A stretch of DNA of 64,000 nt from Synechococcus sp. RSCCF101. Its GTDB lineage: Bacteria; Cyanobacteriota; Cyanobacteriia; PCC-6307; Cyanobiaceae. The translations under genes and the position numbers were made by a program. The stretch lies in the NCBI RefSeq assembly GCF_008807075.1, contig NZ_CP035632.1, positions 2,046,001 through 2,110,000 on the forward strand. The letters run 5' to 3'. Under the pieces are notes generated by a model. That model searched no databases, was not told where the DNA came from, and saw nothing but the letters and a program-made list of their open reading frames with translations. Shown piece after piece: positions 1 to 64,000 of the stretch. Position 1 is the first letter of the stretch. Each line of letters begins with the position of its first letter.

Positions 1-2
1 AG

Positions 3-197
3 GAACAGGAGGCGGTGCTCGCCAGCTTCCGCAGCAAGCTCGAGGCGATCCTCTCCGACGGACGCGTGGACCCGCTCGAGGTGCAGGCCCTGGTGAACGA
101 CTTCCGCTCCCACCGCGAGCTGAGCTCCCGGATGATGGATGTGATGGGCGAGCTCTGGCCGGCGGACGTGGATGTGACCCGGCCCCAGTGGGACTGA
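3..197 (+). CDS. C-terminal end of an unidentified protein (5' truncated by window edge)
   Basis: The reading frame is open from the first complete codon of the window to a TGA at 195-197, so this is the tail of a gene that begins upstream. A GTG at 15 could serve as a start, but the codons before it are also coding-like. The visible 64 or so residues are charged and predicted helical (a FRSKLEAIL stretch, then a VQALVNDFRSHREL stretch) and end in an acidic Trp-Asp tail. There is no recognisable motif or membrane segment. It is followed after about 105 bases by a KaiB-family gene on the same strand. I do not recognise the family. Confidence 0.55.
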   Translation, partial: EQEAVLASFRSKLEAILSDGRVDPLEVQALVNDFRSHRELSSRMMDVMGELWPADVDVTRPQWD

Positions 198-302
198 TCC
201 CGCCAAGCTGAGCCAGCAGGCCGACACCCCCACCGGCGCTCGAACGGTTCGCTCCAGCCGTTTTGCCCTCATGATGGGGCGCTGAAGGCCCGGAGGACCG
301 TC

Positions 303-665
303 ATGAGCGCCGACGACCCCGGACAGCCACAGGAGTCGCTGGGACCCTCCGAACCCGAGCACTGGGATCTCACCCTCTACGTGTTCAAGGGTTCGATCCA
401 GTCACGTCAGGCGATGTCGACCCTGCGCCGGATCTGTCAGGAGGAGCTCGGCGACCGGGTCAGCCTGCGGATGGTGGACATCCACGAACACCCGGAAGCC
501 CTCGAGCGCGACAACATCCTCGCCATCCCCACCCTGCTGCGGCGCGAGCCGGCTCCGGTGCGGCGCATCGTCGGCGATCTGAGTGATCGCGAGACACTGC
601 GGGCCAGCCTGCTGCTGCCGCCGGAACCGGAGACGGCACGGCGGCCCGGTCGGCGTCACGCATAA
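303..665 (+). CDS. KaiB-family thioredoxin-fold protein (KaiB paralogue)
   Basis: A 120-residue protein whose residues about 22-105 match the KaiB fold: a beta strand LTLYVFKGS, a helix, a second strand ending in MVDIHEHPE, then ILAIPTLLRR and the hallmark RRIVGDLSDRE. KaiB binds the KaiC ATPase ring in the cyanobacterial clock, and the same domain occurs at the N terminus of the SasA kinase. This copy differs from clock KaiB in having a 20-residue N-terminal extension and a basic C-terminal tail, and no kaiA or kaiC is visible next to it. GGAGGA lies just before the ATG at 303. It is probably a KaiB2/KaiB3-type paralogue rather than the clock gene. A partner cannot be named from the sequence. 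Confidence 0.8.
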   Translation: MSADDPGQPQESLGPSEPEHWDLTLYVFKGSIQSRQAMSTLRRICQEELGDRVSLRMVDIHEHPEALERDNILAIPTLLRREPAPVRRIVGDLSDRETLRASLLLPPEPETARRPGRRHA

Positions 666-700
666 AGTCCACGCCAGGTTCCCGCCGCTCCCCCGCTTCG

Positions 701-1831
701 ATGCCCACCCGACGGCTGCTGGAGAGAGGCCTGCGCCTCGGCGTGCTCGCCATCGTTGCCCCCCTGGCCGTGGCCTGCGGCCGCGGCGGACCGCCTCCGG
801 GCGGGCCACCGGCGACCCTGCTGAAGGTCGCGACCGTCCAGCCGGGTCAGTTCGAGGCCGCCAACAGCTACACCGCCGTTCTCCAGTCGCTGGAGGTGGC
901 CACCGTGCGGGCCCAGATCCAGGGACGGGTGATCCGCCTGGCCGCGGCGGACGGCACCCCGATCCAGAAGGGTCAGCTGATCGCCGTGCTCGATGACAAG
1001 CAGGAGCAGGCCCAGTACCGGCAGGCTCTGGCCACGGCCGAGTTCGACCGCATCACAGCCGAGCGGCAGCAGTTTCTGCTGCAGAACGGCGCCACGACAG
1101 CCGAGGATCGCGATCAGGCGGTGAGCGAAGCCCAGGCCTCCGCCGAGCAGGTGCGCAATCTGGAGGCGGATCTGGCCTACAAGTTCCTCCGGGCTCCCAT
1201 CAGCGGCATCCTCGGCGACATCAATCCCGAGGTGGGTGACCTGCTCGAGGAGGGCGACACCCTGGTGACCGTGGCCGCCAACAACCGCCTCTGGATCCGT
1301 CTCGACGTGCCCTCCACCCTCGGCTATCGGCTCAGGCCGGGCATGCGGGTGGATCTGCTGGCGCCAGGCAACCCGCCGCTGCGCAAGAGCGGCGCGGTGT
1401 CCTTCGTGGCGCCGGATGTGGACCCCGAGTCCCAGACCGTGCTGGTGAAGGCCACCTTCGACAACCGTGACGGCGCCCTGCGCACCGGACAGGTGGTGTC
1501 GGCGCGGCTGGTGCTGGAGCAGGGCCAGGCCCTGTCGGTGCCGGTGGAAGCGGTGAACGTGAAAGCGGGTCAGGCCTTCGTGTTCCGGGTGATGCCCGCC
1601 GACCAGGCCATCCGCACCCTCAAGGCCGACCCCTCGATCCCGTCGGCCGTGATCGACCCGCTGGAGAAGCTTCCGGCAAGCAGCCTGGTGGCCGTGGAGA
1701 CCCCGGTCGCCCTCGGCCAGATCGACGGCACCCGCTACCCGGTGCAGAAGGGGCTCTCCAGCGGAGACCGGGTGGCGATCTCGAACACCTCCAATCTGCG
1801 CACGGGCTCCACCGTGACCCTGCAGCGCTGA
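701..1831 (+). CDS. RND efflux periplasmic membrane-fusion lipoprotein (AcrA/MexA type)
   Basis: A 376-residue periplasmic adaptor of a tripartite RND pump, linking the inner-membrane transporter to an outer-membrane channel. The N terminus has a basic start, a hydrophobic stretch and a lipobox (L-A-V-A-C near residue 26), so it should be a lipoprotein. It follows the HlyD/AcrA order: a first barrel-sandwich half (VATVRAQIQGRV), a coiled-coil hairpin around residues 100-160, a second sandwich half (KFLRAPISGIL), a beta-barrel domain and a membrane-proximal domain. It ends 14 bases before the RND pump gene and is surely co-transcribed with it. No outer-membrane factor gene is adjacent, so the pump probably uses a shared TolC-like channel. 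The substrate is unknown. Confidence 0.9.
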   Translation: MPTRRLLERGLRLGVLAIVAPLAVACGRGGPPPGGPPATLLKVATVQPGQFEAANSYTAVLQSLEVATVRAQIQGRVIRLAAADGTPIQKGQLIAVLDDKQEQAQYRQALATAEFDRITAERQQFLLQNGATTAEDRDQAVSEAQASAEQVRNLEADLAYKFLRAPISGILGDINPEVGDLLEEGDTLVTVAANNRLWIRLDVPSTLGYRLRPGMRVDLLAPGNPPLRKSGAVSFVAPDVDPESQTVLVKATFDNRDGALRTGQVVSARLVLEQGQALSVPVEAVNVKAGQAFVFRVMPADQAIRTLKADPSIPSAVIDPLEKLPASSLVAVETPVALGQIDGTRYPVQKGLSSGDRVAISNTSNLRTGSTVTLQR

Positions 1832-1845
1832 GGGGCTGACCAACC

Positions 1846-4800
1846 ATGTCCCTCTCCGACACCTTCATCAAGCGGCCGGTTCTGACCACCGTCTGCAGCA
1901 TCCTGATCGTGGTGGCGGGCCTGATCTCCCTGCCGCTGCTGCCGGTCGAGAACCTGCCCCAGATCGCGCCGCCCACGGTGAACGTGAGCGCCAACTTCGC
2001 CGGCGGCTCGGCGGAGACGGTGGAGCAGGCGGTGACCATTCCCCTGGAGGAGGCGATCAACGGCGTGCCGGGCGCCGACTACATCACCTCCCAGAGCTCC
2101 GGCAGCGGCCAGAGCTCGATCACGGTCACCTTCGACGAAGGGACCGACATCAACATCGACCAGGTCAATGTGCTGAACCTGGTCAACCAGGCCAACCCCC
2201 AGCTGCCGGAAACCGTTCGCTCCACTGGCGTCTCGGTGACCCAGAGCAACCCCTCCTTCCTGGCGGTGTATCAGGTGGTGGCGGATGGCAACCGCTACAC
2301 CCAGGAGTTTCTCAACGGCCTGGTGCAGCTCAATCTCCTCTATCCGCTGGAGCGGGTGAAGGGGATTCAGGCGCCGATCAACCCCTGGGGCGGCGGCGTC
2401 CCCTCCTTCAACCTCTATCTGGATCCCAAGAAGCTGGCCTCCTTCTCGCTCACGGCAGGCGATGTGATCAACGCCCTGGGTGAGCAGAATGTCGTGGTTG
2501 CGGCAGGATCGGTGGGCGGTCCGCCCTCCCTGCCGCAGCAGGCCTTCACCTACCCGATCGAGATCCGGGGCTACCTCTCCAGCGTCGAGGAGTTCAACGA
2601 TGTGATTCTGGGCCGCACCCCCGATGGCAACACCATCCGGGTGCGGGATGTGGGCTCGGCCCAGTTCGGCATCAACAGCTATTTCCTCAAGGGCATCGAT
2701 CTCGCCGGCAACGTGGCGATCGGTGTTCCGGTGCAGCAGACCTTCGGCAGCAACGCCATCGATGTGGCCACGGCGGCTGAAGCCGTGATCGATGAGTTCC
2801 GCCGCACCGTGCCCCCCGGGGTGAAGGTGATCAAGGTGTTCGATCAGACCCAGTTCATCCGCTCCTCGATCGAGGGGGTGGTGGATGCCCTGGGTCTGGC
2901 GATCCTGCTGGTGGTGCTGATCCTGTTCCTCTTCCTGCAGGACTGGCGCACCACGGTGATCCCCGGCCTGGCCATCCCCATCTCCCTGGTGGGCAGCTTC
3001 GCCTTCGTGCTGGTGTTCGGCTTCTCCCTCAACCAGCTCACCATGCTCGGCCTGGTGCTGGCCGTGGGCCTGGTGGTGGACGACGCCATCGTGGTGGTGG
3101 AGGCGGTGGCGGCCAATCTGGAGAAGGGCATGCCACCGCGACAGGCGGCCCTGAGCTGCATGGGCGAGCTGATCGGCGCCCTGGTGGCCACCTCATTGGT
3201 GCTGATGACCGTGTTCCTGCCGGTGGCGGCCTACCCCGGCTCGATCGGGATCATCTATCGCCAGTTCGCCCTGACGGTGGCCTTCGCCATCCTCATCTCC
3301 ACCTTCAACGCCCTCACCTTCTCGCCAATGATGGGCGGGTTGATCCTCAAGGGACGGTCCGAGGGCCAGGAGATCGCCCCCAGTGGACCGGTCTGGCCGG
3401 TGCTCGGCGCCCTGGTGGGCCTGGCGGCCGGCCACTTCCTCGGTGGGGGGTTCTGGTTCGTGGCCGGTGCGGTTCTGGGGGCTGTGGTGGGCAGCCAGCT
3501 CACCCCGATCTTCCATCGCTTCAATCTGGCCTTCGGCCGCCTCGAGCGCTTCTACAGCCGCTTCGTGGTGCGCATGATCCAGTGGCGGCGCTGGGTGCTG
3601 GTGGCTCTGGCCGCCGGCCTGGTGATCACGATCCTGGGATTCCGGGCCAGCCCCCAGGGCTTCATTCCCAACACCGACCAGGGCTTCGGCTTCGGCTTCT
3701 GGCAGCTGCGGAACGGCGCTTCCCTGGAGCAGACCTATCAGACCGGCCTGAAGATCCAGCGGATCCTGGCGGAGGAGGAGGACGTGGATGCCGTCTTCCT
3801 GGCACCGGGCTACAGCTTCACCGGGCCGGCCACCAATCAGGGTGCCGCCTTCCTCGGGCTGAAACCCCTCGATGAACGGCGCGGCAAGGAGCACAGCGCC
3901 GAGGCCGTGTTCGGCCGCCTGAACAAGCGCTTCGCCGAGGAACTCCCCACCGCCTTCGCCGCCTTCGGCAACCCGCCCGCCGTGCCTGGTTTCAGCCCCC
4001 AGGGAGGCTTCTACTACCAGTTCTTCGACAAGAGCGGCACGCTCGATCTCGACACCTTCGGGCAGCTAGCCTCGGAGTACGTGAACGCCGCACGGCAGAC
4101 CGGCAAGTTCCAGCCGATCTACGACCAGTTCGTGCTGGCCCCGGAGTTCGAGATCAGCATCGACCGGGACATCCTCGGCGCCCTGGATGTGGATTACGCC
4201 GAGGCGATGAACAGCATCGGCGCTCTGGCGGGCTCGGCCTACTCCGGCCTCACCTATCAGGACAACCAGGTGCGGCAGGTGTACGTGCAAGCCACCGCGG
4301 AGAACCGCGACACCCTCTCCGACATCACCAGCTATTACGTCAAAGACCGCAGCGGCAATCTGGTGGCCGCCAGCCTGTTCATGAGCGTGAAGGTGGTGGA
4401 CGCACCCACCTCGATTCTCCACTACAACCTGGCCCGTTCCATCCAGATCCAGGGCGACGCCGCGCCGGGGGTGACGAGCGATGAGGCCTATGGAACCCTC
4501 GATCAGCTGGTGCGAAAGCTCAATCTCAACAGCATCGGCACCGCGTTCACCGGCCTGACCCGGCTGCAACTGGCCTCGGGCTCTGCGGCGGTGGTGATCT
4601 TCGCTCTGGGGATCCTGGTGGTGTACCTGGTGCTTTCGGCCCAGTACGAGAGCTACATCACCCCGATCACCATCCTGATGACGGTGCCCCTGGCCATGCT
4701 CGGGGCACTGCTGTTCCTCGGCCTGCGGGGCATCAGCCTCGACATCTTCGGCCAGGTGGGGCTGCTCACCCTGATCGGACTGGCGGCCAAGAACGGCATC

Positions 4801-5130
4801 CTGATCGTGGAGCTGGCCGAGCAGCGCGTCAGCCGCGGCGAAGCACCCGCTCAGGCCGCCCAGGAAGCCGCCTCGTCGCGGCTGCGGCCGATCCTGATGA
4901 CCGCGATCGCCTCGCTCGCCGGCTTCTTCCCGCTAGTGGTCGCCACCAGCGCCGGCGCGGCATTTCAGCAGTCGATCGGCACGGTGATCTTCGGAGGCGT
5001 TCTGGTGGCGACCCTGCTGTCGCTGATCGTGGTGCCGGCCTTCTACGTGGCGATCAAGGGCGTCGAGCGGCGCCTGTTCAGGGGGCCAGCACCGCAGCCC
5101 CCAGAACCCCCGCAAATGCCAGCAACGTGA
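1846..5130 (+). CDS. RND multidrug efflux inner-membrane transporter (AcrB/HAE1 family)
   Basis: A 1094-residue proton-driven exporter, somewhat longer than AcrB (about 1050). The first membrane helix follows FIKRPVLTTV, the family signature. Two large periplasmic loops alternate with two bundles of membrane helices. The proton-relay aspartate pair is present in GLVVDDAIVVVEAV (about residue 410), and the partner lysine in LIGLAAKNGILIVE (about residue 980). A glycine-rich hydrophobic insertion around residues 510-560, between the two halves, probably accounts for the extra length. It is paired with the fusion protein upstream. The C terminus is Pro-rich and its coding end overlaps a small gene on the other strand. 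The substrate cannot be read from sequence. Confidence 0.95.
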   Translation: MSLSDTFIKRPVLTTVCSILIVVAGLISLPLLPVENLPQIAPPTVNVSANFAGGSAETVEQAVTIPLEEAINGVPGADYITSQSSGSGQSSITVTFDEGTDINIDQVNVLNLVNQANPQLPETVRSTGVSVTQSNPSFLAVYQVVADGNRYTQEFLNGLVQLNLLYPLERVKGIQAPINPWGGGVPSFNLYLDPKKLASFSLTAGDVINALGEQNVVVAAGSVGGPPSLPQQAFTYPIEIRGYLSSVEEFNDVILGRTPDGNTIRVRDVGSAQFGINSYFLKGIDLAGNVAIGVPVQQTFGSNAIDVATAAEAVIDEFRRTVPPGVKVIKVFDQTQFIRSSIEGVVDALGLAILLVVLILFLFLQDWRTTVIPGLAIPISLVGSFAFVLVFGFSLNQLTMLGLVLAVGLVVDDAIVVVEAVAANLEKGMPPRQAALSCMGELIGALVATSLVLMTVFLPVAAYPGSIGIIYRQFALTVAFAILISTFNALTFSPMMGGLILKGRSEGQEIAPSGPVWPVLGALVGLAAGHFLGGGFWFVAGAVLGAVVGSQLTPIFHRFNLAFGRLERFYSRFVVRMIQWRRWVLVALAAGLVITILGFRASPQGFIPNTDQGFGFGFWQLRNGASLEQTYQTGLKIQRILAEEEDVDAVFLAPGYSFTGPATNQGAAFLGLKPLDERRGKEHSAEAVFGRLNKRFAEELPTAFAAFGNPPAVPGFSPQGGFYYQFFDKSGTLDLDTFGQLASEYVNAARQTGKFQPIYDQFVLAPEFEISIDRDILGALDVDYAEAMNSIGALAGSAYSGLTYQDNQVRQVYVQATAENRDTLSDITSYYVKDRSGNLVAASLFMSVKVVDAPTSILHYNLARSIQIQGDAAPGVTSDEAYGTLDQLVRKLNLNSIGTAFTGLTRLQLASGSAAVVIFALGILVVYLVLSAQYESYITPITILMTVPLAMLGALLFLGLRGISLDIFGQVGLLTLIGLAAKNGILIVELAEQRVSRGEAPAQAAQEAASSRLRPILMTAIASLAGFFPLVVATSAGAAFQQSIGTVIFGGVLVATLLSLIVVPAFYVAIKGVERRLFRGPAPQPPEPPQMPAT

Positions 5131-5251
5131 TCACCCCGATCAGCGACATCTTGAATTCGTGCCGGTCGATCGCCTGTTTCACCGCGCCGTCGAGCTCCTC
5201 CTCCATGCGTTGGATCGCCTGCTGGCGTGAGCGGTCGGAGCTGGGATCCAT
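5078..5251 (-). CDS. Small single-pass membrane protein, hypothetical
   Basis: A 57-residue protein with a charged N-terminal helix rich in Glu, Arg and Gln (RMEEELDGAVKQAIDRHEF) followed by one hydrophobic helix at about residues 36-54. The start is the ATG at 5251, 15 bases from the divergent hydrolase start at 5267. Its last 53 bases overlap antisense to the end of the RND pump gene. The charged-helix plus tail-anchor layout looks like a real protein and not a random frame, but no family is recognised. It has no visible link to the pump. Confidence 0.5.
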   Translation of the reverse strand: MDPSSDRSRQQAIQRMEEELDGAVKQAIDRHEFKMSLIGVITLLAFAGVLGAAVLAP

Positions 5252-5266
5252 AGGGAGCGACGGGCG

Positions 5267-6214
5267 ATGAAGCGGTGGCACTGGCGGGATCAGGAGGTGA
5301 GCTGGTCGGTGCTGCCCGATCCCGGCCAGCGGGCGGACACGGACGGCGGCGATGCGGCTGACACCGGTGACCATGCCATGGCCGTGGTGCTGGTGCACGG
5401 CTTCGGGGCCTGCAAGGAGCACTGGCGCCACAACCAGCCGGTGCTCGGCTCGCTCCATCGCTGCTACGCCATCGATCTGGTGGGGTTCGGCGCCAGCAGC
5501 AAGCCCCGCTCCCGACTCGCCGGCGAGCCCGAAGTGCCGGGCGATTTCCGCTACGGGCTGGAGGTGTGGGCCGAGCAGGTGAGCGCCTTCTGCCGCGAGG
5601 TGGTGAGCGGTCCGGTGACCCTGGTGGGCAACTCGATCGGCGGGGTGGTGGTGCTCCGGGCGGCCCAGATGCTCGCCGGCGACCCCCAGGCTCCCTGCCG
5701 CCGTGTGGTGCTGGTGGATGCTGCCCAGCGCGCCATGGACGACAAGCGCCTGCAGGAGATGCCGCTGCCGGTCCGCGCGATCCGTCCTCTGCTGCGGGGC
5801 CTGGTGAGCCAGCGCTGGCTCACCGAGCGGCTGTTCCGCTGGTTCGCCAGGCCGGCCCTGATCCGCCGGGTGCTGCTGATGGCCTACCCGAGCGGCGCCA
5901 ACGTGGATGACGCCCTGGTGGAGCTGATCCACCGGGCCACCCGCGATGCGGGAGCGCCGGAATCGTTCCGGGGCTTCATCAACCTCTTTGACGATCACCT
6001 GGCCCCGCAGCTGCTGGCGGATCTGCAGGTGCCCGTGCACATGATCTGGGGCGAGGCGGATCCCTGGGAGCCGGTGGCGGTGAGCCGGGACTGGCAGCGC
6101 TTCGCCTGCGTGCGCAGCTTCGAAGCCCTGCCCGGCCTGGGCCACTGTCCGCACGATGAGGCCCCGGAGCAGGTGAACCCGCTGCTCCTGAGGGCTCTGA
6201 CAGCCAGCGACTGA
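5267..6214 (+). CDS. Alpha/beta hydrolase, cyanobacterial/plastid pheophytinase-like family
   Basis: A 315-residue alpha/beta hydrolase. The oxyanion-hole motif VLVHGFGACKEHW (about residues 42-54), the nucleophile elbow GNSIGG (Ser near 124), a late acid residue in WGEADPWEP and the catalytic His in GLGHCPHDE are all present in family order. The closest general resemblance is to the cyanobacterial and plant group that includes chlorophyll dephytylase and pheophytinase, but the substrate is not determinable. The stop codon TGA at 6212 is followed directly by the ATG of the MFS gene, so the two are probably translated from one message. A lid domain lies between the Ser and Asp motifs. Confidence 0.85.
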   Translation: MKRWHWRDQEVSWSVLPDPGQRADTDGGDAADTGDHAMAVVLVHGFGACKEHWRHNQPVLGSLHRCYAIDLVGFGASSKPRSRLAGEPEVPGDFRYGLEVWAEQVSAFCREVVSGPVTLVGNSIGGVVVLRAAQMLAGDPQAPCRRVVLVDAAQRAMDDKRLQEMPLPVRAIRPLLRGLVSQRWLTERLFRWFARPALIRRVLLMAYPSGANVDDALVELIHRATRDAGAPESFRGFINLFDDHLAPQLLADLQVPVHMIWGEADPWEPVAVSRDWQRFACVRSFEALPGLGHCPHDEAPEQVNPLLLRALTASD

Positions 6215-7471
6215 ATGACCTCTTCAGGAAATGGGGTGCTGAGCAGAGCATGGGGCGCGGCAAAGCATCCACTGGGTGTGGTGTTCTCCACCCTGCTGCT
6301 GGACAAGCTCGGGGAGAACATCATCTTCCCGCTGCTGCCGTTCATCCTGGCGGCTTACAGCCCGGACGGCCTCACCCTCGGACTCCTGGCAGCCACGGCG
6401 ACCCTCTTCGCTGCCGTGGCCAATCCTGTGGTGGGCGCCATCAGTGATCAGATCGGTCGCCGCCCCACGGTGATCCTCTGTGTGCTGATCAACACTGCCG
6501 GTCTGGCACTCTTCGGCTTCGCGGGCTCCCTCGGACTGATTTTCGTGGCCCGGGCCATCGGGGGCATCGGCAGCGGCACCCAGAGCACAGCGCAGGCCTA
6601 CATCGTGGACATCTCCACGCCAGCCACTCGGGCGCGCAATTTCGGCATCAGTGGAGCCGCCTTCGGCCTGGGGGCCATCATCGGGCCCGCCCTCGGCGGG
6701 CTTTTCGCAGGCTGGTCCCCTTCGTTTCCGGTCCGCCTGGCCGCGGCTCTCAGCCTGCTGAATCTGGTTCAGGCCATGGCGTTCCTGCCGGAATCGCTCC
6801 CCATGGATCAGAGACAGCCGCTCTCCTGGCAACGGCTGAATTCAGCCCATCAGGTGCTGCGCTTGTTCCGGCTGCCGGATGTGAATGTCGTCACAATCGC
6901 ATTCGTTCTGTTCAACATGGCCTTCAGCGGCTTCACCAGCCTTCTGGTGCTGTTTCTGAAGCAGCGGCTGGGCTGGAGCGCTGCAGAAGCAGGAGGCATC
7001 TTTGTGGTGGTGGGCATCACAGTCACCGCTGTTCAGGTCGGTCTGATCGGTCCTTTGGTGAAACGTCACGGCGAAAAGAGGCTGAGCCGAAGTGGGCTCT
7101 TCTGGATGGCCGCCGGAATCCTTCTGGTCGGGTGCAGCGTGCTGCTGCCAGCACCGTTGGTGGCCTCCAGCGTGGTTCTGGCCTCGATCGCCCTGGCGAT
7201 CGGGGCGGCTCTGGTGATCCCAAACACCCGGAGCCTGGTGGCAGGGCTTGTTCCCACCTCCGACCAGGGGGTGACCCTCGGCAGCCTGAGTTCCGTGACC
7301 GCCCTGGCCAGCAGCGCCGGTCCGATCCTTGCGGGGCTGATCTACGACAAAAGCAATCTGGGTTGTTTCGTTTCCCAGGCCGTCTTGTGCCTGGCCGCCG
7401 CCTGGGTGATCAGTGCCCTTCGCTGGCCTCGGCATCCAGTCGGCGAGCCAGAAGGCGCCGCAGCTCCGTGA
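6215..7471 (+). CDS. MFS transporter, TetA-like drug/proton antiporter family
   Basis: A 418-residue major facilitator protein with about 12 hydrophobic helices. The loop 2-3 signature is visible as GAISDQIGRRPTV (about residues 75-87), and an antiporter-type helix 5 glycine-rich stretch as GLGAIIGPALGGLF. The order resembles TetA and the tetracycline-type H+ antiporters, but nothing identifies a drug. It starts immediately after the hydrolase stop. Its last 62 bases overlap antisense to the end of the first Rieske gene. Its base composition is less GC-rich than that of the efflux genes upstream, like the Rieske genes that follow. Confidence 0.88.
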   Translation: MTSSGNGVLSRAWGAAKHPLGVVFSTLLLDKLGENIIFPLLPFILAAYSPDGLTLGLLAATATLFAAVANPVVGAISDQIGRRPTVILCVLINTAGLALFGFAGSLGLIFVARAIGGIGSGTQSTAQAYIVDISTPATRARNFGISGAAFGLGAIIGPALGGLFAGWSPSFPVRLAAALSLLNLVQAMAFLPESLPMDQRQPLSWQRLNSAHQVLRLFRLPDVNVVTIAFVLFNMAFSGFTSLLVLFLKQRLGWSAAEAGGIFVVVGITVTAVQVGLIGPLVKRHGEKRLSRSGLFWMAAGILLVGCSVLLPAPLVASSVVLASIALAIGAALVIPNTRSLVAGLVPTSDQGVTLGSLSSVTALASSAGPILAGLIYDKSNLGCFVSQAVLCLAAAWVISALRWPRHPVGEPEGAAAP

Positions 7472-8453
7472 GGATGCGGTCGGAACCCACCAGCATCTCT
7501 CCCGAGCCTCGCAGCGTTACATAACGAGGACGCTGGGTTTCGAGCACGGCCTGATCCTCTCTGGAAATGGTCTGACCCGTTCGGCTCGTGACACGATCGA
7601 ACCAGCTGCTTAACAGAGGCGTGGAGAGAAGCATGTTTCGGGCATTCACCAGCCGCGAACGTGTTCTCAGTGGCCCCTCGGGAACAAAAGCCTGAAGGGC
7701 AGCCAGGGTCACACGACCGAAGGTCACTAGTGAAACCACCAGATTGGGATAGACGTACCAGTACTCCTTGTAGATGGTGTCCGGGCTGGCCTTGAGCACA
7801 AGCCTGGCCAGTCCGCTGATCTTCTGGAGCTTGATCGGCATCCGGCCGTAGATCGTGTCGTCTGAGAGAACGCAGCTGTAGGAAGGCAGAGTCAGGTCCA
7901 CATCCGGATCCCGCCGCCCGATCGAGGCGCCATGCACGAAGGGCGCATGCGTTGGATCAATGGCGTTCTCCAGAGTGCGGGTGAAGTGGGTGTCATACAG
8001 CCAGTCCTCATCCGCATCCGGCCGGATCTGGAGAGCATCGAGCTGAGGCAATGTCGGCGGGGGGACCCGCAAGCCGGGATGATCCGGATCGCCGTGCCAC
8101 ATCCAGAGCAGGCCGTAGTGCTCGCGAACCGGGTAGCTAGCCACCCGCGCGGCCGCTGGAGGCGGGTGATCCGGCTCGGCGGGGATGTGACGGCAGCGGC
8201 CGGATGTGTCGTACTGCCAGCCGTGGTACGGGCAGACCAAGTGCTCGCCTGACCTCCAGCCAAGGGCCAGCGAGCAGGCGCGGTGGGCGCAGCGAGCAGC
8301 GAGCACATGGGGGGTGCCAGCCTCATCCCGGAAAGCCAGCAACTCCTGCTCGAGGAACTGAAAGCCCAGCGGCCGACTGGTGACATCACTGGAGCAGAGC
8401 ACGGCATACCAGGTCTGCCTCGGGCAAGGAGGAGGGGCGGTCGGTGTTGTCAT
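7410..8453 (-). CDS. Rieske non-heme iron oxygenase (PAO/Tic55-like), copy 1
   Basis: A 347-residue Rieske oxygenase alpha subunit. The [2Fe-2S] ligands are C-x-H in RCAHRAC and C-x2-H in LVCPYHGW (about residues 52-75). The mononuclear iron site is DPTHAPFVH (Asp-x2-His-x4-His, about residues 165-173). The spacing and the later DQAVLETQRP motif match the pheophorbide a oxygenase / Tic55 / chlorophyllide oxygenase branch, which hydroxylates or opens tetrapyrroles in plants and cyanobacteria. There is no membrane segment or C-terminal CxxC as in the plastid enzymes. It starts at the ATG at 8453, whose ATGA overlaps the stop of copy 2, so it is last in the minus-strand operon. The substrate is unknown. 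Confidence 0.9.
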   Translation of the reverse strand: MTTPTAPPPCPRQTWYAVLCSSDVTSRPLGFQFLEQELLAFRDEAGTPHVLAARCAHRACSLALGWRSGEHLVCPYHGWQYDTSGRCRHIPAEPDHPPPAAARVASYPVREHYGLLWMWHGDPDHPGLRVPPPTLPQLDALQIRPDADEDWLYDTHFTRTLENAIDPTHAPFVHGASIGRRDPDVDLTLPSYSCVLSDDTIYGRMPIKLQKISGLARLVLKASPDTIYKEYWYVYPNLVVSLVTFGRVTLAALQAFVPEGPLRTRSRLVNARNMLLSTPLLSSWFDRVTSRTGQTISREDQAVLETQRPRYVTLRGSGEMLVGSDRILTELRRLLARRLDAEASEGH

Positions 8454-9451
8454 GACGCCAGGGTTGCCATAGCCGCCACACGTTTGCGATAGGCCAGGAT
8501 CAGATGGTCGGAAGCGAGAAGCAGTTCCGGTGCATGCTGTCCCCAGGACGGTCCGGGTGGCTGAGCTTCAACAACAGCTCGGTCTTCCTCGTAGGTCGTC
8601 ACCGTGTTGCGAATGGAGTTGCCATCGGCCCAGGACTGGGGAAGGAAGTTGCGAAGACCGATCCATTTCGTGCGGGTGAATCCCTCACTCTCAGGAATAT
8701 TACTTGCGAAATAGATGTATTGGAATCCTCGCCAGTTAAAATCCAGATGAATGCGGTTGACTGCCGGCAGATAACTGGTCAAGGTTGAACTGGAGAAGGG
8801 TCGGTCCTTGCGCAGAATGTATTTGAGCAGACCCATACGCTGCGGTGGCTTGACCTGCTGATGAGTCCAGACCCGGTCAGACTCCTCATGGATGGTCAGA
8901 GGCCCGACCGCAGCATCATTGCGGTTCGGAAAGAACGGCTTGTGCACGAACGGGGCATGGGATGTATCCAGACCGGCCTCGACAACACGACTGAAATGAG
9001 CATTCCAGGTGTATTCCCCACGCACGACCCTCCACCCTGGCTGGTCATACTCCGGCAAGGGCGGGATGAGATCCGCATCCGCCAACGAGGGCTCGCCGGG
9101 AAACAGCCACAGAAATCCGCTGGCCTGCTGAACCGGCAACGGATGGAGACGCGCCCTGGCCGGGATGGCTGTGCCCGGATCGTCAGCGGGAATCAGGCGA
9201 CAGGCGCCATCGGCGCCATAGGTCCAACCGTGATACGGGCAGCGGAGGCAACCGTTCTCCACCCAACCCGAAGCGAAGCTGGCCGCTCGATGGGCGCAGA
9301 CATCATGAAACGCGCGGCATCGGCCTTGCTCATCCCGGAACAGGACGTAGCGCTCACCCAGAAGCCGAACGACAAGCGGGCCGGGATCCACCTCCCCCTC
9401 ATGGGCGACGGCATACCAGTGGTTGGGCAGTGAGGGGGCCGATGGAGTCAT
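8450..9451 (-). CDS. Rieske non-heme iron oxygenase (PAO/Tic55-like), copy 2
   Basis: A 333-residue paralogue of the flanking Rieske genes. The cluster ligands lie in VCAHRAAS and RCPYHGWTY (about residues 50-73). The catalytic iron motif is LDTSHAPFVH (about residues 155-164). The PAO-type DRAVVEAQPPG motif is near residue 292. The start ATG at 9451 overlaps the stop of copy 3 (ATGA) and its own stop overlaps the start of copy 1, which is tight translational coupling. The middle of the gene (about 8640-8760) is clearly poorer in GC than the surrounding genome, which suggests acquisition or relaxed codon use. The product is predicted to be cytoplasmic and soluble. The electron donor is not encoded here. 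Confidence 0.9.
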   Translation of the reverse strand: MTPSAPSLPNHWYAVAHEGEVDPGPLVVRLLGERYVLFRDEQGRCRAFHDVCAHRAASFASGWVENGCLRCPYHGWTYGADGACRLIPADDPGTAIPARARLHPLPVQQASGFLWLFPGEPSLADADLIPPLPEYDQPGWRVVRGEYTWNAHFSRVVEAGLDTSHAPFVHKPFFPNRNDAAVGPLTIHEESDRVWTHQQVKPPQRMGLLKYILRKDRPFSSSTLTSYLPAVNRIHLDFNWRGFQYIYFASNIPESEGFTRTKWIGLRNFLPQSWADGNSIRNTVTTYEEDRAVVEAQPPGPSWGQHAPELLLASDHLILAYRKRVAAMATLAS

Positions 9452-10512
9452 GGACGAAGGGCGGCTGACGAACGCTCCAGTTCGCGACGGAGCATCTTGC
9501 GATATTCCAGCGACAACAGATCGGAAGCAACATGACTCTCGCAGCGGAAGTCAAGCGGCACGGCGTAGGGACGCTGGCTCTGAACGACACCATGATCCTC
9601 CTCATAGATGCTGCGAGAAATCGCGATCGACTTCTCTTCGGCACCCGGCAGCCTGAAGCCGGGACGACGGGGCGAATACTTGATCCAGCGTCCCACCGAT
9701 GATGTGGCCGTGAGCGGCACACTGGCATGCACGAACACGACATGCATCAGGTCACCGACCCGGGTATCCACAATGTTGAGATTCGGGAAATACAGGCTGA
9801 ACGTGGTTTCGGCAACCAACTCGGCTGGCCTGCCGCGCAGGCGCTGCAGCACAGACAACCAGCGCGGAACAGGAAGCTCGTAGCGAACCGATGCACGCAC
9901 ATGGCGGTCCTGCTTCACCAGGCCGTAAGGCTCCGACAGAGGTGACGCCTGGGTGGCGAACGTGCTGTTATGCACCCAATAGGCATGGGAGTTATCAAGG
10001 GTTGATTCCACAACCCTGGTGAAGTGGGTGTTCCAGGGGAACTCCGCTGAGACCGATCGCCAGGTCTCCGCTGGATACGTGGGCAGATCCGGCAGCCGCT
10101 CCGGCTCGGATGGGAGGCGCCCCCACCAGAGCCAGATGAAGCCAAGGTGATCACACACCGGGTTGGCTGACACCAGATCACAGTGGTTGGGATGAACCGT
10201 CCCCGGTGGATGGGCCGGGATCTCGCGGCAGTGACCATCTCCATCGAACAGCCAGCCGTGAAAGGGGCAACGCAGGCGTCCGTTCTCCAATCGGCCCTCG
10301 CTCAGGCGAGCGCCGCGATGGGGGCAGCGGTCCGCGAACAGCCTTGGTCGACCGTCCTCATCGCGGAACAGCACATAGGACCTACCCGCAAAGACAAGGG
10401 GCAACGGCTCCTCGGTCAGGGCGCTGGAGCGTTCGACCGCATACCAGACTTCAGTTGCGAGATGGGCAATCGCCGCGCCCTCCTGCGGTCCTGTCGGGTG
10501 ATCAGGCAGCAT
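9448..10512 (-). CDS. Rieske non-heme iron oxygenase (PAO/Tic55-like), copy 3
   Basis: About 354 residues from the ATG at 10512, which I prefer to the GTG at 10533 because it lies 5 bases after the stop of the cyclic-nucleotide-binding gene; the GTG would overlap that gene. The Rieske ligands are in RCPHRGARL and RCPFHGWLF, the mononuclear iron motif is LDNSHAYWVH, and the late motif is DHGVVQSQRPY. It is the first of the three oxygenases in the transcript. Copy 3 has CPH and CPFH where copies 1 and 2 have CAH and CPYH, so the three are diverged paralogues rather than a recent tandem duplication. The reaction is unknown; tetrapyrrole or other ring oxygenation is an inference from the family. 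Confidence 0.88.
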   Translation of the reverse strand: MLPDHPTGPQEGAAIAHLATEVWYAVERSSALTEEPLPLVFAGRSYVLFRDEDGRPRLFADRCPHRGARLSEGRLENGRLRCPFHGWLFDGDGHCREIPAHPPGTVHPNHCDLVSANPVCDHLGFIWLWWGRLPSEPERLPDLPTYPAETWRSVSAEFPWNTHFTRVVESTLDNSHAYWVHNSTFATQASPLSEPYGLVKQDRHVRASVRYELPVPRWLSVLQRLRGRPAELVAETTFSLYFPNLNIVDTRVGDLMHVVFVHASVPLTATSSVGRWIKYSPRRPGFRLPGAEEKSIAISRSIYEEDHGVVQSQRPYAVPLDFRCESHVASDLLSLEYRKMLRRELERSSAALRP

Positions 10513-10517
10513 CGGAC

Positions 10518-11045
10518 TCAGCGGTGGAACCACCAGTACACCCCGGCGGCGAGGAATCCCAGCACAACGGCCGAGGCCACCATCACCACCTTGGCGGTGG
10601 GGTTGGCGAACACACGGGCCTCGTGATCAACCACGGCCTGACGGATGTGATCGAGCATCTCCTCCCGCAGCCGCGTGAGATCCGATTCCAGGGTGTTGCC
10701 GCTGTAGAGCTCGCGCAGGTGGTCGAACACCGAGCGACCGATCACCAGGGAGCGGCCGGGGTGATCGAAGAGCACATCCATCAACTCATCGCGCTCCAGC
10801 ACGATCATCAGGGTGGGCTCGGACGCCCGGGCGGAATGCTGACGGGGCCTTCCGTCGATCAGCTCCACCTCGCCGAACACGCCGCCGCTGTGAACGCTGG
10901 CATCCACGCCCTCACCGGTCTCCGGGTAATCGGTGATCAGATCCACCCCGCCGCGCTTCACCAGGAAGAGGGCATGGCTGGGATCCCCGGCCCGGTACAC
11001 GGTGGCTCCGGCTTCGACCTCCTGGGCGCGCATGGCGGAACGCAC
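10518..11045 (-). CDS. Cyclic-nucleotide-binding-domain protein with C-terminal membrane anchor
   Basis: About 175 residues from a GTG at 11045 (an ATG at 11033 is an alternative). Residues about 10-115 form a CRP-type sensor domain: AGDPSHALFLVKRGGVDLI, then the phosphate-binding-cassette region FGEVELIDGRPRQHSARA, which keeps the FGE and the Pro-Arg but has Gln where CRP has Ser after the Arg. There is no helix-turn-helix. A helix with basic and acidic heptads and then one membrane segment (VVMVASAVVLGFLAAGVYWW) ends the protein. It should be a tail-anchored sensor and not a transcription factor. It lies 24 bases after the MinD-like gene and 5 bases before the Rieske genes. Confidence 0.82.
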   Translation of the reverse strand: MRSAMRAQEVEAGATVYRAGDPSHALFLVKRGGVDLITDYPETGEGVDASVHSGGVFGEVELIDGRPRQHSARASEPTLMIVLERDELMDVLFDHPGRSLVIGRSVFDHLRELYSGNTLESDLTRLREEMLDHIRQAVVDHEARVFANPTAKVVMVASAVVLGFLAAGVYWWFHR

Positions 11046-11069
11046 GGTGGGGCAAGCGTAAGGGAGCTG

Positions 11070-11822
11070 TCAGCGGCCGGCGGCCATGAGTTCTGCGGCC
11101 AGCTCCCGCAGCTGACGGCTCCAGGGCAGATCTGGATGGCAGGAGAGGGCCAGATCATTGCTGGCCAGGGTGAAGAGGTCCTGGCTGAGGGGCAGCACGG
11201 CGGCCACGGGGATGCCGTAGCTGCGCGCCACCCGATCCCTGACCTCCCCGGCATCGAAGGCATCCGGCACCTTGTTGACCACCATGCGCATATCCGGCAC
11301 AAAGAGGCGACGGCACACCTCCACCGCCACGGCCGTGCCCTGGTAGTCCTGTCGATCGGGGCGCATCACCATCAGCAGCACATCGGCGATGGCCGCGGTG
11401 AGCAGGGTGTCCTCGCTGACGCCCGGGTGGGTGTCCATCACCAGCTCATCGAGGTGCAAAGCCTCGGAGAGGGAGGAGAAGCCATCGTTGAGGCGTTCCA
11501 CCTCGTAGCCCTCGCGCAGGATTGAGGCGATCGCATCGGGGTCGAGGGAGGAGGGCACGACCCAGAGCCGTCCCGGGCCGCCGCGGCCGGTGTCCACCGC
11601 GGCCGCCTCCATCGAACAGCGGCCCATCAGGGCGTCGTTGAGGAAGGGGCCGGGGTGGTCCGCCGATAGGTTGAAGAGCGCGTGCACACCGGGGGATTGG
11701 AGATCCGCATCCAGCACGGCCACCCGGCGACCGCTGCTGGCGAGCGCCAGGGCCAGGTTGGCGCTGATGTTCGATTTCCCCGTTCCGCCCCGGAAGGAAT
11801 GGGCGGCGATGATGCGGGTCAC
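11070..11822 (-). CDS. MinD/ParA-family P-loop ATPase
   Basis: A 250-residue ATPase starting at GTG 11822. It has a deviant Walker A, FRGGTGKSN (residues 10-18), in which the usual signature Lys before GG is Arg. The Walker A prime stretch VAVLDADLQSPGVHALF and the DTHPGVSEDTL switch region are present, as is a MinD-like MRPDRQDYQGT segment. Proteins of this class position complexes or scaffold membranes through ATP-dependent dimerisation. No C-terminal amphipathic MinD helix is obvious and no minC or minE is nearby. It heads the minus-strand operon containing the cyclic-nucleotide protein and the three Rieske oxygenases, and diverges 44 bases from a HAMP sensor gene. It is therefore unlikely to be the division-site MinD. 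Confidence 0.85.
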   Translation of the reverse strand: MTRIIAAHSFRGGTGKSNISANLALALASSGRRVAVLDADLQSPGVHALFNLSADHPGPFLNDALMGRCSMEAAAVDTGRGGPGRLWVVPSSLDPDAIASILREGYEVERLNDGFSSLSEALHLDELVMDTHPGVSEDTLLTAAIADVLLMVMRPDRQDYQGTAVAVEVCRRLFVPDMRMVVNKVPDAFDAGEVRDRVARSYGIPVAAVLPLSQDLFTLASNDLALSCHPDLPWSRQLRELAAELMAAGR

Positions 11823-11866
11823 AGACCTGCCGCCTCGCGCGCCAGGAGTGTGCCACGAGAGCCGTC

Positions 11867-13333
11867 ATGAAACTGGCGCAGCGGCTGCTTCTGCTGGGCC
11901 TGATGACCCCGCTGGCCGCCATCGGTGTGGGCACCGTGCTCACCATCCAGAGCACCAGCCGCATCACCCGTGAAGGGGAGGCGGTGCTGAGCGAGGAGTT
12001 CGACGCCCAGAACCGGCTCAGCCTGGTGCGCTCCTACGAGCTGATGCAGGCGCTGGCGGACTTCACGTCAGGCATGGCGCGCCACCAGACCCGCCGCTTC
12101 GAGGAGACGTTCGACGCCCGGGGCTTCCGGCTCGAGCGCGATGACTCCGGGCGCACCCAGCTGCTGCTGCAGGGCCTGCCGCTGGAGGGGGAGGGCCTGA
12201 GCGCGGCACTGGAACCGCTCCTGCAGCAGGTGCATTCCTTCCCCGGCGTGCGGGCCTCGTTCTGGCTCCTCGATCGGGAGCCGGAAGGGTTCCGGCAGGT
12301 GGCCGCCATCGACGGTACCGGCCGGGCGGTGCGGGAAGCAGCCGCGGATGCAGCGCAGCGGGCCCAGCTGCTGGCGGTGCACCGGGAGGATCAGCCCGAC
12401 GATCTCGACGCCCGCCGCATCGACGGCACCTGGTACGTGGACCTGGCCACCACGCTGCCGGAGACCGGTGCCGGCAGAGGGGAGCCCGACCGGGCCAGCG
12501 GTGCCCTGGTGATCAGCACCCCCGAAGAGGAGCTGGCCCGGTTTCTCGAGCTGGGAACCCGCGTGTTCCCGAACAACGAGCTGCACACCTTCATCCTCCA
12601 GGAGACCGCCCAGGAGGGGTTCGTCTGCATGAGCGCCAGCGAGCGCGATCGGGTCTTCTGCGATGACCTGATGACGCAGCTCGATGAGGCGGGCCTGCTC
12701 ATCGCCCCCCGGCAGGACGGGAGTGGCGGCCGGCCGCTCCACCCCGACGACATTCAGGGGCTTTCGCTGCACTTCCCGACCGGGCCGGGGGGCAGCGAGG
12801 AGACCTACACCAGTTATGTGGTCCCCGACGCCGACTGGGACTGGCTGGTGGCCGTGGTGGTGCCCGACCGGGAGCTGGCCAGGATCGCCCAGCCGCTGCG
12901 GCAGGCAACGCGACGGGTGCTGATCGGCCACCTGCCGGTGTTCACCCTGCTGCTGATGGCGGCCACGGCAGGAACCGGCTGGTGGCTGGCCCGGAGGATC
13001 CGCCGGCCGCTAACAACGCTGGCGGACTCAACGGCCGCTCTGGCCAGGGGCGAGGTGGTGCCCGAACTGGAGGTGCCCGGCAGCGAGGACGAGATCGACC
13101 AGCTGGTGCGGGGCTTCAATCAGATGGCTGCCGCCGTCGGGCGCAGGGAGGATCTGCTCCGGCGCAGGATCGAGGAATTGCAGGAGTCGCTTGATGTGCA
13201 CGTGGACCGTGCCGGCGTCGACGCCCGCATGGATGAGCTGGATGCCTCCGGGCGGCTCGCCCATCTGGAATCCCGGGCCCGGCAGCTGCGGCGGGCCCGC
13301 TCGGCCCGCCGCCCCGATCAGCAGGCGACGTAG
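11867..13333 (+). CDS. Membrane sensor with large extracytoplasmic domain and HAMP, no output domain
   Basis: A 488-residue protein. The first membrane helix is at about residues 7-27 (RLLLLGLMTPLAAIGVGTVL). An extracytoplasmic region of about 320 residues of PAS/dCache-like character follows. A second helix lies at about 351-374 (PVFTLLLMAATAGTGWWLA), then a HAMP domain (RRIRRPLTTLADSTAALARG through EIDQLVRGFNQMA). The protein ends in a 60-residue coiled coil and a basic tail. There is no histidine kinase, methyl-accepting or cyclase domain. The last 16 bases overlap the sigma factor gene. Its start diverges from the MinD-like ATPase, which suggests the HAMP coiled coil may signal to the ATPase or the cyclic-nucleotide protein. 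Confidence 0.85.
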   Translation: MKLAQRLLLLGLMTPLAAIGVGTVLTIQSTSRITREGEAVLSEEFDAQNRLSLVRSYELMQALADFTSGMARHQTRRFEETFDARGFRLERDDSGRTQLLLQGLPLEGEGLSAALEPLLQQVHSFPGVRASFWLLDREPEGFRQVAAIDGTGRAVREAAADAAQRAQLLAVHREDQPDDLDARRIDGTWYVDLATTLPETGAGRGEPDRASGALVISTPEEELARFLELGTRVFPNNELHTFILQETAQEGFVCMSASERDRVFCDDLMTQLDEAGLLIAPRQDGSGGRPLHPDDIQGLSLHFPTGPGGSEETYTSYVVPDADWDWLVAVVVPDRELARIAQPLRQATRRVLIGHLPVFTLLLMAATAGTGWWLARRIRRPLTTLADSTAALARGEVVPELEVPGSEDEIDQLVRGFNQMAAAVGRREDLLRRRIEELQESLDVHVDRAGVDARMDELDASGRLAHLESRARQLRRARSARRPDQQAT

Positions 13334-14340
13334 TCCTCCACGGCATCGCTGAGACGACGCAGACCCCGCAGGCCATCGCGCTCGAGATTGCGGACCCGGT
13401 CGCGGCTCATGTCGAGAACCCGGCCGATGCCGGTGAGGCTCATCGGCTCCTCCACGTCGATCCCGTACCGCATCTTCAGCACACGGCCCTGCAGGTCCGG
13501 CAGCTGCTCCAGCAGCGCACGCAGGTCCCCCTTCAGGCACTCACCATCCACCTGCTCGCTCAGCAGTTCCCCATCGCCGCTCAGCAGCTCCAGCAGCTCC
13601 GTGTCATCCCCGTCGCCCACCTTCATCTCCAGGCTCACCGGCTGACGCGCACGGCACATCAGCTCCTTCACCTCCTCCTCCGGCAGCTCCACCGACGCCG
13701 CCAGTTCCGTCACCGTCGGCGTCCGGCCCAGCTCCTGGCTCAGCTCACGCTGGCCGCGCTTCAGCTTGTTCAGCGTCTCGGTGATGTGGATCGGCAGCCG
13801 GATCGTGCGGCTCTTCTCCGCAATCGCCCGCGTGATCCCCTGGCGGATCCACCAGTACGCATAGGTGCTGAACTTGTAGCCACGCGTCGGGTCGAACTTC
13901 TCCACGCCACGCACCAGGCCGATCGTTCCCTCCTGGATCAGGTCCAGAAGCTCCATGTTCCGCTTGGTGTACTTCTTCGCCACGCTCACCACCAGGCGCA
14001 GATTCGCCGACACCATCCGCTCCTTGGCGCGGCGGCCCGCATGCAGCCGCCGCCGCAGCATCGGCACCGACAGCCCCGCCTCACGGGCCAGACGCTCCCG
14101 TGTCGGCTTCTCGCCGCTGCGCATCTCCAGCTCCTGCTCCATCTCCTCCAGCGCCATCAGCTCCTGCACCTGACGGCCCAGCGTGATCTCCTGCTCGTGC
14201 GACAGCAGCGGCACGCGGCCGATGTCCCGCAGGTAGCTCCGCACCAGATCACCATCCAGAGGCTGCACGCTGCGGGCCGCGGAACCCACGCTCCGCACGC
14301 TCTTCCGTTCGTTCGCTGCAGGGGCTGCTGTGACGACCAT
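13318..14340 (-). CDS. Group 2 RNA polymerase sigma factor (RpoD-like, SigB/SigC/SigD type)
   Basis: About 340 residues from the ATG at 14340. It lacks region 1.1. Region 1.2 begins near [21 protein letters not shown]. Region 2 has [13 protein letters not shown] and the -10 recognition helix in [19 protein letters not shown]. Region 3 follows [12 protein letters not shown], and region 4 has the helix-turn-helix [26 protein letters not shown]. The size and absence of 1.1 place it among the non-essential group 2 sigma factors that cyanobacteria use for stress, light and nitrogen responses. I cannot say which of SigB to SigE. Two copies of GTGTGAAGC lie 22 bases apart just upstream. Its 3' end overlaps the HAMP sensor gene. 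Confidence 0.93.
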
Positions 14341-14357
14341 TGCCGAAACCTGTCGAT

Positions 14358-14388
14358 GTGTGAAGCCTAACCTGAAGAAGTGTGAAGC
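14358..14388. promoter_or_regulatory. Direct repeat upstream of the sigma factor gene
   Basis: GTGTGAAGC occurs at 14358-14366 and again at 14380-14388. The spacing is 22 bases, about two helical turns, and the repeats lie 18-48 bases before the sigma factor start codon. This arrangement suits a dimeric regulator or a phased promoter element. No further copy was noticed nearby. The role is inferred from position only. Confidence 0.3.
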
Positions 14389-14485
14389 TCCTCTCAGCAA
14401 AGCCGGATTGAGTAAAAACACTCAGCCGTGTCCCGACGGTCCTGCTTAAGAGGCTCCGTTGGCATCGCCCTCCTCAGGGCCGTCC

Positions 14486-15919
14486 TCAGGACACCGTCCA
14501 CCACTGGAGCAGCCAGCCCGCGGTCTGCAGGTAGATGAACACGCCCGCCACGTCGGTGGCGGTGGTGATGAAGGGAGCGGACATCAGGGCCGGATCGAGC
14601 CCCATCCGATCGAAGAGCAGGGGCAGGGCCGCCCCGGCCGTGGCCGCCAGGATCGTGATCGCCATCAGGCTGATGCCGACGGCCATGCCCACCAATGGAC
14701 CATCGCCGCGCCACCAGGCGAAGGGAACGACCAGCACGAGCATCAGCAGGCCCAGCAGCGCTCCAGCCGCCGCCTCCCGCCAGATGGCGCGGAACTTGCC
14801 GAGGGCCTGGATGCGCTGGGTGCTCAGGCCCCGGATCACCACCGTGGAGCTCTGGGCACCAACGTTGCCTCCGGTGCCGATCAGCAGGGGAATGAACGCT
14901 GCCAGAACCACCACCTTCTGGAGCACGTCCTCCCTCAGCGCGATCACCTCGGAGGTGAAGCCGTTGGCCACCACCAGCACGGAGAGCCAGACCACCCGGC
15001 GGCGGGCCACCGTAAACAGGTTGCTCTGGAAGTAGTCGTCCTCGTCGCCGGCCTGAACGGCGCCGGCCGCGTAGAGGTCGCGTGTGGCCTCCTGCTCGAT
15101 CACGTCGATCACGTCATCGACGGTGACGATTCCCACCAGTCGCTGCTCCCGGTCCACCACCGGCAGAGCGAGGAAGTCGTAGCGCTGGATGCTTCGGGCC
15201 ACCTCCTCCTGATCGGTGTCGGTGCTGACGCTCACCACCTCCCGGGTCATCACGTCCCCGATCCGGGCCTCCGGGTCGGCCATCACCAGATCGCGCAGGG
15301 AGATGATCCCGGTCAGATGGCGCTCGCCATCGGTCACGTACAGGCTGTACACCGTCTCGGTGTCGGCCGCCCGGCGACGCACGATCGTCAGCGCCTGATC
15401 GGCACTGTGGAATTCCTTCAGATCGATGAACTCGGTCGTCATCAGACGACCGGCGGTTCCCGACTCGTATCCCAGCAACTGGGCGGTCACACGGCGCTCG
15501 GCCGGGCTGAGCTCCATCAGCAGACGGCGCACCACCTTGGCCGGGAGTTCATCGAACAGCCGCACCCGGTCATCGGGTGACATCTCCTCCACCAGTTCCA
15601 GCACCTCGCCGGAGCGCAACCGTTCCAGCAGGCCCTGCTGCACGGTCGCGTCGAGATACTCGTAGACCTCGATCGCCTCGTCCTTGGCCAGCAGCCGGAA
15701 GGCGAGGGCCTGGAGGGTCTCGGGCAGGCCTCCGATCGCCTCGGCGATGTCCACAGGCTGGACCGGCTGCAGCAGCAGCTTGACCGCGTCATAGTTGCCG
15801 GCCCGCAGCATGGCCCGCAGCTGCTGGGTCACCAGTTCGGTGAGCTGCGTGCCGGTGACCGTGGCGGCGGCTGTGCCGGTCGCCGTCGAGCCGGAGACAC
15901 TCCGGGTGGCCTCATCCAT
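14486..15919 (-). CDS. mgtE: Magnesium transporter MgtE
   Basis: A 477-residue MgtE, close to the usual 450. Residues about 30-150 are the MgtE N domain of helical repeats (VDIAEAIGGLPETLQALAFRLL, then MSPDDRVRLFDELP). Two CBS domains follow (GERHLTGIISLRDLVMADPE and EQRLVGIVTVDDVIDVIEQE). The C-terminal five-helix channel contains the family's GTGGNVGAQSSTVVIRGL segment and the ATDVAGVFIYLQTA helix. The protein imports Mg2+, with the cytosolic domains closing the pore when Mg2+ is high. It starts at the ATG at 15919 with GGGGAGGGA before it. It diverges from a glutathione peroxidase gene, and the shared region carries CTGAATC elements. Confidence 0.95.
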   Translation of the reverse strand: MDEATRSVSGSTATGTAAATVTGTQLTELVTQQLRAMLRAGNYDAVKLLLQPVQPVDIAEAIGGLPETLQALAFRLLAKDEAIEVYEYLDATVQQGLLERLRSGEVLELVEEMSPDDRVRLFDELPAKVVRRLLMELSPAERRVTAQLLGYESGTAGRLMTTEFIDLKEFHSADQALTIVRRRAADTETVYSLYVTDGERHLTGIISLRDLVMADPEARIGDVMTREVVSVSTDTDQEEVARSIQRYDFLALPVVDREQRLVGIVTVDDVIDVIEQEATRDLYAAGAVQAGDEDDYFQSNLFTVARRRVVWLSVLVVANGFTSEVIALREDVLQKVVVLAAFIPLLIGTGGNVGAQSSTVVIRGLSTQRIQALGKFRAIWREAAAGALLGLLMLVLVVPFAWWRGDGPLVGMAVGISLMAITILAATAGAALPLLFDRMGLDPALMSAPFITTATDVAGVFIYLQTAGWLLQWWTVS

Positions 15920-15987
15920 CGGCGTCCCTCCCCGGCTGAATCACTCTAGGTCGACCTCCGCGGCGCCAGGGACGCCTCTCTTACGGT

Positions 15988-16004
15988 CTGAATCTGTGAT
16001 TCAG
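15988..16004. promoter_or_regulatory. Palindrome CTGAATC-TGT-GATTCAG in the mgtE / glutathione peroxidase divergent region
   Basis: A perfect 7-base inverted repeat with a 3-base spacer lies 27-43 bases upstream of the peroxidase start. A third CTGAATC copy is at 15936-15942, close to the mgtE start. This is the usual shape of a dimeric repressor or activator site serving two divergent promoters. The regulator is unknown. Confidence 0.4.
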
Positions 16005-16030
16005 GGCGCAGCCCTGCTCCGCTTGAGACC

Positions 16031-16516
16031 ATGACAGTGAATGTGAGCCAGGTGGTGGTGCGGACCCCCTCCGGCGCCGATCGATCCCTCGGCGATTACG
16101 CCGGCAAGGTGCTCCTGATCGTGAATGTGGCCAGCCGCTGCGGCTTCACCCGCCAGTACGCCGGCCTGCAGGCCCTGCAGGACAAATACGGCTCCCAGGG
16201 CCTGGTGGTGCTGGGATTCCCCTGCAACGACTTCGGCGCCCAGGAGCCTGGAACGCTGCCCGAGATCCAGCAGTTCTGCTCCACCACCTACGGCGCCAGC
16301 TTCGAGCTGTTCGACAAGGTGCACGCCAGCGGCAGCACGACCGAGCCTTACACCACCCTCACCAAGGTGGAGCCGGCCGGCGATGTGGCCTGGAACTTCG
16401 AGAAGTTCCTGGTGGGGCGCGACGGCACGGTGCAGGGCCGCTTCAAGAGCGGTGTGGAGCCGGACAGCGCCGAGCTGACCGCGGCGATCGAGGCCGCTCT
16501 GGCCGCCGCCGCCTAA
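16031..16516 (+). CDS. Glutathione peroxidase family thiol peroxidase
   Basis: A 161-residue glutathione peroxidase-fold enzyme that reduces hydroperoxides. The peroxidatic Cys is in NVASRCGFT (about residue 37). The GFPCNDFGAQEPG motif supplies the second conserved Cys and the catalytic Gln, and WNFEKFLVGRDG supplies the Trp and Asn of the tetrad. The non-seleno Cys form is usual in cyanobacteria, where these enzymes often use NADPH or thioredoxin for reduction instead of glutathione. There is no signal peptide, so it should be cytosolic. Its stop overlaps by 4 bases the end of the convergent crcB gene. Confidence 0.93.
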   Translation: MTVNVSQVVVRTPSGADRSLGDYAGKVLLIVNVASRCGFTRQYAGLQALQDKYGSQGLVVLGFPCNDFGAQEPGTLPEIQQFCSTTYGASFELFDKVHASGSTTEPYTTLTKVEPAGDVAWNFEKFLVGRDGTVQGRFKSGVEPDSAELTAAIEAALAAAA

Positions 16517-16890
16517 CCGCTGCGCCCGGGCCGGCACAGCCGCCGGCCCAGGCTGAACCCCCCCGCGGCAGCACCCAGCCCGAGCAGGAACGACCAGCCG
16601 ATCAACGACAGGGCGTCCCCCGCCCGGCCCGCCAGCAGGAGATCGAGGCACTCCACCATCCAGCCGCTGAAGGTGGTGACCGATCCGCAGAACCCGACCC
16701 CCAGCAGCAACTGGCGCCGCGGTCGCAGCGGAAGTCCCGCGAGGAGCCCGAGCAGCAGCGATCCGAGCGTGTTCACGATCAGGTCGTTGCCCACCTGCCA
16801 GCGCAGCAGGGCACCAGGAACCGCCCCGAGAGCCACCAGCAGCAGTTCCGCGGCCTCGGTGCGCAGAGAGGGAGGTGGAGAGGCGCTCAT
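16513..16890 (-). CDS. crcB: Fluoride ion channel CrcB/FluC, subunit 2 of a pair
   Basis: About 125 residues from the ATG at 16890, a small four-helix membrane protein. The FluC core is visible: GAVPGALLRWQVG near the start, the N-T-L-G of VNTLGSLLLGLL, and GFCGSVTTFSGWMVE with the break-helix and phenylalanine track. These channels export toxic fluoride and act as dual-topology dimers. Here two non-identical copies lie in tandem 7 bases apart, as in other bacteria that use a heterodimeric FluC. No fluoride riboswitch was recognised upstream. Confidence 0.9.
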   Translation of the reverse strand: MSASPPPSLRTEAAELLLVALGAVPGALLRWQVGNDLIVNTLGSLLLGLLAGLPLRPRRQLLLGVGFCGSVTTFSGWMVECLDLLLAGRAGDALSLIGWSFLLGLGAAAGGFSLGRRLCRPGRSG

Positions 16891-16897
16891 CGTCCGT

Positions 16898-17281
16898 TCA
16901 ACCGCGTCCCAGCGTGTAACCGAGCGCCGCAGCCAGCAGGCCGGCCAGCACCGAGCCCAGCGCCAGCACAAGGGCCGGCCACCAATGGCGCTCCCGCAGG
17001 GTCGCCAGCAGCTCCACCATGAACGTGGAGAAGGTGCTCAGGCTGCCGAAGAACCCTGTGGCCACCAGCAGCTGCAGGCGGCGCGGCGCCCCGGCGACCC
17101 CGTCCGGATCGCAGGTCCCCTGCACAGCGAGCACCAGTCCGAGGGCGAAGGCGGCCGCCACATTCACCAGGAAGGTGCCCCAGTGCTTGCGCGGCACCAT
17201 GGGCTGGAAATGGTTCACCAGCCTCAATCGCAGCCAGGCGCCGGGGATGGCACCAACCGCCACCAGAATGGTGTCATTCAT
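16898..17281 (-). CDS. crcB: Fluoride ion channel CrcB/FluC, subunit 1 of a pair
   Basis: About 127 residues from the ATG at 17281. It shows the same fold as its neighbour: [16 protein letters not shown], the conserved Asn in [13 protein letters not shown], and [17 protein letters not shown]. Four membrane helices are visible. The two copies share the family motifs but are strongly diverged, which fits subunits of a heterodimer with opposite orientation. Its start ATG overlaps the stop of the SH3-like gene upstream (ATGA). Confidence 0.9.
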
Positions 17282-17544
17282 GGGGCACCGAGGGCGATCC
17301 AGCCCCGCCTCGGACGGCCAGCAGCGGCAGCCACCTCCACCTGAAGCCATCGGAAGCCGGAGGCGCAGCGCCAGCGCCGCACGGGGATCAGTGGCGTCCC
17401 CGATGGCAGCGCCACCAGGGCCGGGGCCGACTGGGCGGGCGCGCAACGCAGGTCGCCACCGGAGACCGCCAGCCAGGGCTCGCGGCGCCGGCGCTGCCGC
17501 ACCTCTCCCTCCCGGGCGGGTGCCCCGCCCGCCGGCAGCGCCAC
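17278..17544 (-). CDS. Small secreted SH3-like domain protein (start uncertain)
   Basis: The frame ends at 17278 in an ATGA overlap with crcB. The C-terminal part ([21 protein letters not shown] through WLQVEV and RRGWIAL) reads like a bacterial SH3 domain. The listed start is a GTG at 17544, but the frame stays open upstream and encodes a very good signal-peptide core ([23 protein letters not shown]). The protein therefore probably begins further upstream, near the end of gyrB, where only a CTG at 17619 is available and no ATG, GTG or TTG. The function is unknown; a periplasmic or cell-wall binding role would be an inference from the SH3 fold. Confidence 0.5.
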
Positions 17545-17615
17545 CGGCAGGCAGAGGGCGGCTCCGAGCAGCAGGGCCCAGCGCAGGCTGCCGAGCGAGG
17601 GGGGAGCGGCGACAG

Positions 17616-19640
<2,025 letters not shown>

Positions 19641-19750
19641 TCAGCCCTGAAGCGGAGCAACGACTCTCCCGTCCCAACTCGTGCCCCCAAGCTACCACCG
19701 CAGCGCCAGACGCGCTCACAGGGGCCTCTGAGGGGAGAATCCTGAAGGGG

Positions 19751-20680
19751 GTGCATCCCCACCTGCTGCCACCCAACGCCGTGAGCACCGATCCGCTGGT
19801 CATCGTTCTGCTCGGGCCCACCGCCGCCGGCAAGAGCGACCTCGCCATCGCGCTGGCCGAAGCCCTCGATCTGGCTGTGCTCTCGGTGGATTCCCGGCAG
19901 GTCTACCGCGGCATGGATGTGGGCACAGCCAAACCCACGCCGGCCCAGCGGGCCCGGGTGCGCCACGAGCTCCTGGATCTGCGCGATCCCGACGACCCCA
20001 TGAGCCTGCACGAGTTCCAGGCGGAGGCCCATGCGGCCATCCGCCTGGAGCATCAGCGCCGCGGCATCGCTCTGCTGGCGGGGGGGAGCGGCCTCTATCT
20101 GAAGGCGCTCACCGACGGCTGGCAGCCCCCGGCCATCCCGGCCCAGCCGTGGCTGCGCCATCAGTTCACCGGTCTGGGGCAGGAGGTGTGCCATGCGCTG
20201 CTGCGCCAGTGCGATCCCCGGGCGGCGGAGCGCATCGCCGCCGCCGACAGCGTGCGCACCCAGCGGGCTCTTGAGGTCCTCTACGGCAGTGGCAGGCCGG
20301 TCTCGGAGCAGCGCAACCGGCGCCCTCCGCCCTGGCGGGTGCTGGAGCTGGGGCTGCTGCCGGCGGATCTGAACCGGCGCATCCGGGAGCGCAGCGCCTC
20401 CCTGTACAGCGGCGGCCTGCTGGAGGAGACGCAGACGCTGATCGATCGCTACGGCGCTGATCTGCCGCTGCTGCGCACGATCGGTTACGGCGAGGCCGTC
20501 GAGCGGATCCGCGGTGGCCTCCGGCCGGAGGAGGCCCTCAGGACGACGATCCGGCGCACGCAGCAGCTGGCCAAGCGCCAGCGCACCTGGTTCCGCCGCC
20601 AGCACAGCCCCACCTGGCTGCCGGCGGGGGAGCCCCCCCTGACAGCCGCGTTGACGGCGATCAGGAGCGTTCTAGGGTGA
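19751..20680 (+). CDS. miaA: tRNA dimethylallyltransferase MiaA
   Basis: A 309-residue prenyltransferase that adds a dimethylallyl group to A37 of tRNAs reading UNN codons. The P-loop is GPTAAGKSDLA (about residues 22-32), followed by DSRQVYRGMDVGTAKPT, the family hallmark. LAGGSGLYLKAL and LLRTIGYGEAVE complete the set. The GTG at 19751 is taken as the start; the next in-frame start is well inside. It is followed by infC after 74 bases on the same strand, which may be one transcript. Confidence 0.95.
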   Translation: MHPHLLPPNAVSTDPLVIVLLGPTAAGKSDLAIALAEALDLAVLSVDSRQVYRGMDVGTAKPTPAQRARVRHELLDLRDPDDPMSLHEFQAEAHAAIRLEHQRRGIALLAGGSGLYLKALTDGWQPPAIPAQPWLRHQFTGLGQEVCHALLRQCDPRAAERIAAADSVRTQRALEVLYGSGRPVSEQRNRRPPPWRVLELGLLPADLNRRIRERSASLYSGGLLEETQTLIDRYGADLPLLRTIGYGEAVERIRGGLRPEEALRTTIRRTQQLAKRQRTWFRRQHSPTWLPAGEPPLTAALTAIRSVLG

Positions 20681-20754
20681 CCAGCAGACGGCGATCCACC
20701 ATGGCCCGCACCCACGGACCCGAGGCCCCGCCGTGCCTTTGCCCCACCTCCTGA

Positions 20755-21390
20755 ATGCCCCCACGTCCCCGTTTTGATCGCCGTGCTCCTGTCCGGGAGC
20801 TCCCCAACATCAATGAGCGCATCAGCTACCCGCAGCTTCGGGTGGTCGATTCGGACGGCAGCCAACTCGGGGTGATCGACAGGGAGGAGGCACTGAGCGT
20901 CGCCAGGGACCGGGAGCTGGACCTCGTGCTGGTGAGTGAGAAGGCGGATCCACCGGTCTGCCGGATCATGGATTACGGCAAGTTCAAGTTCGAGCAGGAG
21001 AAGAAGGCCAAGGAAGCGAAGAAGAAGTCACACCAGACCGAGGTCAAGGAAGTGAAGATGCGATACAAGATCGATTCGCACGATTATCAGGTCCGCATCG
21101 GCCAGGCGAGTCGCTTCCTCAATGCGGGCGACAAGGTGAAGTGCACCGTGATCTTCCGCGGTCGTGAGATCCAGCACACCGCCCTGGCCGAAAAACTGCT
21201 GCGCCGCCTCGCCGGCGACCTGGAGGAGAAGGCTGAGATCCAGCAGGCGCCCAAGCGGGAGGGTCGCAACATGATCATGTTCCTCACGCCCCGCAAGACC
21301 CCTCTGGCCAAGGAGAAGGACAAGGCTCAGGAGTCCGCCCGTGCCGTGCGGACCCTGCCGACGCCGGCACGTCTCAGCGCGGCGGAATGA
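20755..21390 (+). CDS. infC: Translation initiation factor IF-3
   Basis: A 211-residue IF-3. The N domain starts [15 protein letters not shown], runs through [25 protein letters not shown] and is joined by the Lys-rich linker to the C domain ([30 protein letters not shown]). A 30-residue basic and Ala-rich tail extends past the core. IF-3 keeps 30S subunits free and proofreads start codons. The start is a plain ATG, not the AUU used by enterobacteria. It is preceded by a 17-codon open frame whose TGA abuts this ATG (TGAATG). The last 17 bases overlap the convergent hydrolase gene. Confidence 0.95.
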
Positions 21391-22192
21391 GTCCGTCGCG
21401 CAGGAGCGCGCTCAGCTCCTGCCAGCCCGCGGCCGCGGCCGCCGGGCGATGGTCCGCCCGGCCCTCGCACATGTAGCCGTGGCCGGCCTCCGGCACGCGG
21501 ATCAGGCGCAGCCTTGTCCCGCTGCCGTCGGCAGCGCGGAGAGCGGCATCAAGTCGGTCAATGTCATCGCGCGGAATCAGGGGGTCCCGCTCGCCGCAGA
21601 AGCAGAGCAACCGGCCCGGCACATCGGGCAGCACGCCCAGGGTGGGGGGGCCTCCGCCGGGCCGCCCGGAGGCCATTCCGGCTCCGTAGAAGGATGCGGT
21701 GGCCGCGATCAGGGGCAGGCTCGAGGCCAGCACGGCCACATGACCGCCGAAGCAGAAGCCCACGCAGCCCAGACCTGACGGGGACGGAGCCGCCAGCTGG
21801 GCCTGCAGCCATCGGCCGGCCGCCGCCACGTCCGCCAGCAGCTCCTCGCTGCGGGTCAGGTCCTTGTGGGAACGACCCTCCGCCAGGTCGGCCTCGCCAT
21901 AGCTCAGATCGAGCATCGGTGCGGTGCGGGCGAACAGGGGCACCGCCAGCGCCCCGTACCCCCAGCCGGCGAGACGGCCCGCCACCGAGCGGATCCAGGG
22001 GTTGAGGCCGAACACCTCGGGCAGCACGAGCACACCGCCGCGCCAGGTGCCGGCATCGGCGGCCGGGCGGGCCCACCAGCAGCGGAGGTCGGTCGGGCGC
22101 ACACCGGGCCCGGCATCCACCGCCAGGCTCTGCCAGCCGGCCTCGATCGGCAGGGGCACGGACCCGGATGGGCTGAGGTCGGGACGGGTCAC
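21374..22192 (-). CDS. Dienelactone hydrolase family protein
   Basis: About 272 residues from a GTG at 22192. That start is chosen because its GTGA overlaps the stop codon that cobH would have after correcting a frameshift; longer starts run into cobH. It has the alpha/beta hydrolase fold with the dienelactone hydrolase nucleophile Cys in GFCFGGH, the acid in GERDPLIPR and the His in [23 protein letters not shown] is the family's first motif. It probably hydrolyses a small ester or lactone in the cytosol; the true substrate is unknown. It is the second gene of the cobH transcript. Confidence 0.82.
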
Positions 22193-22832
22193 GGCGATGG
22201 AGCCTGAGGACGTCCATGCTCGGACAACAGGGCCCCCGCAGCAGAGCATTGACCGCGGCCGCCGCCAGGCCGGCCCCGCCCCGGGTGCCCTCCAGCCGGA
22301 TCTGCCTCAGCCCGCTGGCGGCCAGATGCCGCTTGCTCGCCACCACCCCGACGAATCCCACCGGCATGCCGATCACCAGCGCCGGGCGGCAGCGCCCCTC
22401 AGCCGCCAGCAGCAGCAGCCGTTCGAGCGCGGTGGGGGCGCTGCCGATCAGCACGAGGGCGGCGGGGTGCTCCGCCATGGCCCGCTCCAGACCCGCCGCC
22501 GCTCGCGTGCCTCCGGCGGGGGCCACGTCAGGGGCCCAGCGCAGGATCGAGTGCACGGGATTGGAGAAGGTGCGGCGTGCCATCGGCGCCACGGCCTCCC
22601 GGGCCATGGCGGTGTCGGTGAGGATCACGCCGCCGCGGCGCAGGTGCGCCACGCCGGACTCGCAGGCCCCCTCGCTGAAGCGCAGGGCGGCGGCCAGGCC
22701 CGGATCGCCACCGCTGTGCACCACCCGCTCCAGCACCTGCTGGGGCAGGCCCTCCAGACCGGTGGGCCCCAGCCTCAGGCGAATCCGCCGCAGGCTCTCG
22801 GTCAGGATCGGATGGTCCAGGTCGGACGCCAT
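22189..22832 (-). CDS. cobH: Precorrin-8X methylmutase CobH/CbiC, with apparent 1-base frameshift near the 3' end
   Basis: Precorrin-8X methylmutase moves the C-11 methyl to C-12 in corrin synthesis. The N-terminal 200 residues are typical: HPILTESLRRIR, GVILTDTAMAREAV, IGSAPTALERLL, GMPVGFVGVVASKRHL, LEGTRGGAGLAAAAVNALL. As given, the frame runs on to 21564, doubling the protein with a translation of the hydrolase gene in another frame. Adding one base to the C5 run at 22233-22237 (G run on the coding strand) instead gives a short tail ending ...RPQAPSP and a TGA at 22189-22191, a 214-residue protein of normal size whose stop overlaps the next gene's GTG. The coordinates use that corrected end. 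The start ATG overlaps the divergent holA ATG. Confidence 0.85.
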
Positions 22833-23799
22833 GCCCGTTCATCTCCTCTGGGGTGACGACGACGCCGCTCTGCATCGAGCCGCCGAGGAGCTGATCGCCG
22901 AGCTGGTGGATCCAGCCTGGAGCAGCATGAACCTCACCCGCCTCGACGGTGGACAGGCCGGCCAGGCGGAGGCGGCCCTCGAGGCCGCCCGAACCCCACC
23001 CCTCGGCGGTGGCTGCAGGCTGGTGCTGCTGCAACGCAGTCCCTTCACCCAGAGTGCGCCGCAGGAGCTCGGCCAGAGGCTGGAGGCCAGCCTGCCCCTG
23101 ATCCCGGAGAACAGCCACCTGGTGCTCTGCTCCCCCGCGAAACCCGATGCCCGGCTGCGCAGCACCAAGGCCCTGCGGGCTGTCGCCGCGGAACGCAGCT
23201 TCAACCGGCCGGCCCCCTGGGATGACAGCGGCCAGTTGCGGATGGTGCGCGAGGGAGCCTCGGCCCGCCACCTCGAGCTCAGCGACGCAGCCGCAGCGGC
23301 CCTGGTGGCCGCCGTCGGCAACGACTCCGGCCGCCTGGCGATGGAGCTGGAGAAGCTGGCGCTGCTGGCCGACGGCGGACGGGTCGAGGTCGAGGCGGTC
23401 ACCGCCCTCTGCCCGGACCGGCGCAGCACCAGCCTGGAGGTGGGGGAATCGCTGCTGCGGGGCGAGACCGGAACGGCATTGCGGCAGCTGGATGCCCTGC
23501 TGGCCCTCGGGGAACCGCCCCTGCGGATCGTGGCGACCCTCACCGGGCAGATCCGCGGCTGGCTCTGGGTGGCGCTGCTGGAGGGAGAAGGAGAGCGGGA
23601 CGTGGCGGTGATCGCTCAGGCCGCTGGAATCCGCAATCCCAAACGGATCTACGTGCTGCGCCGGCAGCTGCAGGGCCAGAGTCCGGAACGGCTGCAGCGG
23701 CTGCTCACGCAGGTGCTGGAGATCGAGGTGCTGCTCAAACGCGGCCAGAGCGGCCCAGACGCCTTCCGGAGCGGCCTGCTCATGGCTGAGAGCGGATAA
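22831..23799 (+). CDS. holA: DNA polymerase III subunit delta
   Basis: About 322 residues from the ATG at 22831. This is the clamp-loader wrench subunit: an N-terminal RecA-like domain without a usable P-loop (MPVHLLWGDDDAALH), NSHLVLCSPAKPDAR, then the helical lid and collar domains (LALGEPPLRIVATLTGQIRGWL and IRNPKRIYVLRRQLQG). It works with the gamma/tau product of dnaX, also in this window. Its ATG shares the tetranucleotide CATG with the divergent cobH start, so neither gene has a leader outside the other's coding sequence. lysC follows after 29 bases. Confidence 0.9.
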   Translation: MPVHLLWGDDDAALHRAAEELIAELVDPAWSSMNLTRLDGGQAGQAEAALEAARTPPLGGGCRLVLLQRSPFTQSAPQELGQRLEASLPLIPENSHLVLCSPAKPDARLRSTKALRAVAAERSFNRPAPWDDSGQLRMVREGASARHLELSDAAAAALVAAVGNDSGRLAMELEKLALLADGGRVEVEAVTALCPDRRSTSLEVGESLLRGETGTALRQLDALLALGEPPLRIVATLTGQIRGWLWVALLEGEGERDVAVIAQAAGIRNPKRIYVLRRQLQGQSPERLQRLLTQVLEIEVLLKRGQSGPDAFRSGLLMAESG

Positions 23800-23828
23800 T
23801 CGGCGCTTGCCGGAACCCGCCCCGCACC

Positions 23829-25631
23829 ATGGCGCTGTATGTCCTGAAATTCGGTGGCACCTCGGTGGGCAGCGTCGAGCGGCTCCAGTGCGTCGCCGAC
23901 CGCATCAGCCGGCGCCGGGAGGAGGGTCACGATCTGGTGGTGGTGGTCTCGGCGATGGGGCACACCACCGACGAGCTGACGGCCCTGGCGCGGGCGGTCT
24001 GCACCGACCCGCCCACCCGGGAGATGGACATGCTGCTGGCCACCGGCGAGCAGGTCTCGATCGCTCTGCTGGCCATGGCCCTGCAGGCGAAGGGGGTTCC
24101 GGCCCTCTCCATGACGGGAGCTCAGGTGGGGATCGTGACCGAATCGGCCCATGGCCGCGCGCGCATCCTCGAAGTGCGCACGGATCGGCTGCGCCAGCGT
24201 CTCGATGAAGGGAACGTGGTCGTGGTGGCCGGGTTCCAGGGCACCAGCAGCGGAGCCGGCGGCACCGCCGAGATCACCACGCTGGGCCGTGGCGGGTCCG
24301 ACACCTCGGCGGTGGCCCTGGCGGCGGCTCTGCAGGCGGATGCCTGCGAGATCCACACCGACGTGCCCGGGGTGCTCACCACTGATCCGCGCAAGGTGCC
24401 CGAGGCTCAGCTGATGGACCGGGTGTCCTGCAACGAGATGCTGGAACTGGCCAGCCTGGGCGCCTCCGTGCTGCATCCGCGCGCCGTCGAGATCGCCCGC
24501 AACTACGGCATCCCACTGCTGGTGCGCTCCAGCTGGAGCGACGAGCCCGGAACCCTGCTCACGAGCGACCATCCCCGCGCAGTGGGACGGGACGGCCTTG
24601 AACTTGGGAAACCGGTGGATGGCGCGGAGCTGGTGCAGCAGCAGGGTGTGCTGGCCCTGGCCCAGATGCCGGACCGGCCGGGAGTGGCGGCCCAGCTGTT
24701 CGAGGCCCTCTCCGCTGCGGGCCTCAACGTGGACCTGATCGTGCAGGCCACCCACGAGCAGGCCACCAACGACATCGCCTTCACCCTGGCGGCCGAGGAG
24801 CTGGACGAGGCCCGCCGGGTCTGCCGGGATCTGCTCGATCAGCTCTGCGCCCAGTCCTGCAGCGTGACGGCCGAGGCCGGCATGGCCAAGATCAGCATCT
24901 CCGGTGCGGGGATCATGGGCCGCCCCGGTGTGGCGGCTCGCCTGTTCGACACGCTCGCGCGGGAGGGGATCAACCTGCGGATGATCGCCACCAGCGAGGT
25001 CAAGGTGAGCTGCCTGGTGGCCGGAGATCAGGGCCGCCGGGCTCTGCAGGCGGCGGCCGAGGCCTTCGAACTGTCGGTGCAGCAGCTGCTCATCGACCCG
25101 ATGCCGGGAGGCGCCGGGGAGCCGGAGGTGCGTGGCGTCGCCCTGGACCGGGACCAGGCCCAGATGGCCGTGCGCCAGGTGCCCGACCGGCCCGGCACGG
25201 CGGCGGCCGTCTGCCGGGCCCTGGCCGAGGAGGGCATCAGTCTCGATGCCATCGTCCAGTCGGAGCGCAGCCACGGCGAGGGCGCCGAGCGCTGCCGGGA
25301 CATGAGCTTCACCCTGCGCCGGGACGACCATCGCCGGGCCGCCAGGGCGCTGGAGCCGGTGCTGGCCCAGTGGCCCGGTGCCCGCCTGGAGGCGGGACCG
25401 GCCATCGCCCGCGTCAGCGCGGTGGGGGCCGGCATGCCGGCCACCGCAGGAACGGCGGGCCGGCTGTTCCGGGCCCTCGCCGACCGCTCGATCAACATCG
25501 AGATGATCGCCACCAGCGAGATCCGCACCAGCTGCGTGGTGGCCGAAGCCGATGGAGTGGAAGCCCTGCGGGCGGCTCACGCGGCCTTCGGGCTGGGGGG
25601 CACGGTTCAGCACCGGGTGGAGGGCGGTTGA
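23829..25631 (+). CDS. lysC: Aspartate kinase with four ACT domains
   Basis: A 600-residue aspartokinase that phosphorylates aspartate, the first step to lysine, threonine and methionine. It opens with VLKFGGTSVGS. The kinase core includes TEITTLGRGGSDTSA-type and CEIHTDVPGVLTTDPR motifs and ends near residue 250. Two pairs of ACT domains follow, starting near MPDRPGVAAQLFEAL, IMGRPGVAARLFDTL, VPDRPGTAAAVCRAL and MPATAGTAGRLFRAL. This four-ACT architecture is characteristic of cyanobacteria and gives allosteric control by lysine and threonine. asd and dapA of the same pathway lie 10 kb away on the other strand. Its stop overlaps the next gene's TTG start. Confidence 0.95.
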   Translation: MALYVLKFGGTSVGSVERLQCVADRISRRREEGHDLVVVVSAMGHTTDELTALARAVCTDPPTREMDMLLATGEQVSIALLAMALQAKGVPALSMTGAQVGIVTESAHGRARILEVRTDRLRQRLDEGNVVVVAGFQGTSSGAGGTAEITTLGRGGSDTSAVALAAALQADACEIHTDVPGVLTTDPRKVPEAQLMDRVSCNEMLELASLGASVLHPRAVEIARNYGIPLLVRSSWSDEPGTLLTSDHPRAVGRDGLELGKPVDGAELVQQQGVLALAQMPDRPGVAAQLFEALSAAGLNVDLIVQATHEQATNDIAFTLAAEELDEARRVCRDLLDQLCAQSCSVTAEAGMAKISISGAGIMGRPGVAARLFDTLAREGINLRMIATSEVKVSCLVAGDQGRRALQAAAEAFELSVQQLLIDPMPGGAGEPEVRGVALDRDQAQMAVRQVPDRPGTAAAVCRALAEEGISLDAIVQSERSHGEGAERCRDMSFTLRRDDHRRAARALEPVLAQWPGARLEAGPAIARVSAVGAGMPATAGTAGRLFRALADRSINIEMIATSEIRTSCVVAEADGVEALRAAHAAFGLGGTVQHRVEGG

Positions 25632-26950
25632 GAAGTCCGCACCACCGCCGGCGGCTCCTGCTGGCAGCCGGCCTGGACGGGCTCGGACTGGTGCTGCTGG
25701 CGGTGGTGGTGGACCAGCTGCGCCGGGGCTTCCTCGAGCGGCAGCTCGGGCTGCTGCTGGTGTTACTGCTGACCTACTGGCTGTTCAGCTGGCTCTTCGG
25801 CTCCTACACCCTGCTGCGGCTCACCCGGCCGCGGCCGGGGCCGGTGCTGCTCCGCCTGGCGGCCGCCAGCCTGGCCGGCATCGCGGCAGGAGCGCTGATC
25901 GGATGGTCGATCCGCGCCGACCCGGACCTCACCCTGCTGCATCGCGGCAGCCTGATTCCCCTGTTCGGCCTGATGGCGCTCTGGAGCGGGCTGGTGCGGC
26001 TGGGGCTGCGCCGCTGCGACCCGCCCGTGAGTGGCCGCCACTGGCGGATCGTGGCCCGTGCCGATGAGGTGGAGGCCATCCGGCGGGAGTGGCTGGCCGT
26101 GGGCGGAGAGTCCCCTCCTCCCATCCTTGTGGCGCAGGCGGAGGAACAGATTCTCGAGCGAATCGAGCCCGGGGTCGGCGTGGCCATGAGCCCGGCCGTG
26201 CTCCAGTCGGACCGGGGTCAGCGGCTGGGTGAGCAGCTGGCCTCCCGGGGCAGCCCCTTCACCTCCCTGGCCCTGCTGGCCGAGCAGGAACTCAGCTGTC
26301 TGCCACCCCGCTGGGTCACGGGCCAGTGGCTGCTGTTCTCCCAGAGGATCGACGGCGGTCCCGGCGGCTTCGACCGTCAGCTCAAGCGTGCCGCCGATCT
26401 GAGCCTGGCCGCTCTCCTGCTGGTGGTCGCCTCGCCGCTGCTGCTGCTGGCAGCGCTGCTGATCCGCCTGCAGGACGGGGGGTCGGTGCTGTACCAGCAG
26501 GAGCGGTCCGGCCTGCTGGGCCATCCGTTCACCCTGTTCAAGCTGCGCAGCATGCGATCCGACGCGGAATCGGGGGAGGCCCGCTGGTCCCAGCCCAGCG
26601 ACGACCGCATCACCCCGATCGGGGCCTGGCTGCGCCGGACCCGGCTTGATGAACTGCCGCAGCTGATCAATGTGATCCGGGGCGACATGAGCCTGATCGG
26701 CCCGAGACCGGAACGCCCCGAACTCGAAGTGGAACTGGAGCAGCGGATTCCCAACTACCGCCTGCGGCACTGGATCCGACCCGGCCTCAGCGGCTGGGCC
26801 CAGGTGCACCTGCCCTACGGCTCGAGCGTGGGGGATGCGGAGCGCAAGCTGGGCTTCGATCTCTATTACCTGCGCAACGCCAGCCTCTGGCTCGACGGGC
26901 TGATCCTGCTGAAGACGATCAAGACGGTGCTCAAGGGAGCCGGTCGCTGA
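25628..26950 (+). CDS. Polyprenyl-phosphate sugar-phosphate transferase (exopolysaccharide/O-antigen priming enzyme)
   Basis: About 440 residues from a TTG at 25628 that overlaps the lysC stop as TTGA, with GGTGGAGGG just before it. An N-terminal half with about four membrane helices is followed by a poorly conserved domain. The C-terminal bacterial sugar transferase domain starts near FDRQLKRAADLSLAALLL and shows VLYQQERSG, FTLFKLRSM, RLDELPQLINVIRGDMSLIGPRPE and GLSGWAQV. Such enzymes move a sugar phosphate onto undecaprenyl phosphate to start capsule, EPS or O-chain units. The long N-terminal half matches the WbaP/CpsE type more than the short PglC type. The sugar is unknown. Confidence 0.9.
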   Translation: MRSPHHRRRLLLAAGLDGLGLVLLAVVVDQLRRGFLERQLGLLLVLLLTYWLFSWLFGSYTLLRLTRPRPGPVLLRLAAASLAGIAAGALIGWSIRADPDLTLLHRGSLIPLFGLMALWSGLVRLGLRRCDPPVSGRHWRIVARADEVEAIRREWLAVGGESPPPILVAQAEEQILERIEPGVGVAMSPAVLQSDRGQRLGEQLASRGSPFTSLALLAEQELSCLPPRWVTGQWLLFSQRIDGGPGGFDRQLKRAADLSLAALLLVVASPLLLLAALLIRLQDGGSVLYQQERSGLLGHPFTLFKLRSMRSDAESGEARWSQPSDDRITPIGAWLRRTRLDELPQLINVIRGDMSLIGPRPERPELEVELEQRIPNYRLRHWIRPGLSGWAQVHLPYGSSVGDAERKLGFDLYYLRNASLWLDGLILLKTIKTVLKGAGR

Positions 26951-26995
26951 GATCCGCTTCGGCAGAAGCGCGTCGCTCGGCGCTCCCGAACCGGG

Positions 26996-29029
26996 TCAGT
27001 GAACCAGCCGCTGGCGCAGCTGCTTGATGCGGTCGCGCAGGTTGGCGGCCTCCTCGAACTCGAGATTGCCGGCCGCTTTCTTCATCTTCTCCTCCAGCTG
27101 TTCGATCAGCTGGGGCAGGGCCTCCAGGGTCAGGCCCGCGTCGGGATCATGGGCGAGTGCCTCGGCGGTGCGACCCGCCGCACGGGCCAGATCCCCCGAG
27201 CCGGCATCCTGCTGCAGGCGACGGGAGAGCTCGAGAAAGGACAGGATCGCGTTGCTGGAGCGCTTGCCGGCCGCCTGGGGCACCACCCCATGGGCTTCGT
27301 TGTAGGCCTGCTGGATCGCCCGCCGCCGTTCGGTCTCGTCGATCGCCTTCGCCATGCTGTCGGTGAGAGTGTCGGCGTAGAGCAGCGCCACACCTTCCAC
27401 ATGACGGGCCGCCCGGCCGATGGTCTGGATCAGGGACCGTTCCGCCCGGAGGAAGCCCTCCTTGTCGGCGTCGAGAATGGCCACGAGCGAAACCTCCGGC
27501 AGGTCCAGTCCCTCACGCAGCAGGTTCACGCCGACCAGCACGTCATAGGCACCGTTGCGCAGGTCCTGAATGATCTCGATGCGCTCGATCGAGTGAATCT
27601 CCGAGTGCAGGTAGCGGACCCGCACACCGTGCTCCGCCAGGTAGTCCGTCAGGTCCTCAGCCATGCGCTTGGTGAGGGTGGTCACCAGCACGCGCTGCTG
27701 TCGTTCCGCCCTGAGGCGCACCTCGGAGAGAAGATCATCGACCTGGCCATCGGTGGGACGCACCTCGACCACCGGATCGAGCACCCCAGTCGGCCGGATC
27801 ACCTGCTCCACCACACGGCCGTCGCTCACCCCCAGCTCCCAGTCACCGGGGGTGGCGCTGACGAAGAGGGTCTGGCGGGCCTTCTGCCAGAACTCCTCGC
27901 CCTTGAGGGGCCGGTTGTCGGCGGCGCTGGGCAGGCGGAAGCCGTGATCGATGAGCACCTGTTTGCGGGCCCGGTCGCCGTTGTACATGGCCTGCAGCTG
28001 GGGGCAGGTGACGTGACTCTCATCCACCACCAGCAACCAGTCCTCGGGGAAGTAATCGATCAGGCACTCCGGCGGCGAACCGGCGGCCCGGCCGGCGAGG
28101 TGGCGCGCATAGTTCTCCACACCGTTGCAGTAGCCCACCTGCTGCAGCATCTCCAGGTCGTAAGCGGTGCGCTGCTCGAGCCGCTGGGCCTCCAGCAGCT
28201 TGCCCTGACCGTTGAGCCAGTCGAGGCGGTCGCGCAGCTCTTCGCGGATCGCCGTCACCGCGGCATCCAGCCTCTGCTTGGGAGTGACGAAGTGCTTGGC
28301 GGGATAGATGCTCACCGCATCCAGGCTCTGGAGAATCTCGCCGGTGGTGGGATCGACGTAGCGGATGGCCTCAACCTCATCGCCGAACAGCTCGATGCGC
28401 ACGAGACGATCCTCATAGGCCGGGCCGATCTCGAGCACATCGCCGCGAACACGAAAGCGGCCGCGAGCGATCTCCACGTCGTTGCGGCTGTATTGGTTGT
28501 TGACGAGCTCCCTCAGGGCACCGCGGAGATTGAGCGTTTCTCCAACAGCAAAAGGCACGGCAGCCTTGAGATATTCCGATGGTATTCCCAGGCCGTAAAT
28601 GCAGCTGATCGAAGCGACCACGATCACATCACGGCGCTCGAACAGGGATCGAGTGGCAGAGTGACGCAGCATATCGATCTCTTCGTTGATCGATGCTGTC
28701 TTGGCGATGTAGGTATCACTGACAGGCACGTAGGCCTCAGGCTGATAGTAGTCGTAATAGGAGATGAAGTACTCCACCGCGTTGGCGGGGAAGAACTCAC
28801 GCAACTCGTTGCACAGCTGCGCCGCCAACGTCTTGTTGTGGGCCAGCACCAGTGCCGGTCGGCCGGTCTTCTCGATCACATTGGCGATCGTGAAGGTCTT
28901 TCCCGTCCCGGTGGCACCGAGCAGGGTCTGGTATCGCTCGCCGCCATCGAGCCCCTGCACCAGCGCTTCGATCGCCTTCGGCTGATCGCCGCTGGGGCTG
29001 TAGGGCGCCTGCAGCTGATAGGCGGGCAT
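26996..29029 (-). CDS. uvrB: Excinuclease ABC subunit B
   Basis: A 677-residue UvrB, the damage-verifying helicase of nucleotide excision repair. The Walker A is [10 protein letters not shown] (residues 37-46). The beta-hairpin region around [12 protein letters not shown], the DEAD-like [10 protein letters not shown] and motifs V/VI ([26 protein letters not shown]) follow. The UVR domain that contacts UvrC is at the C terminus ([24 protein letters not shown]). It starts at the ATG at 29029, 2 bases after the stop of the upstream holin-like gene, so the two are co-transcribed. The length is normal. Confidence 0.97.
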
Positions 29030-29031
29030 GG

Positions 29032-29439
29032 TCAGTTCAGTGCCGCACGGGTGAAGTCCACATGCAGACCGAGCGCCCGGAGAATCAGAGTGCTGACCAG
29101 GCTGTAGACCACCGCCCCGAGCGCCGCGCTGAACAGCCCGTTCCTAAGGCGGAAGCCTTCAATCAGCCAGGCGGCGACGCTGAACAGAATGATCGTGATC
29201 AGCCAGTTGAAGAGGAACGTGATCGGTGCGATCAGGCCACCGAGAGAGCTGATCGCCCAGGGCAGGGCCAGGAGCAGCTTCAGGGGGACGACCAGCAGGC
29301 TGCCGAGCAGACCGATCGCGATGGCCGCGAGCAGGGCGGTGCCGAAGCCCGACACCTCCACGCCCAGCGGCAGGTAGGCCACCAGCAACAGCACAACCGC
29401 CCGGACGGGCCACTGCAGCAGCCAGATCAGTCCACCCAT
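29032..29439 (-). CDS. Phage-holin-like small integral membrane protein
   Basis: A 135-residue protein with about four hydrophobic helices separated by short loops ([68 protein letters not shown]). The arrangement and the glycine-rich last hairpin resemble the phage holin family IV group annotated in most cyanobacteria, where no phage is involved. It sits directly ahead of uvrB with a 2-base gap. The function is unknown, and the name describes resemblance and not lysis activity. Confidence 0.75.
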
Positions 29440-29502
29440 GCCAGCGCGGCCGAAGCGGCCGATCCGTGATCAGCGCGCACTGTAGAGAGCGTGGGCCGGG
29501 GA

Positions 29503-30291
29503 TCAGACCACAGGCACCGGCCGCGGGGACGCGATCGCATCGCGCAGGGAGCGCACGGCAGCGACCATGGCCAGCTCGTCCTCGAGGCGGTTGATCACCG
29601 ATCCCACACCCACACCGCTGGCGCCGGCCGCCAGGGCCATCGGCGCGGTCACGGCGGTGAGGCCGGAGGCGCAGAGAACGGGCGTGTCCAGGCCGGCCTG
29701 AACCAGGGCGGTGCGGATGGCATGGGTGGCCGCCAGGGTCGGGGCCGCTTTCTCGATCAGCCCGAGAACGCCCGGACTGACAGGGCGTGCACTGGTGCCA
29801 CCCTCGGTCTGGATCATGTCGGCACCGGCCTCCGCCAGGGCCACCGCCAGCTGCTCCTGCCCGTCCATGGGCAGGGTGTGGGGAACGGTGACGCTCAGGA
29901 CGACATCGGGCAGCAGACGGCGGGTCGCCAGGGTGAGGGCCATCACCTCCTCGGCATCGAAGACCCGGCCCTCGGGATAGAAGGCGTCGTAGTTGCCGAT
30001 CTCGACCATGGCCGCACCGGCTGCGACGGCGTCGGGAAAGCGCTCAGGCTCCACAGCGCTCACGCAGACGGGCAGACCGCCGGAGGCCTCCCGGGCCAGA
30101 CGCACCAGGGAGGGATCACAGGCCACATCAAGACAGTCGGCGCCGCCCCGCCCTGCCGCCACTGACACCCGCGCCACCCGATCGGCATCGAAGTTGGCCA
30201 GTCCGGAGATCACCTTCAGCAGGCGGCCCCGGCGCAGGCTGGCGCGGAGGGCAGCGGGAAGGCGATCGAGGCGGGAGTCGGAAACGGCCAT
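29503..30291 (-). CDS. ycf23: Ycf23 / DUF561 protein (TIM-barrel-like)
   Basis: About 262 residues from the ATG at 30291 (a GTG at 30297 would add two). The sequence has the alternating strand-helix pattern of a TIM barrel: KVISGLANFDADRVARV, GADCLDVACDP, MVEIGNYDAFYPEGR, VVLSVTVPHTLP, GADMIQTEGGTSARP, PVLCASGLTA and GASGVGVGSVINRL. This matches Ycf23, encoded in red-lineage plastids and all cyanobacteria, of unknown reaction. The phosphate-binding-like glycine loops at the C-terminal side suggest a phosphorylated ligand. It diverges from tilS with about 57 bases between starts. Confidence 0.85.
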   Translation of the reverse strand: MAVSDSRLDRLPAALRASLRRGRLLKVISGLANFDADRVARVSVAAGRGGADCLDVACDPSLVRLAREASGGLPVCVSAVEPERFPDAVAAGAAMVEIGNYDAFYPEGRVFDAEEVMALTLATRRLLPDVVLSVTVPHTLPMDGQEQLAVALAEAGADMIQTEGGTSARPVSPGVLGLIEKAAPTLAATHAIRTALVQAGLDTPVLCASGLTAVTAPMALAAGASGVGVGSVINRLEDELAMVAAVRSLRDAIASPRPVPVV

Positions 30292-30348
30292 GGACACGGT
30301 CGCGGTGCTGGCAGGATTCTCCCACCCTCCGATCGCCGCGGCGGCCTG

Positions 30349-31464
30349 ATGGACGGCCCCAGCAGGGAGCGACTCCGGCCGAGCAGAGCGGCGTCAGCCA
30401 CCGCTGGCGCGCTCAGGCATCTGCGGCAGCAGCTGCAGCGGGACCCCCTGCTGCTGCCGGAGCAGGAGTCCCTGCTGCTGGCTGTGTCCGGTGGGCAGGA
30501 CTCCATGGCCCTGACTCAGCTGCTGCAGGACCTCCAGGCCGCCCGCGGCTGGCGGCTGATCCTCTGGCACGGCGATCACGGCTGGCACCGCGACTCAGCC
30601 GTGATCGCCGCGCAGCTGTCGCGCTGGGCGGAGCGCCGCGGGCTGGAGCTCCTGGTCGACCGGGCCCCCGAGGGTGCGGCCCGTGGGGAAGCCGGTGCCC
30701 GGGACTGGCGCTATGCCGTTCTGGAGCAGCATGCCCACGCCCGCGGATGCCGGCGGGTCATCACCGCGCACACCGCCAGCGACCGGGCCGAAAGCCTGCT
30801 GCTGGCGATGGCACGGGGGTGTCACCTCAGGGGGCTCTGCGCCCCGCGCCGATGGCGGCCCCTCGGTAGGGGTGGCGGCTGCTGGCTGGCCCGGCCCCTG
30901 CTCGGCCTGGACCGGCGGCAGACCGCACAGCTGTGCCGGGAGCGGGCCCTGCCGGTGTGGCCGGACCCCGGCAACGCCGATCTGAACCCGAGCCGCAACC
31001 GGGTGCGCCATCTGGTGATGCCGGTGCTCGAAGCGCTCCACCCCGGGGCCGGCCGGCGCATCAGTGGACTCTCGGAGGCGATGGCCCGACTGCAGCAGCC
31101 GCAGGAGGAACTGATCCCGCTCGCCCTGCGCCAGCTGGCTGGGGCGGCCGGGGTCGGAGGCGAAGCCGTGGCCCTGGAGCGGGAGGGCCTGAGCAGGCTG
31201 TCGGCGGACACCGCTGCCCTGCTGCTGCATCACTGGCTCCGATCCGAGACGGGTTCGGCGCCCGGGCGCGAGGTGATGGAGGACCTGGTGCACCGCTTGC
31301 TCCGGGATGGCGCGGCAGGCAAGCTGTGCCTGCCTGGTCCCTGGGAACTCAGCTGGACCCGCTGCCACGTGCATCTGCACCGGCAGGACGGCGGCGGATC
31401 CTCCCGGGACCTGACGGCGGACAGCAGGGATCACCAGGCCCCCACCCTCAGCCCCGGCGACTGA
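30349..31464 (+). CDS. tilS: tRNA(Ile)-lysidine synthase
   Basis: A 371-residue N-type ATP pyrophosphatase that converts C34 of the CAU tRNA-Ile to lysidine, switching it to AUA decoding. The PP-loop is LLAVSGGQDSMAL (about residues 43-55). WHGDHGWHRDS, ITAHTASDRAE and RPLLGLDRRQT are typical, as is the NPSRNRVRHLVMPVLE motif. The C-terminal domain is present but shorter than in E. coli, as usual for cyanobacteria. The start is the ATG at 30349. A 6-base gap links it to the next gene. Confidence 0.92.
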   Translation: MDGPSRERLRPSRAASATAGALRHLRQQLQRDPLLLPEQESLLLAVSGGQDSMALTQLLQDLQAARGWRLILWHGDHGWHRDSAVIAAQLSRWAERRGLELLVDRAPEGAARGEAGARDWRYAVLEQHAHARGCRRVITAHTASDRAESLLLAMARGCHLRGLCAPRRWRPLGRGGGCWLARPLLGLDRRQTAQLCRERALPVWPDPGNADLNPSRNRVRHLVMPVLEALHPGAGRRISGLSEAMARLQQPQEELIPLALRQLAGAAGVGGEAVALEREGLSRLSADTAALLLHHWLRSETGSAPGREVMEDLVHRLLRDGAAGKLCLPGPWELSWTRCHVHLHRQDGGGSSRDLTADSRDHQAPTLSPGD

Positions 31465-31470
31465 ACAGGA

Positions 31471-32523
31471 ATGGAACGGCCCTTCGAGCAGCGCTACGCG
31501 GAGGTGGAGCGGGCCTATGCCGAGGGCCACTTCCAGGTGGCCCGGGACATCACCCTGGAGCTGCTGGGTGAGCTGGACCCACTGCCGGAGGCTGAGGAGT
31601 CCCGCATGGCGGCGCTGCTCTGGCAGGCCCACCTCTCACTGCTGCTGGGCCACATCCAGCTCTACGGATTCCAGGAGATCAACGCGGCACGGCAGGCCTA
31701 CGGGCAGGTGCTGGCCGTTTCGCAGGACACCACGCTGCAGGAGCTGGCCAATCAGGGTCTGCAGGCCTGTGAGGCGATGGCCGCGGAACCCCCCGCGGCA
31801 GCGGCGGCGGACCTGCCCGACTCCGAACCGGTCGCTGAGGCTGAGCCTGCCGCGACGGCCGCCTCCCAGACCTCAGCAACACCCACGACGACCGCCGCCG
31901 TCTCACCCAGTGCCATTCCGGAGCAGCAGACCCGCACCGCCGGCAGTGAGCCGGCCATGCCCTGGCTGGAGCAGATGGCGGAGCGTCCGGCTGGGGCGAG
32001 CGCCGGCCTCAGCGACGCGCCGGACTGGCTGACGACCGTCGATCCAGCCGCGACCAGCAACCTCGCGCTGGCACCCTCTCAGGGGCCGGTGAACGAGGTC
32101 GAGCCCGCGGCACGCGAGGAAGAGCACCCGATCGCACCGGTCGCTGTTCAGATTCTCGAGGACACCGCTGCTGAAGAGGCGACGGCAGCGGAGATCCGGG
32201 GGCGGGATGACGCGCCGGAGAGGGCCCCGGCGGCCGCTGAACCAGACCTCGGCGGGGCGGAGGCGGCCCCGGAACCCGACGCAGACGCCGAGGCGATCCA
32301 GGCAGAGCCCCTGGCTCCCGGCACCGATGACCCCACGGTGACCGTGGAGCTGGAGGGCGAGCCCGTCAGCGATTCGGAGGAGCCCAAGCCGGACTCCTCG
32401 TGGCCCGAGCACCTTGAGGTGGAGGCTGTCAGCGGGGAGGGCGAACCGGTCGACGAGGCTCTGCTGGATCCCGAGACGGATCCGGACTTCGCCGCCGGCC
32501 TGCTGCGGGTGGTGCTGCGCTGA
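31471..32523 (+). CDS. Hypothetical protein with helical-repeat N terminus and long acidic disordered tail
   Basis: A 350-residue protein. Residues about 1-105 are helical and repeat-like (FEQRYAEVERAYAEGHFQVA, LLWQAHLSLLLGHIQLYG, INAARQAYGQVLAVSQDTTL), resembling one or two TPR units. The remaining 240 residues are Ala, Pro, Glu and Thr rich with net negative charge and look disordered, with short hydrophobic breaks such as PWLEQMAERP and PDWLTTV. No signal peptide or membrane helix is seen. It follows tilS by 6 bases. The function is unknown. A 9-base hairpin straddles its stop codon. Confidence 0.75.
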   Translation: MERPFEQRYAEVERAYAEGHFQVARDITLELLGELDPLPEAEESRMAALLWQAHLSLLLGHIQLYGFQEINAARQAYGQVLAVSQDTTLQELANQGLQACEAMAAEPPAAAAADLPDSEPVAEAEPAATAASQTSATPTTTAAVSPSAIPEQQTRTAGSEPAMPWLEQMAERPAGASAGLSDAPDWLTTVDPAATSNLALAPSQGPVNEVEPAAREEEHPIAPVAVQILEDTAAEEATAAEIRGRDDAPERAPAAAEPDLGGAEAAPEPDADAEAIQAEPLAPGTDDPTVTVELEGEPVSDSEEPKPDSSWPEHLEVEAVSGEGEPVDEALLDPETDPDFAAGLLRVVLR

Positions 32524-32532
32524 GCGCAGCAC
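32512..32532. terminator. Hairpin around the stop codon between convergent genes
   Basis: GTGCTGCGC at 32512-32520 and GCGCAGCAC at 32524-32532 are a perfect 9-base inverted repeat whose 3-base loop is the TGA stop of the acidic protein. It lies 14 bases from the end of the convergent RNase J gene. Being symmetrical, it could end transcripts from both sides. It lacks a T tract, so it may instead stabilise 3' ends. Confidence 0.5.
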
Positions 32533-32545
32533 CCGGCAGGGAGCC

Positions 32546-34546
32546 TCAGCGAACCGCCGCGGAGCGGCGCCGGCGGGTGCGGCCCGCGGGCATCTCGCTG
32601 GCAGCCTGTTCGGCGGCGGCCGCCGCCGCCGCGGGAGCCGTTGTTGCCGGCACAGCAGCGGCGACAGCCGCCGGAGCTGGAGCCGGAGCCGCACTGCGGG
32701 GACGCTTGTGGGGAACGGATCGGGAGCCGCCGTCACGACGCCCACCGCGGGACCGGGGAGCCGGCCGATCATCGGGTTCGGCATCGGCCCTGCCCTTGTA
32801 GGCCGGCGTTCCGGCCGGTGCCGGCTGCACGAGGCAGAGGATCAGCGGCTCCACCTGCAGTTCGCGGCGCAACCGGCGCTGCAGGCCCACTTCCACCTCG
32901 CGCTGGAGGCCGATCCAGTCGACTTCAGGTGCCGCGTCGCCCGTGTTGCGGGCCAGCTGTTTCCAGCGGTTCTCCAGCACCCAGCCCACCTCGCGTTCGG
33001 ACCAGAGGGACAGCTTGCGGGGATCCGCCGTGGTGACCACACCACGGAGGTTGACCCTGGGGGGGGCCACCATCACCCCATCAGTGCTGATGGCCGCCAG
33101 AAGGGTGACGACACCGTCGTCGGCCAGCTGCTGGCGCTCCTTGAGCACCCGGGCATCGACGATGCCGTTGCGGGAGGCATCGAGCAGCTCGATGCCGGCC
33201 TTGACCGGATCTCCCTTGCGCAGGCTGTCGGGCGTCAGCTCGACCACATCGCCGTTGTCGATGATCAGGGTGTGGTCCGCCGGCACGCCCATGGACTGGG
33301 CCGTGCGGGAGTGGGCCACGAGCATGCGGTGTTCCCCGTGAACCGGCACGAAGAACTTGGGACGGGTGAGGGCGAGCATGAGCTTTTCGTCCTCCTGGGA
33401 ACCATGGCCTGACACGTGAATCCCCTCGCCCTTGCCGTAGACCACCCGGGCTCCGAGCATCATCAGCCGATCGATGGTGTTCACCACGGAGATGGTGTTG
33501 CCCGGAATCGGACTGGCCGAGAAGATGATCGTGTCCGACGTCTTCACCTGCACCTGGGGGTGCTCACCGCGGGAAATGCGACTCAGGGCGGCGAGGGGCT
33601 CGCCCTGGCTGCCGGTCATGAGCAGCAGCGTTTCACGGTCGGGCAGATCGCGGATCTGCTTGATCGGCACAAACAGATCGTCCGGGCAGCGCATGTAGCC
33701 GAGTTCCCTTGCCTTGGCGATCACGTTGAGCATGGAGCGCCCGAGCAGACCCACCTTGCGGCCATGCTTCATCGCCAGCTCGAGCACCATCGCGACGCGG
33801 TGCGTCGAACTGGCGAAGGTGGTGATGATGACGCGGCCATCGGCCGAACCGATGTGGCGATCGAGATTGGGGAAGACCGCCCGTTCGGGTGGCGTGAAGC
33901 CCGGCAGCTCAGCATTGGTGGAATCGCTGAACAGACAGAGCACTCCCTGCTCGCCGTAGTGCGCCATGCGCTGGACGTCGAAGTACTCGCCATCGACGGG
34001 GGTGTGATCGAATTTGAAATCACCGGTGAAGACCACCACACCCACTGGTGTGGTGATCGCCAGAGAGAAGCTGTCGGCGATGGAGTGGGTGTTGCGGATG
34101 AACTCCACCTTGAAGTGGCGACCCACCTGCACCACATCTCTCGGCCGAACCGTCTTGATCGTGGTGCGGTCGGTCACACCCGCCTCCTCCATCTTGCCCT
34201 GGAGCATCGACATGGCCAGGCGTGGCCCGTGGATGACGGGGATGTTGAAGTGCTTCAGGTGGTGGGAAATGCCACCGATATGGTCTTCGTGACCATGGGT
34301 CACGATCATGCCTTTGATCCGCTTCTGGTTCTCACGCAGGAAGCTGGTGTCCGGCAACACAACATTGACGCCATGCATGCCGTCGCTCGGGAAGGCCAAG
34401 CCGGCATCAACCAGCATCAGCTCGTCGCCGTATTCGAAGACGCAGGTGTTCTTGCCGATCTCGTGCAGGCCGCCGAGAGGAATCACGCGAAGCGGCGTCT
34501 GGCTCGATGAACCGTTGCGGGAAGGGGTTGATCTGGATTGGGTCAT
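32546..34546 (-). CDS. rnj: Ribonuclease J
   Basis: A 666-residue metallo-beta-lactamase/beta-CASP nuclease with endo- and 5' exoribonuclease activity. The metal motif THGHEDHIGG is near residue 81. The beta-CASP part has FSDSTNAELPGFT, LLMTGSQGEPLAALSRIS and FVPVHGEHRML. A C-terminal domain follows, then a Pro/Ala-rich, Arg-rich disordered tail of about 90 residues beyond the usual 555-residue core, as in other cyanobacteria, where the tail is thought to matter for RNA or partner binding. It is the third gene after asd and dapA, with a gap of 99 bases to dapA. Confidence 0.95.
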   Translation of the reverse strand: MTQSRSTPSRNGSSSQTPLRVIPLGGLHEIGKNTCVFEYGDELMLVDAGLAFPSDGMHGVNVVLPDTSFLRENQKRIKGMIVTHGHEDHIGGISHHLKHFNIPVIHGPRLAMSMLQGKMEEAGVTDRTTIKTVRPRDVVQVGRHFKVEFIRNTHSIADSFSLAITTPVGVVVFTGDFKFDHTPVDGEYFDVQRMAHYGEQGVLCLFSDSTNAELPGFTPPERAVFPNLDRHIGSADGRVIITTFASSTHRVAMVLELAMKHGRKVGLLGRSMLNVIAKARELGYMRCPDDLFVPIKQIRDLPDRETLLLMTGSQGEPLAALSRISRGEHPQVQVKTSDTIIFSASPIPGNTISVVNTIDRLMMLGARVVYGKGEGIHVSGHGSQEDEKLMLALTRPKFFVPVHGEHRMLVAHSRTAQSMGVPADHTLIIDNGDVVELTPDSLRKGDPVKAGIELLDASRNGIVDARVLKERQQLADDGVVTLLAAISTDGVMVAPPRVNLRGVVTTADPRKLSLWSEREVGWVLENRWKQLARNTGDAAPEVDWIGLQREVEVGLQRRLRRELQVEPLILCLVQPAPAGTPAYKGRADAEPDDRPAPRSRGGRRDGGSRSVPHKRPRSAAPAPAPAAVAAAVPATTAPAAAAAAAEQAASEMPAGRTRRRRSAAVR

Positions 34547-34645
34547 GCCACGCAGGCGTTGGGGTGTCGTGAAGCGAAATCAGGGGGGCGGAGTGCAGCG
34601 GCAGCGAAGCGGACATCGCCTCAGCCGTGCTCCGGAGCCATGGCG

Positions 34646-35551
34646 TCAGGTCTGACGCAGGGCAGCAAGAACGGTGGACAGGGTGGTTCTCATGGCTGCA
34701 TCGGCAGGGAGGAGGGGAAGACGGGGCGCACCGACAGGCCATCCATCCAGTTCCAGCGCGGCCTTGACCGGAATCGGGTTGGTGGTGGCGAAGAGGGTAC
34801 GGAAGAGGGGCCAGAGCTGGCGGTGGATCGATTCGGCGCGATCTGGCTCCCCGGCGAGATGGGCCTCGATCATGGAGCGGATCTCGGAGCCGGCGACGTG
34901 GCTGGCCACGCTCACGACGCCGGCGGCCCCGGCCGCCATGGCGGGCAGGGTGAGACTGTCGTCACCGGAGTAGATGGCCAGATCGGTCCCGCAGCGGGCC
35001 CGGAGTTCGCTGACTTCAGCGACGCGTCCAGTGGCGGCCTTGTAGCTGATGATGGACGGGCAGGACCTCAGTTCCGCCATCGTATCGACATCCAGCTGGC
35101 AGCCGGTGCGGCCAGGGATGTTGTAGATCATCAGTGGCAGCGATGGGGCGGCCTCGGCGATCGCCCGGAAGTGCGCCAGCAGACCCTCCTGCGGCGGCTT
35201 GTTGTAATACGGAACCACAACGAGCGCCCCGTCGGCACCGAGCTCCGCCGCCTCGCGTGTCGCCTCCACGGCCTCGGCCGTGCAGTTGCTGCCGGTGCCG
35301 GCCAGAACGGCGGCCCGCGGCCCGACTGCCTGCTTCACGGCGGACAGGAGGCGATGCTGCTCGTCCCAGCTGAGGGTCGGGGACTCACCGGTGGTGCCAC
35401 AGACCACGATGGCGTCGGAGCCGTGGTCGACGAGGTGAACCGCCAGCCGGCCGGCCAGATCGCAGTCGACGCTGCCGTCGCCGGTGAACGGGGTGACCAT
35501 GGCCGTGACCAGGCGGCCGAAGGGTGGTTGACGGGTCGGGACGGCCGTCAT
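34646..35551 (-). CDS. dapA: 4-hydroxy-tetrahydrodipicolinate synthase
   Basis: A 301-residue TIM-barrel aldolase that condenses pyruvate with aspartate semialdehyde on the lysine/meso-diaminopimelate pathway. The substrate loop is [16 protein letters not shown]. The catalytic Tyr is in [10 protein letters not shown] and the Schiff-base Lys in [32 protein letters not shown] is the usual late motif. Its ATG overlaps the stop of asd (ATGA), coupling two consecutive enzymes. The length is normal. Confidence 0.96.
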
Positions 35552-36609
35552 GGAGAGGGGGCGCCGAGGAGCAGTTCCGCGATCTGCACCGCGTTGAGGG
35601 CAGCGCCCTTGCGGATCTGATCACCGCAGAGCCAGAGCTCCAGGGATGTCGGATCGCTGCAGTCCTGGCGGATGCGGCCCACAGCGATCGGGTCCCGCCC
35701 GGTGACGTCCGTGGGCATGGGAAAACGATTGGCCTCGAAGTCCTCGATGAGGTCCACACCGGGAGCCGCCGCGAGGAGATCCCTGGCCTCCTGCACGGGG
35801 AAGGGCTCACGGAAACTGATGTTCACCATCTCGGAATGGGCGCGCAGCACGGGAACACGCACACACGTCGCCGTCAGACGCAGATCGGGAAGACCCATGA
35901 TCTTGCGGGTTTCGCGGATCATCTTCCGCTCCTCCTCGCAGTAGCCGCTCGCATCGATGGGGGAGTTGTGGAGGAAGAGGTTGAAAGCCAGCGAATGGGG
36001 CAGAACCGAACTGCGCGGCGTTCCACCATCAAGAACGGTGCGGCTGAGCTGGCGCAGTTCCTCCATCGCCTGGGCTCCGGCCCCGCTGGCGGACTGATAG
36101 GTGCTCACCACCACACGCTCGATCGGGCAGCGGGCCTGCAGCGGCGCCAGAGCCAGGGTGAGCAGGATCGTGGTGCAGTTGGGGTTGGCGATCACCCCGC
36201 TGTGGGACCAGACGGCATCGGGGTTGACCTCGGGCACCACCAGCGGCACCTCTGGGTCCATGCGGAAGGCGCTGGAGTTGTCGATGACCACCGCGCCGGC
36301 GGCCACGGCGGCGGGCGCCCAGGTTCTGGAGGTGGAGCCGCCGGCTGAGGCGAGCACGAGATCGACGCCGTCAAAGGCCTCGCTGCAGCACTCCTGCACG
36401 GTGAGGCTGGAACCCTGCCAGGGCAGGGTGGTGCCGGCTGATCGCGCACTGGCCAGGGCCCGGAGCTCGGCGATCGGGAACCGGCGCTCCTCCAGAAGTT
36501 CGAGCAGCTCCCGACCCACCGCTCCGGTGGCCCCGAGCACCGCGACGGTCAGTGGGCGACTCGGGAGGGAGTCGGCGGTGTCTGAACTGTGGCCGGCGAG
36601 AGAAACCAA
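35548..36609 (-). CDS. asd: Aspartate-semialdehyde dehydrogenase
   Basis: About 353 residues from a TTG at 36609. The frame is open further upstream but would run past the divergent tig start, and TTG is the only usual start near the dinucleotide-binding motif [15 protein letters not shown]. The active-site Cys is in IANPNCTT, and [13 protein letters not shown] and [14 protein letters not shown] follow. It reduces aspartyl phosphate to the semialdehyde, the substrate of dapA next to it. The usual length is about 340, so the N terminus may be a few residues shorter. asd, dapA and RNase J form a minus-strand unit. Confidence 0.93.
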
Positions 36610-36785
36610 ATCGGGAGGGCGGCGATCGCTCCAACGCGCCTGTCTGAAAAGCTCTGCGACGGCGGTCCTTCCGGCTGAGGTTAACCCTTGACTCCCGGCC
36701 CGGCCCGCCGGGAAGGGATGGGGAGAGCCGGAGGTGCTCAGGGAGACGACGCCTAAGGTTGTGGATTGTCCATCTCGCCCCGCCG

Positions 36786-38219
36786 ATGAGCGCTGCCCTG
36801 AAGGTGTCCACCCAGCCCCGTCCGGGCAGCCGGCTCGAGGTGGCGGTGGAGGTTCCCGGCGCACGCTCCAGCGCGAGTTATGAGCAGGCGCTGCAGAGCC
36901 TCAGCAAAAGCGTCACCCTGCCGGGGTTCCGGCGTGGGCGGGTTCCCCGGGCCGTGCTGGTGCAGCAGATCGGGATTCAGCGGATCCGGGCCAGTGCCCT
37001 GGAAGGCCTGGTCGACAGCATCTGGCGGGATGCCATGGCCCAGGAATCGATCGAGGCTCTCGGACAGCCCGAGCTGCGTGAGGGCTTCGAGGCCCTGCTG
37101 GAGCGGTTCGAGCCCGGCACGGATCTGACACTGGTGCTGGAGCTGGACGTCAGTCCGCAGCCGAAGCTGCGCAGCAGCCGCAATCTCACGGCGGTGGCGG
37201 AGAGCGTGGCCTACGACCCCGCCAAGGTGGATGAACTGATCGAGCGGTCCCGGCGTGAGCTGGCGACGCTTGTGCCCGTCGAGGACCGGGCCGCCGCCGC
37301 CGGGGATGTGGCGCTGGTCGCCTTCGAGGGCACCTACACCGACACCGAGGAGCCCATCCAGGGCGGCCGATCGGACGCCATGGAGGTGGAGCTGGAAGAG
37401 GGACGCATGATCCCCGGTTTCGTGGAGGGGATCATCGGCCTCAGCCCCGGTGACGCCGCGACCATTCAGTGCCGCTTCCCGGACGACTATCCCCAGGAGG
37501 ACTCACGTGGCCGGGAGGCCCGCTTCGAGCTGACCCTCAAGGAGCTGAAGAGTCGCGAGCTGCCGGAACTGGATGACAGCTTCGCCCGCTCCGCCGCCGA
37601 CAAGGAGTCGATGGCGGAGCTGCGTGAGGAGCTCGAGACCCGTCTGCGGGAGGAAGCGGAGCGACAGAGTCGCTCCAACCGCCACGAGGCCCTGCTGGAG
37701 GCCCTGGTGTCCGAGCTGGAGGTGGAGCTGCCGGAAACCCTGGTTCAGCAGGAGATCCGGGCCCTGATCGAGCAGACAGCCACCCAGATGGCCCAGCAGG
37801 GCATGGATGTGAACAAGCTCTTCTCCAGGGATCTGGTGCGCAGCCTGATGGAGAGCTCCCGCCCCGAGGCGGAGAAGCGGCTGCGACGGGCCCTGGCCAT
37901 CAAGGCTCTCGCCGAATCCGAGGATCTCGCGATTGCGGAGGCGGAGCTGGAATCGCGCATCAAGGAGGTTCGGCTGGAGCTGCAGCAGAGCCGCCAGAGC
38001 AGCGGCGAGATCGATGAGCAGCGCCTGCGCGACGCGGTGCAGGAGGACCTGCTCCGCACAGCCGTGATGGACTGGTTGGAAAGCAACAGCACGGTCCGGG
38101 AGCCGGAACCGGACACCGCGCCTGAAGCCGGCGCGAGCGACACCGAGGCCCCGGCCGCCGCCACAACACCATCACCTGCCAAACGGAAGGCAACGAAACC
38201 GGCGGACGCCGAGGGGTGA
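36786..38219 (+). CDS. tig: Trigger factor
   Basis: About 477 residues from the ATG at 36786. The ribosome-binding N domain has the signature GFRRGRVPRAVLVQQIG (about residues 46-62). The FKBP-type prolyl isomerase domain is in the middle (GDVALVAFEGTYTDTEEPI, FVEGIIGLSPGD), followed by the long helical chaperone domain. The C-terminal 35 residues are a Pro/Ala/Lys tail. Trigger factor receives nascent chains at the exit tunnel. It is followed by clpP and clpX on the same strand, the common bacterial tig-clpP-clpX order. Confidence 0.95.
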   Translation: MSAALKVSTQPRPGSRLEVAVEVPGARSSASYEQALQSLSKSVTLPGFRRGRVPRAVLVQQIGIQRIRASALEGLVDSIWRDAMAQESIEALGQPELREGFEALLERFEPGTDLTLVLELDVSPQPKLRSSRNLTAVAESVAYDPAKVDELIERSRRELATLVPVEDRAAAAGDVALVAFEGTYTDTEEPIQGGRSDAMEVELEEGRMIPGFVEGIIGLSPGDAATIQCRFPDDYPQEDSRGREARFELTLKELKSRELPELDDSFARSAADKESMAELREELETRLREEAERQSRSNRHEALLEALVSELEVELPETLVQQEIRALIEQTATQMAQQGMDVNKLFSRDLVRSLMESSRPEAEKRLRRALAIKALAESEDLAIAEAELESRIKEVRLELQQSRQSSGEIDEQRLRDAVQEDLLRTAVMDWLESNSTVREPEPDTAPEAGASDTEAPAAATTPSPAKRKATKPADAEG

Positions 38220-38286
38220 AGGCCACACCCGACCGCCCCGGAGCGGCCCATAGCATGCGATGCAACGTCAGACCCCTTTCCCACGC

Positions 38287-38958
38287 GTGATCGACGCCAG
38301 CCGAGTTCACCCCATCGCCAGTTGCTGGATGGGTGAGGCCCCCGTCAGCGGGATGCCCTCCGCGGCGCCAGGGGTGCTGCCGACCGTTGTCGAGCAGTCC
38401 GGCCGCGGCGAGCGCGCCTTCGACATCTACTCGCGCCTGCTGCGCGAGCGGATCATCTTTCTGGGCACCGGCATCGACGACCAGGTGGCCGATGCCCTCG
38501 TGGCCCAGCTGCTGTTCCTCGAGGCGGAGGACCCGGAGAAGGACATCCAGCTCTACGTGAACTCCCCGGGGGGTTCCGTGACGGCCGGCCTGGCCATCTA
38601 CGACACGATGCAGCAGATCGCCCCGGACGTGGTGACCATCTGCTACGGCCTGGCGGCGAGCATGGGCGCCTTCCTGCTTTCGGGAGGCTGCAAGGGCAAG
38701 CGCCTGGCTCTGCCCAGCGCGCGGATCATGATCCACCAGCCCCTCGGCGGCGCCCAGGGACAGGCCGTGGACATCGAGATCCAGGCCAAGGAGATCCTCT
38801 TCCTCAAGGAGACCCTGAACGGACTGCTCTGCGAACACACCGGTCAGCCCATGGAGCGAATCGCGGCCGACACCGACCGCGACTACTTCCTTTCTCCCGC
38901 AGACGCGGTTGAATACGGACTGATTGACCGGGTCCTGACGGACACAACTCCGGTTTGA
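38287..38958 (+). CDS. clpP: ATP-dependent Clp protease proteolytic subunit
   Basis: About 223 residues from a GTG at 38287, chosen because the residues after it (IDASRVHPI, then WMGEAP) look like the start of cyanobacterial ClpP homologues as I remember them. ATGs at 38260 and 38353 are alternatives. The catalytic triad is visible: Ser in [15 protein letters not shown], His in [10 protein letters not shown] and Asp in TDRDYFLS. It forms the tetradecameric protease that works with ClpX, encoded 89 bases downstream. The N-terminal 40 residues include a propeptide-like segment before [13 protein letters not shown]. Confidence 0.93.
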
Positions 38959-39047
38959 TCGTTAAGGGAGGCTGACGACCGGACGATCCTCACCGATCCT
39001 GATGATCCGGGTCCCTCCCTCCGACCCCCGAGAGGACGCTCAGCCTC

Positions 39048-40426
39048 ATGGCCAAGTTCGACGCCCACCTGAAATGCTCCTTCTGCGGCAAGTCGCAGGA
39101 GCAGGTGCGCAAGCTGATCGCGGGCCCCGGGGTCTACATCTGCGATGAGTGCATCGATCTCTGCAACGAGATCCTCGATGAGGAGCTCGTCGACAGCGCC
39201 ACCGCAACCCGCGCCAGCGCCGAGGCCAGTCGCAAGCCCGCACCCCGCAAATCCGGCAAACCCGCCCCCACACTCGCCTCCATTCCCAAGCCCCAGGCGA
39301 TCAAGAGCTTCCTGGATCAGCAGGTGGTGGGCCAGGACGAAGCCAAGAAGGTCCTTTCGGTCGCGGTCTACAACCACTACAAACGGCTGGCCTGGCAGGC
39401 CGAGCACAGCGATCCGGATTCGGCCGATTCGGGGCGCCATGCCCCGCGCCTGCACAAGTCGAACATCCTTCTGATCGGCCCGACGGGAAGCGGCAAGACG
39501 CTCCTGGCTCAGACCCTGGCCGAGATGCTAGAGGTGCCGTTCGCCGTGGCCGACGCCACGACCCTCACCGAAGCCGGCTATGTGGGCGAGGACGTGGAGA
39601 ACATCCTGCTGCGGCTGCTGCAGAAGGCGGACCTGGATGTGGATCAGGCCCAGAGGGGAATCATCTACATCGATGAGATCGACAAGATCGCCCGCAAGAG
39701 CGAGAACCCGTCCATCACCCGCGATGTGTCCGGCGAGGGCGTGCAACAGGCCCTGCTGAAGATGCTGGAGGGGACCGTGGCCAACGTGCCCCCCAGGGTG
39801 GTCGCAAGCATCCCTACCAGGACTGCATCCAGATCGACACCAGCCAGATCCTCTTCATCTGTGGTGGCGCCTTCATGGGCCTCGATGATGTGGTGCAGCG
39901 CCGCATGGGTCGCAATGCCATCGGCTTCCTGCCGACGGACGGCCGCGGCGGCCGGGCGGCGCGGTCGATGCGCGAGCAGCACGCGGCCACGGTTCTGAGG
40001 CAACTCGAACCGGACGACCTGGTCCGCTACGGCCTGATTCCCGAATTCATCGGCCGCATGCCGGTCACGGCGGTGCTCGATCCCCTGGACTGCCGGGCTC
40101 TGGAATCGATTCTCACCGAGCCCCGCGATGCCCTGGTCAAGCAGTTCCGGACCCTTCTCAGCATGGACAACGTGCAGCTGAGCTTCGAACCGGCCGCCAT
40201 CGAAGCCATCGCCCTCGAGGCACACCGACGCAAGACGGGCGCCCGGGCCCTGCGGGGGATCGTGGAGGAACTGATGCTCGATCTGATGTACGACCTGCCC
40301 TCCTCGAATGAGGCCAGCAGTTTCGTGGTCACCCGGGAGCTGGTCGAGCAGCGCACCCACCGCGCCCAGGTTCTTGAGTACCCCGGCGCAGCCGGTCTCG
40401 ACCACACCCGCAAGGAAACCGCCTGA
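39048..40426 (+). CDS. clpX: ATP-dependent Clp protease ATP-binding subunit ClpX, interrupted by a 1-base frameshift
   Basis: ClpX unfolds tagged proteins and feeds ClpP. The zinc-binding domain has CSFCGKSQ and CDECIDLC. The AAA+ domain has Walker A GPTGSGKT, Walker [12 protein letters not shown] and the [10 protein letters not shown] stretch. Right there, at the C6 run 39789-39794, the frame is lost. The correct sequence resumes in the next frame as [20 protein letters not shown], the pore/sensor region, and continues to [22 protein letters not shown] and a stop at 40426. Adding one C restores a continuous protein of about 459 residues. As given, the first frame ends in 50 unrelated residues at 39998. 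Because ClpX is normally essential in cyanobacteria, a sequencing or assembly error is more likely than a pseudogene. Confidence 0.9.
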
Positions 40427-40439
40427 TCCCAGGCACTGC

Positions 40440-41114
40440 ATGGCGGCAGCCGACCACATCACCGTCCCCCGTCGCCACGGACTGTTCCTGCACCACGGCA
40501 TCGATCTCGGCGATGGCACCGTCGCCCATTACCTCGAGGGCCGGGAGATTCTCCGCAGCCCCCTGAGTGACTTCGCCAGCGACGGCGGCCCCACCCAGGT
40601 GGTGGATCACGACCGCTGCGACCCTGCGGGGGTGACCCTGCGGCGGGCCATGGGGCGCATCGGGGAACAGCGCTACAACCTCCTGTTCAACAACTGCGAG
40701 CACTTCGCGACCTGGTGCAAGACCGGCCGCCACCGCAGCCGCCAGGTGGAGGACTGGCTGAACACAGGGGTCATGGGTGCGCTGGCGGTGGGTCAGCTGA
40801 TGCCTGCAGCGCTCCTTGCCGCCGTACGGCTTCTGCTGCGCCAGGGGCTGCGCTCGGATGAGGCCCGGCAGCGGGCCCGGCAGGCGCTCAACCAGCTGGA
40901 GACCCTGCGGCAGCGTCTTCTCGATCGCCTGGAAACCACCCTGGAGCAGGCCGAGGCATGGGTCGGATCGGCCGGGGGCGGACACTCCGGCCGTGCTGAC
41001 GCCCTGAGGCTGGCCGGCCAGCGCCTGGCCGACGAGCTGGCGGCGGTGGAGGATCTCGAGGAACGCCTGGACCGGCTGCTCGGTGCCGGGCAGGAGCCGG
41101 GCGAAGGGCCATGA
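40440..41114 (+). CDS. LRAT-domain (NlpC/P60-superfamily) protein
   Basis: About 224 residues from the ATG at 40440. Residues about 10-105 match the lecithin:retinol acyltransferase fold: [20 protein letters not shown] carries two His spaced 12 apart as in LRAT (His60/His72), and the nucleophile motif is [11 protein letters not shown] hydrophobic helix pair follows ([21 protein letters not shown]). The rest is a long amphipathic Arg/Leu/Glu coiled coil. Such enzymes are thiol acyltransferases or hydrolases on lipids. The function here is unknown. It sits 13 bases after clpX and its stop overlaps the dnaX start (ATGA). Confidence 0.85.
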
Positions 41115-42943
41115 CCCAGACCTACCAGCCGCTGCATCACCGCTACCGGCCGCAGCGCTTCGCCGACCTGGTGGGGCAGGAGGCCATCGCCGCGGCCCTC
41201 AGCCACGCCCTGGAGCGGAACCGCATCGCGCCGGCCTATCTGTTCAGCGGCCCGAGAGGCACCGGCAAGACCTCCAGCGCCCGCATCCTGGCCCGCTCAC
41301 TCAACTGCCTGAGCCGCAGCGGCCCGGACCCCGACCCCTGCGGCACCTGCGACCTCTGCCGCTCGATCGCCGCAGGCACAGCGCTCGATGTGATCGAGAT
41401 CGATGCCGCCAGCAACACCGGTGTGGACAACATCCGCGAGCTGATCGAACGCTCGCGCTTCGCTCCGGTGCAGGCCCGCTGGAAGGTCTATGTGGTGGAT
41501 GAATGCCACATGCTCTCCACCGCGGCCTTCAATGCGCTGCTGAAGACCCTGGAGGAGCCCCCGCCACGGGTGGTGTTCGTGCTGGCCACCACCGATCCCC
41601 AGCGGGTCCTGCCCACGATCCTGTCCCGCTGCCAGCGCTTCGACTTCCGGCGGATTCCCCTGGAGGCGCTGCGGGCCCACCTGAGCATGATCGCCGGCCG
41701 GGAGCAGATCGAGATCACCCCTGAAGCCCTCGACGTGGTGGCCCGCCGCGCCCAGGGAGGACTGCGGGATGCGGAGAGCCTCCTCGATCAGCTGAGCCTG
41801 CTGCCGGCACCCGTGGCCGCGGAAGCGGTGTGGGAGCTGCTCGGGGCGGTGCCGGAGCTGGAACTGATGGAGCTGGTTGAGGCCCTGGCGGACGAGGATG
41901 CACTCGCTCTGCTGGAGTCCTGTCGACGCCTGCTGGAACGGGGCCGGGACCCCGGAGCCCTGGTGCAGGGGATCGCCGGCATCCTGCGGGATCTGATGCT
42001 CGCCGCCGTGGCGCCGCAACGGGCCGACCTGCTGGATCTGAGCCCGGGCAGCCAGGAGCCTCTGCAGCGGCTCGCCGGCCGGGTCGAACGGAGCCGGCTT
42101 CTGCAATGGCACCACCGCCTTCAGGGCAGCGAGCAGCAGCTGCGCCACAGCACGCAGCCACGCCTCTGGCTGGAGGTGATGCTGCTCGGCCTGATGGCTC
42201 CGTCCACGGTGGCCGCCCCGCCGGCCGCGGCGGTGGCGCCGGCCGCTCGCCGCTCGCCGTCGCAGACGCCGGAGGGTCCCGCCGTGAGCGAGCCGGAGGC
42301 TGACGCTCCAGCCCGGACCCCGCCCAGGCCATCAGCCAGACCGGCGTCAGACCCTCAGGCGGGCACGGATCTCCAGGAGCTGTGGCAGCGGATCCTCGCC
42401 AGCCTGGAGCTGCCCTCGACCCGGATGCTGCTCTCCCAGCAGGCCCGGCTGATCCGGCTTGAGCGCAACCGGGCTGTGATCCAGGTGAGCGGCAAGTGGC
42501 TGGAAACGGTGCAGCAGCGCCTGACCCTGCTGCGCCAGGCGGTGAACCGGGCCGTGGGAAGCAGCCTCGAGGTTCAACTGGAAGCCTCCGGGGAACTCAC
42601 GGCGGGGCCCCTTCCCCGGAGCAGCCCGGAGCCGATGCCACCCCCCCCAGCTCCGGTGTCGGCGCCGGCGCCGCAACCGGTTGCCGCAGCGCCCCCGACC
42701 GCTCCTGCCGGCCAGCCCACGCCCTCGAGCCGACCTGCTGCCGGCGGCGCCGGCGCAGCCCAGCCCCGTCGGCCCACTCCACCCCAGCCGCCGATGGGCT
42801 CTCCGGACGGCGAAGGGGCCCGGCGACTGGCGGACTTCTTCAACGGGGAAGTGGTGCAACTCGCCGATCAGAGCGGCCCTGACGGGGCAGACCCGCCGGA
42901 GGCCGGCCGGAGCGACGGCGGGCGGACCACCGGAGCCTCCTGA
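41111..42943 (+). CDS. dnaX: DNA polymerase III subunits gamma and tau
   Basis: A 610-residue clamp-loader ATPase. RYRPQRFADLVGQEAI opens the AAA+ domain. The Walker A is FSGPRGTGKTSSARI (about residues 43-57), the zinc-binding cysteines are in PCGTCDLC, Walker B with DEx is VVDECHMLS, and the SRC motif is in ILSRCQRFDF. The helical collar ends near residue 365, after which come Pro/Ala-rich linkers around a folded segment (LQELWQRILASLELPSTRMLL). I see no A-rich slippery sequence of the E. coli gamma type, so there may be only the long product. Its partner delta (holA) is in this window. Confidence 0.95.
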   Translation: MTQTYQPLHHRYRPQRFADLVGQEAIAAALSHALERNRIAPAYLFSGPRGTGKTSSARILARSLNCLSRSGPDPDPCGTCDLCRSIAAGTALDVIEIDAASNTGVDNIRELIERSRFAPVQARWKVYVVDECHMLSTAAFNALLKTLEEPPPRVVFVLATTDPQRVLPTILSRCQRFDFRRIPLEALRAHLSMIAGREQIEITPEALDVVARRAQGGLRDAESLLDQLSLLPAPVAAEAVWELLGAVPELELMELVEALADEDALALLESCRRLLERGRDPGALVQGIAGILRDLMLAAVAPQRADLLDLSPGSQEPLQRLAGRVERSRLLQWHHRLQGSEQQLRHSTQPRLWLEVMLLGLMAPSTVAAPPAAAVAPAARRSPSQTPEGPAVSEPEADAPARTPPRPSARPASDPQAGTDLQELWQRILASLELPSTRMLLSQQARLIRLERNRAVIQVSGKWLETVQQRLTLLRQAVNRAVGSSLEVQLEASGELTAGPLPRSSPEPMPPPPAPVSAPAPQPVAAAPPTAPAGQPTPSSRPAAGGAGAAQPRRPTPPQPPMGSPDGEGARRLADFFNGEVVQLADQSGPDGADPPEAGRSDGGRTTGAS

Positions 42944-42975
42944 GCAGCCGCCCCAACCGAATCAGGGCAGACGAA

Positions 42976-44370
42976 TCAGGGAGCCGGGGTCTGCAGATCA
43001 GCGGGATCGAGGAACTCGCCGGGTGGAGCCGGGTCGACGGGCCCCTGGTGGCTGGTCTTGGCCCAGACCAGCCGCTTGGGCAGGAGCGCCATGCGCACGG
43101 TGACCCAGGGGATCACGACAAACCAGTGGGCGAAGTAGAGAACAGCCAGCAGCACGTTCGCCGCCGTCGGGCGCGGTGGAGCCGGACCTTCCGCCGGGCG
43201 GGAGCATCCCTTCGCGATCACGCAGCCGGAGAGGGTGAGCGCGACAAGGGAGACCGGCCAGCTGACCGGCCAGCTGCCCGTGGCGACCGAGGCACCCAGA
43301 TCGGTGGCCGACACCACGGGAAGGGCGTACTGCATCAGGAAGAAGCCCGTCAGATCAGCCCGCCTGCGCCAGGTGAGCCGGCCGGACACCAGACCGGGCC
43401 AGTAGTCGAAGAACCGCTGCAGCCCACCTTCCGCCCACCGCTGGCGCTGGCGCCACAGGGCCGGCAGGGTGCGGACGGCTTCCTCCTGAACGGGAGGGTC
43501 CCAGATCAGACCGACGGGTTCGCCGGCGAGCAGCAGCCGGAAGCTGAGATCCAGATCATCCGTGACCGTGGCCTCGTTGAAGCCGCCACTGCGCAGGAGT
43601 GCCTCGCGGCGGAGCAGCTCACCGTTCCCCCGCAGCTCCGCGATGCCGCCGGAGGCGAGGCGGGCCTCCTGGATCTCGGCATCGAAGACCATCTCCATGG
43701 CCTGGGCCCGGGTGAGCAGGTTCTCATCGGCGTTGACCACCGCCTTGCGGGTCTGAACCGCCGACCAGCCTCCGGTCAGGGCATGGCTCATGAGCCGCTC
43801 CAGGGCATCATCCTGCAGCTGCGCATCCGCGTCGAGGACCAACAGCCAGTCTCCGGAGAGCAGGGGCAGCACCGCATTGAGCGCGCCCGACTTGCCGCCG
43901 CCGTCACCACGGCCGCGCTGGAGGACATTCAGCTCGGGGCAACGGGCTTCCAGGGCCCTGAGAATGGCCCCGGTGCGGTCCTCGCTGCCATCGTCCACCA
44001 CCCAGACGCGGCGGATCAGCCCTCGTGCGGGCAGGGTGAGCAGGCGCTGCACCAACCGCCCGATCACCTCCTGCTCATCACGGGCCGCCACCACCAGATC
44101 GAGTGAGGGGAGGGGCTCCAGGGTGGCCGACTCCGGAGCAGCGCTGTCCTTCGCCGTCTCGCTGGAGGATCCTGCGGCACCAGGGACACGGCGCGGCGGA
44201 AGCACGGTCCTGAGGCTGAAGCCGCCCAGCAGAAGCGCCAGAGCGGCCCCGGGGATGAGGTTCCGCGGTGAACTGAACCAATGGGGCGCGACGCCCACGC
44301 AGCCGCAGGCCAGGGCGAAGGCGGCCGCCTTGAGGCGCCGGCGTTCGCTGCTGGGCGCCATGGCGGCCAT
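42976..44370 (-). CDS. Membrane glycosyltransferase family 2, probable glucosyldiacylglycerol synthase type
   Basis: A 464-residue GT2 enzyme with two N-terminal hydrophobic helices, the catalytic domain and two to three C-terminal helices. The nucleotide-sugar motifs are DLVVAARDEQEVI, WVVDDGSEDRT and LLVLDADAQLQ. The acceptor/base motif is TVTDDLDLSF, and the processive-type QRQRWAEGG is present. Length, topology and motifs resemble cyanobacterial monoglucosyldiacylglycerol synthase (Synechocystis Sll1377), the first step to galactolipids, but a cellulose-synthase-like or other lipid glycosyltransferase cannot be excluded. The SpoIID gene lies 24 bases upstream on the same strand. Confidence 0.8.
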   Translation of the reverse strand: MAAMAPSSERRRLKAAAFALACGCVGVAPHWFSSPRNLIPGAALALLLGGFSLRTVLPPRRVPGAAGSSSETAKDSAAPESATLEPLPSLDLVVAARDEQEVIGRLVQRLLTLPARGLIRRVWVVDDGSEDRTGAILRALEARCPELNVLQRGRGDGGGKSGALNAVLPLLSGDWLLVLDADAQLQDDALERLMSHALTGGWSAVQTRKAVVNADENLLTRAQAMEMVFDAEIQEARLASGGIAELRGNGELLRREALLRSGGFNEATVTDDLDLSFRLLLAGEPVGLIWDPPVQEEAVRTLPALWRQRQRWAEGGLQRFFDYWPGLVSGRLTWRRRADLTGFFLMQYALPVVSATDLGASVATGSWPVSWPVSLVALTLSGCVIAKGCSRPAEGPAPPRPTAANVLLAVLYFAHWFVVIPWVTVRMALLPKRLVWAKTSHQGPVDPAPPGEFLDPADLQTPAP

Positions 44371-44394
44371 GGAAAGTCCCGTGGTGCGCGAACT

Positions 44395-45975
44395 TTAAGG
44401 GCCCTGCACGGGCTCGGGAGCCTCCATCTGGGCCAGTGATCGGAGCTGGGTCCCCGGGTAGTAGTGCATGAGGATCGCTTCCGGCGTCCAGCCGCGACGG
44501 GCCAGGTCCATGGCTCCGGCCTGGGAGAGTCCCACCCCGTGGCCGAAGCCGCCGCCGCTGAGCTGCCAGCGCCCGTCTCCGACCCGGTCCACCACGAACA
44601 GGGTGCTGGGCAAGCTGCGCAGGGTGCGGCGGATGGCATCCAGGCGCAGTTGGGTCCTGCCGTCGCTGCCGTCGATGACCAGAGCGGTGGCCCGCCCGCT
44701 GGGTCCACGTTCCACCACCTGGATGCGCTCCGGCCGGCCCACGGGTCGCCCCGCCGCGGCCAGAGCGGACCCCACCGCATCGGCCTGGAGGCTGCGGGTC
44801 CAGCGGAATCTGGGGTGACGCTGGCCATGGATCCCGGCCGGCTGCTCGAGAACGGATCTCACCTCGTCCTCGCTCGAGAGGGGCAGGCGGACCCTTTCGC
44901 GGAAGGAGGCATCACCGTCAGCAGCGGGTTGCAGGTAGGGAGGGGCCTGGCCGGACCAGGCCTCGTCGTACCCGGCCCGCACACCGCCGTTGCTGGCGTG
45001 ATATACGGCGTGAATCGGGGTGCCCCGCCAGGTGAGCACCTGGCCGGCGGTGGCCTGCACGGCGCGGGTGACCCGGGGACTGGCCTGCCGCGGATCCTCG
45101 TAGACCTGGCACTGGGTGTCGCTGCAGAGGTGGTAGCCGTCGAGGTGGAAGCGGTGGCTGTTGCTCAGGGCCCAGGTGCGGGCGAGGATCGCCTGGGCTG
45201 ACTGCGAGGCGGCAGGGGCCGAGGCCCCGATCTCATGGGGCACCACCCCCAGCAGGTAGCGCTCCAGCGGCACCTGCTCCACCAGGGTCCAGGTGCCGTG
45301 GGCATCGGGCTGAAGCCGGAACGGGCCCCGGAACACACCACCGTCCCAGCGCAGGCCGCCGGGGGCCTCGATCCTGAGGGGACCGGTCGGCAGCACCTCG
45401 CCCCCATCGGCTGCGTTCATGCCCTCAAGCACGGGCTGCAGGCGGGAGGTGATGACCGATCCGTGCAGGGACGGCGTCAATCCGGCAGGGGCCGGAGAGT
45501 CGGCAGGGGCCCAGACCTCCCAGTCGGAGGGATGGGCCACTTCCGCGTCCACCGACAGCTCCCGCCAGCGCCTGGCGACCTGCTCGGCCGATTCGAAACT
45601 CGGGTAGGGGCCGAGCACGGCCCGCCGGACGGTGAGCGGTTCATCCAACGGAACAGCCCTCCAACTGAGGCGGACGCTGGGCGCACTCCAGCGCTGACCC
45701 TCCGCATCGGTCAGGGTCACGGGTCCCTCCGCCGCGCTGAGCACCAGCGGGCCGGAGCGGCCGAGCTGGTCCTCGAGGGCCACCCAGAGCACCGGCGAGA
45801 CCGCATCCACCGGAGGCGGGGGCGGCACCGGACGACGGGTCAGCACCTGGGCGCTGGTGCGATCACAGGCGGCGGTGAGGCCCAGAGCGACCATCAGGCC
45901 GAGGCCGATCCAGCGGCGGGACCGACCCCCGAGGCCAAGGCCGGAGAAACGATGAGCGGAAGGGGTGATGGTCAC
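44395..45975 (-). CDS. SpoIID/LytB-domain lipoprotein
   Basis: A 526-residue envelope protein. The N-terminal signal ends in a lipobox (L-T-A-A-C near residue 36). The SpoIID domain spans about residues 215-510: [41 protein letters not shown], then [22 protein letters not shown] and the [11 protein letters not shown] ending typical of the family. SpoIID of Bacillus is a lytic transglycosylase acting on denuded glycan strands; cyanobacterial homologues such as this are assumed to act on peptidoglycan. It diverges from rpmI with 36 bases between starts. Confidence 0.9.
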
Positions 45976-45979
45976 GTCC

Positions 45980-45985
45980 TAGAAT
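45980..45985 (+). promoter_or_regulatory. Candidate -10 element for rpmI-rplT
   Basis: TAGAAT at 45980-45985 lies 26 bases before the rpmI ATG, in the 36-base gap from the divergent lipoprotein start, and matches a sigma-70 type -10 box (TATAAT with one change). A -35 box would fall inside the lipoprotein coding start (GTGATGGTCACG region) and is not obvious. Confidence 0.3.
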
Positions 45986-46011
45986 TGTCGTTTGTGCCAA
46001 GTCGAGGAGCG

Positions 46012-46209
46012 ATGGCGAAGCTGAAGACCCGCAAGGCTGCCGCCAAGCGCTTCAAGGTCACGGGCAGCGGCAAGTTCATGCGCCGGCGTGCCTTCCGCAA
46101 CCACCTGCTCGATCCCAAGAGCCCCAAGCGCAAACGCTACCTGGCTGGCATGGCCCTGGTGGATGAGCGCGACGCCGAGAACGTGAGCCGCATGCTCCCC
46201 TACGCCTGA
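46012..46209 (+). CDS. rpmI: 50S ribosomal protein L35
   Basis: A 65-residue, very basic protein: [19 protein letters not shown] at the start and [18 protein letters not shown] in the middle are the L35 signature. It starts at the ATG at 46012 with GTCGAGGAGC before it. It is followed by rplT after 56 bases, the usual pair. In many bacteria infC lies in the same operon, but here infC is 25 kb away next to miaA. Confidence 0.96.
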
Positions 46210-46265
46210 CACCGCGGCGGCCAGCGAGCCGCCCGTCTCCTGACCCTTCCCTTCCTTCTTCACTC

Positions 46266-46613
46266 ATGGCCCGCGTCAAAAGGGGCAACGTCGCCCGCCT
46301 GCGTCGCCGCAAGATCCTGAAGCTCGCCCGCGGCTTCCGCGGCGGCAACGGCCGGCTGTTCCGCACCGCCAACCAGAGGGTCATGAAGGCCCTCTGCAAC
46401 GCCTACCGCGATCGCCGTCGCCGCAAGCGTGACTTCCGGCGTCTCTGGATCGCCCGGGTCAACGCCGCCGCTCGCATGAACGGCGTCAGCTACAGCCGCC
46501 TGATGGGTTCCCTCAAGAAGGCCGATGTGCGGCTCAACCGCAAGATGCTCGCCCAGCTGGCGGTGGCTGACCCCGGCAGCTTCACGGCCGTGGTCGACGC
46601 CGGCCGAAGCTGA
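46266..46613 (+). CDS. rplT: 50S ribosomal protein L20
   Basis: A 115-residue basic protein with the long N-terminal helix of L20 ([21 protein letters not shown]), [24 protein letters not shown], and the globular end containing [14 protein letters not shown]. It binds 23S rRNA early in 50S assembly. It follows rpmI and is followed after 18 bases by the TPR protein gene, so all three may be one transcript. Confidence 0.97.
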
Positions 46614-46631
46614 TCCGGTCCCGCCCGTCCG

Positions 46632-47198
46632 ATGGAATCGCTCCTGCCCCAGGCGTATCTGATCGCCCTGATCGTGCTCCTGGCAGGAGCGGCCTGGGCG
46701 ATCACACGCCAGATCCTGAGGGTCCGCTCCGATGAGCTGGATCTGATCCGGCTCGAGCGTGAGGTGACGCTCCAATCCGGTGATGCAGAGGCCCTCTATG
46801 CCCTGGCCTCCGTTCAGCTGCGCAAGCGTCTCTACGTGCAGGCAACCGCCACCTTGCGGCGCGCCACCCGTGTGATGGCCTCCCAGCCGAGCGACGCCAA
46901 GGCCGTGATCGAGAATGCCCTCGGCTTCGCTCTGGCCGCCCAGAAGCAATACGAGGCTGCCAGTCGCTGCTACCAGTCGGCTCTGCGGCAGAAGGCCGAC
47001 TATCCGGTGGCCATCAACAATCTGGCCTTCGCACTCGAGAAGCTCGCGCGGGAGGATGAGGCCCTGGCCTGTTACGCGAAGGTGCTGGCGCTTGAGCCCG
47101 GCAACACCACGGCCCGCCGACGCCAGAAGCGGCTGGAACGCCGAGGCGTCAGCCCGGCCGGATCACCAGAGTCCGCGGATCGGGGCAGCGGGTTCTAG
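46632..47198 (+). CDS. TPR protein with N-terminal membrane helix, Ycf37-like
   Basis: A 188-residue protein. Residues 6-27 form one membrane helix (YLIALIVLLAGAAWAITRQIL). Three tetratricopeptide units follow (DAEALYALASVQLRKRLYVQA, IENALGFALAAQKQYEAASRC, AINNLAFALEKLAREDEALAC). A single anchor plus about three TPRs in about 180 residues is the layout of Ycf37, which assists photosystem I assembly in cyanobacteria and plastids. This is an assignment by architecture only. Its 3' end overlaps the convergent hypothetical gene by 36 bases. Confidence 0.7.
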   Translation: MESLLPQAYLIALIVLLAGAAWAITRQILRVRSDELDLIRLEREVTLQSGDAEALYALASVQLRKRLYVQATATLRRATRVMASQPSDAKAVIENALGFALAAQKQYEAASRCYQSALRQKADYPVAINNLAFALEKLAREDEALACYAKVLALEPGNTTARRRQKRLERRGVSPAGSPESADRGSGF

Positions 47199-47717
47199 GA
47201 CCGGAGCTTCAGCCAGGCAGGCCTCCGGCGAAAGCTCGAGGCGTCCTCCGGGATTGGTCAGGCGGGGCGCATTCCAGCCGGAGAGCTGCAGACCCTGAAG
47301 GCCGGAGAAACCCCCGCCGAACTCGAGCATGGCCGGCACCTCGGGGGTCATGGGCACCATGTCGAGCTGATCGGACTTGGCGTTGAGGTTGCCCTGCACC
47401 GGCGTGGAGGTCGCCCCCAGGTTCAGGCGCCCGCGCAGATCGACAATCTGACCCATGGGCGTCAGGCTGGCCAGCCTGAGCGTGGCCGGGGTGACGGCAC
47501 CATCACGGAAGCCGCGGTAGGTGCCGCACCAGACCCGGGGCAGTTCCGCGGCCAGCACAACGGCCCGTGCCGCCGGATCGAAGCGGTCGACCAGCTCGGG
47601 TGTGGGGTTGTAGCTGGGCATGAGCATGCCGCCGCCCACATCGGCAGGGGCCATGTCCACGAAGGGAACCTCCGCACCGATGGGGAGATCAGCAGCCAGC
47701 AGCAGGGGGAGGGGCAT
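47163..47717 (-). CDS. Hypothetical protein
   Basis: About 184 residues from the ATG at 47717; an ATG at 47744 and a longer frame to 47828 are possible, but the latter would meet the thiG start. The N terminus is mildly hydrophobic ([14 protein letters not shown]). The body is beta-rich and contains [39 protein letters not shown] and [17 protein letters not shown], a repeated strand pattern that looks like a small lipocalin- or FAS1-independent beta fold. No family is recognised. It may be exported if the N terminus acts as a signal. Confidence 0.65.
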
Positions 47718-47826
47718 CGATGGATGGCAGACGATCGGCACCATCGGGTGCCGCAGCAGAGCAAGATTACTGAGCCCAGACCGGTTGGCCCACCCCCATC
47801 CCCGACCGGATCCGCCCCGCCCTCTC

Positions 47827-48711
47827 ATGCTGAGCAGTCAGACCCCGCCCTCCGCAGGAGAGGTCGATCGGACCGCCACCGGGCCCGCTGGCGCCGCTCC
47901 CGAGGATCCCCTCGTCGGGGATGCCCTGACCATCGGCGGCCGTGTCTTCCGCAGCCGCCTGCTCACGGGCACCGGCAAGTATCCGGATCAGCCGACGATG
48001 CAGGCGGCGATCGCCGCCAGCGCCTGCGAGATCGTCACCGTGGCTGTCCGGCGCGTGCAGAGCGTGGCCCCGGGCCACGAGGGCCTGATGCAGGCGATCG
48101 ACTGGAGCCGCATCTGGATGCTGCCCAACACGGCCGGCTGCGCCACGGCCGATGAGGCCGTGCGGGTGGCCCGCCTGGGCCGGGAGCTGGCCAAGCTGGC
48201 CGGCCAGGAGGACAACACCTTCGTGAAGCTGGAGGTGATTCCCGACAGCCGCCATCTGCTGCCCGACCCGATCGGGACCCTGCAGGCGGCGGAGCGACTG
48301 GTGGGCGAGGGCTTCACCGTGCTGCCCTACATCAATGCCGACCCGGTCCTGGCGCGACACCTCGAGGAGGTGGGCTGCGCAACGGTGATGCCGCTGGGCT
48401 CTCCCATCGGGTCCGGCCAGGGCCTGCGCAACGCCGCCGGCATCGCGATGATCATCGAGGCGGCCTCGATCCCGGTGGTGGTGGACGCCGGCATCGGTGT
48501 TCCCAGCGAAGCGGCACAGGCGATGGAGATGGGCGCCGATGCCGTGCTGATCAACAGCGCCATCGCCCTCGCCGGCCAGGCGCCCGCCATGGCCCGCTCG
48601 ATGGCCGAAGCCACCCGGGCCGGCCGCCGGGCCTTTCTCAGCGGACGGCTGGAGCGGCGCCCGGAGGCGGTGGCCAGCTCACCCCTCAACGGGCGCGTCG
48701 GGGACGACTGA
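47827..48711 (+). CDS. thiG: Thiazole synthase
   Basis: About 294 residues from the ATG at 47827. This is a TIM-barrel enzyme that builds the thiazole of thiamine from deoxyxylulose phosphate, ThiS thiocarboxylate and dehydroglycine. The family start is [20 protein letters not shown]. The Schiff-base Lys lies in [28 protein letters not shown] and [31 protein letters not shown] complete the barrel. The first 30 residues are an unconserved Pro/Ala/Gly leader. No other thi gene is adjacent. A strong hairpin follows the stop. Confidence 0.95.
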
Positions 48712-48720
48712 GGGAGCGCC

Positions 48721-48752
48721 TGCGGGCCCGGCCGGCGCCAGCCGGGCCCGCA
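48721..48752. terminator. Hairpin downstream of thiG
   Basis: TGCGGGCCCGGC at 48721-48732 and GCCGGGCCCGCA at 48741-48752 are a perfect 12-base GC-only-core inverted repeat with an 8-base loop, starting 9 bases after the thiG stop. No T tract follows, as is common for GC-rich cyanobacteria. It should end thiG transcription before the small Lil gene. Confidence 0.65.
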
Positions 48753-48826
48753 CGTGACGTTCCCTCAACAACTCTGGTCAGTCCGGCGCGCTGTCCATAC
48801 CGTCTTGGCACTCGCAGGGACATCGC

Positions 48827-48994
48827 ATGCAGGTGACGGAAGAGGACGGCGGTCGTCTCAACGCCTTCGCCAAGGAGCCGCGGATGGAGGTGGAGCAGCC
48901 GGACGCCCAGAGCAGGGCCAGCGGCCGCGTCGTGCTGGTGGCCGGCGCCCTGGTGGTGGCCCTGATGGTCGCGCTGGCCTTCGGGGTCAGCTGA
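48827..48994 (+). CDS. ssl1498-type light-harvesting-like small membrane protein
   Basis: A 55-residue protein with the N-terminal pattern VTEEDGGRLNAFAKEPRMEVE, which closely follows the TEEGG-LN-FAKEP pattern of the Synechocystis Ssl1498 group as I remember it, and one C-terminal membrane helix (VVLVAGALVVALMVALAFG). This group is annotated as light-harvesting-like and found throughout cyanobacteria; its role is poorly defined. It starts at the ATG at 48827 and lies 79 bases before sqdB, so it may be transcribed with the thylakoid sulfolipid genes. Confidence 0.8.
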   Translation: MQVTEEDGGRLNAFAKEPRMEVEQPDAQSRASGRVVLVAGALVVALMVALAFGVS

Positions 48995-49073
48995 AGCGGG
49001 CTCCCGATCGGTCCGAATGCCTGTAGTAGCTTGCCCGGACTGAGCGCCAGCTCGATTTCAGAGGGAGGTTGGG

Positions 49074-50273
49074 GTGAAGGTTCTCGTTCTCGGCGGCGAC
49101 GGGTTCTGCGGCTGGCCCTGCGCCGTGAATCTCGCGGACCATGGGCATGACGTGCTCATCGTCGACAACCTCTCCAGGCGCAAGATCGACATTGATCTGG
49201 AGGTGGAATCGCTCACGCCGATCGCCTCAATCTCCGAGCGCCTCCGCGCCTGGCAACAGGTGGGAGGGCGGCCGATCCGCTTCCAGCTCCTCGACATCGC
49301 GCACCAGTACGACCGCCTGGTGACCCTGTTCCGGGAGGAGCGTCCCGATGCGGTGGTGCACTTCGCCGAGCAACGTGCGGCTCCCTACTCGATGAAGTCG
49401 AGCACCACCAAGCGCTACACGGTCGACAACAACGTCAACGGCACCCACAACCTCCTCTGCGCGATCGTCGAGAGCGGCCTCGACATCCACATCGTCCACC
49501 TGGGCACGATGGGGGTCTACGGCTACGGATCCCATCGCGGTGCCACGATCCCGGAGGGATATCTCACGGTCGAGGTCCCCCAGCCGGATGGCAGCCGCTT
49601 CGTGGAGAAGATTCTCCACCCCTCCGATCCGGGCAGCGTCTATCACATGACCAAGACGCTGGATCAGCTGCTCTTTCACTACTACAACAAGAACGACGCC
49701 ATCCGCATCACCGACCTGCACCAGGGCATCGTCTGGGGCACCAACACAGAGCAGACCAGCCGTGACCCCCGCCTGACCAACCGCTTCGATTACGACGGTG
49801 ACTACGGCACGGTGCTGAACCGCTTCCTGATGCAGGCCGCGATCGGCTACCCGCTCACGGTGCACGGCACCGGCGGCCAGACGCGCGCCTTCATCCACAT
49901 CCGGGATTCCGTGCGCTGTGTGCAGCTCGCCCTGGAGAATCCACCCGCCACCGGTGAGAAGGTCAAGATCTTCAACCAGATGACCGAAAGCCACCAGGTG
50001 GGTGAACTGGCTCAGAAGGTGGCCGCCCTCACCGGAGCCGAGATCAACCACCTGCCCAACCCCCGCAAGGAGGCGATCGAGAACGATCTCATCGTCGACA
50101 ACCGCTGCTTCATCGAGCTCGGACTCAAGCCCACCACCCTGGATGACGGCCTGATGAGCGAGGTGGTCGACGTGGCCCGGCGCTGGGCCGACCGCTGCGA
50201 TCGCAGCCGCATCCCGTGCGTGTCCGCCTGGACCGCCAGCCAGGCCCAGGCGATCGAGGCCGGCGCGCGCTGA
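49074..50273 (+). CDS. sqdB: UDP-sulfoquinovose synthase
   Basis: A 399-residue short-chain-dehydrogenase-type enzyme that makes UDP-sulfoquinovose from UDP-glucose and sulfite. VLVLGGDGFCGWPCAV is the SqdB-specific NAD-binding start. FAEQRAAPYSMKS, HLGTMGVYGYGSH and the catalytic YHMTKTLDQLLF (Tyr-x3-Lys) are all present, with RAFIHIRDSVRC later. The start is the GTG at 49074 with AGAGGGAGGTTGGG before it. It is followed after 13 bases by sqdX. Together they make sulfoquinovosyldiacylglycerol for the thylakoid membrane. Confidence 0.97.
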   Translation: MKVLVLGGDGFCGWPCAVNLADHGHDVLIVDNLSRRKIDIDLEVESLTPIASISERLRAWQQVGGRPIRFQLLDIAHQYDRLVTLFREERPDAVVHFAEQRAAPYSMKSSTTKRYTVDNNVNGTHNLLCAIVESGLDIHIVHLGTMGVYGYGSHRGATIPEGYLTVEVPQPDGSRFVEKILHPSDPGSVYHMTKTLDQLLFHYYNKNDAIRITDLHQGIVWGTNTEQTSRDPRLTNRFDYDGDYGTVLNRFLMQAAIGYPLTVHGTGGQTRAFIHIRDSVRCVQLALENPPATGEKVKIFNQMTESHQVGELAQKVAALTGAEINHLPNPRKEAIENDLIVDNRCFIELGLKPTTLDDGLMSEVVDVARRWADRCDRSRIPCVSAWTASQAQAIEAGAR

Positions 50274-50286
50274 ACCGCATCCAGTC

Positions 50287-51420
50287 ATGAGAATCGCCTT
50301 CTTCACCGAAACCTTCCTGCCGAAGGTGGATGGCATCGTGACCCGGCTCACCAAGACGGTGCAGCATCTGGTCGCAGCCGGGGATGAGGTGATCGTCTTC
50401 TGCCCGGAGGGTGCCCCGGACAGCTTCATGGGAGCCCGTGTGGTCGGGGTGCCGGCCATGCCGCTGCCGCTGTACCCGGAGCTGAAGCTGGCCCTGCCCC
50501 GGCCTGCGGTGGCCGAGGCGCTCGAGGGCTTCGCGCCGGACCTGGTGCACGTGGTGAATCCGGCCGTTCTCGGCCTGGGGGGGATCTGGCTGGCGCGCAC
50601 CAACGACCTGCCCCTGGTGGCCAGCTACCACACCCATCTTCCCAAGTATCTCGAGCACTACGGGATGGGCATGCTCGAACCCCTGCTGTGGGAGCTCCTC
50701 AAGGCGGCCCACAACCAGGCGGTTCTCAACCTCTGCACCTCCACCGCGATGGTGGAGGAACTCAGCGAGAAGGGCATCCAGCACACCGCCCTCTGGCAGC
50801 GGGGTGTGGACACGGATCTGTTCCGGCCCCAGCTGCGGTCGCAGGCGACCCGCCTCCGGCTCCTGGGCGACCACAGCGACAGCAATGCCCTGCTCCTCTA
50901 CATCGGTCGCCTCTCCGCCGAGAAGCAGATCGAGCGGATCCGGCCCGTCCTCGAGGCGATACCCGAGGCGCGCCTCGCCCTGGTGGGCGATGGCCCCCAT
51001 CGACAGCAGCTGGAGCGGGTCTTCGCGGGAACCCCCACCACCTTCGTGGGCTACCTGGCCGGTGAGGAGCTCGCCTCGGCCTATGCCAGCGCCGACGCAT
51101 TCCTGTTCCCTTCCAGCACCGAGACCCTTGGCCTGGTGCTGCTGGAAGCCATGGCCGCCGGCTGCCCGGTGGTGGGCGCCAACCGTGGGGGCATCCCGGA
51201 CATCGTCAGCGATGGATCGAACGGCTGTCTCTACGAACCCGACGAGCCCGACAGCCTGGTGCGGGCCACGCGGCGCCTGCTCGGGGACGAGGCCGAGCGA
51301 CAGGGGCTGCGCAGCGCGGCCCGGCAGGAAGCCGAGCGCTGGGGCTGGGCTGCCGCCACCGATCAGCTGCGGGGGTATTACCGCAGCGTGCTCAGCCGCT
51401 CACTGAGCCTGGCCGCCTGA
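50287..51420 (+). CDS. sqdX: Sulfoquinovosyltransferase (SQDG synthase)
   Basis: A 377-residue GT4-type glycosyltransferase. FFTETFLPKVDGIVTRLTKT and ASYHTHLPKYLEHY belong to the N-terminal acceptor domain. The C-terminal donor domain has LLYIGRLSAEKQIERI, FVGYLAGEELASAYASADAF and the E-x7-E region PSSTETLGLVLLEAMAAG. It transfers sulfoquinovose from the SqdB product to diacylglycerol. Its position right behind sqdB supports the call. The last 21 bases overlap the end of mrdA on the other strand. Confidence 0.95.
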   Translation: MRIAFFTETFLPKVDGIVTRLTKTVQHLVAAGDEVIVFCPEGAPDSFMGARVVGVPAMPLPLYPELKLALPRPAVAEALEGFAPDLVHVVNPAVLGLGGIWLARTNDLPLVASYHTHLPKYLEHYGMGMLEPLLWELLKAAHNQAVLNLCTSTAMVEELSEKGIQHTALWQRGVDTDLFRPQLRSQATRLRLLGDHSDSNALLLYIGRLSAEKQIERIRPVLEAIPEARLALVGDGPHRQQLERVFAGTPTTFVGYLAGEELASAYASADAFLFPSSTETLGLVLLEAMAAGCPVVGANRGGIPDIVSDGSNGCLYEPDEPDSLVRATRRLLGDEAERQGLRSAARQEAERWGWAAATDQLRGYYRSVLSRSLSLAA

Positions 51421-53205
51421 GCGGACCCGGTTCCAGACCTGCAACACCTCACGCGCCATCGGCAGGGCATGCACCGAACCGCCGCCGGGAGTGTTCTGCG
51501 CGAAAGCCACCACCACGATTTCCCCGGCATCGAAGGGGGCGAATGAGGCGAACCAGGCGTGGTCCGGGCCACCGGTGCTGTCCTCGGCCGTTCCCGTCTT
51601 GCCCGCCACCGGTGGCAGACCGGGCACATTGACGCCCGCACCGGTGCCGCCCTCCACCACCTTGCGCAGTCCGCGTCGGATGGTGTCGAGAGTGGAGGGC
51701 TCCATGGGCACCTTGCGGCGGACATCGGGAGCGGTCCAGTCGCGACCGGCCGTGGCCAGGTGGGGGGTGACCAGATAGCCGCCATTGGCGAACACGGCGT
51801 AGGCGCGGGCCAGCTGAAGCGGCGTGACCTGCACCACCGACTGCCCGATCGAGGCGCTGGCCATGTCCTCGGGGATCCAGGGGGTGGTGCCCGGCTCGGC
51901 CCAGCCGCGGCCTTCGGCCGCCCAGTCCTCGTGGCCCACAAGGCCCGTGCTTTCCTCGTAGCCGATCTCGATGCCGGAGCGGGCATCGAAGCCCAGCTTG
52001 GTGGCCGCGTCGTAGAGGGCCCTTGAGCCCACGCCCACACCCACCTGATAGAAGAAGGTGTTGCTGGACACGCTCAGGGCCTCCTCGTAGCCGATGATCC
52101 CGAAGCCGGCGCCGTTGTGGTCGGGGAAGCAGTGGCCGCCATAGGTGATGCAGGCGGTCGTGGGCAGGCGCACATCCGCCGGGAACTTGCCGCTCTCCAT
52201 GCCGGCCATGCCGGTGACGGGCTTCCAGGTGCTGCCGGGGTCGTAGGCATTCATGGCCCGGCTGAGCAATGGTTTGCTCGCCGAGGCGAAGAGGGCGTCG
52301 TACTCCTGCTGGGTGGTGACCGGTTTGGAGAAGAAGTTGGGATCGAAGGTGGGGCGGCTGGCCATGGCGAGGATGGCCCCGTCGCGAGGATCCAGCGCCA
52401 CGATCGCTCCGCCGGGCTTGTCGGCCAGCACCCGTTCGGCGGCGCGCTGCAGATCCAGATCCAGCGTGAGCGTGAGATCCCGGCCGGCGACCGAGGGCTT
52501 GTCCCCCACGCTGCGCTGGACCTCGCCCATGGCATTCACCTCCAGCATCTGGCCGCCCCACTCGCCGCGCAGATGGGACTCATAAGCGGCTTCGACGCCG
52601 ATGCGGCCGATGCGGTCGCGGATCTCGTAGCCCTCCTCGGCCAGGTAGGCGAACTCCTCCTCCGTGATCGGCTGCGTGTACCCGAGCACGTGAGCGGCGA
52701 GGGTGCCGTTGGGGTAGTGGCGCAGCACATCCACATCCACCTGAGCGCCCTCCAGATCGCGGGACCGTTCACGGAAGCGCAGCACCTGCTCGGGTCTGAG
52801 GTCGGTGGCCAGGGAGATGCGGAACCCGTCGCGGCCCACGCCGCGGTCGCGGCGCCGATCGAGATCCTCCTCCGGCAGATTGAGCAGCGAGGCCAGGCGG
52901 GCGCGCAGGCCGGGCCAGGTGGCGTCGCTGACAAGGCGGGGTTCGAGATACAGGTTGTAGCTGAGCTTGCTGGTGGCCAGAACGCGGCCCCGGCGGTCCA
53001 GCAGGCGACCGCGAATGGGTGGTCGGGGCACCAGCCGGATGCGGTTCTGATCCGCCTGCAGCCGGTTCTCCTGGCCGTGCAGCACCTGGAGCCAGAGCAG
53101 ACGTCCCGTCATGGCGCCGCAGGTGAGCAGCACGAGGGCGAACAGCACCAGGGGCTGGCGCCCCATGCCGCTGTGGCGATGGGGAGCGCTGAAGCTGCCG
53201 GCCAT
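51400..53205 (-). CDS. mrdA: Penicillin-binding protein 2 (peptidoglycan D,D-transpeptidase)
   Basis: A 601-residue class B PBP for cell elongation. One membrane helix is at about residues 18-38 (LVLFALVLLTCGAMTGRLLW). The dimerisation domain follows, then the transpeptidase domain with the active-site SxxK in YDPGSTWKPVTG (about residue 323), SxN in SVSSNTFFYQ and the KTG box in VAGKTGTAEDS. There is no zinc-binding insertion. It starts at the ATG at 53205, sharing one base with the stop of the small gene upstream (TGATG). mreB, mreC and rodA are not nearby. Confidence 0.95.
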   Translation of the reverse strand: MAGSFSAPHRHSGMGRQPLVLFALVLLTCGAMTGRLLWLQVLHGQENRLQADQNRIRLVPRPPIRGRLLDRRGRVLATSKLSYNLYLEPRLVSDATWPGLRARLASLLNLPEEDLDRRRDRGVGRDGFRISLATDLRPEQVLRFRERSRDLEGAQVDVDVLRHYPNGTLAAHVLGYTQPITEEEFAYLAEEGYEIRDRIGRIGVEAAYESHLRGEWGGQMLEVNAMGEVQRSVGDKPSVAGRDLTLTLDLDLQRAAERVLADKPGGAIVALDPRDGAILAMASRPTFDPNFFSKPVTTQQEYDALFASASKPLLSRAMNAYDPGSTWKPVTGMAGMESGKFPADVRLPTTACITYGGHCFPDHNGAGFGIIGYEEALSVSSNTFFYQVGVGVGSRALYDAATKLGFDARSGIEIGYEESTGLVGHEDWAAEGRGWAEPGTTPWIPEDMASASIGQSVVQVTPLQLARAYAVFANGGYLVTPHLATAGRDWTAPDVRRKVPMEPSTLDTIRRGLRKVVEGGTGAGVNVPGLPPVAGKTGTAEDSTGGPDHAWFASFAPFDAGEIVVVAFAQNTPGGGSVHALPMAREVLQVWNRVRSGGQAQ

Positions 53206-53573
53206 CAGGATCGGGGCGCCGCATCGGGCAGGCGGCCCTCCAGCTCCCGCAGGCCCGCCTCGATCCGCTCGAGCACGGGGATCAGCTCGCTCGGATCCTC
53301 GGCGGCAGGCGGCGGGGCGCCTTCGTCATGCACCTCCACGGCCAGCACCGGATTGCCGAGTCCGGGCTGGAGGCGATCGAGCGAGTCGCGCACCTCACGG
53401 GCGGCGGGCTCACCCTCCGACTGAAGGGTGGAGAGGGGGTCCTCCTCGCCGGTGAAGGCATCCATGACCCTGCGGGCACCGCCCTGGCGGGCCCGCTCAA
53501 CAACCGCCATGCCGACCGGAAGCACGTCGCGCATCAGGGAGACGCGCAGCTCGTCGATCGGATTGGCTGCCAT
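53205..53573 (-). CDS. Hypothetical acidic protein upstream of mrdA
   Basis: A 122-residue acidic, helical protein without membrane segments. The N-terminal half is conserved-looking (IDELRVSLMRDVLPVGMAVVERARQGGARRVMDAF). The C-terminal half is Pro/Glu rich with a final amphipathic helix (VLERIEAGLRELEGRL). It shares a base with the mrdA start codon, so translation is coupled and a role in cell-wall synthesis is possible. The family is not recognised. Confidence 0.7.
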   Translation of the reverse strand: MAANPIDELRVSLMRDVLPVGMAVVERARQGGARRVMDAFTGEEDPLSTLQSEGEPAAREVRDSLDRLQPGLGNPVLAVEVHDEGAPPPAAEDPSELIPVLERIEAGLRELEGRLPDAAPRS

Positions 53574-53624
53574 CGGCCGGAGGAAGGAAGATCCCGATTC
53601 TGACCCGATGCAGGCGCGCGGGCG

Positions 53625-54251
53625 TCAGAGCGCGGCAGAGGGGCCGGAGCGAAGTGGTGCTGCGGTGGTCGGGGTGGTGCTGCAGCGCTGGGCGGACACC
53701 CCCATCCACCATCCGGCGAAACCTGCCAGCACCATCGCCACCACGATCGGAACCAGGGCCCGTCGGGTGGTGCCGAGCGCCAGCCACTCGGACCAGGCGC
53801 GACCCTCCTGCTCCAGACGGAAGCGCCGCCGCTGACGCAAGCCCTCCCGCTCGCGTCGCTGCAGGGCCCGCTCCACCCAGCGCTCGAAGGCGCGCTTCTT
53901 GGTGATCACCATCTTCCGTTCCACCTCGAGCAGGTGGCCGGAGGAGAGCTCGGGGTTGAAGGTGGTGACCAGTTCCAGGCTCTTGAGGAACATCTCCACG
54001 GCACCGTCCCGCAGGCGCTGGTCGGCCGGGCTGAGGTGATCCCAGTCCAGTTCGGGATAGAAGCGGCGCCGGTTCAGGGCGATCTGCTCCTCGGGCAGCT
54101 GGCCGGGCTCCCTCAGCCAGCGATCGGTGTTGGCGTCGAAGCGGCGCCAGTACAGAAAGGGATTGAGGTACACGGTCCGCTCGCCGAGGCGGATGGTGTC
54201 CTGCTGCAGGCGACGATCCTGACGGGGTTGGGACTCGGAGACAGCGCTCAA
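53625..54251 (-). CDS. Conserved-looking hypothetical protein with one membrane helix
   Basis: About 208 residues from a TTG at 54251, chosen because GGAAGG stands 5 bases before it and the frame upstream of it is not protein-like. It contains RLGERTVYLNPFLYWRRFDANTDRWLREPG, a basic/acidic helical middle with VERKMVITKKRAFERWVERALQRRE, one membrane helix at about residues 175-192 (VPIVVAMVLAGFAGWWMGV) and a short Pro/Ala tail. It lies between guaA and the mrdA group on the same strand with 51 bases to the next gene. The function is unknown. Confidence 0.7.
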   Translation of the reverse strand: MSAVSESQPRQDRRLQQDTIRLGERTVYLNPFLYWRRFDANTDRWLREPGQLPEEQIALNRRRFYPELDWDHLSPADQRLRDGAVEMFLKSLELVTTFNPELSSGHLLEVERKMVITKKRAFERWVERALQRREREGLRQRRRFRLEQEGRAWSEWLALGTTRRALVPIVVAMVLAGFAGWWMGVSAQRCSTTPTTAAPLRSGPSAAL

Positions 54252-54330
54252 GACCTTCCGGCTGGTGGCCAAGGGTATCGACGGCCACAGGTGCGCACCA
54301 GTCCCGGCCCGACCCAAGCGGGGCCGGGGT

Positions 54331-55932
54331 TCACTCCCACTCGATGGTGCCGGGCGGTTTGCTGGTGATGTCGAGCACCACCCGATTGACCCCGGCGACC
54401 TCGTTGACGATGCGGGTGGCGAGGCGCTCGAGCAGGTCATCCGGAAGGCGGGACCAGTCGGCGGTCATGCCGTCCTCGCTGGAGACGCAGCGGAGCACGA
54501 TCGGCCAGGCATAGGTGCGCTGGTCACCCATCACGCCCACAGAGCGCACGGGAAGCAGCACGGCGAAGGCCTGCCAGATCTCGTGGTACAGACCGGCCCG
54601 TGCAATCTCCTCGCGCACGATGAGGTCCGCATCCCGCAGGGTGTCGAGCTTCTCGTCGGTGACCTCCCCGAGGATGCGGATCGCCAGACCCGGACCGGGG
54701 AAGGGATGGCGGCGGACGATCTCCTCGGGCAGACCAAGGGAGCGCCCCACCTTGCGCACCTCATCCTTGAACAGGCGCCGGAGCGGCTCCACGAGTTTGA
54801 ACTGCAGGTCCTTGGGCAGACCGCCGACGTTGTGGTGGCTCTTGATCTTCACCGCGACGCGTTCACCGGTGCGTGGATCGACGTTGGTGCCGGCACTCTC
54901 GATCACATCGGGGTAGAGGGTGCCCTGCGCGAGGTAATCGAACGGTCCGAGCCGCTTGCTCTCCTGCTCGAAGACCCGGATGAACTCGGTGCCGATGATC
55001 TTGCGCTTCTGCTCCGGGTCGGTGATGCCGGCCAGGCGGGAGATGAAGCGCTCGCGGGCATTGATGTACTCCACATGGATGTGGAAGCGTTGGTCGAACA
55101 GTTCCATCAGGAACTCCGGCTCGCCCTTCCGCATGAAGCCCTGGTCGATGAACATGCAGGTGAGCCGGTCACCGATGGCGCGGTGCAGCAGAAAGGCCAG
55201 CGTCGACGAATCCACGCCGCCGGAGAGAGCCAGCAGCACGCGCTTGTCACCCACCTGACGGCGCACCTGAGCCAGGGCCTCCTCGATGAAGGCGTCCGTC
55301 GTCCAGTCGGGCTGACACTCGCAGATGTGGTAAACGAAATTCCGGATCAGGGCCATGCCGCCCTGGGAATGCACCACCTCGGGGTGAAACTGAACGCCGT
55401 AGAGGCGGCGGCCGTGATGGGCCACAGCAGCCTCGGGAGTGTTCTCCGTGTGGGCCAGCCGCGTGAAGCCATCCGGCAGGCTCTCCACCGCATCGCCGTG
55501 ACTCATCCACATCGTGGAGCCGTCCTCCACGTTGGTGAGCAGGTCGGTCGGATCGTCGACATGCAGGGGGGCCTTGCCGTACTCGGCGCGACCGGTGGCC
55601 GGTTCCACCCGACCCCCCAGCTGCTGCACCATCAGCTGCATGCCGTAGCAGACCCCGAGCACGGGGATTCCCAGCTCCCAGAGCCCGGGATCGCACTGGG
55701 GAGCCCTCTCGCTGTACACCGAGCTGGGTCCTCCGCTGAGGATGATGCCGCTCGGCGCGATCTGCCTGAGCTCCTCCGGCGTGGTGCTGTAGCTCATCAC
55801 CAGGGAGTAGACCTCCGTCTCCCTGACGCGGCGGGCGATCAGCTCGGAATACTGGGAGCCGAAATCCAGGATGACGATCGCGGGTGCGCGCTGCTCGTCA
55901 GGCATGGAGCCATCGGACGTGGAGTCGACCAT
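54331..55932 (-). CDS. guaA: GMP synthase (glutamine-hydrolysing)
   Basis: About 533 residues from the ATG at 55932 (an ATG at 55905 is an alternative). The glutamine amidotransferase domain begins [19 protein letters not shown] and has the nucleophile Cys in [13 protein letters not shown] and the His/Glu pair in [11 protein letters not shown]. The ATP pyrophosphatase domain has [15 protein letters not shown], and the C-terminal dimerisation domain ends in KPPGTIEWE. It converts XMP to GMP. An IS5-type element begins 60 bases upstream and separates it from cbiD, with which it was probably once co-transcribed. Confidence 0.97.
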
Positions 55933-55987
55933 GGTCGGGGCAGTGGGGCGATCCGACAGGGTGTGGAGACGCCGATGGAAATTCACC

Positions 55988-55991
55988 CTAG
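55988..55991. repeat. Target-site duplication CTAG, left copy
   Basis: CTAG directly precedes the left terminal repeat of the insertion sequence, and the same four bases follow its right end at 57360-57363. CTAG fits the YTAR target preference known for IS5-group elements. Confidence 0.75.
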
Positions 55992-57359
55992 GAGGCCGCT
56001 GAAAAACCCTGTCAGCTGCGGGAGAATGAGCCAACGGCACCAGGCGAATGCGCGGACAGCAGGAGCGGACCGGTCCCCTGTTCTCCTATGTCTCCACCGA
56101 GGATCGGATTCCCAAGGCCCATCCCCTGAGGCAGGTGCGGCGTCTTGCGGATCACGCCCTTGACCGACTGAATCCCACCTTCTGCAGGCTCTATCCCGAG
56201 GGTGGTCGTCCCTCCATCCCACCGGAACAGCTGCTGCTGGCCCTGTTGTTGCAGGCGATCTATGGCATCCGCTCGGAGCGGATGCTGATCGAGCAGCTGG
56301 ACTACAACCTGCTGTTCCGCTGGTTCGTCGGCCTCAACCCCGACGATCCCGTCTGGCATCCGACCACCTTCACCAAGAACCGGGATCGGTTGCTCAATGA
56401 GGACCTCATGGCCCGGTTCCTTGAGCTGCTGCTGGCCTCGCCCGAGGTCAAGCCGCTGCTGAGTTCCGAGCACTTCTCGGTCGATGGCACCCTGCTGCGG
56501 GCCTGGGCATCCCACAGCTCTCTCGAGCGTCTGGACGGAGTGGATGACGGTGACGGTCCACCACCGCCCAGTGGTGGCCATGGATTTGGTGGGGCTCCCG
56601 CGAAAGGCCGCAAACGGACCAGAGGTGATTTCAGGGGGCTGCTGCTCTCCAACCGGACCCATCGATCCGGCAGTGACGCCGATGCGCGGCTGTTCCGCAA
56701 ATCCAGCGGCACTGGAGCGTTTCTCAGCTATCTGGGTCATTGCCTGATGGAGAACCGCCATGGCCTGGTGGTCGCCAGTGAAGTGACCCGGGCGGATGGC
56801 CATGGGGAACGAACCGCTGCGCTGCGGATGGCACAGGCTCTGCCGGGTACTCACCAGAAGACTCTCGCCGCGGACAAGGGTTATGACACCAGGGATTTCG
56901 TGGCAGGTGTTCGCTTTGCCGGCGTCACGCCGCATGTCGCCCAGAACAGCGGCCCGCGTCGCCGCTCCGCAATCGACGGGCGAACCGTCCGCCATGCCGG
57001 CTACGGCCAATCGATCAAGGCCAGGAAGCGGATCGAGCAGGTGTTTGGCTGGATCAAACAGGCTGCGGGGCTGCGGCAGCTCAAGGCCAGAGGGCGATCC
57101 AGGGTCGGGGCAGTATTCCGGCTGCATGTGGCGGCCTACAACCTGATCCGACTGGCCAACCTGCTCAGCTCACGGGAGGCCATGGCATGAAACGCAGGCA
57201 ACCGGGTGGTCCGATGCAAATAAGAGCCTTCTCCGACATAGTGCCGGCTGGCGGCTGCATCAAAGCCGTCACTCCGGCGACTCGGGAATCGCTGCCAGAA
57301 GCACCGAGGTGGGAAACAGCAGGACCAGCTCCTGTCTCGGCTGCAATTTCAGCAGCCTC
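55992..57359 (+). mobile_element. IS5-family insertion sequence, complete (1368 bp)
   Basis: The element is bounded by imperfect inverted repeats: GAGGCCGCTGAAA at 55992-56004 and TTTCAGCAGCCTC at 57347-57359, 12 of 13 bases matching, flanked on both sides by CTAG. It holds one intact transposase on the plus strand. Removing the element and one CTAG rejoins the cbiD coding end to a TGA three bases beyond the CTAG (reading ...GALLG then stop), which shows the element inserted in the final codons of cbiD. The transposase is full length with an apparently complete DDE triad, so recent insertion and possible activity are inferred. Confidence 0.88.
56048..57190 (+). CDS. IS5-family transposase
   Basis: A 380-residue DDE transposase. 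The N-terminal InsH/DUF772-type domain is visible ([79 protein letters not shown]). The first Asp is in [12 protein letters not shown] (about residue 145), the second in [12 protein letters not shown] and the Glu in [15 protein letters not shown] Lys/Arg-rich linker follows the first Asp. The frame is uninterrupted. It is transcribed against guaA and cbiD. Confidence 0.93.
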
Positions 57360-58449
57360 CTAGGAGGGCCCCGATCAGCTCCCGTCCGTGCGGCCCGAAG
57401 CCCCGGAGGCGCCGCCCCTTCTCGAACCAGGCGCAGCCGATGCGCATCCGGAAGTCGCCGTAGCGGCGCAGGTACGCCTCGGCCCGTTCCTCGACGCACC
57501 CGGCAAGGCGGGCGCGCAGCCGCTCCGCCAGGGAGGGGTCGTCGGCATCGAGCTGAACGAAGGCCGCATCCAGGCTCGGGGCATGGAACAGCGCCTGGAG
57601 CTGGGCGCCGGCCAGACCTTCCAGGGCCGCATGGCTGGTGAGAATCTCGCGCCGGCCATCCGCCAGATGGTGATGGGTGTGAAACACGCCGCCGGCCAGC
57701 TTGATCAGCTTGCCGTGATAGCCGAACAGCAGCAGGTCGCTGAAGCCGCAGCGCGCCGCCTCCACCAGAACGGGCCCGAGCCAGTTTCCGGCCTTCAGAG
57801 TGCGATCGGCCGGCAGGCCGAGGCGGTCGGCGAGCTCGAGGCCGTTTTCACCGATCACGAGCACGAGGGGGCCGCCGGCTCCGATCTCCCGCAGGCGCTT
57901 CAGGGCCTGCTGCAGCTGATCGGGAGAGGCGCTGTCCTGGGTGCGGGCCTGGGTGCCGATGAGAGCCAGGCCCTCCACCACCCCGAAGGCCGCATTGCTG
58001 GTGCGTTCCGCCAGGCGCGCTCCCTCGGGCAGCACGACCTGCAGGCGGACCCCCTGACCCGGCGGGAGCAGGGAAGCCACGTTCACCTCGATCAGCTGAC
58101 GGGCGAAGCGGGAGCTGGAGAGCCGCCCGGTGTCGCTCCGACGGCCCACGCCGGGCCCCGCCACGAGCTCCACCCCGGGCCGACGCTGCAGCGTCGCCTC
58201 CACCCACACCAGCAGATCCCGGGTCAGATCCAGCCCGGGGCCGGGATCACAGCGGCACATGCCCAGGCTGCGATCGCCGCCGAGGGAGGCCGCTCCGAGC
58301 AGCGGCAGGGTCACGCGACCCTCCGGCTCCGGCAGATCGAGGTCCAGCTCGCCGCCGGTCTCCCCGCCGCAGAGATGGAGGGTCGCAGCCCGGGCGGCCA
58401 GCGCCACCCAGACCGGCAGGGTGTAGCCGCGGGAGGCGTTCAGGGGCAT
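57349..58449 (-). CDS. cbiD: Cobalt-precorrin-5B (C1)-methyltransferase CbiD, C terminus altered by IS insertion
   Basis: A 366-residue CbiD that methylates C-1 in the anaerobic cobalamin (pseudocobalamin) route. SRGYTLPVWVALAARAA is near the start. DLLLFGYHGKLIKLAGGVFHTHHHLADGRREIL is the family's strongest block, and GCAWFEKGRRLRGFG lies near the end. The last codons and the stop at 57349-57351 lie inside the terminal repeat of the adjacent IS: the original frame would have ended ...LLG-stop, and the element changed this to ...LLGGC-stop, adding only two residues. The enzyme should be functional. cobH of the same pathway is at 22 kb. Confidence 0.93.
   Translation of the reverse strand: MPLNASRGYTLPVWVALAARAATLHLCGGETGGELDLDLPEPEGRVTLPLLGAASLGGDRSLGMCRCDPGPGLDLTRDLLVWVEATLQRRPGVELVAGPGVGRRSDTGRLSSSRFARQLIEVNVASLLPPGQGVRLQVVLPEGARLAERTSNAAFGVVEGLALIGTQARTQDSASPDQLQQALKRLREIGAGGPLVLVIGENGLELADRLGLPADRTLKAGNWLGPVLVEAARCGFSDLLLFGYHGKLIKLAGGVFHTHHHLADGRREILTSHAALEGLAGAQLQALFHAPSLDAAFVQLDADDPSLAERLRARLAGCVEERAEAYLRRYGDFRMRIGCAWFEKGRRLRGFGPHGRELIGALLGGC
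57360..57363. repeat. Target-site duplication CTAG, right copy
   Basis: The second copy of the CTAG duplication abuts the right terminal repeat. On the cbiD strand it contributes the Leu-Gly codons before the altered stop. Confidence 0.75.
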
Positions 58450-58500
58450 TTTTTACAGTGCATCGATCCCAATCAGGCCAGTCGCCGGACGGCCGACGCG

Positions 58501-59652
58501 ATGCAGGACAAGCTCACACTGATGATCCCCGGCCCCACGCCGGTGCCGGAAACAGTGCTGAAGGCGTTCGGGCGCCATCCCATCGGCCATCGCAGCGGCG
58601 AGTTCCAGCAGATCGTGCGACGCACGACGGAGAAGCTCAAGTGGCTGCATCAGACCAGCAGCGACGTCCTGGTGATCACGGGCAGCGGAACCGCCGCCAT
58701 GGAGGCGGGCATCATCAACACGCTCTGTCGCGGCGACCGGGTTCTCTGCGGCAACAACGGCAAGTTCGGTGAGCGGTGGGTGAAGCTCGCCCGGGCCTAC
58801 GGACTGGAGGTGGAGGAGGTCACCGCCGAATGGGGCCAGCCCCTGGATCCGGACGCCTTCCGCCGGGCCCTCGAAGCCGATGCCGATCGGTCGATCCGGG
58901 CCGTGATCCTGACCCACTCGGAGACCTCCACTGGGGTGATCAACGACCTGGAGGCCATCGCCGCGCATGTGCGCGCCCATGGAACCGCTCTGCTGATCGT
59001 CGACTGCGTCACCTCACTCGGTGCCTGCAACGTGCCGATGGATGACTGGGGGCTGGATGTGGTGGGCTCGGGCTCCCAGAAGGGATACATGATGCCTCCC
59101 GGCCTCAGTTTCGTCGCCATGAGTGAGCGGGCCTGGCAGGCCTATGACCGTTCCGACCTGCCCCGCTTCTATCTGGATCTCGGTCCCTATCGGAAGACGG
59201 CGGCCAAGGACAGCAATCCCTTCACACCCGCGGTCAATCTCTATTTCGCCCTCGACGAAGCGCTGACGCTGATGCAGCAGGAGGGACTGGAAGCCATCTT
59301 CGATCGCCACGCCCGGCACCGGGCCGCTGCGGAAGCCGGCATGAAGGCCATCGGGCTGCCTCTGTTCGCCGCCGAGGGCCATGGGAGCCCCGCCATCACC
59401 GCCGTGGCACCGGACGGCATCGATGCAGAGGCGGTTCGCAAGGCGGTGAAGCAGCACTACGACATCCTTCTGGCGGGCGGTCAGGATCAGCTCAAGGGCA
59501 AGGTGTTCCGCATCGGCCACCTCGGCTTCGTCTGTGACCGGGATGTGCTCACCGCCGTGGCCGCGATCGAAGCGACGCTGAGGCGGATGGGCCGGATCGA
59601 CGCCGCACCGGGGGCCGGCGTCGCCGCAGCCGCAGCGGTGCTGGGAGGCTAA
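58501..59652 (+). CDS. Alanine/serine-glyoxylate aminotransferase family protein
   Basis: About 383 residues from the ATG at 58501. A fold-type I PLP enzyme: MIPGPTPVPETVLKAFGRHPIGHRS at the N terminus, ITGSGTAAMEAGIIN, ILTHSETSTGVINDLE, VDCVTSLGACNVPMDDWGLD and the PLP lysine in GSGSQKGYMMPPG. Family members transaminate glyoxylate with serine or alanine, which in cyanobacteria serves photorespiratory glyoxylate, and they were historically called the small subunit of soluble hydrogenase. The C-terminal tail is Ala/Gly rich. It diverges from cbiD by 51 bases. tRNA-Gly follows 11 bases after the stop. Confidence 0.93.
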   Translation: MQDKLTLMIPGPTPVPETVLKAFGRHPIGHRSGEFQQIVRRTTEKLKWLHQTSSDVLVITGSGTAAMEAGIINTLCRGDRVLCGNNGKFGERWVKLARAYGLEVEEVTAEWGQPLDPDAFRRALEADADRSIRAVILTHSETSTGVINDLEAIAAHVRAHGTALLIVDCVTSLGACNVPMDDWGLDVVGSGSQKGYMMPPGLSFVAMSERAWQAYDRSDLPRFYLDLGPYRKTAAKDSNPFTPAVNLYFALDEALTLMQQEGLEAIFDRHARHRAAAEAGMKAIGLPLFAAEGHGSPAITAVAPDGIDAEAVRKAVKQHYDILLAGGQDQLKGKVFRIGHLGFVCDRDVLTAVAAIEATLRRMGRIDAAPGAGVAAAAAVLGG

Positions 59653-59663
59653 TCTCGGTCTGT

Positions 59664-59735
59664 GCGGGTGTAATTCAGCGGTAGAATGTCAGCTTCCCAA
59701 GCTGAACGTCGCCGGTTCGAGTCCGGTCACCCGCT
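59664..59735 (+). tRNA. tRNA-Gly (anticodon CCC)
   Basis: A 72-base cloverleaf: acceptor GCGGGTG pairs with CACCCGC plus discriminator T. The D-loop has TTCAGCGGTAGAA. The anticodon stem TCAGC/GCTGA encloses TTCCCAA, giving anticodon CCC. The T arm is CCGGTTCGAGTCCGG. The 3' CCA is not encoded. Two strong hairpins and an accessory-looking gene patch lie downstream. Confidence 0.95.
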
Positions 59736-59805
59736 TGCGAACGAGTCTGGAGTCAGGCCGGCTATCTGAGGACTCGCCTCCTGCCTCGAGGCCTGTCAGA
59801 GGCGT

Positions 59806-59842
59806 GAGGCCGGGATTGCGGGTGGGGATCCATCCCGGCCTC
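59806..59842. terminator. Hairpin downstream of tRNA-Gly
   Basis: GAGGCCGGGAT at 59806-59816 and ATCCCGGCCTC at 59832-59842 form a perfect 11-base stem with a 15-base loop, 70 bases after the tRNA, followed by TTC. It is a likely end point for the aminotransferase and tRNA transcripts. Confidence 0.5.
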
Positions 59843-59890
59843 TTCACCACCCTACATGTGTGGGCGGTCTCCGTCACGACCACTATCAAT

Positions 59891-59928
59891 GGTGTGCACC
59901 GCCCGAGGGTTTGCGGGCGATGCACACC
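59891..59928 (-). terminator. Long hairpin downstream of the small minus-strand gene
   Basis: GGTGTGCACCGCCCG at 59891-59905 and CGGGCGATGCACACC at 59914-59928 form a 15-base stem with a single mismatch and an 8-base loop, beginning 4 bases after the stop of the small gene at 59933. Its position right behind that stop supports both a terminator role and the reality of the gene. Confidence 0.55.
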
Positions 59929-59932
59929 CCAA

Positions 59933-60091
59933 TCACTGGCGCGGCTTGATCAGCTGCAGCACCTGAGGTCCTGCCGCCCCGGCGCGACGCTCGCAGTCCA
60001 GCGCGCGGAGAATCAACTGCCCGGCAGCTGTGATGTCACCCCGGCCGGCTGCCTGCTCTGCCTGTGTGAAGAGGCGCGCTGCGTCGCCCAT
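59933..60091 (-). CDS. Small hypothetical cyanobacterial protein
   Basis: A 52-residue helical protein from the ATG at 60091: DAARLFTQAEQAAGRGDITA followed by AGQLILRALDCERR and a C-terminal VLQLIKPR. The helix-turn-helix hairpin shape with a GRGD turn resembles a half-TPR and looks like small proteins I recall from marine Synechococcus, although no function is known. It is followed at once by a strong hairpin. The second small gene at 60290 has a related QSRGDLN turn. Confidence 0.55.
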   Translation of the reverse strand: MGDAARLFTQAEQAAGRGDITAAGQLILRALDCERRAGAAGPQVLQLIKPRQ

Positions 60092-60289
60092 CAACTGGTC
60101 GCGACGTGGACCGCCTGCACGGGACGGATGAGCAGATGAAGGGAGCGGTTTCAAGAGCCCCGCGGATGCCACTGAACACTCACTCTTTGTGAAAACAGAT
60201 TGTAGGTGGGGCCACAAGAGGTGAGCGTCGCGTCACCTCCTGTCGCGGGGGTTGTTGTATCGATCCGCTCACTGCTGCGGTGGTTGGGC

Positions 60290-60427
60290 TCAGGTGCCGG
60301 GCTCTTCAGCGTTGCCACCGAGACTGGCGATCGCCTGAATGAGTTCCTGGGAGCGGTTGAGGTCGCCGCGGGATTGAGCCACCGCCAGGGCGAACTGCAG
60401 TTTCTCAAGATGATGACCGCCCTCCAC
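60290..60427 (-). CDS. Small hypothetical protein ending in GGNAEEPGT
   Basis: About 45 residues from a GTG at 60427; the frame is open to 60526 and a longer N terminus is possible. The sequence LEKLQFALAVAQSRGDLNRS then QELIQAIASLGGNAEEPGT is a two-helix hairpin with a conserved-looking GGN-EEPGT end, which I recall from short Synechococcus proteins. The function is unknown. It lies in a patch of accessory character downstream of tRNA-Gly. About 200 bases on either side of it hold no convincing gene. Confidence 0.5.
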   Translation of the reverse strand: MEGGHHLEKLQFALAVAQSRGDLNRSQELIQAIASLGGNAEEPGT

Positions 60428-60630
60428 GTAACCGCGACAGGGATTGGGCGAGCTGGTGCGTGGAGTGGTCGTCGGAGCGCCGACGACGCAGGAGGCAACG
60501 CGCTGTGAGCCGTGTGGGGTGCGCATGGCGACTTTCTTTTTATTTTGACATCTCAGACACGCCAGCGCGCTCCCGCGCCCGGAGTGATCCCCAGCTCTTC
60601 CAGACTGGCGACTCTTGCCATCTGCCCACC

Positions 60631-61152
60631 ATGCAGGCCGTGCTCACCCTGCTGCTCTACCTGCTGGTCGGATGCCTTGGCGGATTGCTGGCGATGACCA
60701 CAGGCATCCCGGCTGCACCCCTCGCGGGAGCCCTGCTGGCCGCAGGGCTGCTCAGCATGAGCGGACGGATCGAGCTGGCCCAGTGGCCCTCAGGCACGCG
60801 GACCCTGCTGGAGATCGGAATCGGGACTGTGATCGGCACCGGACTCACCACCGCCGCGGTGAGTGAGCTGCGCCAGCTCTGGCGCCCGGCGCTTCTGATC
60901 ACTCTCGCCCTGGTGCTGACCGGACTGGTGGTGGGTCTCTGGTGCAGCCGGCTGCTCGGGATCGATCCCGTGGTGTCGCTGCTCGGCGCCGCGCCGGGGG
61001 GCATCAGCGGCATGAGCCTCGTGGGGGCGGAGTTCGGTGTCGGAGCCGCTGTGGCCGCCCTGCATGCCGTGCGCCTGATCACCGTTCTGCTGGTTCTTCC
61101 CCTGGCGGTCCGCCTGGTGGTGAGCCTCACCCAGGGCCGTCCACCCGGCTGA
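60631..61152 (+). CDS. AbrB-family membrane protein (single AbrB half)
   Basis: About 173 residues from the ATG at 60631, with five to six membrane helices. The motif GIPAAPLAGALLAAGLLSMSGR, the paired IGIGTVIGTGLT and LLGAAPGGISGMSLVGAEFG are the hallmark of the AbrB duplication family (unrelated to the AbrB DNA-binding regulator). These are putative ammonia-monooxygenase-like or transporter proteins of unknown substrate; two halves are fused in most bacteria, but cyanobacteria commonly have single-half forms. No partner half is adjacent. Confidence 0.82.
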   Translation: MQAVLTLLLYLLVGCLGGLLAMTTGIPAAPLAGALLAAGLLSMSGRIELAQWPSGTRTLLEIGIGTVIGTGLTTAAVSELRQLWRPALLITLALVLTGLVVGLWCSRLLGIDPVVSLLGAAPGGISGMSLVGAEFGVGAAVAALHAVRLITVLLVLPLAVRLVVSLTQGRPPG

Positions 61153-61216
61153 CCCCTCGACAGCTCAGGCCCGATCGATACCTTGAGCCCACCTGAGGGT
61201 CGCTCCCCTTCCGACC

Positions 61217-61633
61217 ATGATGCGCACCAGAACAGCCCGGGCCCTGCGGTCCCTGATCCTGCTGCTGGGCATCGCGACGGCCACCGCATCCACCGTGCAT
61301 CCCGTCCGTGCCGCAGGCGGCGCGGACACCGGATCGAAGGGAGCTCAGGTGTACTGCTACATGCGGACGGCCGGCAACGGCCACGAGGTGAGCTGGAACG
61401 CGGCCTATGCCCTGATCAAGCGGCAGGGCAGCGGCATGTTCAAACCCTCGCCGGAACACGCCGCCGTGATGATCACCGAGGCCGTTGTCAACGATCCGGA
61501 TGGGTTCCCGGAATGCGGCCGCCACCTCGGTGCCCTCTTCGGCGGAGACCAGGGCGATCTCGATGGGGCCCTCCAGGGCGTGGCACCGGACGCAGCTCCG
61601 ATGCAGGGACTCGACGATCGCTACACCTACTGA
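61217..61633 (+). CDS. Secreted cyanobacterial protein of DUF6554 type
   Basis: A 138-residue protein with a clear signal peptide (basic start, LILLLGIATATASTV, cleavage probably after VRA-A near residue 33). The mature part contains GSKGAQVYCYMRTAGNGHEVSW, AYALIKRQ, FKPSPEHAAVMITEAVVNDP and ECGRHLGALFGG, with two cysteines likely to form a disulfide. The pattern matches what I remember as DUF6554, restricted to cyanobacteria, of unknown function. The end overlaps the convergent helicase gene by 7 bases. Confidence 0.78.
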   Translation: MMRTRTARALRSLILLLGIATATASTVHPVRAAGGADTGSKGAQVYCYMRTAGNGHEVSWNAAYALIKRQGSGMFKPSPEHAAVMITEAVVNDPDGFPECGRHLGALFGGDQGDLDGALQGVAPDAAPMQGLDDRYTY

Positions 61634-63246
61634 GCACTGCGCTCCAGCCAGGTCTCCAGACGACGGCGCAGCTCCCGCTGACGCCGACGCCGACCCTCAT
61701 CGCTGAAGACCTCACCGATGCGATCCGCCTTGACGGCGATCAGCTCATCGACGAACCGATCGACCTCGCCCAGCTGAAGCCAGTGGCAGCGAAGTGGGCC
61801 GGACATGCCGATGCGATGGCAGCGATCCTCCGCCTGTTCGGCATCCCCGGGGGTCCAGGGGCGCTCCAGCAGCACCACATGGCGGGCCCGGTGCAGCGTG
61901 TAACCGAGGCCTGCCGCCCCGTAGGTGGCCAGCAGCAGGGGACAGCGACCCTCCTGGAAGGCTTCCACCTGACGCTGGCGCTCCTCCGGCTTCTGGCGCC
62001 CCGTGAGCAGGGCGCCACCGCAGCGGTCCTGAAGCCTCAGCAGTGGCTCGACGAAGGCGGAGAACAGGAGCACCGGGCCGCTGCCACCGGTGAGATCGGC
62101 CAGCAGCCGCTCGGCATAGGCGAGCTTGAACCGTGCGCCGATCGTGCGCAGGGCGGTGAGCAGGGCCAGGACCTCGGCATCCGGCCGCACCGCACCGGTC
62201 GCGACGCGCCGTCTGTAGGAAGCCACGGCCCGGTCGATCTGGTGCTCGTGCCCCATGGCCTCCGCGGGACTGAGGGAGATGGGATGCAGGCTGCGCTCCT
62301 TGCCGGGCAGCTCCAGGCAGTCCTGCTTGCGCCGATGCAGGACCAGGGGGCGGATCAGCCGCCTCAGCTCCGGCAGCCGGGCCGCGCCACCGGCCTCCCA
62401 GCGCAGGCGGCCACCCCGCTCACGCCAGTGGCCCTGGCAGAAGCGCTCCTCAAAGGCCCTGGGATCCCTGGCCAGCGGATGACCGATGGCTGCCAGGAGC
62501 GGCAGGAGCTGAACCGGCCGGCCGTTCTTCATCGGGGTGCCGCTCAGCAGCCAGATGGCTCTCAGGCGGGGGTGACGGGCGAGGCGCAGGAAGGCGCGGG
62601 TACGGGCCGCGCTCAGGTTCTGGGCGTAATGCGCCTCATCGGCGATCAGAACCGTGCCGGCCGGTGGCAGGTCGCTCGGCAGGCGGGCCCAGCTGGCCAG
62701 GCTGATGCCCATTTCCATTGATGCGGCCTCCCGCTGCCAGTGCCCATGGAGACCCGCCGGGGCCACCACCAGCACCCTGCAGCCGGACTCACGGGCCAGG
62801 GCGCGGGCCGCCGCCAGGGCCGTGAGGGTCTTGCCCAGCCCCATGGCATCGGCCAGGAGGGCGCCGCGGCGGGCCAGCAGCCAGCGCACGGCAAGCTGCT
62901 GATGCCGGAGGAGATGGCGGCCGTCCGGCAGCGGCGCCGCCGTGGCGGCGGCCCTGACCAGCTGACGGTGGGGGGGCAGGGGGGGCAGCGGCTGCCGCAG
63001 CCAGCTCAGCCAGCGATCCAGCTCGGGATCGGTGCTGAACCGTCCCTCGAGCAGGGCATCGAGGCTGAGGGCCGCCTCCAGGGGAAATTCCCAGCAGCGC
63101 CGCGCCGATCGCCACACTCCCCTGGGACGCACCCGGCCCAGCTGGGCATGGGTGACCGGATCGAAGGGGAAGACCAACTCGATCAGACCGGACGGTCCCA
63201 GACGCCTCACACAGGCCGGAGCCGGCGGGGAGAGGGCACGGGGCAC
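61627..63246 (-). CDS. SNF2-family DEAD/DEAH-box helicase
   Basis: About 539 residues from a GTG at 63246 (a GTG at 63315 and a longer frame exist; no clear ribosome site decides). A helicase ATPase with Q-like LLRHQQLAVRWLL, motif I LLADAMGLGKTLTALAA, motif II LIADEAHYAQN, motif III LLSGTPMKNG, then the C-terminal RecA lobe with VLLFSAFVEPLL, LATYGAAGLGYTLHRARHVVLLERPW and motif VI DAEQAEDRCHRIGM. These are SNF2 remodeller/translocase motifs of the SMARCAL1/ZRANB3 sort, small and without accessory domains. It translocates on double-stranded DNA by family inference. An HNH nuclease gene diverges from it. Confidence 0.88.
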   Translation of the reverse strand: MPRALSPPAPACVRRLGPSGLIELVFPFDPVTHAQLGRVRPRGVWRSARRCWEFPLEAALSLDALLEGRFSTDPELDRWLSWLRQPLPPLPPHRQLVRAAATAAPLPDGRHLLRHQQLAVRWLLARRGALLADAMGLGKTLTALAAARALARESGCRVLVVAPAGLHGHWQREAASMEMGISLASWARLPSDLPPAGTVLIADEAHYAQNLSAARTRAFLRLARHPRLRAIWLLSGTPMKNGRPVQLLPLLAAIGHPLARDPRAFEERFCQGHWRERGGRLRWEAGGAARLPELRRLIRPLVLHRRKQDCLELPGKERSLHPISLSPAEAMGHEHQIDRAVASYRRRVATGAVRPDAEVLALLTALRTIGARFKLAYAERLLADLTGGSGPVLLFSAFVEPLLRLQDRCGGALLTGRQKPEERQRQVEAFQEGRCPLLLATYGAAGLGYTLHRARHVVLLERPWTPGDAEQAEDRCHRIGMSGPLRCHWLQLGEVDRFVDELIAVKADRIGEVFSDEGRRRRQRELRRRLETWLERSAQ

Positions 63247-63365
63247 AGACAGCGGGCCGAGGCAGGGAACAGTCTGACGGCTGAGACGAGATGGGCAAAA
63301 TGCAATCGTCGACACATTGACTCTGGTGAAAAGCAGGCCAGACTTTTGCGAACCGAGGCACGCGA

Positions 63366-63746
63366 ATGCACGCCAGGGATGCGGTCTTTCTTGAGGATCT
63401 CTGCCCGAAACTGCGTGTCCGACGATGGCGACAAACACTGCATTCCCACACCCGAAACCGCTGCATCTACTGCGGCTCAACCTCAGAATCGATTGATCAT
63501 GTGCTGCCGCGCAGCCGGGGAGGCCTCAGCGTCACTGAGAACTGCGTGCCCGCCTGCCTCTCCTGCAATGGCCTGAAAAGCGACAGCGAAGCGTTCGCCT
63601 GGTATCGCCAGCAACGCTTCTACGACCCCAGGCGCGCCATGGCCCTGCGGGCCTGGATGGAGGGTGATCTCCGCCTCGCCCTGCGACTGTTGCAGTGGGC
63701 CCAGCCGGACGACGATGAGGGCGTGACGACGCTTCAGGCCGCCTGA
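63366..63746 (+). CDS. HNH endonuclease
   Basis: A 126-residue nuclease. The HNH core is CIYCGSTSESIDHVLPRSRGG, with zinc ligands CxxC and the catalytic DH, then SVTENCVPACLSCNGLKSD with the Asn and the second CxxC. A helical tail follows (AMALRAWMEGDLRLALRLLQ). It is the short stand-alone type common in cyanobacteria, of unknown target. It diverges from the SNF2 helicase gene. The 5' part of the gene and the shared promoter region are less GC-rich than their surroundings. Confidence 0.88.
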   Translation: MHARDAVFLEDLCPKLRVRRWRQTLHSHTRNRCIYCGSTSESIDHVLPRSRGGLSVTENCVPACLSCNGLKSDSEAFAWYRQQRFYDPRRAMALRAWMEGDLRLALRLLQWAQPDDDEGVTTLQAA

Positions 63747-63820
63747 ATCCGCTCCCATGGCAGCCGGCGGAGCCACGGGTCCGGCGCGAGAGTGGTCTTC
63801 GCTGCACAAAACGGGGCCGC

Positions 63821-64000
63821 TTGAGCAGAGCCGAAGGCAAGCCTGAGCCGGGCGACGACACGCTCTGGCGCCTGAAGCGCCAGGGTTGCGAGGGGGTGTT
63901 GATCCTGGGTGCCGGGTACTGCGGTGCGCGACTGGCGAGAGCACTGCAGCACCGCGGCATCCGGGTGGTCACCACCTCGCGATCGGAGCCTCCTGCGGGA
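63821..64000 (+). CDS. N terminus of a Rossmann-fold NAD(P)-binding protein (truncated by window edge)
   Basis: The frame is open to the last base. From a TTG at 63821 it reads a polar leader and then GVLILGAGYCGARLARALQH, a G-x-G-x2-G dinucleotide-binding loop, followed by GIRVVTTSRS, which suggests NADP preference. The second possible start is a GTG at 63896 right before the motif. It is probably an NAD-dependent epimerase/dehydratase-family protein such as the SDR-like YeeZ group. The product cannot be fixed from 60 residues. Confidence 0.6.
   Translation, partial: MSRAEGKPEPGDDTLWRLKRQGCEGVLILGAGYCGARLARALQHRGIRVVTTSRSEPPAG

Follow-up and report, generated by a model that had tools for sequence, protein, structure and literature searches.

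The clpX gene of Synechococcus sp. RSCCF101 is interrupted by a single frame break at a run of six cytosines, and this break is very probably a consensus error of sequencing or assembly in an otherwise ordinary, functional gene, because the assembly loses single C or G bases and the gene is intact in relatives. The same two observations support the first-pass annotation, which had considered a consensus error likely. An ordinary cyanobacterial clpX, lying within a clpP–clpX pair, would have had one base dropped from its C run in the assembled sequence, and ClpX is probably synthesised in the organism at its normal full length of about 459 residues, which had been proposed earlier and fits the span 39048–40423. 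Judged from the assembled sequence, the loss at the C6 run itself would be such an error. The window (the whole analysed stretch of 64,000 nucleotides) carries the following features at this locus.

38260–38958, + strand: intact clpP (G000:C1:2084374-2084940; 339.7 bits, above cut-off).
39048–39998, + strand: frame-0 open reading frame of 316 residues with an ATG start at 39048, containing the ClpX zinc finger and the N-terminal AAA+ part up to the C6 run.
39789–39794, + strand: C6 run where clpX changes frame; two relatives, L022 and L031, have one base more here.
39794–40426, + strand: remaining -1-frame part of clpX ([19 protein letters not shown]-terminal small domain), TIGR00382 positions 230–410.

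The clpX start at 39048 lies 89 nt downstream of clpP. The C6 run has GTG on its 5' side and AGG on its 3' side, and the assembled sequence offers no single open frame through the whole of ClpX across it. Past the run, the frame-0 reading frame enters about 200 nt of unrelated, out-of-frame sequence with a stop ending at 39998, and the remaining ClpX is encoded in the -1 frame, closing with a stop codon at 40424–40426, which bears out the first-pass annotation's placement of the break. In NCBIfam, the clpX model TIGR00382 is matched over positions 1–228 by 39048–39791 (371.2 bits, narrowly above the cut-off) and over positions 230–410 of 414 by 39794–40423. Since the match ends at 228 and resumes at 230, the two halves meet at the C6 run and almost nothing is missing. 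No further break was found in either half.

The domains of ClpX stand in the correct order of zinc finger, AAA+ and small domain. The N-terminal C4 zinc finger is present (Pfam PF06689, zf-C4_ClpX, 75.4 bits), the AAA_2 domain is divided between the two halves, and the C-terminal small AAA+ domain is detected too. Upstream of the run are CSFCG and CDECI, which we take to be the zinc finger, followed by GPTGSGKT, GYVGED and IIYIDEIDK, presumably the Walker A motif, the pore loop and the Walker B motif, respectively. Downstream of it, and in the -1 frame only, are [11 protein letters not shown], IGF and TGARALR, so that the IGF ClpP-binding loop, like the small domain, is present and confined to that frame. 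The placement of these motifs and the two TIGR00382 matches agree with the earlier reading that the ClpX motifs are intact on both sides of the run. The gene thus resembles the ClpX of the ClpXP protease (TIGR00382 / NF003745) in its domain order, its position after clpP and the lack of any second copy found, but unlike it has, as assembled, one interruption of its frame at a C run. A search of the entire genome (G000; one contig of 2,984,853 bases, 98.14% complete) returned no second clpX at the level of ClpX, the next matches reaching at most 27.7 bits versus 375.1 and 248.2 bits for the two halves. The first-pass annotation had pointed to the absence of another copy as a matter to consider; a second clpX acting as a backup was accordingly rejected.

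Among 40 genomes searched, this one included, clpX was found above the cut-off in 37 of the 39 relatives, and in all 37 the open frame is unbroken across the site. One of these matches is partial (G022, positions 127–413). The two genomes with no ClpX-level match, G006 and G014, are 83% and 88% complete. At least two relatives (L022 and L031) have GTG, seven C's and an A at the site; most of the others among the relatives listed interrupt the C run with different proline codons. Of the named relatives, the nearest is L037, an uncultured Cyanobium metagenome-assembled genome with 86% identity over the upstream half of clpX. Cyanobium sp. M30B3 is reported to have type I-E cas genes (PMC8382752), but the family of one of these, Cse1 (PF09481), gave no match in the present genome, and the two were not equated. 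Compared with seven relatives, dN/dS is 0.10–0.19 before the run and 0.20–0.31 after it, the latter read in the -1 frame; an eighth relative (L038) was left out of these ranges, its dS being saturated. Among three of the relatives themselves, the values are 0.10–0.17 for the part before the run and 0.15–0.30 for the part after it. By this measure, the downstream half is about as constrained as in the relatives, at the upper end of their range, as is compatible with an error or with a lesion of very recent date.

The ends of the contig provide a built-in test of the type of error that this assembly makes. The terminal 20 kb at the head and at the tail are nearly identical (G000:C1:1-20000, L178, and 2964854-2984853, L194): blastn aligned head positions 17–20000 with the last 20,000 bases over 20,006 columns, opening 27 gaps and showing no mismatch. 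In a MAFFT alignment, the two copies differ at 27 internal places, all of them indels of 1–2 bases and 26 of them in C or G, with the gap in the head copy in 21 cases and in the tail copy in 6. A true duplication would be expected to carry substitutions as well, and the contig ends apparently represent a circular overlap of some 20 kb that was left untrimmed; we infer that they are two readings of the same DNA. With such an overlap, the genes of about 20 kb enter the gene count of this genome twice. A clpP search brought up the same clpP-like pair at either end of the contig, and the clpP gene located there is in two pieces at the head (TIGR00493 positions 12–64 and 67–191) and whole at the tail (positions 12–191). 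Similarly, the head copy has hemW in two pieces, both of which fall inside one open frame of 662 residues in the tail copy.

Homopolymer-length errors are described as the commonest residual error in long-read-only assemblies (PMC8812927). The errors found here are like those of that account in being single-base C/G losses, with no substitutions between the end copies. They are unlike them in that runs of 1–3 bases account for 15 of the 27 overlap differences, and runs of 6 or more for 3, so the errors at the ends are not mainly long-run errors. The overlap differences also crowd near the contig ends, with none between head positions 6502 and 17820. As clpX lies deep inside the contig, the error rate of the ends is not transferable to it.

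Losses of the same kind were found elsewhere in the assembly, in clpP, hemW, ppc and an SBP_bac_11 gene, and those of the contig interior are described here along with one further gene.

L169 near 2035 (G000:C1:1466001-1486000): ppc, split at a C6 run into PEP carboxylase positions 1–446 and 449–897.
L120 near 19514: gene for an SBP_bac_11 solute-binding protein, split at a G6 run, with the same family on both sides.
L129 near 11805: gene with conserved counterparts in cyanobacterial relatives, broken at a C7 run, without a Pfam or NCBIfam match.

The SBP_bac_11 halves cover positions 1–89 (23.5 bits, below the Pfam cut-off of 25, E = 5.3e-5) and 108–227 (37.6 bits). The L129 gene is probably broken in the same way as clpX. 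This is based on a comparison of open-frame lengths only, in which 15 of 17 matching relatives have frames of 349–784 residues versus 250 here; in the other two (G001 and G030) the gene is itself in pieces. Near 9462 in L131, parts resembling GT2 and GT1 glycosyltransferases adjoin each other close to a G7 run. This may be two genes or one broken gene; the domains joined there are two different glycosyltransferase domains. The interior cases besides clpX are therefore few, with two proven by their families, one supported by relatives and one possible. A transposase is also split near 3669 in L161, where the DUF772 and DDE parts are in different frames; this split could be natural. The frames of clpX, ppc, SBP_bac_11 and the L129 gene all shift by -1, as expected from the loss of one base. 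Such shifts are common among the flagged frame changes of both this genome (43 of 51) and a relative used as a control, G023 (15 of 20), so a -1 shift by itself says little.

These changes were flagged by a codon-model frame scan of 864 kb of the genome (the window and 40 further stretches) and of 400 kb of G023. Of 51 changes flagged in the former, 21 were tested, including 19 of the 23 in which the upstream frame reached its stop more than 30 nt further on. The same family was found on both sides in five of the 21 (clpX, SBP, ppc, clpP and hemW), while in 13 the two sides matched different families or at least one side matched none; L129, L131 and L161 make up the other three. Ten changes taken up in a later scan had differing families or none on the two sides, and one from the first scan (L126) had a family on neither side. 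In G023, 11 of the 20 flagged changes had a late stop; the scan covered both sides of ten of these and a single side of the eleventh. None of the ten had one family on both sides, two of them having no family on one side. The E-value cut-off was 0.001 for the scans of clpX, SBP, L129, ppc, clpP, hemW and L161 and 0.0001 for G023 and the ten later changes; the five family-proven cases also pass 0.0001.

The two genomes are separated only by this check for one family on both sides, and not by the count of changes near long C/G runs: a C/G run of at least 6 lies within about 15 nt of a flagged change in 6 of 51 cases here (864 kb) versus 1 of 20 in G023 (400 kb). C/G runs of 7 or more number 94 in 864 kb versus 32 in 400 kb of the control. 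Long C/G runs are thus not depleted, which speaks against a general shortening and for sporadic losses. This result and the many overlap differences in short runs slightly reduce the confidence in an error at clpX.

The break could alternatively be a real and recent one-base deletion, which would leave the strain or the sampled population without ClpX function. C runs are natural slippage sites, and the genome yielded no second clpX. Nevertheless, a real deletion is very unlikely, given that the two halves have remained otherwise unbroken, that dN/dS after the run is near that among the relatives, and that ppc, clpP and hemW are broken likewise in the same assembly, with clpP and hemW open in the opposite end copy. 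The first-pass annotation had also relied on ClpX being normally essential, which was too strong, as clpX mutants have been published for two cyanobacteria and count in favour of a deletion. An insertion mutant of clpX in Synechocystis 6803 is viable with slower growth, the main text of that report being silent on segregation (PMC9560874), and deletion of ClpX in S. elongatus leads to cell-division defects (PMC7966870). Hence, cyanobacteria do not seem to depend strictly on ClpX, a real loss is conceivable, and essentiality alone could not decide the matter; it is the assembly evidence that carries the argument for a consensus error.

Full-length ClpX might also be produced from the sequence as assembled, by -1 ribosomal slippage at CCC CCC AGG or by polymerase slippage on the C run. 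The sequence itself allows a CCC in the P site to re-pair on C6 one base further back, but the heptamer, G CCC CCC, is not a slippery X XXY YYZ. In pseudoknot-free folding, the 100 nt after the run are no more stable than shuffled sequences (z = 0.51, with 133 of 200 shuffles folding at least as well), the shifted architecture occurs in none of the 37 relatives with clpX, and the same mechanism would have to operate in the unrelated genes that are broken at C/G runs. Recoding of this kind is therefore extremely improbable. Phase variation by slippage at the clpX C run is likewise unlikely, the run being short and clpX a housekeeping gene. All in all, there is very little chance that the split of clpX is genuine in this picocyanobacterium and that the cell either does without ClpX or obtains it through -1 slippage at CCC CCC AGG.

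The finding is, in the first place, a warning about data quality: without the reads, clpX, ppc or similar genes should not be annotated as lost in this genome. A genuine split would leave the frame-0 product without the ClpP-binding loop and the small domain, and would make the organism an unusual case of ClpX being lost or recoded in nature. Most likely, the split of clpX is not a real biological feature.
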